From NCBI GenBank assembly GCA_025354645.1, contig JANXML010000113.1, forward strand, positions 1 to 34,080: DNA of 34,080 bases. Direction: 5' to 3'. The notes below the pieces were generated by a model. The model worked only from the letters and a program-made list of their open reading frames with translations. It did no database searches and was not told where the DNA came from. Positions 1 through 34,080 of this stretch are shown here, piece after piece (within the stretch, counting starts at the first letter, position 1; each line of letters opens with the position of its first letter). A program made the translations under genes and the position numbers. Source of the DNA: Arcicella sp. Its GTDB lineage: Bacteria > Bacteroidota > Bacteroidia > Cytophagales > Spirosomataceae.

Positions 1-1
1 C

Positions 2-64
2 GTTTCAGCACCGTTAAAAGACCCTTACGGAATTGGAGATTGGTTGAAACCAGTTAGCAGTTAG
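2..64 (+). CDS. C-terminal end of an unidentified protein (partial)
   Basis: The second forward frame is open from the window edge to a TAG at 62-64 and encodes about 20 residues ending ...DPYGIGDWLKPVSS. The residue mix looks like real protein, and the other two frames look less so. The last residues and the stop codon fall inside the 7-bp tandem repeat that starts at 51, so the repeat has reached into the coding end. The product cannot be named from so little sequence. Confidence 0.4.
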   Translation, partial: VSAPLKDPYGIGDWLKPVSS

Positions 65-134
65 CAGTTAGCAGTTAGCAGTTAGCAGTTAGCAGTTAGC
101 AGTTAGCAGTTAGCAGTTAGCAGTTAGCAGTTAG
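51..134. repeat. Twelve-copy 7-bp tandem repeat (CAGTTAG)n
   Basis: Twelve uninterrupted identical copies of CAGTTAG run from 51 to 134, followed by CA and an A-run. The unit length is not a multiple of three. The array begins inside the last codons of the upstream reading frame, which stops in the second copy, and then extends into the intergenic space. Perfect copies suggest recent expansion by slipped-strand replication. The remaining space to 306 is AT-rich, with only a possible -7 element near 183. Confidence 0.95.
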
Positions 135-182
135 CAAAAATGCAAATTTTAAATTCTAAGTTCCAAATAATTTCGATTTGTA

Positions 183-190
183 TATTTTTG
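183..190 (+). promoter_or_regulatory. Possible -7 promoter element TATTTTTG
   Basis: TATTTTTG matches the Bacteroidota -7 consensus TAnnTTTG exactly. No convincing TTG/TTTG -33 box lies 19-21 bases upstream, and the leader to the gene at 307 would be over 100 bases. In DNA this AT-rich the match could be chance. Confidence 0.2.
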
Positions 191-306
191 ACTTAATTTT
201 TCGCAATTTGTTGTCTAATTTTACTGATAACTGTTTATTCATAACTATTTACTACTTATTGTTAACAGATAATTGACTTAATTTATCACAAAACCCCTGT
301 CTAATC

Positions 307-717
307 ATGCAACTTTCTTTGGTTTCCGAACTGCCCGAATTGGAGAAAAAAGTCTTCTTGGATATTTATGCAAGTGTATATTTTGATACACGTCGCAATC
401 GTCCAAGATTAAAAACCATTGATGGTCAACGGATTCCTTGCGATTTGAAGGTCGGTTGCCCGATAAAAATCATCTCGGAATTCCCAGAAGGAACAATTTA
501 TAAATTAGATGCTCGTTTAGTTCAAAAAAATGGGCGTCGTCCATATTTTTTAACCATCAATAAAAATAAAGTTCAACGTGCCATTGAGTTTTTTGACCAT
601 AATATTCAAGTACAAAAAGGCTTGAAATTGGAACAGAAAGCAAAAAATATAACTTTCGAGAAAATTAAAAAAGAAAAAGTACCCGCAAAAGTGTATGAAG
701 AAATTTCTATCTTCTAA
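307..717 (+). CDS. Conserved-looking hypothetical protein, 136 aa
   Basis: I do not recognise this small basic protein. It has no signal peptide or membrane segment, so it is probably cytoplasmic. The middle (about residues 35-90) alternates beta-prone stretches with charged turns, including a DGQRIPCDLKVG stretch and a KNGRRPYFLTI stretch, which could fit a small beta-barrel or OB-like fold. The C-terminal third (about 90-130) is Lys/Glu-rich and probably helical. The ATG at 307 is the first good start after about 170 bases of non-coding DNA. Its end overlaps an alternative upstream ATG (695) of the next gene by 23 bases, although that gene more likely starts at 743. The coding character is good. 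The function is unknown. Confidence 0.75.
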   Translation: MQLSLVSELPELEKKVFLDIYASVYFDTRRNRPRLKTIDGQRIPCDLKVGCPIKIISEFPEGTIYKLDARLVQKNGRRPYFLTINKNKVQRAIEFFDHNIQVQKGLKLEQKAKNITFEKIKKEKVPAKVYEEISIF

Positions 718-742
718 ATTGAATTGGACTTTTAATTACCTA

Positions 743-2755
743 ATGAGAATTTCCTTAACCATCTTTATATTCCTACTTTCGTTTCAATCTTTTGCTCAAA
801 AAACCTTTTGGGCGAGCAGAGTGATTGCTTTTTCTACTGAATATTCTGATGCAAACACAACCAAAGAAAATCGAGCCATTCAAGCCCTGGGTAAACCAAA
901 TGTATTACCTCAATTTGAAAAAAGTGTATGTGCGTGGCATCCTCAAACCCAAGATAACCCCCAAGAAGAATTTTTAATTGTTGGTTTTGATACTTTAATG
1001 AATATCCGACAAGTGGCAATTGCAGAGAACTTCGGACAAGGATGTATCGTTAAGATTGAAGCATTTGATGAATTTGATAATGTTAAATCGCTTTGGGTAA
1101 ATAAAAATGCTCCTTCAACAGAGGTTGGTAAAATGTTCAATTTGATCCTTCCGAAGATTACAAATTTTAAAGTAAGAGGAATTAAAATTGTTCTTAATAC
1201 AACAAGAGTGAAAGATTGGAATGAAATTGATGCTATCGGAATTTCTCAATCTGAAATACCAATTAAGGCTACAATTAATGTTGCTAAAAACCTGCCATCC
1301 GAGATTGTTAAAGAAAACTTAGGAGCGAACATTAATTCCGCATATCGTGAAATTGCCCCTGTAATTTCGCCAGATGGAAAAACGTTATATTACACTCGAT
1401 GGAAACATCCAGACAATTTAGGAAATTCAAAAAATCAAGATGTTTGGTTTGCTGAAATGCAAAAAGATGGAAAATGGGGAATGGCAAAGCCAATCGGACA
1501 ACCCATCAACAATACAGAACATAATGCCATTTGTGCCATTTCTCCTGATGGAAAAACCATTTTGTTGAATAATATTTATTTAAAAGATGGTTCGATGTCG
1601 AAAGGTGTTTCAATGTCAACTAAAACGCAAACGGGTTGGGGATTTCCAAAATCAATTACGGTAAAAAACTTTAAAAATAAGTCTGATTATGCAGAATACA
1701 GCTTTTCACCCAATGGTCGAGTAATGACTATGACAGGTCAATTTGGAGAAACCCAAGGAGGAAAAGATATTTATGTTTCATTTTTACAAGCGGATGATAC
1801 TTGGTCTGAACCCAAAAATTTAGGAAAAAAAATCAATTCCGCTGATGAAGAAAGTACTCCGTTTATCGCCGCAGATGGCAAAACGCTTTATTTTTCGACG
1901 AAAGGAATTAGTGGATATGGAAATAATGATATTTTTTTAAGTAGAAGATTAGATGATACTTGGTTAAAGTGGTCGGAACCTGAGAATTTAGGCTCAATCA
2001 TAAATACTAAAGAATGGGATGGTTATTTTACGATTTCAGCTTTAACCGATTTCGCCTATTTTAGTTCGCAAGAAAATTCTTTGGGTGAAGAAGATATTTT
2101 CAAATTAGCCGTTCCAGAATCAATCAAACCCAATGCGGTTGTTCAAGTAACGGGAGGTGTTTATAATAAGGTTGATAATAAACCAATTGCCGCCCGAATT
2201 AACGTACAATCAATGACTGACGGTGATACAGTTTGTGTGAGTTATGACCCTCTAACTGGAGATTATAAAATGATGCTTCCAACTAAACAATCCTATAATA
2301 TTACAGCAACACGAAAGGGTTTCATGGCGGTTTCTGAACCGTTGGATTTTACGAAAGAAAATAATTTTAAGGAGATAAAGAAGAACATTTACCTACTTCC
2401 AATAGAAGCTGGGCAGAAAATGACTTTAAATAGTGTGTTTTTTGAACAAAGTAAGGCGGTAATTATTGATACATCATTTCCTGAATTAGACCGAATCGTA
2501 AAAGCAATGAAAGAGAATCCGACGATGGAAATTATGTTGGAGGGACATACCGATAATCAAGGAGATTGGAATGCCAACTTACTTTTATCCAAAGAAAGAG
2601 TTGAAGAAGTTCAGAAATACTTAGCTTCAAAAGGAGTTATAATGAAACGAATTCAAGTGCAAGGTTTTGGTTCTACTCGTCCAGTAGCCAGTAATAATTC
2701 GGAGGAGAAACGTAGGTTGAACAGACGGGTTGAGGTTACGATTGTTAAAAATTGA
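743..2755 (+). CDS. OmpA-family protein with discoidin-like domain, PD40 propeller and CRD (paralogue 1)
   Basis: The start at 743 gives a 670-aa protein with a typical Sec signal peptide (residues 1-19, ending FAQ before KTFWAS). An in-frame ATG at 695 would add 16 residues and overlap the previous gene. After the signal come a discoidin-like beta-sandwich (about 20-190, with ALGKPNV), PD40/WD40-like propeller repeats (about 200-465, with repeated SPDGKTLYY, AADGKTLYFSTKG and GNNDIF motifs), a carboxypeptidase-regulatory-like domain (about 470-550), and an OmpA C-terminal domain (about 560-670) with GHTDNQGD at 601 and a final RRLNRRVEV stretch. OmpA domains of this class bind peptidoglycan, so the protein probably sits in the periplasm, tethered to the wall. 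There is no lipobox cysteine. The propeller-CRD-OmpA order resembles the type IX secretion protein PorE, but PorE has TPRs where this protein has a discoidin-like domain. A paralogue follows directly. Confidence 0.9.
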   Translation: MRISLTIFIFLLSFQSFAQKTFWASRVIAFSTEYSDANTTKENRAIQALGKPNVLPQFEKSVCAWHPQTQDNPQEEFLIVGFDTLMNIRQVAIAENFGQGCIVKIEAFDEFDNVKSLWVNKNAPSTEVGKMFNLILPKITNFKVRGIKIVLNTTRVKDWNEIDAIGISQSEIPIKATINVAKNLPSEIVKENLGANINSAYREIAPVISPDGKTLYYTRWKHPDNLGNSKNQDVWFAEMQKDGKWGMAKPIGQPINNTEHNAICAISPDGKTILLNNIYLKDGSMSKGVSMSTKTQTGWGFPKSITVKNFKNKSDYAEYSFSPNGRVMTMTGQFGETQGGKDIYVSFLQADDTWSEPKNLGKKINSADEESTPFIAADGKTLYFSTKGISGYGNNDIFLSRRLDDTWLKWSEPENLGSIINTKEWDGYFTISALTDFAYFSSQENSLGEEDIFKLAVPESIKPNAVVQVTGGVYNKVDNKPIAARINVQSMTDGDTVCVSYDPLTGDYKMMLPTKQSYNITATRKGFMAVSEPLDFTKENNFKEIKKNIYLLPIEAGQKMTLNSVFFEQSKAVIIDTSFPELDRIVKAMKENPTMEIMLEGHTDNQGDWNANLLLSKERVEEVQKYLASKGVIMKRIQVQGFGSTRPVASNNSEEKRRLNRRVEVTIVKN

Positions 2756-2785
2756 AAATAGGTATGAAATTGTAGGTATGAAGTA

Positions 2786-2880
2786 TTAGGTCGTAAGTAT
2801 GAGGGAAAACCTATAAATTCAATGGTATGGAAATAAACTTCTAAATTTGTTTTACCTAATGCCTCATACCTACGACCTAA
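2786..2880. repeat. Intergenic inverted repeat, 19-bp arms, AGGTATGAG-type
   Basis: The left arm (2786-2804, TTAGGTCGTAAGTATGAGG) and right arm (2862-2880) are reverse complements with one mismatch, separated by 57 bases. Further degenerate TAGGTATGA units lie at about 2760-2785. The element fills most of the gap between two paralogous genes. A similar element built from the same unit lies at 12558-12683. Whether it acts as an mRNA hairpin or is a mobile or slippage-derived repeat cannot be told from sequence alone. Confidence 0.8.
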
Positions 2881-2924
2881 AAAGTCGGTATAATTTTTGC
2901 GGAAAACAAAACAACCTTAATATA

Positions 2925-4958
2925 ATGGTATCAATGTTAAAGAAATCCGCCTTCTTTTTATTCTTCTTTCTTAAAATTATTTCCCCAACGTTGTCTCAAA
3001 AAACGTATTGGGCGAGTAAAATATTAGAGTTTTCCTCAGAACGAGTCATTCCTTTTCAAACCACAGAGTATAAAGCTGTTCAAGCGTTAGGTAAACCGAA
3101 TGTATTTCCAAACCATGTAGTCAGCACAGCCGCATGGGAACCATCATCCCCCGATAGTCCCAATGAAGAATTTATCACAGTAGGTTTTGATACGTTGATG
3201 TCAATTCGTCAAGTAGCAATTGCAGAGAATTATGGAAGCGGTTGCATCTCAAAAATCATTGCTTTAGACACAGAATCGAATCCTCATATTCTCTATAATA
3301 CTCGTAATGAACCAGCTAAGCCTCTTTCACGTGGCAAAATGCTCAATATATTTCTTCCTCAAAGTACTTCTTATGGTATTGCTGCCATCAAATTATTTTT
3401 AAATACTGAAAAAATAAAAGGTCCAAATCAAATTGATGCTATCGGAATATCTGAATCGATAGAACCTATCAAAGCAACGATAAAAGTTGCCCTAGATGCT
3501 CCAAAAGAAGTTTATCGTGAAAATCTTGGTAAAGGCGTTAATTCAAGACATCAAGAATTTGCTCCAGTGATTTCAGGTGATGGAAAAACGCTTTTTTATA
3601 CCCGAAATTACCTGTCAGTTTTTGGTAAAGAAAAAGATCAAGACGTTTGGTTTAGTACTCAAGATAAAGAAGGTAATTGGATAAAATCAAAGAATATTGG
3701 TTACCCTATCAATAATAACGATAAAAATGCAGTTTTTTCGGTTTCAGCCGATGGTCGAGAAATTTTATTAATGAATAAATATAATCGGGACGGTAAATTA
3801 TCTCCTGGTATCTCTCGCTCCTATCGAACTCGTGATGGATGGGCGTATCCTGACGAAGTTAAAATAGATAATTATTACAACCAAAGTCCCAATGCCGAAT
3901 TTGCCATTTCACCCGATGGTTCAGTAATGGTGATGTCTATTCAAAGAAAAAACACTATTGGCAAGCGAGATTTATACGTTTCCTTCAAAAAGGATAAAAA
4001 TACATGGACTGAACCTGTAAATATGGGAAGACAACTTAATACGTTTGAACACGATGTAACTCCCTTTATTGCTGCTGATGGAAAAACACTTTATTTTTCA
4101 ACACAAGGACTTCCAGGATTTGGTGATAATGACATTTTCAAAGCTCAAAGATTAGATGAAACTTGGCAACTATGGTCTGAACCTGAAAACTTAGGATCTG
4201 CCATAAATACACCAAATTGGGATGGTTATTTTACAATTCCAGCTTCGGGTGATTATGCTTTTATTTGTTCGATTAATGCTTCTAAAAAAGAAGATATTTA
4301 TCGTTTAGAATTACCAAAAACTGCTAAACCAGAGCCTGTTGCTATCATTTCGGGTAATGTTTTGACAACGACAGATAAAAAACCCATTGAGGCAGTTTTA
4401 ACAATGACGCCACAAAATGATAAATTAAAACCCGAAATTAAAAACTACGACCCAGCTACGGGTGCATTCAGTTTCGTGGTTCCGTTGAAAGAAATCTATG
4501 ATTTTGTGCCGTATGCAAAAGGATATTTAGCCATTAATGAAACCGTGGATTTATCCAAGGAAATATCTTACCGTGAAATTAGAAAAGATTTTTACTTAAT
4601 GCCCTTAGAAGCGGGGAATAAAGGTATTTTGAACAGTTTTACTTTTGAACAAGGTGAATCAAAGTTACAAGCTCCTGCCTTGAAAGATTTGGACAGAATC
4701 GCACAAGCCATGATAGATTTTCCTACTTTGGAAATCCTTTTTGAAGGACACACCGATAATCAAGGAGATTTTCAATTGAATTTAAAACTCTCGGAAGAAC
4801 GGATTGAAGAAGTTAAAAATTATTTAATTTCAAGAGGAGTTCCTGCCGAAAGGATTACAACAAAGGGATGGGGACAAACTCGCCCGCTTGCCAGCAATGC
4901 CACCGAAGAAAGACGTAAATTAAATCGTCGTGTGGAATTTACAATCGTTAAAAAATAG
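2925..4958 (+). CDS. OmpA-family protein with discoidin-like domain, PD40 propeller and CRD (paralogue 2)
   Basis: This is a paralogue of the gene before it, with the same architecture. The chosen start (2925, MVSMLKKS) gives 677 aa with a hydrophobic signal peptide ending TLSQ before KTYWASK. A farther upstream ATG (2847) would place a polar segment ahead of the signal and run through the inverted repeat, so it is unlikely. The domains are a discoidin-like domain (about 26-200, ALGKPNV conserved), PD40 propeller repeats (about 210-470), a CRD (about 480-560) and OmpA (about 565-677, GHTDNQGD at 608). It is predicted to be exported and to bind peptidoglycan through the OmpA domain. The propeller and OmpA parts match paralogue 1 closely, while the CRD and signal peptide differ more. 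This points to an old tandem duplication, not a recent one. The exact role is unknown; a scaffold in envelope assembly or secretion is an inference. Confidence 0.9.
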   Translation: MVSMLKKSAFFLFFFLKIISPTLSQKTYWASKILEFSSERVIPFQTTEYKAVQALGKPNVFPNHVVSTAAWEPSSPDSPNEEFITVGFDTLMSIRQVAIAENYGSGCISKIIALDTESNPHILYNTRNEPAKPLSRGKMLNIFLPQSTSYGIAAIKLFLNTEKIKGPNQIDAIGISESIEPIKATIKVALDAPKEVYRENLGKGVNSRHQEFAPVISGDGKTLFYTRNYLSVFGKEKDQDVWFSTQDKEGNWIKSKNIGYPINNNDKNAVFSVSADGREILLMNKYNRDGKLSPGISRSYRTRDGWAYPDEVKIDNYYNQSPNAEFAISPDGSVMVMSIQRKNTIGKRDLYVSFKKDKNTWTEPVNMGRQLNTFEHDVTPFIAADGKTLYFSTQGLPGFGDNDIFKAQRLDETWQLWSEPENLGSAINTPNWDGYFTIPASGDYAFICSINASKKEDIYRLELPKTAKPEPVAIISGNVLTTTDKKPIEAVLTMTPQNDKLKPEIKNYDPATGAFSFVVPLKEIYDFVPYAKGYLAINETVDLSKEISYREIRKDFYLMPLEAGNKGILNSFTFEQGESKLQAPALKDLDRIAQAMIDFPTLEILFEGHTDNQGDFQLNLKLSEERIEEVKNYLISRGVPAERITTKGWGQTRPLASNATEERRKLNRRVEFTIVKK

Positions 4959-4986
4959 ACCGCATAATACTTTCTAAGTCGCTTCA

Positions 4987-5019
4987 TTGTGCTACATTCA
5001 CAAAAATCCGCTATTTTTG
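4987..5019 (+). promoter_or_regulatory. Bacteroidota-type promoter with dyad, upstream of split transketolase
   Basis: The -7 box TATTTTTG (5012-5019, followed by C) fits TAnnTTTG exactly, and a TTG at 4987-4989 lies 22 bases upstream as a possible -33 box. The -7 box sits in a perfect 7-bp dyad, CAAAAAT (5001-5007) and ATTTTTG (5013-5019), with a 5-base gap. The predicted start of transcription falls about 40 bases ahead of the ATG at 5070. It would drive the polysaccharide locus. Confidence 0.45.
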
Positions 5020-5069
5020 CAGAAGGAAATAAAACAAATTTCCTCACCATTATACGAATTTAACGCTGA

Positions 5070-5897
5070 ATGACTACCTCAACGCAACAATCAATAATCT
5101 TATCCACTGACTTTAAAAAGTTACAAGGCAAACTCCGTCTTAAAATTCTTGAAATGTATTTCAACGCTAATGCAGGACACATTGGCTGTTCACTTTCGTG
5201 CGTTGATTTGATGATAGGTTCTTTGATAACTCATAGGAAAGAAAATGAGGTTTTTTTGTTGTCAAAAGGTCATGCTGCGGCTGCTTTGTACGCTTGTTTA
5301 CATGAATTAGGTGAGATTTCGGATGAAACTTTAAAGACTTTTTACAAAAACGGAACCACACTCCCAGCCCATCCAGCACCCAATAAAATCAAAGGAATTC
5401 CTTTTGCTACGGGTTCATTAGGTCATGGGTTGCCCATAGCAATTGGCATTGCCCAAGCCAATAAAATCCTCGAAAACGATGAATACACCTACGTTTTGAT
5501 GTCTGATGGTGAAACAAATGAAGGTACAACTTGGGAAGGTGCACATTACGCAGTGGCAAAAAGCTTAGATAATTTAATCGTTATGATTGATAAAAACGGA
5601 CTTCAAGGATTTGGAAACACCAATGAAATTTTAGGGGTATCAGCCGACAAAAATAAATGGGAAGCAATGGGTTTTGAAGTGGTTGAATGTGATGGACACG
5701 ATGTTTCAGAAATTAATAATCAAATCGATTTATTCAAGGCTCGCAAAAATGGTGTTCCTAAGTTATTAATTGCCAATACAATTAAAGGTAAAGGCGTTTC
5801 ATATATGGAAAATAAAATTGAATGGCATTATTTACCGATGAAACCTGAAAATTACGAAATAGCAATTAGTGACGTAAAAAATAATTATAACCAATAA
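5070..5897 (+). CDS. Transketolase, N-terminal (thiamine-diphosphate binding) half
   Basis: This 275-aa protein is the pyrophosphate-binding half of a two-piece transketolase. Visible features are H37 in NAGHIG, KGHAAAALYA around H68, ATGSLGHGLP around H119, the Mg/ThDP motif as SDGETNEG (145-152) followed 27 residues later by NGLQGFG, and a C-terminal NTIKGKG stretch. The first Gly of the classical GDG motif is Ser here. Together with the C-terminal half (8008-8916) it would move two-carbon units between sugars. The halves are separated by a 2-kb sugar epimerase-glycosyltransferase gene. That placement, in a glycan locus and away from central metabolism genes, suggests that it makes a precursor for a surface sugar. 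A dedicated promoter lies upstream. Confidence 0.92.
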   Translation: MTTSTQQSIILSTDFKKLQGKLRLKILEMYFNANAGHIGCSLSCVDLMIGSLITHRKENEVFLLSKGHAAAALYACLHELGEISDETLKTFYKNGTTLPAHPAPNKIKGIPFATGSLGHGLPIAIGIAQANKILENDEYTYVLMSDGETNEGTTWEGAHYAVAKSLDNLIVMIDKNGLQGFGNTNEILGVSADKNKWEAMGFEVVECDGHDVSEINNQIDLFKARKNGVPKLLIANTIKGKGVSYMENKIEWHYLPMKPENYEIAISDVKNNYNQ

Positions 5898-5928
5898 TTC
5901 CTTACAAAACCTATAATCCTTTTCATCA

Positions 5929-7914
5929 ATGACCGATTCGGTAAAAGAAAAAATCTTATCTCTCAAAGGACCCATTTTTGTTTATGGTGCGTCTGGTTTT
6001 ATTGGAGCAAATCTTTTTAAAGACATTTTTAGTGTTCGTAAAGATTGTTATGCACTCACTCACGATGCACAAAAAGCATGGCGATTGAAATTATTAGACG
6101 TTCCATCCGAAAATATTGTTCATTGTGATATTGTTTCTAATTATTCGGTTCAAGATGTTTTTAATTCCTACAAACCTAAAACCATTTTCAATTTAGCCGC
6201 TTACGGTGCATATTCTAAGCAAAAAAATGTAACGTTAACTTACGAAACGAACGTAGTTGGAACAGTTAATTTATTAGAAAATATAACTTCGGATATGGTG
6301 TATATCCATGCAGGAAGTAGCTCAGAATATGGTTTTAATTGTACAACTCCCAAAGAAACCGATGCTCTCGAACCAAACAGCCATTATTCAGTTTCAAAAA
6401 TTTCTGCGGCATATTTGATTCAATTTTATGCTCGTGTACACGAAAAGAACGCCATTAACTTACGACTTTATTCAATATATGGCGATTGGGAAGAACCTGA
6501 CAGATTAATTCCAAAATTAATCGAATCCGTTCGTCAGCATAAATTACCAAACTTTGTTTCCAAAGATATTAGCCGTGATTTTGTTTATATGTCGGATTGT
6601 GTTGAAGCTTTTATTGATTCAGCTCTCAAAATATCGCCCGAGATAAGAGGAAAATCGTATAATATTGCGAGTGGCGTAAAAACTACGATTGGTGATTTAG
6701 TAGAAATTTGTCGTAAAGAATTTGGCATAAAAGAAGAGCCTTCTTGGGGAAGTATGGAAAATCGTTCATGGGATTTGGCTGAATGGTATGGCGACCCCAC
6801 AGAAGCAAAAAAAGATTTAGGTTGGGAAACAAAAACACCTCTAAATCAAGGACTTAGACAATATTTTGGTTGGCAAGAAGCGATTAAATATGAAGAAAAT
6901 TTATTACCTGCTTTTCAAAATCCGTATCTAAATCCAGTCATAACTGCAATTATTGCTTGTTACAGAGATGCCGAGGCGATTCCGTTTATGTATGAACGAT
7001 TGGTCAAAACTTTCAATGAAATGAAGGTTCGTTATGAGATTATCTTCGTGAATGATTGCTCTCCTGATAACACAGAGGAGGTTTTAGAAGAAATTTGCAA
7101 TAAAGATTCTAATGTAATTGGTATTACGCATTCAAGAAATTTTGGTTCTCAATCTGCTTTTTTGTCGGGCATGGAAATTTCAACGGGAGATGCGGTAGTT
7201 TTAATGGATGGCGATTTGCAAGACCCGCCAGAAGTTATGCCAAGATTTTATGAGAAATGGACACAAGGTTTTGAGGTAACGTATGGAGTGCGAATTCAAC
7301 GTGAAATGCCTGCTTGGTTGCATTTTTTCTACAAAACGTTTTATAAAATCTTTAAAAATATGTCCTACATCAACATTCCAAAGGATGCAGGTGATTTTTC
7401 AATGATTGACCGTAAAGTGGTGAAAGAATTAGTAAATCTTCCCGAAACTGAACAATTCCTTCGTGGATTACGGGCTTGGGTAGGTTTCAAACAAATTGGC
7501 GTGGATTATATACGACCTGAAAGAATGTTTGGGGTTTCTACCAATAACTGGCGTAAAAACATCTGGTGGGCTAAAAAGGCAATATTTTCATTTAGTTTTG
7601 TGCCTTTGGAAATAATGTCTTACGCAGGATTTATTATGACCTTAGTTTCAGTTTTAGGAATTATTTGGCAAATTTTAGCAAAATTAGTTTTCTACCCAAA
7701 CACACCTTCTGGACTTTCAACCGTTATCATTTTAGTAATGTTTTTTGGAGGAATTAATTTGTTAGGAATTAGCTTTTTAGGTGAATACATTGCCAAGATT
7801 TTTGAAGAAACTAAAAAGCGTCCAAAGTTCATTAGAACTAAGGTTAGAAAAGGAGTCAAACAATACAATACGTCGGAGGAAATAAAAAGATTAGTTGAAG
7901 GACAAAGGAAATAA
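5929..7914 (+). CDS. Fused NAD-dependent sugar epimerase/dehydratase and GT2 glycosyltransferase
   Basis: One 661-aa frame carries two enzymes. Residues about 14-315 form an extended SDR: GASGFIG nucleotide-binding loop (20-26), GSSSEYG with the catalytic Ser region (129-135), and YSVSK with catalytic Tyr153 and Lys157. This half should epimerise or dehydrate a nucleotide sugar. Residues about 335-545 are a GT2 domain of the DPMS/GtrB kind: IIACYRDAE, FVNDCSPDNTEE, SRNFGSQSAFLSG and DGDLQDPP (427-434). Two membrane helices follow (about 555-580 and 597-620) with a basic tail, as in polyprenyl-phosphate glycosyltransferases. The protein could therefore make a sugar and load it onto a lipid carrier at the inner membrane. 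The gene lies 31 bases after the transketolase N half and 93 bases before the C half. The frame is continuous, with no sign of a sequencing join. Confidence 0.88.
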   Translation: MTDSVKEKILSLKGPIFVYGASGFIGANLFKDIFSVRKDCYALTHDAQKAWRLKLLDVPSENIVHCDIVSNYSVQDVFNSYKPKTIFNLAAYGAYSKQKNVTLTYETNVVGTVNLLENITSDMVYIHAGSSSEYGFNCTTPKETDALEPNSHYSVSKISAAYLIQFYARVHEKNAINLRLYSIYGDWEEPDRLIPKLIESVRQHKLPNFVSKDISRDFVYMSDCVEAFIDSALKISPEIRGKSYNIASGVKTTIGDLVEICRKEFGIKEEPSWGSMENRSWDLAEWYGDPTEAKKDLGWETKTPLNQGLRQYFGWQEAIKYEENLLPAFQNPYLNPVITAIIACYRDAEAIPFMYERLVKTFNEMKVRYEIIFVNDCSPDNTEEVLEEICNKDSNVIGITHSRNFGSQSAFLSGMEISTGDAVVLMDGDLQDPPEVMPRFYEKWTQGFEVTYGVRIQREMPAWLHFFYKTFYKIFKNMSYINIPKDAGDFSMIDRKVVKELVNLPETEQFLRGLRAWVGFKQIGVDYIRPERMFGVSTNNWRKNIWWAKKAIFSFSFVPLEIMSYAGFIMTLVSVLGIIWQILAKLVFYPNTPSGLSTVIILVMFFGGINLLGISFLGEYIAKIFEETKKRPKFIRTKVRKGVKQYNTSEEIKRLVEGQRK

Positions 7915-7931
7915 AAGGAGAAATGAAGTAG

Positions 7932-8001
7932 GGAGGAAGGGAGACAAAAAAAGCAATTTCAAGAGGTGCTTGTTCTTTTCATGCTTACTCCCTTATTCCT
8001 C
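7932..8001. repeat. Purine-rich/pyrimidine-rich inverted repeat between two genes
   Basis: A purine tract containing GAGGAAGGGAG (7933-7943) is complementary to CTCCCTTATTCCTC (7988-8001) apart from a three-base bulge. Inside lies a short AAGCA...TGCTT dyad (7951-7971). The left arm follows the upstream stop, and the right arm ends six bases before the likely start of the next gene. The layout resembles the elements at 2786 and 12558, but the sequence unit differs. It would form a hairpin in mRNA. Confidence 0.5.
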
Positions 8002-8007
8002 AAAAAT

Positions 8008-8916
8008 ATGAGAAGAGAATTTTCAGATGCCATTGAAAAAATTGCCCTTGAAGACGAAAAAATCGTTTTTATCACGGGTGATTTGGGCTATAACGCACTC
8101 GAAAACTTACAAAAAAAATTAGGTAATCGTTTTATAAATGCTGGCGTGGCAGAGCAAAATATGGTTGGACTCGCCGCAGGAATGGCATACAAAGGTTTTA
8201 AAGTTTTTTGCTACTCAATTGCTCCATTTGTGGTTTATCGTTGTTGGGAACAATTCAGAAATGACGTTTGTTTGCATAATTTGCCTGTTTTTTTAGTGGG
8301 AAATGGTGGAGGATATGGCTATGGAATTATGGGAAGCACTCACCACGCCATCGAAGATTTAGCTGGACTTAGTGCATTGCAAAACGTAAAATGTTGGATT
8401 CCAGCTTTTGCCGATGAGGTTGAACCTTTTTTAAATCAAATAGTGGCAGATGGTCGTCCTGCCTACTTGCGTTTAGGTGCTGGTAAACAGACTCCTGCAA
8501 ACGAAGGAGAATTTGGTAGCTTGAAATTGGTCATAAAATCCGAAAAGCCAAAAGGCTCAATCGTTGCTCTGGGACCTGTGGCTAACAACGTAGTTAGTGT
8601 TTTGCAACAAGGAAAATTTACTAACAAATTCAATTTATATACCGCTCAAAATGTTCCATTAACGATTGATTCAGCAGGATTTAATTTATTGCAAGCAACT
8701 GATAATCTGTTGGTTATTGAAGAGCATGTGAGTATTGGCGGTTTGGCTCAACAACTTTCTGTTCAATTGATGGAACAAGGAATATCATTTAAAAAATTTA
8801 TAAGTTTACGTGCGGAAGGTTATCCAGATGGAACGTATGGTGATCAAAATTTTCATCAAACACAGTCTGGTTTAGATGTAATTAATATTGCGGAAAAATT
8901 GAGACTTTTTTTATAA
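8008..8916 (+). CDS. Transketolase, C-terminal (pyrimidine-binding) half
   Basis: The protein is 302 aa when started at the ATG at 8008 (MRREFSDAIEK), which matches the usual start of this half. An in-frame ATG at 7966 would add 14 hydrophobic residues translated from the inverted repeat. It carries GDLGYNALE, INAGVAEQNMVGLAAG with the Glu (E49) that activates the thiamine aminopyrimidine ring, the aromatic FCYSIAPFVVYRCWEQ segment, GSTHHAIEDLA, and a C-terminal transketolase domain (about 180-302) ending in the EGYPDGTYGDQ region. It pairs with the N half at 5070 to form an active cytoplasmic enzyme, probably a heterotetramer as is usual for split transketolases. The stop is 10 bases before the next reading frame, so all belong to one operon. 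Confidence 0.92.
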   Translation: MRREFSDAIEKIALEDEKIVFITGDLGYNALENLQKKLGNRFINAGVAEQNMVGLAAGMAYKGFKVFCYSIAPFVVYRCWEQFRNDVCLHNLPVFLVGNGGGYGYGIMGSTHHAIEDLAGLSALQNVKCWIPAFADEVEPFLNQIVADGRPAYLRLGAGKQTPANEGEFGSLKLVIKSEKPKGSIVALGPVANNVVSVLQQGKFTNKFNLYTAQNVPLTIDSAGFNLLQATDNLLVIEEHVSIGGLAQQLSVQLMEQGISFKKFISLRAEGYPDGTYGDQNFHQTQSGLDVINIAEKLRLFL

Positions 8917-8926
8917 TCCTTATCTC

Positions 8927-10588
8927 TTGAAATCATCACTTTCTAAAAATATACTTTGGGCTATGCTGGTTTTTCTTCCAGTAGGTTTTTATTTCTACTT
9001 TCTTTCTGAATACGCTATAAATATTCCGAAGTGGGATGACCATGCCCTCAAAGCATTTATTGTTGAATTTCAAAATGCCAATGGGTTTATTCCAAAACTA
9101 CAAACCTTTTTCAAACAACATAATGAGCATAGGATTGCCTTTGACAGGTTTTTTACTTTAATCGTATTTTGGATTCATGATAGCATTGAATATCGTTGGT
9201 TGATGTGGATTGGGAATTTTACACTTTTGGGAGTATTATTAATTTTCTATAAAATTTTCAAAAAACAAAAATTATCTATTGCCTATTTTGTCCCAATCCC
9301 GTTCATATTATTTCAATTACAACTTTGGGAAAATACATTTTGGGGAATGGCATCAATGCAAAACTTTGGAATAATATTCTTCATATTTTTACTGATTTAT
9401 TTGATTTCCTCAGAGAAAAAGACTCATTTTTATTCAGCTCTTTTGGTTGCTCTTTTTGCTACGTACACAAGTGGCAATGGCATAACAATTTTTCCAGTAT
9501 GCTTATTTTTATTAGTCCTACAACGCAGATTTAAAGATGTTTTTGTATTTAGTTCAATATCGATAATCTTGGTATTTTTATATTTTTACCACTATAAATT
9601 TCCTGAGAATAATCCCTCATTAGATGGAATTGGAATTAGGAAAATAGCGACGGGGTTCTTCATGTTTTTAGGTTCAGTATTAGATTTAATCCCTAACGCT
9701 TCTCAAAGCCAAAAATTAACGATTTTAGGTGGTGCTATATTTTTAATAACTGGTTTGATTATAGCTATTTATCTAATTTTTAATAGTAAATTATTTAAAA
9801 AGCAACGAAATCTAAATCATACAGAATTATTTATTGTAGGATCTCTAATGTTTTTAATTGGTACTTCAATAGTAGTAACCTTGACAAGAATAAGTTATGG
9901 CGAAGCTGGATTATTGACAAGTCGATATAAGATTTATTCTATTTTATTATTAATTACTTTTTATATCGCCTTTATATCAAAAATCCATACTAATGACAGT
10001 AATTGGTTACCATTGACCTTAATTTTCATGGCAATTTGTTTCAATTTTGTCGCAAATTATACCAATTTTAAAGAAGTAGTAAATTTCAGAAATCAACTGA
10101 TTTCATTCGGCAATAATTGGAAATTAGATAAAAATATAGTTTCGGTAAAACCTACAATTAACTTGTATGAATCTCCTAAACTGGGAATTGAAAGTAATCT
10201 CCAAGAAATAGAATCACCAATTAAAAATGCTCCAATTTGGAATGATAGTATATTCAAATATGTAAATTCTGATGGTATTTTAATCCAAAATGAAAAATTT
10301 TCATTACCAACCATTAAAGGGGATAATATTTCATTAATTGTACAATCGAATAAAAGGACTTATTTAATGCCAGTAGAATTTATGAGAAACTCTTTAAAAG
10401 CATTTGTGAGAACGGGTAAATATTGGCGAAGTGGATTTGTTGGAGTTTTAAATAATAAAGAATTTGATAATGGATCTTATCAATTAGGCATATTGATTAA
10501 AAATAGGAATGTGATTAAAAGATATTACTTAAATGACTCATTATTGGTCAATAATCTTAATTCTAAACCTATAAAAACAAATTGGTAG
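8927..10588 (+). CDS. Polytopic membrane protein with C-terminal soluble domain, function unknown
   Basis: This is a 553-aa protein with roughly ten hydrophobic segments between residues 10 and 390 and a hydrophilic tail (about 400-553) likely to lie outside the cytoplasm. The likely start is TTG at 8927; an ATG at 8963 would cut into the first membrane helix. After helix 1 comes a conserved-looking loop with PKWDDHALKAF and KQHNEHRIAFDR, a kind of acidic/His loop often seen in sugar-handling membrane enzymes. In an operon with a GT2, an acyltransferase and UGM and with no other Wzy or Wzx candidate in sight, it could be a polymerase or a GT-C-like transferase. No family can be named with confidence. 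Confidence 0.75.
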   Translation: MKSSLSKNILWAMLVFLPVGFYFYFLSEYAINIPKWDDHALKAFIVEFQNANGFIPKLQTFFKQHNEHRIAFDRFFTLIVFWIHDSIEYRWLMWIGNFTLLGVLLIFYKIFKKQKLSIAYFVPIPFILFQLQLWENTFWGMASMQNFGIIFFIFLLIYLISSEKKTHFYSALLVALFATYTSGNGITIFPVCLFLLVLQRRFKDVFVFSSISIILVFLYFYHYKFPENNPSLDGIGIRKIATGFFMFLGSVLDLIPNASQSQKLTILGGAIFLITGLIIAIYLIFNSKLFKKQRNLNHTELFIVGSLMFLIGTSIVVTLTRISYGEAGLLTSRYKIYSILLLITFYIAFISKIHTNDSNWLPLTLIFMAICFNFVANYTNFKEVVNFRNQLISFGNNWKLDKNIVSVKPTINLYESPKLGIESNLQEIESPIKNAPIWNDSIFKYVNSDGILIQNEKFSLPTIKGDNISLIVQSNKRTYLMPVEFMRNSLKAFVRTGKYWRSGFVGVLNNKEFDNGSYQLGILIKNRNVIKRYYLNDSLLVNNLNSKPIKTNW

Positions 10589-10594
10589 TTTTTT

Positions 10595-11707
10595 ATGAAA
10601 CAAGAAACATATTTTTCACAACTTGATGGTATCCGATTTATTGCGGTTGGTTTAGTATTGCTCGACCATTGGTTGGCTGAAAGTAATGTCTATCCCTTGG
10701 GTACTTTAGGTGTAACAATGTTTTTTGTTTTGAGTGGTTTTTTGATTACTCGAATATTGATTCAAAGTAAATTGAAAGACGATAAAATAGTGAGAAGTCA
10801 TTGGTTTTCAGTAAAACAATTTATCATTAGGCGTTCAATTCGTATTTTTCCTATCTATTTTCTGGCAATTTTTGTTTTGTATTTACTGGATGTACTGCCC
10901 GTAAGAGAAACTATTTTGTGGTGTTTGACTTATACAACTAACCTTTATATCGCCATTAAACAGCATTGGATGGGTACAATTGACCATCTTTGGTCATTAG
11001 CGGTTGAGGAGCAATACTACTTGGTTTTCCCTTATTTAATTTTGTTTTTGCCTACAAATAGTTACAAGAGAACGCTGATAAGCATGATAATTTTATCGGT
11101 ATTATTAAGATTATTTCTTTTTTTTAATGGTAGTCCTTGGATGGTTCAATACGTTTTAATGCCTACTTGCTTAGATAGTTTTGGAATCGGCGGACTTCTG
11201 GCATACTTTTTTAGTTTTCAAAAAGAGACGTTTTTTAAAGAATTGACAACAATAAAATATTTGATTGCAAGTTTTTCAATGCTTATCATATTTTTGTTTT
11301 TTTCGAGACAATATCAAATTACTTCAAATCAAGTTCATCATTTTGGAAATTTAGTAATTGAAAGATTGATTGGTTCTATTTTTTGTTTTTTTCTTATTGC
11401 AAAAGCCGTAAATGGATATGAAGGAATAATGAAATGGTTTCTTGAAAATCCTTTGGTAAGTTATTTCGGAAGGATAAGTTACGGTTTGTACCTTTATCAC
11501 AATTTTGTTTTTAACTTTTTTCATACTCCCCAAACGAGTTTTGTATTGAGAGGTTTGCATAAAATTCAGCGGATTTTACCTTCAATGACTCAAAATTCTA
11601 TCTTTGAACTTTTATATTATTTCGGAATTACAGTTTTTATTGCAACGATTTCTTGGTATTTAATTGAAAAACCAGTTAATAATCTCAAAAAATACTTTAC
11701 CTATTAA
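10595..11707 (+). CDS. Acyltransferase family 3 (OafA/YrhL-type) membrane protein
   Basis: This is a 370-aa integral membrane O-acyltransferase. The N-terminus has the family signature QLDGIRFIAVGLVLLDHW with the likely catalytic His (H25), then GVTMFFVLSGFLITRIL and an SLAVEEQYYLVFP motif near residue 140. About ten membrane helices follow. It ends shortly after a final TISWYLIEKP segment, so it lacks the C-terminal SGNH domain of the longer members. Members of this family move acyl groups, commonly acetyl, onto surface sugars such as O-antigen. It starts six bases after the previous gene and closes the first part of the polysaccharide operon. The target sugar cannot be read from the sequence. 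Confidence 0.9.
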   Translation: MKQETYFSQLDGIRFIAVGLVLLDHWLAESNVYPLGTLGVTMFFVLSGFLITRILIQSKLKDDKIVRSHWFSVKQFIIRRSIRIFPIYFLAIFVLYLLDVLPVRETILWCLTYTTNLYIAIKQHWMGTIDHLWSLAVEEQYYLVFPYLILFLPTNSYKRTLISMIILSVLLRLFLFFNGSPWMVQYVLMPTCLDSFGIGGLLAYFFSFQKETFFKELTTIKYLIASFSMLIIFLFFSRQYQITSNQVHHFGNLVIERLIGSIFCFFLIAKAVNGYEGIMKWFLENPLVSYFGRISYGLYLYHNFVFNFFHTPQTSFVLRGLHKIQRILPSMTQNSIFELLYYFGITVFIATISWYLIEKPVNNLKKYFTY

Positions 11708-11744
11708 CCTCTTGATAAAAAGACAGCGAAGTTTAATGTAGATT

Positions 11745-11776
11745 TTCGTTATTATAAACCTAATTTGGTATTTTTG
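11745..11776 (+). promoter_or_regulatory. Candidate Bacteroidota promoter before GT2 gene
   Basis: TATTTTTG at 11769-11776 matches TAnnTTTG exactly. A weak -33 candidate (TTCG at 11745-11748) stands 20 bases upstream. The start of transcription would fall about 25 bases before the ATG at 11809. The 100-base gap to the preceding gene agrees with a separate transcription start here. Confidence 0.4.
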
Positions 11777-11808
11777 TAAAATAATTTTCGCTTCCAACAA
11801 CCCTTTTA

Positions 11809-12549
11809 ATGAGTATTAAATTAGCAATCGTTATGCCAGCCTACAATGAGTCAGCGTGCATGGCAGACGTAGTAAAGATTTGGTCAGACCTTTTAGACAC
11901 TGAATTTGCAGGAGAAAATACCCGACTTATTGTAGTAAACGATGGGTCAAAAGACAATACAGGTAATATTCTTGATTCTTTAAAACCGCTTTATCCAAAA
12001 CTTGAAGTTGTGCATCAAGTTAATGGTGGACACGGAAATGCAGTTGTTCATGCCTATAGAAAAGCGGTTGAATTAGAGGCTGAATACATTTTTCAAACTG
12101 ATTCGGATGACCAATTTATTCCAGAAGATGTTAAAAAACTTTGGGATAAAAGAAATCAATCAGATTTCATTTTGGGTTACCGACAAGTTAGACACGATGA
12201 TATATTTAGACTATTGATTACCAGAATATTACGGTATAGTATGTTTTTAGTTTATGGTACTTTTATCATGGATTCAAACATTCCTTTTCGATTAATAAAA
12301 GGTAGCTTTTTGAAAAAATTGCTATCACAATTGCCAAGTCCTGTACCGTTTGCTCCTAATATTTTCTTGGCAATTATGGCTAAAAAATCAGGGCAAGAAT
12401 TATTTAATATTCCAATTATACACAAGGAAAGAGCAACTGGTGAGGTTTCAATTCAAAAAATGAAATTATTAAAAGTATGTTGGCAATCGTTTAAAGAATT
12501 ATTGAATTTCAGAGTAGAATTAAACAATAAGATTAAAAATTTAAAATAG
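11809..12549 (+). CDS. GT2 family glycosyltransferase (DPM1-like, soluble)
   Basis: This 246-aa enzyme has the GT-A fold: IVMPAYNESA (8-17), VVNDGSKDNTG, HQVNGGHGNAV, and a QTDSDDQF segment with the Asp-rich metal/NDP-sugar motif around residue 100. It resembles dolichyl-phosphate-mannose synthase-like transferases but has no clear C-terminal membrane helices; a moderately hydrophobic stretch (about 140-160) may touch the membrane. It should add one sugar to a lipid carrier or a growing glycan in the cytoplasm. It has its own candidate promoter and is followed by an inverted-repeat spacer and then by the UDP-galactopyranose mutase gene. The donor sugar is unknown. Confidence 0.88.
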   Translation: MSIKLAIVMPAYNESACMADVVKIWSDLLDTEFAGENTRLIVVNDGSKDNTGNILDSLKPLYPKLEVVHQVNGGHGNAVVHAYRKAVELEAEYIFQTDSDDQFIPEDVKKLWDKRNQSDFILGYRQVRHDDIFRLLITRILRYSMFLVYGTFIMDSNIPFRLIKGSFLKKLLSQLPSPVPFAPNIFLAIMAKKSGQELFNIPIIHKERATGEVSIQKMKLLKVCWQSFKELLNFRVELNNKIKNLK

Positions 12550-12557
12550 GTTAGTAG

Positions 12558-12683
12558 GTATGAGGTCTTAGGTATGAGATTGTAGGTATTAAATAGTGAG
12601 TCATTAAATTGCTAATTATGCCTTTAAAAGAATCAACGGTTAAAATTCCTGTATTTTACAACCTCATACTTCATACCTCATAC
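12558..12683. repeat. Intergenic inverted repeat, 21-bp arms, AGGTATGAG-type
   Basis: The left arm (12558-12578, GTATGAGGTCTTAGGTATGA plus G) and the right arm (12663-12683) are reverse complements at 18 of 21 positions, with 84 bases between them. Both arms contain two or three copies of a TATGAGG-like unit. The element occupies nearly the whole gap between the GT2 and glf genes. It shares its unit and its post-stop/pre-start layout with the element at 2786-2880. Confidence 0.75.
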
Positions 12684-12704
12684 TTTATACCTGAAACCTA
12701 AAAC

Positions 12705-13808
12705 ATGAAACAATATGATTATTTAATTGTGGGGGCTGGACTTTTTGGTTCAGTATTCGCACATGAAGCTACAAAAAAAGGAAAAAGATGTTTAGTCATT
12801 GACCGAAGAAATCACACAGGCGGAAACATTTTTTCTGAAGAAGTTGAAGGTATCAATGTTCACAAATACGGGGCACACATCTTTCATACGAACGACAAAG
12901 GCATTTGGGATTATGTAAATTCATTCGTTGAATTTAATCGTTACACCAATTCACCCGTTGCAAATTTTGAAGGCGAATTATTTAATTTACCTTTTAATAT
13001 GAATACTTTTTATCAACTTTGGAAAGTTAAAACGCCCGAGGAAGCACAAGCTAAAATTAATGAACAAGTTGCTGCATCTGGTATAACTGACCCGCAAAAT
13101 TTAGAAGAACAAGCCATTTCATTAGTTGGAACCGATATTTATGAAAAATTGATAAAGGGCTATACTGAAAAACAATGGGGACGAAAGGCAACTGAATTAC
13201 CCGCTTTTATTATCAAGCGTTTGCCTTTAAGATTTACTTTTGATAATAACTATTTTAACGATAAATATCAAGGAATTCCGATTGGAGGATATAATAAATT
13301 GACAAAGGGTTTATTAAAAGATATCGAAGTTAGAACTGATGTCGATTTCTTTGAAAATAAAGAAGAATTGATGAAATTAGCCGATAAAACTGTTTTCACT
13401 GGTAATATTGACGAATTTTATGAATATCAATTTGGAAAATTAGAATATAGAAGTCTCAAATTTGAACATGAAACTTTAAATCAAGAAAATTTTCAAGGAA
13501 ACGCCGTTGTGAATTATACAGAAGCTGACATTCCATACACACGCATACTTGAACATAAACATTTTGAATTTGGAAAACAGCCAAAGACCGTTGTAACCAA
13601 AGAATATCCTTGTGAATGGACCGCTGGAATGGAGGCTTACTATCCTGTAAATGATGATAAAAACAACGAATTATTTAAAAAATATCGTGATTTATCTCGA
13701 CAAGAAGAGAATATAATTTTTGGTGGTCGTTTGGCTGAATATAAATATTATGATATGCACCAAGTTATTGGATCAGCTTTGGTAACTTCTAATAAAGAAT
13801 TACAATAA
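12705..13808 (+). CDS. glf: UDP-galactopyranose mutase
   Basis: This flavoenzyme converts UDP-galactopyranose to UDP-galactofuranose, the donor for galactofuranose in surface glycans. The 367-aa length is normal for bacterial Glf. The N-terminal FAD-binding site reads LIVGAGLFGSVFAHEA (residues 7-22), then VIDRRNHTGGN and the hallmark YGAHIFHTN (55-63). The middle has KGYTEKQWG, RLPLRFTFDNNYFNDKYQGIPIGGY and FTGNIDEFY. The C-terminus has the GGRLAEYKYYDMHQVIG FAD-contact region. All expected regions are present. Its presence implies galactofuranose in the product of this locus, although a galactofuranosyltransferase is not identified with certainty. It is cytoplasmic. Confidence 0.96.
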   Translation: MKQYDYLIVGAGLFGSVFAHEATKKGKRCLVIDRRNHTGGNIFSEEVEGINVHKYGAHIFHTNDKGIWDYVNSFVEFNRYTNSPVANFEGELFNLPFNMNTFYQLWKVKTPEEAQAKINEQVAASGITDPQNLEEQAISLVGTDIYEKLIKGYTEKQWGRKATELPAFIIKRLPLRFTFDNNYFNDKYQGIPIGGYNKLTKGLLKDIEVRTDVDFFENKEELMKLADKTVFTGNIDEFYEYQFGKLEYRSLKFEHETLNQENFQGNAVVNYTEADIPYTRILEHKHFEFGKQPKTVVTKEYPCEWTAGMEAYYPVNDDKNNELFKKYRDLSRQEENIIFGGRLAEYKYYDMHQVIGSALVTSNKELQ

Positions 13809-13816
13809 TATTTTTG
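13809..13816 (+). promoter_or_regulatory. Possible -7 element TATTTTTG before the 880-aa gene
   Basis: TATTTTTG is an exact TAnnTTTG match starting at the first base after the glf stop codon. No good -33 box is seen. If used, the transcript would begin with the inverted repeat at 13818-13860. Confidence 0.25.
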
Positions 13817-13817
13817 G

Positions 13818-13860
13818 GTTGTTGACTTTAAAGATTTACCTCATCTTCATGGTCAACAAC
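13818..13860 (+). repeat. 9-bp perfect inverted repeat in 5' leader
   Basis: GTTGTTGAC (13818-13826) and GTCAACAAC (13852-13860) are perfect reverse complements with a 25-base gap, and G-T pairs could extend the stem on both sides. The right arm ends 19 bases before the ATG at 13880. It may be a weak terminator of glf or a leader hairpin of the next gene. No clear T-run follows. Confidence 0.55.
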
Positions 13861-13879
13861 TTTAATCCTTCCTGATTTT

Positions 13880-16522
13880 ATGATAAAACAAAAACTACTT
13901 TTACTGGCATTTGCTATTTTGGGAATTGGTGGTTTTATTTATTATAAACAAGCAACTTCAACCACAAATCGAATTATTGACTTTATTCCTGATAATACGC
14001 TCATTTTATTAGAAACAAACGAGATTTCTACTGTTAAAAATTCTGTAATTCCTCGAATACCTCTCCTAACAAATGCTTCTTCTCAATATCAAGTTTTAAA
14101 ATCGATTGGGCTTTCTCAAAAAGATATTGACCTTCTTATTTTAAAAAAAACACTCTATTTTGCTTTATTACCAAAAGGAAAGGACGATCTCGCTTTTGTG
14201 AATTATCTGCCTTTAACGACTGACAATGAAGACTTTATAGAAAAATTAAATAATCTTTCCCAAAATAATACAGGTAAGCGAATCATTCCACATACTACAA
14301 AGGGATATAAAGTTTTAGAAGTAGTGGATGAACAAGCTAAATCTCTTTTTGCATATATTATTCAAGATAATTTTTTGATTTTTAGCCAATCAAATTTAGC
14401 TTTGGAAGAATCCATTTTGCACGCTCAAAGTAATTGGATTAAAACATTAAAACTTAATAAAGCGGAATCTAAATCTGATAAAGTTTTTAACAAAACACAT
14501 TTTAATCAAGCCTCTATAAATAGTTTTTTAAAAGGAATTTCGGTTAATAATTCAATAAATTTCTCATCAATTTTTCCGCAAACGCTTGAATGGTTAAAGC
14601 CAAGTAGTAATTCAATTGAAGCAATCAGTACGCCTTCACATTCAAATCTATTTGATGGACAAAAATCGTTAAGTATTCAAGGCTTGAATATGATTCCAAA
14701 TTCAAGTTCCTATTCTTTAATTATGTCCTTTTCAAATAGTGAAAAATTGACTAAACAAATACAGAAAAATTTAGAGAATGACAAAAAAATAAATACCTTA
14801 CGAGAAAAGGTTAATAATAAATTTGATGTAGAATTTAAGAAAATTGATGAAAAAATAACGGATGAAGTGATACTTTGTAATTTTGATTACTCCTATCAAA
14901 TTCAGCAAAATAAGGTTTTGATAATTAAGCAAAAAGGACTTTTGAACCCTTTGAAGGTAATTTCAAGTAACGTTGCTTCTAAAAGTGAAGATGATGTTTT
15001 CAGTGTTCAATATGGTAGTTTCCTGGTTACATTGTTAGGAATTAAAGAATTTCCGATGATGCTTTTTGGTGAAATTTATAGTGGATTTGAGGAATGTTAT
15101 TTTACTGAATATAATGATTATGTAATCATAGCAAGCAATTTATCCACAATGCAAGATTATTTAATTTCGATCAGTAAAGGCGAAGTTTGGAGTAATTCTC
15201 CTAAAAATAAAAAGATTTTATCATACTGTTTACCAGCAAATTTGACACTTATCACTGAAAATTCCAGAGCATTATCAGGCTTACAAAATATACTAAATAC
15301 CAAATGGGCTGAAAAAATAAATATTAACAAAAATGCTCTTTCAGGTATTCAAGCCGAGATTTTACAAATAAGTGCAACTGATGAAAGATTAGTTCTACTG
15401 AAAAATATAGAGGTAAATAAAACAACTCAAAAAATAAGTAATAAGTGGTTTAAATTAGGAGGTTTAAACATTGTGAGTGTCTCGAAACCATTATACCTAA
15501 TAAATCCTCTCAATAAAAATCCTCAAATTTTAGTTCAAAGTGCCGACTACAAACTAATTTTATTTGAAAATGGGAAAAAAGTATGGAGTCATCAATTAAG
15601 TAATAATTTGGTAGGAAACATTAAAAGTATTAAATATTCGAAAGTTTCATCACAAGAACTGATTGCCGTCACAAAATCAAAAATATTTATTTTAATAAGA
15701 TCAGAAAAAGGTTTTGATGTAATCGAAAGCAAACCTTTCAAAGGATTTAATCTCGATAATTTTAATATTTTTGAAAATGAAGTTGATAAAGATATAAATT
15801 TAACATTAGTTTCGGGTGAAGGTGTTTCATTTAAACTTAACAAAGAAACTTTAATATTATCTTCAATAACTACTCCACAAAACAGTGGTCAGATTCTTAC
15901 TCCAATGCCAAATATCATTCAAAAAGGCATTGAATTTGTATTAATGATGAATAGTAATGGGAAACTTATTCTTCAAAATGCAAAAGGTAAAATAGTGCCA
16001 AATTTTCCTATAAATATTAACGGAAATTTTTCAACTCCACCATTTTTAGAAAGAGAAAATAAAAATGTTGTTATCAGGGTGATTAGCCAACAAGGAGATT
16101 TATTTAAAATTAGCTTAGAAGGTAAAATTCTTGAAAAAAGACAATTATACCGACCAATTAATGAAGTGAAATTTTCGATGGCATCCGATGATCGGAACAC
16201 CGATTGGGTTTTGATGAGAACCGATGGAAAAGAGGTAATTGTTTTAGATAAAAATGAAAAAGAGTTATTTGTAATAAAGGGACTAAATTACGGTAAGAAA
16301 GTTTTAGGATATTATAATTTAGGAATTGCAGGCAAATATTTTTCAGTTAATAATGGATACGAAAACTACCATTTCTATGATGAAAATGGAGACGCTATTG
16401 GGCAAATTCCAATTGAATCTAATTTCAAGCCAATTCTATCATACTCAGACTCTTATAAAAAAATTATCATGAATATTACCAAACCAAGTAGCATCGAAAC
16501 TTGGTCAGTTAAGATACGCTAA
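13880..16522 (+). CDS. Large membrane-anchored protein with propeller-like C-terminal half, function unknown
   Basis: This is an 880-aa protein that I do not recognise. A single N-terminal hydrophobic segment (about 5-22, LLLLAFAILGIGGFIYY) acts as a signal anchor, so the rest is probably periplasmic. The first half (about 30-500) has the IIDFIPDNTLILLETNE opening seen in some proteins with DUF3352-like domains, but this is only a suggestion. The second half (about 520-880) has repeated short beta motifs such as LVQSADYKLILFENGKKVW, LMMNSNGKLILQNAKGKIVPNFP, LMRTDGKEVIVLDKNEKEL and YHFYDENGDAIGQIP. These resemble blades of a PQQ/quinoprotein-like propeller. It lies one base before an MBOAT gene, so it may help assemble or export the acylated glycan. 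Confidence 0.8.
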   Translation: MIKQKLLLLAFAILGIGGFIYYKQATSTTNRIIDFIPDNTLILLETNEISTVKNSVIPRIPLLTNASSQYQVLKSIGLSQKDIDLLILKKTLYFALLPKGKDDLAFVNYLPLTTDNEDFIEKLNNLSQNNTGKRIIPHTTKGYKVLEVVDEQAKSLFAYIIQDNFLIFSQSNLALEESILHAQSNWIKTLKLNKAESKSDKVFNKTHFNQASINSFLKGISVNNSINFSSIFPQTLEWLKPSSNSIEAISTPSHSNLFDGQKSLSIQGLNMIPNSSSYSLIMSFSNSEKLTKQIQKNLENDKKINTLREKVNNKFDVEFKKIDEKITDEVILCNFDYSYQIQQNKVLIIKQKGLLNPLKVISSNVASKSEDDVFSVQYGSFLVTLLGIKEFPMMLFGEIYSGFEECYFTEYNDYVIIASNLSTMQDYLISISKGEVWSNSPKNKKILSYCLPANLTLITENSRALSGLQNILNTKWAEKININKNALSGIQAEILQISATDERLVLLKNIEVNKTTQKISNKWFKLGGLNIVSVSKPLYLINPLNKNPQILVQSADYKLILFENGKKVWSHQLSNNLVGNIKSIKYSKVSSQELIAVTKSKIFILIRSEKGFDVIESKPFKGFNLDNFNIFENEVDKDINLTLVSGEGVSFKLNKETLILSSITTPQNSGQILTPMPNIIQKGIEFVLMMNSNGKLILQNAKGKIVPNFPININGNFSTPPFLERENKNVVIRVISQQGDLFKISLEGKILEKRQLYRPINEVKFSMASDDRNTDWVLMRTDGKEVIVLDKNEKELFVIKGLNYGKKVLGYYNLGIAGKYFSVNNGYENYHFYDENGDAIGQIPIESNFKPILSYSDSYKKIIMNITKPSSIETWSVKIR

Positions 16523-16523
16523 T

Positions 16524-17927
16524 ATGCTTTTTAATTCCATACATTTTTTCTTTTTTTTCATCATTGTTACTTTAGGATATTGGTCTTTGGGTTGGGCGGG
16601 TCGTTGGCGATTGTTGCTTTTTGCAAGTTGTTATTTTTACATGATTTTTAAACCTGTTTATATTCTTATTCTATTTTTTACCATTATCATTGATTATTAT
16701 GCGGGTATTTGGCTTGAAAAGACAGAAGGAAAACAAAGAAAATGGTTATTGATAATTAGTATTATTACCAACGTTGGAATTTTAGCTTTCTTTAAATATT
16801 ATCATTTTGCTTTTGAAAATATCGAAAATCTTTTAGGTATATTTCAAGTAAAAAATCCATTACCAGTTTTTGACTTTATCCTTCCAATTGGGCTTTCTTT
16901 TCATACTTTTCAAGCGATGAGTTATACGATTGAAGTGTATAGAGGAAACCAAAAAGCGGAAAAACATTTCGGAATTTATGCCTTGTATGTGATGTTCTAT
17001 CCACAGTTGGTGGCAGGTCCGATTGAACGACCTCAAAATGTCTTGCCCCAATTTCACATTACGCATAAATATGATTTCGAAAAAGTAAAAAGTGGTTTAA
17101 TGATGATGGCTTGGGGACTATTAAAAAAGGTTGTGATTGCTGATAGATTAACAATGTTCGTGGATTATGCTTATGAAAACCCTTCTGAAAAAACGGGGCT
17201 GACATTATTGATTGCCACGTTTTTCTACACTTTTCAGATTTATTGCGATTTTTCTGGATATTCAGATATTGCTCTGGGTTGTGCCAAAGTTATGGGATAT
17301 GATTTAATGGAAAATTTCAGAACTCCCTATTTCTCAACCTCAATATCTGAATTCTGGCGACGATGGCATATTTCCTTATCAACTTGGTTCAGGGACTATT
17401 TATACATTCCAATGGGTGGAAATCGTGTTAGTGAATGGCGAAGATATTTTAATCAGTTTTTTGTTTTCATGATTAGTGGACTTTGGCATGGTGCGGCTTG
17501 GAATTTTGTTATTTGGGGTTCTTTACACGGAATTTATTTAATCTCTGCGGTTTTGAGAGACAAATATTTACCTCAATTAACGCTACCGAAAAATCTTTTT
17601 GGAAAATCAATTAACCTTATCACAACATTTATTTTAGTAATGTTAGCTTGGATTTTCTTTCGTGCGAGAGGAACAAATGATGCCTTTATTATAATAAAAA
17701 AAATAAGCATATTTTCCTTAAATCAAGATTTTAATAGTCCGCTCAACACAACAGAAATGTGGTTTTCAATAATGTTGATAGGCATTTTATTATGGAAAGA
17801 ATTTAATTTTTTTCAAATCAATACTCAAAATTCAGTAAGATTTTATGGCTTAATTACTCTTTTTACCTTGACAATATATTTCTTTGGCGTATTTAATACC
17901 AATCAATTTATTTACTTTCAGTTTTAA
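16524..17927 (+). CDS. MBOAT family O-acyltransferase (AlgI-like)
   Basis: This 467-aa polytopic membrane protein of the AlgI/DltB/PatA group moves acyl groups across the inner membrane to sugars in the periplasm. Key features are PIGLSFHTFQAMSYTIEVYRG (121-141), QLVAGPIERP (161-170), YCDFSGYSDIALG (240-252), FRTPYFSTSISEFWRRWHISLSTWFRDYLYIPMGG (a block at 265-299), and SGLWHGAAWNFVIWG with catalytic H322. It is full length, with about ten helices. One base separates it from the preceding gene. The AlgJ/AlgX-like partner follows across a 63-base gap filled by a palindromic element. This is the second O-acyltransferase system in the locus, after the OafA type. Confidence 0.95.
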   Translation: MLFNSIHFFFFFIIVTLGYWSLGWAGRWRLLLFASCYFYMIFKPVYILILFFTIIIDYYAGIWLEKTEGKQRKWLLIISIITNVGILAFFKYYHFAFENIENLLGIFQVKNPLPVFDFILPIGLSFHTFQAMSYTIEVYRGNQKAEKHFGIYALYVMFYPQLVAGPIERPQNVLPQFHITHKYDFEKVKSGLMMMAWGLLKKVVIADRLTMFVDYAYENPSEKTGLTLLIATFFYTFQIYCDFSGYSDIALGCAKVMGYDLMENFRTPYFSTSISEFWRRWHISLSTWFRDYLYIPMGGNRVSEWRRYFNQFFVFMISGLWHGAAWNFVIWGSLHGIYLISAVLRDKYLPQLTLPKNLFGKSINLITTFILVMLAWIFFRARGTNDAFIIIKKISIFSLNQDFNSPLNTTEMWFSIMLIGILLWKEFNFFQINTQNSVRFYGLITLFTLTIYFFGVFNTNQFIYFQF

Positions 17928-17929
17928 TA

Positions 17930-17988
17930 GTAACCCGATGTTCCTGCATCGGACTTGACAATCATTAGATGTGGAAGCATCGGGTTAC
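17930..17988. repeat. Compound palindromic element (GTAACCCGA...TCGGGTTAC ends), copy A
   Basis: The outer ends GTAACCCGATG (17930-17940) and CATCGGGTTAC (17978-17988) are perfect reverse complements. Each arm is itself a small hairpin: CCGATG and CATCGG around TTCCTG on the left, GATG and CATC around TGGAAG on the right. The element begins two bases after the MBOAT stop codon and ends two bases before the next ATG. A second copy with different but still paired inner stems lies at 29691-29788. It looks like a REP-type intergenic repeat. Confidence 0.85.
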
Positions 17989-17990
17989 AG

Positions 17991-19010
17991 ATGAATTTAA
18001 AAATTTTAAAATATTCTGTTTTATTTTCAGCCATTTATTTGTGGTTACAAGCATACTCACCCCTTGTATATAAATCTTCACGACTTTTCCCAGACGATTA
18101 TCGAAATGGAGATTTGTATCACCTCTCCTATCTTGCTCAATTCAAAGAAAAGCTGCCAATTTGCAATTCTTCCATAAAAGATTCTGTTGCTCAAAATGTA
18201 AATCTTTACGTGATTGGAGATAGTTTTACCGAAGAACAAAAAGTTCGCAACACTGACATAAATGCTTCAAAATATCTAAATGTGCATTGGAATAGTCAAG
18301 TCGAAATAGAATTAGATACTTCAAAAAGGAATATTTTAATCTTAGAAACCGTTGAAAGAACATTCAGAAATCATTTTTCAGAGGAAGTAACTAATTTTAA
18401 ATTTGATAGTAAGTATAAATCTGAACTGAATAATACTTGGAAAAGAAAATTAAAGGATAAAATTGATGAAATAATTACATTCATTTTTCCAGAAAAAGAT
18501 TCAATCGAGCAAAGATTTGAAGCATCATTGTTTAGTTATGATTTCATTTTAAGGTTTAGAGAAATAAAGGCACAGATTAACCATAATTTTTTTGGGAGAA
18601 TAGAAAAGAAAGTTGTTTTATCAAAAGATAAAAACCATATATTTTTCTCAGAAGAAGCGTTGCCAACCGACTCACGTTCAGCATTTTACCCACTTTTAGA
18701 TTCAGAGAAAGATTCTTTGATTTTGAGCATAAATTTAACCCGTGAAAAGTATTTAAAAGCGGGATTTGATGAAGTTTATTTGTCAATTATTCCCAATAAA
18801 GTAAGTGTACTATCTCCTGATTTAGGCACATATAATCATCTGATTGAGCGTGTACAAAATGATTCTAAGTTGATGATTCCAGTAATTGATACTTATTCAG
18901 AATTCAAAAAAAAACCTTCAAAATATTACCTGAAATCTGATTCACATTGGACTTGTGAAGGAAGGAATTTGTGGTTGAATAAAGTCAATAAAATTCTTGT
19001 ATCTAAATGA
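17991..19010 (+). CDS. AlgJ/AlgX-like SGNH-type protein, partner of the MBOAT acyltransferase
   Basis: The chosen start is the ATG at 17991 (MNLKILKYSVLFS), giving 339 aa with an N-terminal signal anchor (about 5-22). An ATG at 17955 would translate part of the palindromic element and is unlikely. The periplasmic part has LYVIGDSFTEE with the presumed nucleophile S78 and, near the end, KSDSHWTCEGRNLW with D317/H319. These are the GDS and D.HWT signatures of AlgJ/AlgX-type enzymes, which accept acyl groups from an MBOAT protein and pass them to a polysaccharide. The stretch between them is Lys/Glu-rich and divergent. Its stop overlaps the start of the OxyR gene by four bases (ATGA), so translation of the two may be coupled. 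Confidence 0.8.
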   Translation: MNLKILKYSVLFSAIYLWLQAYSPLVYKSSRLFPDDYRNGDLYHLSYLAQFKEKLPICNSSIKDSVAQNVNLYVIGDSFTEEQKVRNTDINASKYLNVHWNSQVEIELDTSKRNILILETVERTFRNHFSEEVTNFKFDSKYKSELNNTWKRKLKDKIDEIITFIFPEKDSIEQRFEASLFSYDFILRFREIKAQINHNFFGRIEKKVVLSKDKNHIFFSEEALPTDSRSAFYPLLDSEKDSLILSINLTREKYLKAGFDEVYLSIIPNKVSVLSPDLGTYNHLIERVQNDSKLMIPVIDTYSEFKKKPSKYYLKSDSHWTCEGRNLWLNKVNKILVSK

Positions 19011-19942
19011 CAATCACACAATTAGAATACGTTTTGGCGGTTGAAAAACACCGAAATTTTGCAAAAGCTGCCGATAGTTGCTTCGTGACTCAACCTACTT
19101 TGAGTATGCAAATTCAAAAGTTAGAAGAAGAATTAGAGGTTAAAGTTTTTGATAGAAGCCATCAACCTGTTATAACCACACAAATTGGTTTAGAAATTAT
19201 TCAACAAGCCCGAATTGCTATCTCGGAATTTTACAAGATTAACGAAACCATTAATGCCAATAAACATGATGTTTCAGGTGAGATTCGATTAGGAATAATT
19301 CCTACGCTTGCTCCATATTTATTGCCCTTATTTCTTAATGATTATCTTTCAAAAAATTCGTCTATTCATTTAAAAATCAAAGAGTTAACTACTGATAAAA
19401 TTATTGAAAGCCTAAAAAATGATGAACTGGATTTAGGATTGTTAGCAACTCCGCTTCAACAGCCGAACCTTATTGAATATCCCATTTTTTATGAAGAATT
19501 AGTTTTATATGTTTCTCGGGAAAATGCAATATATAAAAAAAAGTATGCACTTTCAGAAGACATAAATCCAAAAGAATTATGGCTTTTAGAAGAAGGGCAT
19601 TGTTTAAGATCTCAAATTGAAAATTTATGCGAATTGAAAAGAAAATCAATTGGAAATAATCAATTTGAGTATCAATCAGGCAGTTTAGAAACATTGCGTA
19701 AAATGGTAGAACGGAATCAAGGAATCACGATTTTACCAGAATTAGCTACTATGGATTTTAATGAGGAAAGATTGAATTTAGTAAGACATTTCAAGTCTCC
19801 CGAACCCGTAAGAGAGATTAGCTTAGTTTCTCATAAAAATTTTGCAAAAAAAGGTATTCTCAAATCATTAAAAACGTGTATCTTGGAATCATTACCTGAC
19901 AAAATCAAGGAAAATAGAAACCATAATATTTTGAGTATATGA
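19007..19942 (+). CDS. oxyR: OxyR, peroxide-sensing LysR-family regulator
   Basis: This 311-aa LysR protein has the N-terminal winged helix-turn-helix (about 2-60; NFAKAADSCFVTQPTLSMQIQKLE) and a periplasmic-binding-like sensor domain (about 90-300). The diagnostic segment is LLEEGHCLRSQIENLC. The two Cys fall at residues 199 and 208, the same numbers as the disulfide-forming redox pair of E. coli OxyR. This strongly supports hydrogen peroxide sensing rather than a generic LysR role. It is joined by four-base overlaps to the AlgJ-like gene before and the MFS gene after. No catalase or peroxiredoxin gene lies next to it, so its targets are likely elsewhere. Confidence 0.93.
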   Translation: MTITQLEYVLAVEKHRNFAKAADSCFVTQPTLSMQIQKLEEELEVKVFDRSHQPVITTQIGLEIIQQARIAISEFYKINETINANKHDVSGEIRLGIIPTLAPYLLPLFLNDYLSKNSSIHLKIKELTTDKIIESLKNDELDLGLLATPLQQPNLIEYPIFYEELVLYVSRENAIYKKKYALSEDINPKELWLLEEGHCLRSQIENLCELKRKSIGNNQFEYQSGSLETLRKMVERNQGITILPELATMDFNEERLNLVRHFKSPEPVREISLVSHKNFAKKGILKSLKTCILESLPDKIKENRNHNILSI

Positions 19943-21237
19943 AAAATAACCCTAAAACGCTAACTGCTTGGGCAATGTATGATTGGGCAAATTCTGTTCA
20001 TTCTCTTACCATAACTTCTGCAATTTTCCCCATTTATTTTCCAATTGCGGCAGTAATGATGCCTTCAAAAAGCACAAAACTTGATTTCTTGGGTTGGCAA
20101 ATTGAAAATACGGTAATCTATTCTTACGCAGTTTCCTTAGGATTTTTATTATTAGCTTTTTCAGTACCTCTCGTTTCTGCAATTTCTGATTATGCTGGAA
20201 AGAAAAAAGTATTCATGAAAATGTATTGTTATTTAGGAGCAACATCTTGTATGATGTTGTACTTTTTCAAAGAAGGTAATTATTATTTAGGCACTTTCGC
20301 TTTCTTATTTTCAATCGTAGGTTGGGGTGGAAGTATTGTATTTTATAATTCTTATATTCCCGAAATTGCAACCGAAGATAGATACGATTCATTGTCCGCC
20401 AGAGGGTTCACGATGGGGTATTTGGGTAGTGTGATTTTATTAATTCAAAATCTCACAATGGTCTTAAAACCAGAATGGTACGGTGGAATTTCAGGTGGAG
20501 ATGCTTCAAGAATTTCTTTTTTAACAGTAGGGATATGGTGGATAGTTTTTGCTCAAATTCCTTTCGCTTATTTACCTGAAACTCAAAAACCAAAAAAACA
20601 GGCAGGAAATTGGTTTTTGAATGGTTTTAAAGAATTAAAAAAGGTTTTTAGGGAATTGCAAAAGCTAACCATTACAAAAAATTTCCTTTTGGCTTTCTTT
20701 TTTTATAATATGGGAGCCCAAACTGTAATGTATTTGGGTGCTTTATTTGGAGGACAAGAATTAAAACTTCCTTCTGAATCTTTAATTATCACCATTTTAT
20801 TAATACAATTAGTAGCAATTCCAGGAGCCTATATATTTTCTAAACTTTCGGAAATAGTCGGCAATACCAAATCATTGTCATACATAGTACTGATTTGGAT
20901 TGCAATATGTATTGCAGGTTATTATGTTTATACAAGAAATGAGTTTTATATTTTAGCCACCGCAATTGGCTTTGTGATGGGTGGCGTGCAATCTTTATCT
21001 CGTTCAACTTACGCCAAAATGCTTCCAGAAAATACCAACGACACAGCTTCATTTTTTAGTTTTTATGACGTTTGCGACCGCATTTCAACAGTTTTAGGAA
21101 CATTTATGTTTGGATTAGTAAATCAAATTACGGGGAGTATGAGGATGAGTTTATTGTTCTTGACCTTAATTTTTGCCATTAGTTTTTTGATGTTAATAAG
21201 AATTCCATCAAAAAATATTTACTTAATTATCGAGTAA
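19939..21237 (+). CDS. MFS transporter, UMF1 family (Atg22-like)
   Basis: This is a 432-aa permease with about twelve membrane helices. The opening TLTAWAMYDWANSVHSLTIT is the family signature (YDWANS). YDSLSARGFTMGYLGS and GFVMGGVQSLSRSTYAKMLPENTNDTASFFSFYD are two further conserved UMF1/Atg22-like blocks. These inner-membrane proteins resemble the vacuolar amino-acid exporter Atg22, but the bacterial substrates are mostly unknown. The ATG overlaps the oxyR stop by four bases, so it is probably co-translated with oxyR. It ends 46 bases before the tRNA gene. Confidence 0.92.
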   Translation: MKNNPKTLTAWAMYDWANSVHSLTITSAIFPIYFPIAAVMMPSKSTKLDFLGWQIENTVIYSYAVSLGFLLLAFSVPLVSAISDYAGKKKVFMKMYCYLGATSCMMLYFFKEGNYYLGTFAFLFSIVGWGGSIVFYNSYIPEIATEDRYDSLSARGFTMGYLGSVILLIQNLTMVLKPEWYGGISGGDASRISFLTVGIWWIVFAQIPFAYLPETQKPKKQAGNWFLNGFKELKKVFRELQKLTITKNFLLAFFFYNMGAQTVMYLGALFGGQELKLPSESLIITILLIQLVAIPGAYIFSKLSEIVGNTKSLSYIVLIWIAICIAGYYVYTRNEFYILATAIGFVMGGVQSLSRSTYAKMLPENTNDTASFFSFYDVCDRISTVLGTFMFGLVNQITGSMRMSLLFLTLIFAISFLMLIRIPSKNIYLIIE

Positions 21238-21241
21238 AACC

Positions 21242-21272
21242 TTGCAAAAATGCGTTTTGAAATTGATATTTG
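21242..21272 (+). promoter_or_regulatory. Promoter of the tRNA-Val gene
   Basis: TTG (21242-21244) and GATATTTG (21265-21272) are spaced by 20 bases, fitting the Bacteroidota -33/-7 pattern with one mismatch at the first -7 base. The box ends 11 bases before the mature 5' end of the tRNA. Confidence 0.55.
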
Positions 21273-21283
21273 TAGGAGTAAAA

Positions 21284-21358
21284 GGGCTGTTAGCTCAGTT
21301 GGTTTAGAGCGCCGCCTTGACAGGGCGGAGGTCGTAGGTTCGAATCCTATACTGCCCA
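21284..21358 (+). tRNA. tRNA-Val (anticodon GAC)
   Basis: The 75-base gene folds as a cloverleaf: acceptor GGGCTGT/ACTGCCC, D stem GCTC/GAGC, anticodon stem CCGCC/GGCGG around loop TTGACAG (anticodon GAC, reading GUC and GUU), five-base variable loop, and T arm GTAGG-TTCGAAT-CCTAT. The discriminator is A, and CCA is not encoded. The acceptor stem has a T-T mismatch at the fifth pair, and the outermost T-stem pair is G-T; the rest is canonical. It stands alone, not in an array. Confidence 0.95.
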
Positions 21359-21364
21359 CATTGC

Positions 21365-21388
21365 CTCTTCAAATTTATTTTTGAAGAG
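21365..21388 (+). terminator. Terminator after tRNA-Val, overlapping the end of the convergent gene
   Basis: CTCTTCAAA (21365-21373) and TTTGAAGAG (21380-21388) form a perfect 9-bp stem with a six-base loop, followed on the plus strand by ATTTATTTTTTC. It begins seven bases after the tRNA. The stem includes the last codons and TAA of the minus-strand LanB gene, so it lies at a convergent junction. Confidence 0.7.
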
Positions 21389-24300
21389 ATTTATTTTTTC
21401 TTGCCAAATCTGCTTGATAATACCGAAATAAGAAATCGTACATGACCAATTCATGGGTACGTTGATTGTCGCCAATGGTTCGATTTACAGTCATGTGAAT
21501 GGTATCTGACAAATATTTCATCAATTCACTTTCCTGTTTTAATGACTTGATTTGATGAATCAAGGGGATGCAATTTTCAGATTTTTTATCAATGAATTCA
21601 AAAAGAGAAGCATATTCGTGACTTGTATGTATTGAATTATCCAAAATTAGTTCAATTGCATTTCTATTATCTCTAAAACGTTGGTCTAACTGCAGTTTTA
21701 GGTCTTTATTGATTAAAAATTCATTGGCAAAACTTATCTTCATTTTTTCTAATAAATTTTTCTTTTCAATAATAGAAAGCTCAAAATTTGTCAAAAAAGA
21801 ATCAATTAATTTCAAACACCATTGCCATCTTATCACTTCTCTTTCTTCTCCCCAAGTTTGGTCAATCATTGCAATTATTGCACAACTATCTTCAAAGAAA
21901 ATTGATTCGGTAAATTCCATAACGTTTGCCCCGTATCTTTCTATTTCTCGCTGGTAGGAATCTATTTGCATTTTCCATATAATTCCCTCATTTTCAAATG
22001 GTTGAATAACATTTTTTATAAGTAAAAATATCTGACCGATTGTTGATAAATCGGTTAGATGCACTCTGAAACGTAAATGTTTTTCAGGGTCTGCATATCG
22101 AATAAAGAACCATTTATCAATCAATTTTTCTTCGATTAATTGTTCTACGAGTGGTTTTATCGCTTGCGTCAGCACTGTATCCGCCATCTTAGAACCAACA
22201 TAAAACTTAAAATAAAGCCATTCTGAACCAACAGAAAAATTTCGGATAATTTCGGAATTTTCATGTTCTAAATCATTATTCAAACCTCGGAAAACCATTT
22301 CTTCATTGATAAAAGAAGTTATGAATTGATTTGTAAAACCTTGTCCAACATTATTTTTAATCACACTATTTTCATCATGATAAAAAAACTCCTTTAATTC
22401 AATTTTTTCTCGATTTTTAATGGCATCAATCAAAATTTGCACACTCAGAAGATTGTTGATATTTACTAATAATTCATTATCATAATCAGCCAGAACAAAT
22501 CGTTTTGGCAATTTCCATTTAATGCAAAACTCAAGAAAAATTTTAAGTAAATTATCTGATTTACAAGTAATTAGATGATTGAATTCAGTTTCATTAAATC
22601 TCCAAGTAGCCAACGAAAGAATAACATTTTTATAAATTAATCGTGGAGAAAAAACAGTTTGAGGAGCAATACTTAACCAACCTAAATCAAAATTACTTTG
22701 AAGATTTTGTGTTTGTAAATCACAAAGAAAATTATAAATTGGTAAAGCATTTTGAGAAAAATTATGAGCATTACTCAATCTTGGAATCACTTCTTTTGCT
22801 AATCTCTTAGACCTTAAAATGATTCTATCTCGTTGTAAATCAACGGAGACGTATAAATCATCAAGCGAAATTTGATTTTCGAGGGGTAAAGATGATTTTG
22901 CTAAATAAGGAATCTCGTAGGCTCGAAAAGGTGGATGCAACAAAATATTTCCTATTCGATTTTCGGGTAAATGCACAATTTCGGCAAAAATTACATTAGG
23001 ATTTTTAGCTTGTTCAATATCTGTAATATCTTGTATTATATCAAGAATTTGATGGTCTGCATGTGCAAACCTTCCTAATAAATTTGCTCCACTCGACCCA
23101 CTTATTCCCTCTAAATATATCGGCAAGTTCTCATCGCCAGTATGCCTAAACATGATAGAAATTGAAGGAGAAGTTTGAACAATATTGATGGCAAATTTCT
23201 TCAAATCTTCTTCTTTTAATTCAACTTGAAAATCTTCATTTTTGTAAGCATTTAACCATACATTAAATAGAAATTGTTGAAATAGATTTTGAGAAAAATT
23301 GAGGATTTTATTAGCTTTCTCAGGAAGTATTAAACCTTCAGCAATTGGCGTATTTTTACTTTTACCTAATTCTCCGTAACCAATTCCTACTTCGGTATCC
23401 AAAGCAATCAAAATGGGTAATTCTCTTGTTTCATAACGCTCAAAGTAATTAGTTTTAAAATCTTTAAGTTTCTGATTTACAGGGTTTAACGCAATTTTTT
23501 TGAACAACTCTTGAATTTCATTTAAAACATTTTGATATTCAGAATTAATTTCATTTTTATTAAATATTTTTACTAAATCAGTCTGGAATAATTTACCTTC
23601 TTCATAAGGAATTTCAAATGCTTTTATTTCGTCAATTATCTCATGATAAACTGAAAAGTCATTGTTCGTTTTAGTATCAATTCTGGCTAATTGTATTTCA
23701 ATTTTATTGAGCAAATTTGAAATATTTGGGTGATTTGAAAGGGTATTTTTGATTTGTGATGTAAAATCTTCTCCCGTTATAGCGGGTTCCAATTCACTCA
23801 CTAAAAGTTGAGATTCTATTAATTGTTCAACAAAAACTTTTGCATCATCTTCCGAAATTTCATCATCAATCAAGTTTGAAACGATATTGTATATTGTTTT
23901 ACCAAATTTGCACAAATCTAAGACCAATTGAATATACTCTGACCAAGTGATTGCACTGATTTGATGCTTTCTCTGACCATTCAAATAACTGTATTCAATG
24001 TATCGAATCTCCTCTCCTACTCTATATACACTCGAATTTGGCGAGTACTTTATGGAATATTTTATTTGAGGAATTTCAGCTAATTTTTGTGCTAATGCAC
24101 CCGCAAAGTGCATATCTAATCTGGTTTTTCTTTTTGTTTGAGCAGATAATTCTATTTCAGTTTTTTCACTCCATTCCACAACGCCACAACCAGCAAAAAG
24201 TCCAAAAGGAGTGCATCTACTACACATTCTTAGGTAATATTTTCCCAATGAAATAGGAATTTTTTTTAACTTTTTTGGGTCGGTGATTTTCCCCGCTTTC

Positions 24301-24452
24301 CAATTGATTGATTCTTGAAAAAGGATGGGAGAAGCTAAATATAAGGCTTCTAAAAATGTTGGATTACTGAGTAGTTGAATTAAGAATTCTTCGGAAATAT
24401 CGTCATTAAAAGGAAGAGAAGGCGTTCTGACGATGAGTTGTTTAAGAAACAT
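21375..24452 (-). CDS. Full-length lantibiotic dehydratase (class I LanB)
   Basis: The 1025-aa length is normal for full LanB. The N-terminal glutamylation domain (about 1-735) carries the family hallmark RMCSRCTPFGLFAGCGVV (75-92), and the C-terminal SpaB_C/elimination domain (about 740-1020) has WLYFKFYVG, WFFIRYADPEKHLRFRVHL, IERYGANVMEFTESIFFEDS and a final HMTVNRTIG region. Enzymes of this family use glutamyl-tRNA to dehydrate Ser/Thr in a ribosomal peptide, yielding dehydroalanine or dehydrobutyrine. No LanC cyclase, leader-peptide gene, protease or ABC exporter is visible nearby, and the 152 bases upstream contain no ATG on either strand. It is therefore an orphan, or its partners lie elsewhere. 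It lies 16 bases from a tRNA gene, a common site of gene gain. The codon and base composition look like the neighbours. Confidence 0.93.
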   Translation of the reverse strand: MFLKQLIVRTPSLPFNDDISEEFLIQLLSNPTFLEALYLASPILFQESINWKAGKITDPKKLKKIPISLGKYYLRMCSRCTPFGLFAGCGVVEWSEKTEIELSAQTKRKTRLDMHFAGALAQKLAEIPQIKYSIKYSPNSSVYRVGEEIRYIEYSYLNGQRKHQISAITWSEYIQLVLDLCKFGKTIYNIVSNLIDDEISEDDAKVFVEQLIESQLLVSELEPAITGEDFTSQIKNTLSNHPNISNLLNKIEIQLARIDTKTNNDFSVYHEIIDEIKAFEIPYEEGKLFQTDLVKIFNKNEINSEYQNVLNEIQELFKKIALNPVNQKLKDFKTNYFERYETRELPILIALDTEVGIGYGELGKSKNTPIAEGLILPEKANKILNFSQNLFQQFLFNVWLNAYKNEDFQVELKEEDLKKFAINIVQTSPSISIMFRHTGDENLPIYLEGISGSSGANLLGRFAHADHQILDIIQDITDIEQAKNPNVIFAEIVHLPENRIGNILLHPPFRAYEIPYLAKSSLPLENQISLDDLYVSVDLQRDRIILRSKRLAKEVIPRLSNAHNFSQNALPIYNFLCDLQTQNLQSNFDLGWLSIAPQTVFSPRLIYKNVILSLATWRFNETEFNHLITCKSDNLLKIFLEFCIKWKLPKRFVLADYDNELLVNINNLLSVQILIDAIKNREKIELKEFFYHDENSVIKNNVGQGFTNQFITSFINEEMVFRGLNNDLEHENSEIIRNFSVGSEWLYFKFYVGSKMADTVLTQAIKPLVEQLIEEKLIDKWFFIRYADPEKHLRFRVHLTDLSTIGQIFLLIKNVIQPFENEGIIWKMQIDSYQREIERYGANVMEFTESIFFEDSCAIIAMIDQTWGEEREVIRWQWCLKLIDSFLTNFELSIIEKKNLLEKMKISFANEFLINKDLKLQLDQRFRDNRNAIELILDNSIHTSHEYASLFEFIDKKSENCIPLIHQIKSLKQESELMKYLSDTIHMTVNRTIGDNQRTHELVMYDFLFRYYQADLARKNKSLQK

Positions 24453-24510
24453 TTTGCGGTTCTGTTTTCTTGGTTTAGGAATAAGATTTCCGTTTACAAC
24501 AAATTGATTA

Positions 24511-24566
24511 TCAGTTTTTTATCACTCAGGAGAGGTTTAAACTACACACAAGCGATAAAAAACTGA
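24511..24566. repeat. 13-bp perfect inverted repeat upstream of LanB gene
   Basis: TCAGTTTTTTATC (24511-24523) and GATAAAAAACTGA (24554-24566) are perfect reverse complements with a 30-base spacer that itself contains the 8-bp palindrome GTTTAAAC (24535-24542). The element lies between the end of the DUF1080 gene and the start of the LanB gene. It may be a terminator for the first, a leader structure or regulator site for the second, or the remnant of a small mobile element. Confidence 0.75.
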
Positions 24567-24604
24567 CAAAATAGAATAACAATTATATCAGATTATCAAT
24601 AATA

Positions 24605-25360
24605 TTAAAAGTCTGTATCAGCTTTTATCAGATCAGTTTTCTTAATCCAAATATTTCTATATAGAACATCGTGTCCTTCAGCTTGCAATTTTAATCCTTG
24701 AGGTGTATCAGTTATTCCTTTTCCATCATCATTTCCACCATCAACTCCCGAAAATTCACCTCCCCATACTTGACTAATGATTTGATTTTTATGGACTTTC
24801 TTACCATTAAAATACATCGTAACCATTGGTTTTTCTATTAATTTACCATCCTTAAACCTTGCAGCCCTGAAATTTATATCGTAAGCATTCCACTTGCCAA
24901 TTCCGTTGTAGGCTTTATATCCAGATGGACTTTCATTGATAACTGCACCAATTCCGTGCGAAGTTGTATCACCGTCAAAAATTTGAATTTCGTATCTGTT
25001 TTGCAGATAAACTCCGCTATTTCCTCCTGCTTTTGAAACATAAAACTCAACGTGAAGTCTGAAATCTTTAAATTTTTCTTTTGTAACAATATCAGCTGCC
25101 CCATATAAGCCACCCGCTGCTGCTGGGTCATTTGTGTTTACTACGGTTCCAGCATCTACGGGATCTTTTACGATAAACCATTTGATTGGCAAAGTTGCCT
25201 TTAATCTTGGTCCTTCCCAATACGTCCACTTTTCATCAAGCATTTTTCTTGATCCATCAAAATAGATGTTTGATTTGTTAGGAGCGTTTACTCCTACTCC
25301 AACTTGTGCTTGAATATTAAAAATTAAAGCACAAAGTACACTTGTAAATAAAACTTTCAT
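24605..25360 (-). CDS. Secreted DUF1080 (3-keto-disaccharide hydrolase-like) protein
   Basis: This 251-aa protein has an N-terminal signal peptide (1-18, MKVLFTSVLCALIFNIQA). The rest is one DUF1080 jelly-roll/concanavalin-like domain (about 30-250): KWFIVKDP, a DFRLHVEFYVSKAGGNSGVYLQNRYEIQIFDG block (about 97-128) typical of the family, GKWNAYDINFRAARF, VTMYFNGKKVH, and GLKLQAEGHDVLYRNIWIK near the C-terminus. Members are exported and some hydrolyse 3-keto-glycosides. It lies 32 bases after the SDR gene on the same strand, so the pair may form an operon; an oxidoreductase beside a DUF1080 protein would fit sugar breakdown by the keto route. That link is inference. Confidence 0.9.
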   Translation of the reverse strand: MKVLFTSVLCALIFNIQAQVGVGVNAPNKSNIYFDGSRKMLDEKWTYWEGPRLKATLPIKWFIVKDPVDAGTVVNTNDPAAAGGLYGAADIVTKEKFKDFRLHVEFYVSKAGGNSGVYLQNRYEIQIFDGDTTSHGIGAVINESPSGYKAYNGIGKWNAYDINFRAARFKDGKLIEKPMVTMYFNGKKVHKNQIISQVWGGEFSGVDGGNDDGKGITDTPQGLKLQAEGHDVLYRNIWIKKTDLIKADTDF

Positions 25361-25392
25361 TAGAATTTGGGTTTATGGGTTATTGAATTATT

Positions 25393-26109
25393 TTAGTATT
25401 CTTGGCTTATAGGATGAATCATCAACTCATCAATGACAACGTGTTTTGGAGCTTCCAAAATATATGTGATTACATCTGCCATGTTTTGTGATGTTAAATA
25501 GTCGGCTTGATGAGGGTCACCTTCTTCTCTGCTATGAAAATAAGTATCAACTAAACCAGAATACACAACCGACACTTTAATTGAATCCTTGCGAACCTCT
25601 TTTCTTAAAGCCATCGAGAAAGCATCTTGTGCATACTTAGAAGAACAATATAGAGAACCACCATCAAAAACTCGTTTTGCCACGTCTGATGCTACATTTA
25701 TAATATGCCCACCCCCTGCTTGCTTCATGTGAGGAATTGTTTCTCTGCAAAAAAGGAATGTTCCTTTCACATTAGTATCGTATATGGAATCCCAATCAGA
25801 AGTTGAAATTTCTGATGCCTGTTTGAAAATTCCGAATCCTGCGTTATTAATTAGTCCATCAATTTTTCCAAAAACTTCAAGAGTGGTAACAATTGTGGAT
25901 TTAACAAATTCTTCATCAGAAACGGAACCTACAAATATTTCTGCCTTCGTTCCAATCACTTCGATTTCAGCCTTCAAGCTCAATAATTCAATTTCACTTC
26001 GAGCAATTAAACTCAAATTTGCTCCTTTTTTAGCCAAGAGTAGTGCTAAAGATTTCCCGATTCCTTTACTTGCACCCGTAATTATTATTGTTTTATCTTT
26101 AATTGACAC
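25393..26109 (-). CDS. Short-chain dehydrogenase/reductase
   Basis: This is a 238-aa classical SDR. TGASKGIG (11-18) is the NAD(P)-binding loop, and LIARS suggests NADP preference. NNAG follows at 88-91, and the catalytic residues are S141 (NVASD), Y154 and K158 (YCSSK). The C-terminal substrate region (about 175-238) includes SGLVDTYFHSREEGD and ends VIDELMIHPIS, common in ketoreductase-like members such as serine/3-hydroxy acid dehydrogenases. It is a cytoplasmic oxidoreductase whose substrate is not set by the sequence. It is the first gene of a likely SDR-DUF1080 transcript and is divergent from the alpha/beta hydrolase gene across a 152-base gap. Confidence 0.92.
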   Translation of the reverse strand: MSIKDKTIIITGASKGIGKSLALLLAKKGANLSLIARSEIELLSLKAEIEVIGTKAEIFVGSVSDEEFVKSTIVTTLEVFGKIDGLINNAGFGIFKQASEISTSDWDSIYDTNVKGTFLFCRETIPHMKQAGGGHIINVASDVAKRVFDGGSLYCSSKYAQDAFSMALRKEVRKDSIKVSVVYSGLVDTYFHSREEGDPHQADYLTSQNMADVITYILEAPKHVVIDELMIHPISQEY

Positions 26110-26207
26110 TTTTTTAGTATTTAAAAATGAATTTTACACGTCAAATTAACCACAAAATTGATTAATTTCCTATAATCAGCAGGATTCTTAAATTAAAAAA
26201 CTTCTCG

Positions 26208-26239
26208 TTTGAATTTGTTATAAACTAACTTCGTATTTG
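26208..26239 (+). promoter_or_regulatory. Candidate promoter of the alpha/beta hydrolase gene
   Basis: TTTG (26208-26211) and CGTATTTG (26232-26239) are spaced by 20 bases, as at the tRNA-Val promoter, with the conserved TATTTG core. The leader to the ATG at 26262 would be about 15 bases. It lies in the divergent gap with the SDR gene. Confidence 0.35.
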
Positions 26240-26261
26240 AAAAAAATATTTATACGTTATC

Positions 26262-27110
26262 ATGCAAACTATCAAATTTGAAATTTATCCTAATTTTTTT
26301 ATTGTTGCCGATACTTTTGGAAATCCAGAGGATAAACCAGTAATCTTCCTTCATGGTGGTGGACAAACTCGTCATTCTTGGGGAGATACGGCAAATATTA
26401 TTGCTCAAAATGGCTATTACGCTTTGGCACTGGATGCTCGTGGACATGGGGATAGTAGTTGGTCAAATTCTGGAAACTATAACATTGAAGATTTGGGCAA
26501 TGACTTGAAGGAAGTTATCAAAAAAATAGGCAAAAATCCTGCAATAGTTGGGGCTTCGATGGGTGGATTGACCGCTCTAATTGCACAAGGCGAATCGGAA
26601 AATATCATTTCTTCGGCTATTATTTTAGTTGATATCGCACCTAAAACTGAACAAAAAGGGATTGAAAGAATCTTTGCATTTATGTCCTCGAACAAGGAAG
26701 GTTTTACTTCAATGAAAGAAGCCTCCGAATCTGTTTCTGCTTATTTACCGAATAGAACAAAGCCCAAAGATTATTCAAGATTAGAAAAAAATCTACGTTT
26801 ACGTGAAGATGGGCGTTATTATTGGCATTGGGATATGAAGATGCTCGAACTTTGGAAGAGTATTACGCCAGACCAGCAAATTAAAAACGAAGCAAGAATG
26901 TATCAAGCTGCGAAGAACCTGAAAGTACCAACAATGATTGTGCGAGGGGGAATGTCAGACGTAGTCTCTGAAAAAGTAATGGCTGAATTTTTGGACGAAG
27001 TTCCTCATGTACGAAGCGTAAATGTTTCAGATGCTGGACACATGGTGGCTGGAGATTCAAATCATGCTTTTACCAATGCAGTGTTAGGATTTCTAAGGGA
27101 AGTTTTTTAA
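26262..27110 (+). CDS. Alpha/beta-fold hydrolase
   Basis: This is a 282-aa single-domain hydrolase. The oxyanion region is VIFLHGGGQTRHSW (27-40), followed by LALDARGHGDSSW, the nucleophile elbow GASMGG with S99, a cap region (about 130-205), an acidic residue in VRGGMSDVV, and the catalytic His in DAGHMVAGD (about H260). All triad members are seen. There is no signal peptide, so it is cytoplasmic. Relatives act as esterases, epoxide hydrolases or haloperoxidase-like enzymes, and the substrate cannot be chosen from the sequence. Its nearest neighbour downstream is phenylalanine hydroxylase, across a 93-base gap with a weak hairpin. Confidence 0.9.
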   Translation: MQTIKFEIYPNFFIVADTFGNPEDKPVIFLHGGGQTRHSWGDTANIIAQNGYYALALDARGHGDSSWSNSGNYNIEDLGNDLKEVIKKIGKNPAIVGASMGGLTALIAQGESENIISSAIILVDIAPKTEQKGIERIFAFMSSNKEGFTSMKEASESVSAYLPNRTKPKDYSRLEKNLRLREDGRYYWHWDMKMLELWKSITPDQQIKNEARMYQAAKNLKVPTMIVRGGMSDVVSEKVMAEFLDEVPHVRSVNVSDAGHMVAGDSNHAFTNAVLGFLREVF

Positions 27111-27130
27111 CTCAGAATTTAACTTTTCTT

Positions 27131-27157
27131 CTAAAAATTTATTTTTAGTTTGCAAAC
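27131..27157. promoter_or_regulatory. AT-rich hairpin and 10-bp palindrome between hydrolase and phhA
   Basis: CTAAAAA (27131-27137) and TTTTTAG (27142-27148) form a 7-bp stem with a four-base loop, directly followed by the perfect palindrome GTTTGCAAAC (27148-27157). The hairpin is weak as a terminator. The palindrome, 47 bases before the phhA start, could be a regulator site. Both readings are tentative. Confidence 0.35.
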
Positions 27158-27203
27158 AGTTGTTATACTAATTATATTTACTAACAAATATTTTAAATAA
27201 GAA

Positions 27204-27989
27204 ATGACACAACATTATTCAAATTACACACCAGAAGATTTTGAAATTTGGTGCATCCTTTTTAATCGACAAATACAACAATTGAAACCCTTCGCAAGTA
27301 AGGCATATTTAGAAGGTATGAAAAAAGTACATTTTTCTGCCGATAAAATTCCAAATTACGTAGAAACTAATACGCTATTAAAAGACCTAACTGGTTGGCA
27401 AATTCATGTAGTGCCTGGTTTAATTGACAATATTTCTTTCTTTGAATTAATGAAAAATAGGCGTTTTTGTGCATCAACTTGGCTTCGTAAAAAAGAACAA
27501 TTAGATTATTTAGAAGAACCTGATATGTTTCATGATATTTTTGGTCATGTTCCACTTCTTTCAAATCAATCAGTTTGTAATTTTTTAGAAGAATTGACTC
27601 GAATTGCCTTAAAATTTGTTGAGAATGAAGAAGCAATTGAATATATAGCAAGAATATATTGGTACACCGTTGAGTTTGGTTTAATTAGAGAAAATGGTCA
27701 TTTAAAAATTTATGGAGCAGGGATTTTATCTTCGTCAGGAGAAAGCATTTACTGTTTGGAATCTCCTCATCCTCAGAGACTTAACTTTAACATTCATCAA
27801 ATTTTTGATACTCCTTTTGTCAAAGACCATTACCAAGATCAATATTTTGTAATTGATTCTTATGAACAATTATTTAATTCAATTCCTGAAATTGAGCGTG
27901 AATTGGAATTGAGGATGAAAGAAATTAGTTCTCGAAAAATTTTCATCCAAAATGATTTAGAAATTAAATATCAGGTGGCAAATATTTGA
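27204..27989 (+). CDS. phhA: Phenylalanine 4-monooxygenase (phenylalanine hydroxylase)
   Basis: This iron- and pterin-dependent enzyme turns phenylalanine into tyrosine. The 261-aa length matches the monomeric bacterial form, which lacks the regulatory ACT domain of animal enzymes. The iron ligands are visible: H110 and H115 in EPDMFHDIFGHVPLL, and E157 in YWYTVEFGLI. Other conserved parts are GWQIHVVPGLI (64-74), FFELMKNRRF, and YGAGILSSSGE followed by pterin/substrate-contact residues. The protein is cytoplasmic. It probably feeds tyrosine formation or aromatic amino-acid breakdown. A MarR-type regulator gene follows after 108 bases on the same strand. No pterin dehydratase gene is adjacent. 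Confidence 0.96.
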   Translation: MTQHYSNYTPEDFEIWCILFNRQIQQLKPFASKAYLEGMKKVHFSADKIPNYVETNTLLKDLTGWQIHVVPGLIDNISFFELMKNRRFCASTWLRKKEQLDYLEEPDMFHDIFGHVPLLSNQSVCNFLEELTRIALKFVENEEAIEYIARIYWYTVEFGLIRENGHLKIYGAGILSSSGESIYCLESPHPQRLNFNIHQIFDTPFVKDHYQDQYFVIDSYEQLFNSIPEIERELELRMKEISSRKIFIQNDLEIKYQVANI

Positions 27990-28039
27990 TTTTGTAGTCA
28001 ATTTCTCACAAATAAGCCAATATTGTGTTAATTTGGCAG

Positions 28040-28058
28040 ACAATTGTTGTTTAGACAA
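28040..28058. promoter_or_regulatory. Candidate MarR operator (overlapping palindromes)
   Basis: The perfect palindrome ACAATTGT (28040-28047) overlaps the near-palindrome TTGTTTAGACAA (28047-28058, 10 of 12 positions symmetric). They lie 40-58 bases ahead of the MarR start at 28098. MarR proteins often repress their own promoter through such sites. No binding evidence exists here. Confidence 0.4.
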
Positions 28059-28097
28059 TATTTACAAATTTCATATAACAGGCTATTTACATACAAT

Positions 28098-28544
28098 ATG
28101 ACTTCTAATCCTGCCGAAAATCGTGCTTATTTTTTTAAAATTGATACAACAATTAAGAAAATAAGACAGCAAATTCAAAAAAAATTTGATGATTTGAATG
28201 TTGATTTAACCGTTGATCAATGGGTGCTTTTAGACCATATTTATAGGTTTGAAGCCAATGGAATTAGTCAGAACGAATTGGCAGAGATGACCGTGAAGGA
28301 TGCCCCGACAGTAACCAGAATTATTGATTTATTAGTTAAAAAAGGGCTATCAGAACGTACAATGGCAGAAAACGACCGTCGTAAGTTTAATATTACTTTG
28401 ACTGATTCAGGAAGAAATAAATTCGATGAAGCCTATCCAATTGTAGCAGAAGTGCGTAAAAGAGGTTGGGGGAATTTGAATGATGAAGACTATAAAACTT
28501 TTGTAAGAATACTCGATTCAATTTATTCAAATGTCAACACTTGA
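28098..28544 (+). CDS. MarR family transcriptional regulator
   Basis: The chosen start (28098, MTSNPAENRAYF) gives 148 aa, the normal size. An ATG at 28044 would add 18 residues encoded by the putative operator. The winged helix-turn-helix spans about 40-105: DQWVLLDHIY, GISQNELAEMTVKDAPTVTRIIDLLVKKGL with the recognition helix, then the wing ERTMAENDRRKFNITLTDSGR containing the conserved D.R motif. The flanking helices form the dimer interface. It is a cytoplasmic DNA-binding protein that probably senses a small aromatic or oxidant ligand. Overlapping palindromes upstream suggest self-control. Whether it also controls phhA upstream is unknown. Confidence 0.92.
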   Translation: MTSNPAENRAYFFKIDTTIKKIRQQIQKKFDDLNVDLTVDQWVLLDHIYRFEANGISQNELAEMTVKDAPTVTRIIDLLVKKGLSERTMAENDRRKFNITLTDSGRNKFDEAYPIVAEVRKRGWGNLNDEDYKTFVRILDSIYSNVNT

Positions 28545-28624
28545 GAATTAGTTTTCCAATTTATTATAATCCACAGAAATTTTAATTGTTTTAAGAACAA
28601 ATTCTCTAATCAGTTTAAGAAAAT

Positions 28625-29686
28625 TTATGACATTTCTCCTGCAAAAGATTGCTTTAAAATCTTTTTAACAATTTGAATATCAGTACTTTGACCCAAAGCA
28701 AACATCAACTTTGTAATAGCCGCTTCAGTTGTAATGTCTGCTCCATTCACAATGCCAATTTCCTGCAAGAATTGGCTTGTTTGATACCTGCCCTGAGTAA
28801 CTCTTCCACCATTACATTGTGAAACGTTTATAATTACAATTCCTTTTTCAACAAATTCTTTCATTAAATTCAAAAACCATTCTACTGTTGGAGCATTCCC
28901 TGAACCAAAGGTTTCTAATACAACTCCTCTTAATTCCTTGATTTCTAAAATGTTACGAACCACTTTTTCAGTAATTCCAGGAAATAATTTTAGAATAACT
29001 ACATTTTCATCTAAGGAATCATGAATTTTCAAAATTGCATCAGAATCAAACTGCTTTAAATAAGGTTTATTGTATTCAATTTTAATACCTGCCTCCGCTA
29101 ATACTGGGTAATTTTCAGATTCAAAAGCATTAAATTGAACACTCTCATGCTTTCTTGCACGGTTTCCACGTAATAATACTGAATTGAAATAAATACAAAC
29201 TTCTGAAATAATTGGACGATTATTGATTTGTGCAGAAGCAATTTCAAGAGCGGTGATAAAGTTTTCTTTGGCATCAGTTCTGGCAACACCAATTGGCAAT
29301 TGAGCCCCTGTGAGAATGACAGGTTTATTCAAATTTCCCAATAAATAGCTCAATGCAGATGCTGTGTAAGCCATTGTATCAGTACCATGAAGAATTACGA
29401 AAGAATCATACTGAGAATAATTTTCTTCAATAATTTTAGCTAACATAATCCATATTTTAGGATTCATATTCGAAGAATCCAATAATTTGTCAAAAGTCAA
29501 GACTGATATTTCGAAATCTAACCTTGCCATTTCAGGCAAATTTTCTGGAATTTGGGCAAAATCAAAAGGCACTAAACTATCATTTTTGGCATCATAGACC
29601 ATACCCAAAGTGCCTCCCGTGTAAATTACAAGCACTTTTACATCATCTTTGCCGTCGGCTTTGGTTTTTATTTTAATGGTTTTCAT
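28625..29686 (-). CDS. ansA: Type I L-asparaginase
   Basis: This enzyme hydrolyses asparagine to aspartate and ammonia. The 353-aa length is typical of the Bacteroidota type I form. The first active-site Thr lies in YTGGTLGMV (T23), and the second group is HGTDTMAYTAS with T102/D103. NKPVILTGAQLPIGVARTDAKEN carries the conserved Lys region, and GSGNAPT and NVSQCNGGRVTQGRY belong to the C-terminal domain. There is no signal peptide, in line with the cytoplasmic type I enzyme. The start at 29686 follows the MKTIKIKT opening. A palindromic repeat begins four bases before this ATG and separates the gene from tatD, its upstream operon neighbour. Confidence 0.94.
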   Translation of the reverse strand: MKTIKIKTKADGKDDVKVLVIYTGGTLGMVYDAKNDSLVPFDFAQIPENLPEMARLDFEISVLTFDKLLDSSNMNPKIWIMLAKIIEENYSQYDSFVILHGTDTMAYTASALSYLLGNLNKPVILTGAQLPIGVARTDAKENFITALEIASAQINNRPIISEVCIYFNSVLLRGNRARKHESVQFNAFESENYPVLAEAGIKIEYNKPYLKQFDSDAILKIHDSLDENVVILKLFPGITEKVVRNILEIKELRGVVLETFGSGNAPTVEWFLNLMKEFVEKGIVIINVSQCNGGRVTQGRYQTSQFLQEIGIVNGADITTEAAITKLMFALGQSTDIQIVKKILKQSFAGEMS

Positions 29687-29690
29687 AAAT

Positions 29691-29788
29691 GTAACCCGAA
29701 CTTTCCAGTTCGGACTAAAAATAATTGCAATTAATTGGAACTTGAAAAGTCGAGTTAAATACTAACCGAACTGAGAAGTTCGGGTTAC
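29691..29788. repeat. Compound palindromic element (GTAACCCGA...TCGGGTTAC ends), copy B
   Basis: Two 23-base arms (29691-29713 and 29766-29788) are reverse complements at 21 positions. Each arm is itself a hairpin: CCGAACT and AGTTCGG around TTCC on the left, CCGAACT and AGTTCGG around GAGA on the right. The 52-base spacer contains a decayed third copy near 29737-29757. The outer nine bases equal those of copy A (17930-17988), while the inner stem is GAACT here and GATG there, so pairing is kept. The right end supplies the TAA stop of the TatD gene, and the left end lies four bases before the ansA ATG. Confidence 0.88.
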
Positions 29789-30537
29789 AATTTTTTGGCA
29801 TTTAAGGTAGTTTGTTGAATCACAGTTTCGATACTAACTTGCATCAAATCTGCCACTTTTTGAGCAATAATTTGTAAGTAAACAGGCTCATTTCTTTTAC
29901 CTCTATAGGGAACAGGTGCAAGATATGGGCTATCAGTTTCGAGAACGATATGCTTCAAATCAATAAAAGGCAAAACTTTGTCTAAACCACCGTTTTTAAA
30001 GGTTGCAACTCCCCCTACACCCAACAAAAAATTTAACTCAATTGCTTTTTGTGCCTCTTCTAAAGTACCAGTAAAACAATGAAAAATTCCTTTTAAATTT
30101 GAATCAGCATTTTTTTCAATTAGTGCAACAGTGTCCCAAAACGCATTTCGTGAGTGAATATCAATCCAAAGATTATGTTTTTTTGCGAAAGAACACTGGG
30201 TTAAAAAAGCCTCTTCTTGTTGTTTAACGAAGGTTTTATCCCAATATAAATCCATTCCGATTTCACCAATAGCGATAAATTTTTCTTTATTTAACCATTC
30301 TTCAACGATATATAATTCTTTTTCAAAATCCTCTTTTACATAACACGGATGCAAGCCTATCATAGGAAGACATTGAATTGGATTCTTACCAACCAATTCC
30401 ATCATTCCTTTAATAGTCTCAGAATTGCAATTTGGCATCCATATTTCTGAAATTCCTATCTCAAATGCTCTATTTAGCATTTCTTCACGGTCATTAACAA
30501 AGGCATTGTCGTAAATATGTGCGTGCGTTTCTATCAT
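29785..30537 (-). CDS. TatD family metal-dependent hydrolase
   Basis: This 250-aa TIM-barrel hydrolase is of the TatD DNase type. The metal ligands are visible: H5 and H7 in THAHIYD, E92 in GEIGMDLYWDK, H128 in DIHSR, H153 in FHCFTG, and D202 in LETDSPYLAPVPYRGKRNEP. It is cytoplasmic, and members act as 3'-5' exonucleases or D-aminoacyl-tRNA-type hydrolases; the DNA role is best known. Its stop codon TAA lies inside the GTAAC end of the downstream palindromic element, so insertion of that element may have set or changed the last codon. It lies 15 bases after the GT2 gene and probably shares its transcript. Confidence 0.93.
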   Translation of the reverse strand: MIETHAHIYDNAFVNDREEMLNRAFEIGISEIWMPNCNSETIKGMMELVGKNPIQCLPMIGLHPCYVKEDFEKELYIVEEWLNKEKFIAIGEIGMDLYWDKTFVKQQEEAFLTQCSFAKKHNLWIDIHSRNAFWDTVALIEKNADSNLKGIFHCFTGTLEEAQKAIELNFLLGVGGVATFKNGGLDKVLPFIDLKHIVLETDSPYLAPVPYRGKRNEPVYLQIIAQKVADLMQVSIETVIQQTTLNAKKL

Positions 30538-30552
30538 TTTTAAATTTTTACT

Positions 30553-31554
30553 TTATTCATAAATTCGTCCTTTCCAATTTACTTTTATAGGCGAATAATA
30601 AAAAAAAAACATAGTGATTTGCCACAAATTGGCATAAAATTCATACGGTATCAGATACTTTATTAAATGGTATTCTTTTAATTTTATGATGGTTGGTAGC
30701 ACAGTTATAGTTTGATTTAACCATTTAAGTAGCCAAATAATTCCCGCAAACTTCCATGAAAATGTAATTCCAATTATAAACAAAAAGGGAAAAAATAGTG
30801 CCTGTAGAAACAATAGAGCCACAATCCACCAAGGGCATTGTAAAGCTCCGACCATCCATCTTTTCCTTTGGTGCAAGAATTCTTTTAAAGAAGATATTGG
30901 CAGTGTTTGATTAAAAACATCGTGATTAATTGAATTCTTAAATCCAAACCCTTTTTTAACAATTTCATGGAATAATGCAAAATCTTCGGTGATTGAAAAG
31001 GGAATTTTTGAGTAGCCACCAGTAGCTTCATATGCCTTTCTTGTAAAAGCAGAATTATTACCCAATCCAGTTAAGGGTATCTTTAAATCTGCTGCTATTT
31101 TTAATAATGTCAAAGCATGAAGCCAATCAATGGATTGAAAATTATCCCAAATTGAACTAACTCTGATAGATGTTATTCCTACTTGATGACCAATATTAAA
31201 ATCATTTTCAAAATTTTCAATCATCCCTTTTGCCCAATCTGGATTAACTTTCACATCTGCATCGCAAATTAAGAAATATTCACCAGTAGAAAACTCATAA
31301 AGGTTTGCTAAAACGTTTGCTTTACCTCTTTGATTATTGATAACTTTTTGAATATCAATTAATTGAAAATGAAGTTTTCCATGAATGAATTCTTTAATAA
31401 TTGAGAACGTATTATCCGTTGAATTATCATTACCGATTAAAACTTGTAATGAAGCAATTGGATAATCAAGTTTTTCGATTGATTGAAGACAAGTTAAAAT
31501 GTTTTCTTCCTCATTTCGAGCGGCAATCCAAATGGATATTTTGGGGTAAATCAT
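30553..31554 (-). CDS. GT2 family glycosyltransferase with C-terminal membrane helices
   Basis: This is a 333-aa processive-type GT2. Visible features are ISIWIAARNEEEN (6-18), IGNDNSTDNT, the NQRGKANVLANL loop, the DAD metal motif in LICDADVKVNPDW (about residue 98), ITEDFALFHE (the acceptor-site ED) and the QRKRWMVG motif (Q..RW) of chitin/cellulose-synthase-like enzymes. Two or three membrane helices follow (about 240-320). It faces the cytoplasm at the inner membrane. It belongs to a four-gene set with another GT2, a polysaccharide deacetylase and an LPG-synthase-like membrane protein, so it may build a glycan or glycolipid of the envelope. It is separated from the deacetylase gene by 65 bases. 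Confidence 0.9.
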   Translation of the reverse strand: MIYPKISIWIAARNEEENILTCLQSIEKLDYPIASLQVLIGNDNSTDNTFSIIKEFIHGKLHFQLIDIQKVINNQRGKANVLANLYEFSTGEYFLICDADVKVNPDWAKGMIENFENDFNIGHQVGITSIRVSSIWDNFQSIDWLHALTLLKIAADLKIPLTGLGNNSAFTRKAYEATGGYSKIPFSITEDFALFHEIVKKGFGFKNSINHDVFNQTLPISSLKEFLHQRKRWMVGALQCPWWIVALLFLQALFFPFLFIIGITFSWKFAGIIWLLKWLNQTITVLPTIIKLKEYHLIKYLIPYEFYANLWQITMFFFYYSPIKVNWKGRIYE

Positions 31555-31619
31555 AAAGTTTACAACAAATCAAATTCCGACTATCAATATTTATTTTAAC
31601 AGAAAATGAATGATGAGAA

Positions 31620-32300
31620 TTAAAGTGATTTAAAAATATAATCTTGTTCAGAAAAATGTTCTAAAACTCTCGGTAAAGCGTGAATCATATTTTTACTGGC
31701 TTTTATACTATCATGAAAAAGTACAATTGATCCTTGCTCGGTATGTTGCAATGTTTTAGACAAAACTCGATCTTTTGAAAGACTTTGGTCATAGTCGCCC
31801 GTGAGGACATCCCACATTATAATTTCATGCGTTTTCAAAATTTCTTTGGCTTGACTTCTTTTAATTCTTCCAAAAGGAGGTCGGAACATCCGTAGTTCGA
31901 TTTTAGAATCTTGATGATCGATAAACAAGTTTCTGATATCGGACATCGAACATTGTTCAACGATAATATCTTCACATTTATTGAAATTGTCAATGTAATA
32001 ATCATCTTGAAAATCCCAGCCTTTAACATGGTTAAAAGTGTGATTTCCAATGGTATGTTGCTGATTTATAACTTTTTGGAAAATTTTTGGGTATTTTTTT
32101 ATGTTTCCACCAATGCAAAAAAATGTTGCTTTTGCCTGATATTTTTCTAATTCTTCTAAAACAAATTCAGTAATTTCTGGAATTGGTCCATCGTCAAAAG
32201 TTAGAAAAATTTCTTTCTTCTCAGATGGCATTTTCCAAATAAAATCTGGATATAATGCCCGCATTAAAAAATTTGTTTTGTGTATAAACATACTTCTCAT
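31620..32300 (-). CDS. Polysaccharide deacetylase (NodB-like, CE4)
   Basis: The chosen start (32300, MRSMFIHKTN) gives 226 aa and a four-base ATGA overlap with the stop of the upstream GT2 gene. A start seven codons earlier (32321) is possible. The five CE4 motifs are seen: TFDDGP (34-39, with D36/D37), HTFNH with metal ligands H87 and H91, RPPFG (140-144), a DVLTGDYD segment (164-171), and LFHDS with H196. These enzymes remove acetyl groups from N-acetylglucosamine-type sugars. A clear signal peptide is absent, so it may act in the cytoplasm or on a lipid-linked sugar at the membrane. Between two GT2 genes, it probably tailors the glycan those enzymes make. Confidence 0.92.
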   Translation of the reverse strand: MRSMFIHKTNFLMRALYPDFIWKMPSEKKEIFLTFDDGPIPEITEFVLEELEKYQAKATFFCIGGNIKKYPKIFQKVINQQHTIGNHTFNHVKGWDFQDDYYIDNFNKCEDIIVEQCSMSDIRNLFIDHQDSKIELRMFRPPFGRIKRSQAKEILKTHEIIMWDVLTGDYDQSLSKDRVLSKTLQHTEQGSIVLFHDSIKASKNMIHALPRVLEHFSEQDYIFKSL

Positions 32301-33391
32301 GATAATTTCCTGCCTTTCCAAACAAACTCTTTTTCTTGGGCAATTAAACCAAAAAAAACTACATAAAAAGGGTAAATAAGTTGAATAAAAGGAATAAATT
32401 TTATTTTATCTTTTTGATCTAAATAATTGATAATCAAGCACAAAAAGACAAATTCAGGTAAACATTTTAATGCAATATTGAAATAGTTTTGAGTGAAAAT
32501 ACTATAAATCATACTCAAATTAACCGTAAAAATAAAAATAGCTAATGATATTACCTTCACATCTTTATATTGCTTCCATTTGCTCGCCCATCTTTTTCTT
32601 TGTTGATAAAAATGGCTAAAATCAGGTTGCGATTTTGTATGAACAATTGCATTTTTATTCAAGTTAAAGATGACTCTATTTGGATAAATATTGGCTATTT
32701 TATGCATTAGGAATTCATCGTCACCAGAAGCTAAATGTTCATTACCTTCAAAACCTTTAACTTCTTCAAAAACCTCTCGTGTATATGCAATATTGGCTCC
32801 ATTGCACATATTAGGCTTTTTTAAATACATTGCACATGCTCCTGAACCAATCAAACTGGCAAATTCAATAGTTTGGAAAGTGTTCCAAAGCGATTGCTCA
32901 TCGGTGAAAGTAACGATTGAACTGATCAACTTAGCTTCTTTTTGCTTATATACTTCTTCGATTGATGCAAGCCAATTTTCAGAAACGCTGCAATCTCCAT
33001 CGGTTGTAATTATCAATTCTCCTGATGAAATTTCTATGCTTTTTTGAATTGCTCTTTTTTTAGGTGATAAATTAGTTTCAGTAAATATATTTAATATTTT
33101 TAAATCATATTGAGCAAATTCTTGAAAAAACAAAACAATTTTTTCAGTATTATCTGTTGAACCATCATTGGCAATAATTACTTCAAAATTTTTAAAAGGA
33201 TATTTTTGTTTATTTAAGTCTTTTAAAAGATTCAGAATATTATCCTGTTCATTTCTTACAGGAATAATTACAGTCAATTTTGTCTCTTTTAGGCTAAGGG
33301 TTTTGATTTTTTCTCTTTTCATTTTTAACCAAGTAATAATGAATACTGAGTTTAAAATAAAGTATAAATAATTTATTAAAAGAATCGCCAT
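32297..33391 (-). CDS. GT2 family glycosyltransferase, membrane-bound
   Basis: This 364-aa protein has an N-terminal membrane helix (about 3-22), then a GT-A domain: LTVIIPVRNEQDN (39-51), IANDGSTDNTEK, KKRAIQKSIE, ITTDGDCSVSENW with the DxD motif, the GDDEFLMHK acceptor-site acidic pair, and QQRKRWASKWKQY (Q..RW). Three C-terminal helices (about 278-350) follow. The layout equals that of the GT2 at 30553-31554, though the two are diverged. Its start directly follows the stop of the membrane protein upstream with no gap, and its end overlaps the deacetylase start, so the three are tightly coupled. Confidence 0.9.
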   Translation of the reverse strand: MAILLINYLYFILNSVFIITWLKMKREKIKTLSLKETKLTVIIPVRNEQDNILNLLKDLNKQKYPFKNFEVIIANDGSTDNTEKIVLFFQEFAQYDLKILNIFTETNLSPKKRAIQKSIEISSGELIITTDGDCSVSENWLASIEEVYKQKEAKLISSIVTFTDEQSLWNTFQTIEFASLIGSGACAMYLKKPNMCNGANIAYTREVFEEVKGFEGNEHLASGDDEFLMHKIANIYPNRVIFNLNKNAIVHTKSQPDFSHFYQQRKRWASKWKQYKDVKVISLAIFIFTVNLSMIYSIFTQNYFNIALKCLPEFVFLCLIINYLDQKDKIKFIPFIQLIYPFYVVFFGLIAQEKEFVWKGRKLS

Positions 33392-34080
33392 TTAGGTAAT
33401 TGGTTTATCAATATTTTTCAATTTCAGCAGTAATATGCTTCCTACGAGTACGGGTAATAAAATATTAATAATCCAAAGTGCAAAAGTTGCAGTAATTACG
33501 GAAGAAACGTTTACTGAATAAAAACTAAAAAAGTGAAGTGCTGAAATTTCTCTTATTCCTAAATCAGTTAAAAAATTTATCTGTGGAATTACCGTTTTGA
33601 ACAACAATACTAAACACGAAATTGCCCATAATTCAACGAAACTTATATTAATATTGAAAATTTGCAACATAATGACAAATTGAATTGAATAAGTTAAAAA
33701 TCGTAAAGTTGTCCAAAAAATAACTTTGAAAAAAACTTCATTTTTAAATTCAATTAAGGCTTTAAAATAGTTTTGATAAGGTTTTATCCAAGAAAAACGT
33801 TTTGAAAATGACTGAAAATTATATCGATATGAAAAAATAAATATTCCCAAAAAGACACATAAAATCAAAAGTGCGAGAATTAATTTGTCAAAATCTGAAA
33901 TAATTTTATTCCAAATTATTGAATAAGATACCATCCCAAAAATGAGAGTAACATAAAATTGGATTCCATTTCCTAAAAGATTTGTTCCAATTCCAGATGG
34001 TCGATTAGCTTTTTTCAAGATTAACGTCCTACCCACAAAATCTCCAAAATTAGCAGGCGTAATAAATCCGAGCGTCAAAC
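33392..34080 (-). CDS. LPG-synthase-type (YbhN/UPF0104) membrane protein, N-terminus cut by window end
   Basis: At least 228 residues of the C-terminal part are present, and the frame stays open through the window edge. About six hydrophobic segments are visible. The TLGFITPANFGDFVGRTLILKK stretch matches the P..G.GE..R-type region of the lysylphosphatidylglycerol synthase transmembrane family, and the late PQINFLTDLGIREISALHFF and NILLPVLVGSILLL segments match the end of the family. Such proteins are flippase-like or helper membrane proteins that often sit with glycosyltransferases. The family member here lacks the soluble aminoacyl-transferase domain on its C-terminal side. It is the first visible gene of the minus-strand glycan operon. 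Confidence 0.85.
   Translation of the reverse strand, partial: LTLGFITPANFGDFVGRTLILKKANRPSGIGTNLLGNGIQFYVTLIFGMVSYSIIWNKIISDFDKLILALLILCVFLGIFIFSYRYNFQSFSKRFSWIKPYQNYFKALIEFKNEVFFKVIFWTTLRFLTYSIQFVIMLQIFNINISFVELWAISCLVLLFKTVIPQINFLTDLGIREISALHFFSFYSVNVSSVITATFALWIINILLPVLVGSILLLKLKNIDKPIT

Follow-up and report, generated by a model that had tools for sequence, protein, structure and literature searches.

Periplasmic glycosylation by three-component systems, which consist of GtrA, GtrB and a GT-C enzyme, has been described (PMC11127046); among them are systems for pentofuranoses in which an SDR epimerase plays an auxiliary part. With regard to branching of ketosugars, a 2025 review (PMC12247030), in the sections cited, presents C2 transfer by transketolase as a proposal, still pending, for miharamycin and amipurimycin and describes YerE as a decarboxylase-type enzyme with pyruvate as substrate. 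Genes for tktN, tktC and a methyltransferase are present in the Actinoplanes wps-2 exopolysaccharide cluster, and no phenotype was seen on its deletion according to the portion of the report considered (PMC13390465). A literature search of titles and abstract openings found no paper describing the cassette of tktN, tktC and an SDR–GtrB fusion considered below; the parts of the cassette are of known kinds, and it is their combination that this search did not find.

The window, i.e., the whole 34,080-nucleotide stretch of Arcicella sp. DNA that was analysed, contains the cassette and adjacent genes as follows:

5070..5897, + strand: tktN, 275 aa, the cassette transketolase half that binds ThDP/Mg
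5929..7914, + strand: SDR–GtrB-type GT2 fusion
7966..8916, + strand: tktC, the other transketolase half (pyrimidine-binding and C-terminal parts), likely start 8008
8927..10588, + strand: predicted GT-C fold membrane glycosyltransferase, 553 aa (AF2 model and fold comparison)
10595..11707, + strand: acyltransferase 3 family membrane protein (PF01757, 9e-26)
11809..12549, + strand: GT2 glycosyltransferase (PF00535)
12705..13808, + strand: UDP-galactopyranose mutase (TIGR00031, 438.5 bits vs cut-off 303.75)
13880..16522, + strand: 880-aa protein, cluster present in 12/19 loci
16524..17927, + strand: MBOAT O-acyltransferase (PF03062, 7e-26)
17955..19010, + strand: possible AlgX/SGNH-like partner of the MBOAT protein (weak PF16822 match, E 0.0026, 17.9 bits, under the cut-off of 26.5)

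An earlier note on this DNA placed the two pieces of a thiamine enzyme on both sides of a nucleotide-sugar gene, and the open reading frames lie where it put them, in agreement with Pfam profile searches (Transketolase_N PF00456, E 6e-33, for tktN; Transket_pyr PF02779, E 2e-28, for tktC; Epimerase, 1e-36, and Glycos_transf_2, 1e-27, for the fusion). The top PDB relatives of tktN and tktC were the N chain of 6yak and 6yaj, respectively. The true start of tktC is probably at 8008 (MRREF..) rather than at the GTG at 7966, since the Methylobacterium homologue starts there. Among downstream genes, those for the acyltransferase 3 protein and the GT2 enzyme were conserved in 14/19 and 12/19 relatives' loci, respectively, and the position of the UDP-galactopyranose mutase was taken by an FAD oxidoreductase in 4/19. 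The window copy of the 880-aa protein had no Pfam match at 0.001; one relative of this protein matched DUF3352.

The fusion protein comprises SDR residues from about 1 to 325 and GT2 residues from 338 to 661, the latter with long helices at the C-terminus (AF2 model, pLDDT 84.2, pTM 0.62). The top Foldseek match of the GT2 half was GtrB (9nyc, E 4.9e-24), and the DGD..QDPP motif of this half was kept in 98/98 sequences; this C-terminal half is a polyprenyl-phosphate glycosyltransferase of the GtrB/PgfS type. The model of the adjacent protein (8927-10585, pLDDT 87.4) places a GT-C transferase in the window locus, and this enzyme is the presumed user of the lipid-linked sugar. By entry title, rows 1-34 of the VIA comparison (Z 9.8-17.1) comprised 31 GT-C enzymes and 3 translocon entries of oligosaccharyltransferase type, with ArnT (5ezm) at the top (Z 17.1, rmsd 4.7, 346 aligned); the lack of other folds in this comparison carries no weight. 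Foldseek alone gave weak matches to this model (best E 1.3e-2).

The linkage of both transketolase halves to the fusion gene was evident from loci within and beyond the window's family. By count of search rows, the fusion was present in 110 of 200 genomes of this family, with tktN adjoining it in 29 and tktC within 1.5 kb of it in 24 of the 30 family loci examined. The wider set, that of the named loci, was limited to the best 80 among the 488 relatives that were confirmed; many of these loci are MAG contigs. The set came from a scan that used GT2 motifs alone, so that transketolase linkage was not built into it. In 68 of these best 80, from many phyla, tktN, tktC and the fusion gene were contiguous on one strand, usually in that order; in 3 others the transketolase pair lay 0.9-3.7 kb upstream of the fusion, and the remaining 9, in which the contig extended at most 1364 bases upstream, were without one or both halves, one of them with remnants of both. 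No transketolase was found near any of 12 unfused GtrB homologues, hand-picked from the family search list, within about 4 kb (one with a shorter side). By this control and by conservation, the linkage is more than chance. The earlier claim that the enzyme pair is tied to the nucleotide-sugar gene in a glycan locus was thus upheld, as was, for linkage, the expectation of conservation among relatives; it is in the window's own family that the fusion tends to sit between the halves, and the order most often seen in the named loci is tktN-tktC-fusion. Since the halves lie side by side in most of the named loci (best 80 of 488), the flanking arrangement on which the earlier note laid weight has no mechanistic meaning.

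Distance correlations among the cassette proteins ranged from 0.84 to 0.94. In phages, 20 records gave distant tktC matches only (29.5% identity in the top row, 32.7% the highest listed). A SAM methyltransferase of one cluster was present in 51 of the best 80 of 488 loci, nearly always at most 3 kb downstream.

The active site of the cassette transketolase was conserved with respect to cofactor and altered with respect to substrate. Thus, equivalents of human D155 and N185 (ThDP/Mg2+) were found in 91/91 tktN sequences, the Mg and substrate histidine positions were kept over the same 91 relatives, barring gaps and one Gln, and the ThDP Glu (human E366) was found in 19/19 family and 71/72 named copies of tktC, with one gap. 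The equivalent of human H416, the substrate-phosphate residue, was Gly in 19/19 family and 71/72 named copies (one gap), and that of D424, the acceptor residue, was Met in 19/19 family copies and Met (68/72) or Gln (4/72) in named copies; both residues are retained in the housekeeping transketolase of the same genome. Because His and Asp are replaced in nearly all copies, the cassette enzyme, as judged from sequence, is probably not a pentose-phosphate transketolase. Some phosphate binding may be left, since Arg318 is retained in nearly all tktC copies and Arg474 in most (57/72 named copies). General loss of Arg474 was rejected, as the loss (19/19) is confined to the window's own family, and loss of Ser345 was dropped as evidence because its column shifted from one alignment to another (the window copy's group showed N in two alignments and Y in two others).

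Domain identities, linkage and active-site changes, as read from these genes, are consistent with a cassette dedicated to making an unusual sugar carried on polyprenyl phosphate, with C2 transfer by the split transketolase; of the readings considered this is the most likely, although it is about as likely to be wrong as right. We infer the substrate, step order, C2 transfer and acceptor glycan as follows. The SDR half would take a nucleotide sugar, most likely a UDP-sugar, and form or reduce a keto group; the altered transketolase, which would have lost its normal hold on common ketose phosphates, would transfer a ketol unit of two carbons to (or from) the sugar handled by the SDR; the GtrB half would put the product on undecaprenyl phosphate; and the GT-C enzyme would carry the lipid-linked sugar across to a surface glycan outside the membrane, which products of adjacent genes may further acylate. 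A bolder version, somewhat less likely than not, is that the cassette has spread horizontally and that a neofunctionalised split transketolase adds C2 to a keto-sugar made by the SDR, giving carbon-branched polyprenyl-phosphate sugars in many phyla.

C2 branching of a ketosugar, as raised in the earlier note, has outside support in the proposal for miharamycin and amipurimycin and in CDP-4-ketohexose gene sets, in which related split transketolases are located (e.g., rfbF-rfbG-SDR-rfbH-tktN-tktC in Methylovirgula). No gene for a 4,6-dehydratase or NDP-4-keto-sugar dehydratase was constant beside the cassette in the best 80 of 488 loci, so that the proposal leaves the source of the ketosugar unexplained. 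The CDP-glucose pathway was rejected as this source for the window's own genome (95.4% complete), in which none of its genes, including rfbF and rfbG, scored above curated cut-offs. Two further observations count against the proposal. GtrA, whose presence near some loci is in favour of the proposal, was near just 26 of the best 80 of 488 named loci and was not in the window locus, the sole GtrA found in the same genome being on another contig (C192), and the change of H416 to Gly also occurred outside the cassette, in 4/5 plasmid transketolases of polysaccharide context and 1/6 other plasmid transketolases.

The phosphate-site residues also bear on a less likely alternative, in which the transketolase acts upstream on free sugars to give a rare aldose or ketose (or its phosphate) that ordinary enzymes activate, with the role of the SDR confined to epimerisation and that of the GT2 half to loading. 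The fold and donor-side histidines of transketolase type, the Arg474 of most named copies and a ribulose-phosphate 3-epimerase gene upstream in 8/19 family loci would fit such a role, whereas the replacement of both the phosphate His and, in every family and named copy, the acceptor Asp would not. Activation by neighbouring genes is likewise at odds with the absence of a sugar kinase from the ten annotated neighbour clusters and with the lack of a nucleotidylyltransferase as a constant neighbour (rfbF in 2 and rmlA in 5 of the best 80 of 488 loci).

Less probable still is that the SDR and GT2 halves make an ordinary donor, e.g., Und-P-galactose or -GalNAc, and that the transketolase modifies another part of the glycan, e.g., a lipid or acyl group. 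Fold neighbours of the SDR in VIA (Z 33.9-37.2) comprised epimerases and dehydratases of the SDR type and their relatives, and the nearly tied top rows, from which its substrate could not be named, included plain UDP-sugar 4-epimerases. The SDR motif in a survey of 98 sequences, AGSSSEYG, lacks the usual Asp/Glu of dehydratases. Both points agree with this alternative. An SDR epimerase also serves a three-component system (PMC11127046). The fusion, scored as a whole protein, fell under the GalE equivalog cut-off (TIGR01179, 68 vs 262.3 bits). The best 80 of 488 loci speak against a separate role for the transketolase, in that 71 pair it with the fusion and the others are short of contig; so do the SDR/TktC distance correlation of 0.92 and the fusion of an SDR to a TktN in Paenibacillus.

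That the pair is the housekeeping enzyme, in a glycan locus by chance, is highly improbable and was rejected despite the transketolase fold and intact cofactor residues, given the altered active site, a separate canonical split pair in the same genome (C190), the absence of which would have refuted the earlier note, a further, higher-scoring Transketolase_N in 14/14 cassette genomes examined, and the position of 26 of 30 cassette-linked TktC rows in one long-stemmed clade. This tree held 44 rows, drawn from every fourth named and every third family row and also including L060, L117, L129, L135 and L136. Diverged transketolases accompanied the fusion in four loci.

The cassette, sharply defined and widespread, lends itself to testing whether branched sugars are the work of transketolases, and the sugar can be sought directly because the cassette is present in isolate-titled records, e.g., of Methylobacterium, Dyella and Rhizobium strains. 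If the bolder version proves right, the cassette would offer the first demonstrated case of a transketolase branching an activated sugar, define a class of polyprenyl-phosphate sugars with branched carbon skeletons that is new and occurs across many phyla of bacteria, account for an as yet unexplained surface sugar of many environmental bacteria and provide a ketol-transfer biocatalyst.

In comparison with three-component systems (PMC11127046), the locus shares a polyprenyl-phosphate glycosyltransferase, a GT-C transferase and an SDR able to alter the sugar but differs in the fusion of SDR to GtrB, the tie to a split transketolase and a window without an adjoining GtrA. The miharamycin and amipurimycin clusters, likened here by description rather than sequence from the cited sections of PMC12247030, resemble the cassette in a two-gene transketolase, a sugar oxidoreductase and a proposed hydroxyacetyl transfer to a ketosugar but are antibiotic clusters of Streptomyces. 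The Actinoplanes wps-2 cluster, likened in the same way from the cited portion of its report, differs in its aminotransferases and Wzx/Wzy set. The yersiniose pathway, in which YerE branches a CDP-3,6-dideoxy-4-ketohexose for O-antigen, likewise combines a ThDP enzyme with a nucleotide ketosugar, whereas the genome studied here (assembly 95.4% complete) is without rfbF and rfbG above cut-offs. Finally, the Carboxydothermus split transketolase (6yaj/6yak), like the cassette enzyme, consists of two chains and was the top PDB match for both halves, but retains the phosphate His, the acceptor Asp and the Arg.

The three open reading frames that the earlier note had read as a split transketolase (TK) around an SDR-GT2 gene were all recovered, at the positions where it had placed them:

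5070-5897: tktN, 275 aa, Transketolase_N
5929-7914: fusion, 661 aa, an extended SDR and then a GT2 domain
7966-8916: tktC, pyrimidine-binding and C-terminal half of transketolase

Each of tktN and tktC had one of the two Carboxydothermus split-transketolase chains as its top PDB match. The first residue of Methylobacterium tktC corresponds to window position 8008, so the GTG start of tktC listed at 7966 is probably too early. The nearest relatives of the GT2 half of the fusion were GtrB/sll0501, PgfS and ArnC-type enzymes, which belong to the polyprenyl-phosphate glycosyltransferases, and an AlphaFold2 model of the fusion (pLDDT 84.2) matched GtrB 9nyc with a Foldseek E of 4.9e-24. In fold searches, the SDR half of the model matched epimerases, nucleotide-sugar dehydratases and a few L-threonine dehydrogenases (Z 33.9-37.2).

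The distinction between the cassette TK and the housekeeping enzyme was evident from the two Transketolase_N matches in the Arcicella genome, one being cassette tktN and the other a gene on contig C190 with a matching C half directly after it. A higher-scoring second Transketolase_N was likewise present elsewhere in each of the 14 cassette carriers among 20 family genomes examined, and these results rule out the cassette TK as the sole or housekeeping transketolase, so that the first condition that the earlier note gave for refuting its reading does not hold. This genome's housekeeping transketolase is also split into two adjacent genes (L040:7064-8896, the locus on G000:C190).

The gene association, whose lack of conservation in relatives the earlier note had named as the second refuting condition, is conserved within the Spirosomataceae. 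By a hand count of match rows, 110 of 200 family genomes, including this one, had the fusion near full length with no less than 57% identity; they covered 21 of the 36 genera and, within the genus of the window, 5 of 8 genomes. Two more genomes held fragments cut by contig ends. Among 30 family loci with 1.5-kb flanks (that of the window included), tktN was beside the fusion in 29, the contig ending there in the remaining one, and tktC was present in 24. A GT-C-like gene lay directly downstream in the other six, with tktC behind it in all three that were extended further. The 19 larger family loci contained tktN in every case and tktC in 18 (one contig ends), together with a GT-C gene (14), acyltransferase 3 (14), a PMT_2-type gene (13), a second GT2 (12) and a large DUF3352-like protein (12), and the order tktN-tktC-fusion in a row in 2. 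The cassette is thus common in the family and rare around it, since a phylum sample of 296 genomes (E <=1e-100) yielded the fusion only in this genome and one other family member, and an order sample of 148 genomes (tktC E <=1e-45) yielded nine carriers, seven from the family (this genome included) and two from outside. Two tandem PD40-OmpA proteins (695-2755 and 2847-4958) lie directly upstream of the cassette, and one or two members of that cluster were upstream in 13 of the 19 larger loci. In 8 of the 19, a ribulose-phosphate 3-epimerase gene was upstream (L058:2437-3210 and seven more), often adjoining ligA, which may reflect a pentose-phosphate link or mere synteny.

Beyond these samples, a plasmid of Methylobacterium aquaticum MA-22A carried tktN and tktC along with a full-length copy of the fusion (45% identity); among the matches listed from the plasmid collection, no other record had an SDR exceeding 29% identity. 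When 84,980 species, each represented by one genome, were scanned with two GT2 peptide motifs, at least 488 relatives emerged; in the best 80 of these (the named loci), most or all of the protein was covered, and identity to the copy in Methylobacterium was 51-99%. By record title, many being MAGs of which single bins may be wrong, these 80 came from Pseudomonadota, Actinomycetota or Mycobacterium, Planctomycetota, Verrucomicrobia, Lentisphaerae, Nitrospinae, Eremiobacterota, Acidobacteriaceae, Chthonomonadaceae, Geobacteraceae and Bdellovibrionaceae, among others. Both TK halves were found in 71 of the best 80 and tktC in 76; tktN-tktC-fusion was contiguous on one strand in 68, and in 3 the TK pair was 0.9-3.7 kb upstream of the fusion. 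The 9 loci missing one or both halves all had 1364 bases or fewer upstream, and in one of them the tktN start was joined to the tktC end. Because the scan used GT2 motifs rather than transketolase, this linkage was not built in, and no TK half was found within about 4 kb of 12 unfused GtrB homologues chosen as controls in family genomes (one locus extended only 1.1 kb on one side). Correlations between the pairwise distances of TktN, TktC, SDR and GT2 were 0.84-0.94 (82 cassettes or a 54-locus subset), with a contribution from species relatedness.

A tree of 44 TktC rows placed 26 of the 30 cassette-linked rows in a single long-stemmed clade (100/99). The other four, from L117, L129, L135 and L136, belong to diverged transketolases alongside the same SDR-GT2 fusion; those of L117 and L129 fell outside the main clade and those of L135 and L136 joined it only weakly (61/70). 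This pattern points to a swap of the TK in which the partnership with the fusion was kept. The cassette was also present in two Mycobacterium records (L121, L122). Locus G+C there was 59-60%, lower than is usual for Mycobacterium, which suggests acquisition as an island, or else an error of binning.

Alignments indicated an altered active site in the cassette TK (human transketolase numbering; we take E366, H416 and D424 to be the ThDP glutamate, phosphate histidine and acceptor aspartate, respectively). E366 and the Mg2+ residues were retained, as were the TktN substrate histidines, barring gaps and one Gln. H416 was replaced by Gly in 19/19 family and 71/72 named copies (one gap), F389 by Ile in the same proportions (one gap), and D424 by Met in 19/19 and 68/72, the other four named copies having Gln; the 72 exclude the four diverged TKs, which also had Gly at 416 and either A or N at 424. 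Residues H, D and F at 416, 424 and 389 were intact in human TK, in the Carboxydothermus enzyme and in the housekeeping copy. R318 was retained (19/19 family, 69/72 named), and R474 was lost in the family (A/V/L, 19/19) and retained in 57/72 named copies. Among plasmid split TKs in polysaccharide-type settings (L061-L065), 416 was Gly in four of five and Phe in one, and none had Met at 424. Six other plasmid split TKs, beside transport or breakdown genes (L166, L167, L170, L171), in a phosphonate/NRPS cluster (L172) or beside acyl-activating genes and a glycosyltransferase (L168), had H in one, G in one (L168) and other residues in four at position 416, and never the G and M pair; L066, beside sugar-transport genes, had Ser and Leu. 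Thus, Gly at 416 is common to the cassette and a wider biosynthetic group, whereas within the set examined Gly with Met or Gln is the mark of the cassette, L063 (Gly and Gln) being the exception. The cassette TK is probably poor on ordinary ketose and aldose phosphates.

The AlphaFold2 model of the gene after tktC had the fold of a GT-C enzyme: VIA rows 1-34 comprised 31 titled GT-C enzymes (ArnT, AftA/AftB, oligosaccharyltransferases, ALG enzymes, PimE, Emb and DPY19 among the titles) and three oligosaccharyltransferase-type translocon entries (Z 9.8-17.1), Foldseek alone being weak. GtrA matches were near 26 of the best 80 of at least 488 loci. A one-cluster SAM methyltransferase, with an N-terminal Cys-rich segment in most copies, was present in 51 of these 80, in 50 with its start no more than 3 kb downstream of the fusion or overlapping the fusion's end by ORF calling and in one upstream; a second methyltransferase cluster was present in 30. 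Cassette, GT-C gene and, near some loci, GtrA fit the three-component GtrB/GtrA/GT-C systems of PMC11127046, where the sugar may be diversified by an SDR.

Elsewhere in the window, 21375-24452 (-) encodes a full-length lantibiotic-dehydratase-like protein with LanB N and C domains (TIGR03891), no cyclase to partner it being found among the annotated window ORFs, and 27204-27989 (+) a phenylalanine 4-monooxygenase-type aromatic amino acid hydroxylase.

The cassette is therefore real, specific and wider than the earlier note could show. Each part is a known kind of protein; no description of the parts in combination was found in the excerpts of the literature searched. The cassette is likely a dedicated donor module for an unusual sugar, while for the fuller statement, which includes C2 transfer, the balance is even. 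In a possible redox-neutral scheme, the SDR would oxidise a UDP-sugar to the keto form, the TK would add a ketol to the keto sugar and the SDR would reduce the new ketone. No match to rfbF or rfbG exceeded the cut-offs in this genome, and a dehydratase was not found as a constant partner (rfbG-like in 7 and rmlB-like in 10 of the best 80 of at least 488 loci).

As for known systems, the 2025 review PMC12247030 describes split TKs of miharamycin and amipurimycin as proposed to attach a hydroxyacetyl group to a ketosugar, with proof still pending, and 13 putative split-gene TK sequences, all from Streptomycetes, as uncharacterised in vitro. Paenibacillus cellulosilyticus has the CDP-glucose genes rfbF and rfbG and an SDR-TktN fusion (L063:6103-8010) adjoining tktC. 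The gene order in Methylovirgula sp. HY1 is rfbF-rfbG-SDR-rfbH-tktN-tktC, the CDP-3,6-dideoxy-4-ketohexose set together with a split TK. All these cases speak for C2 transfer to a ketosugar, though only by analogy. The yersiniose pathway runs via CDP-3,6-dideoxy-4-ketohexose, with YerE. This enzyme, whose reaction is described in PMC12247030, is the ThDP step of that pathway and stands at the place where Methylovirgula sp. HY1 has the split TK.
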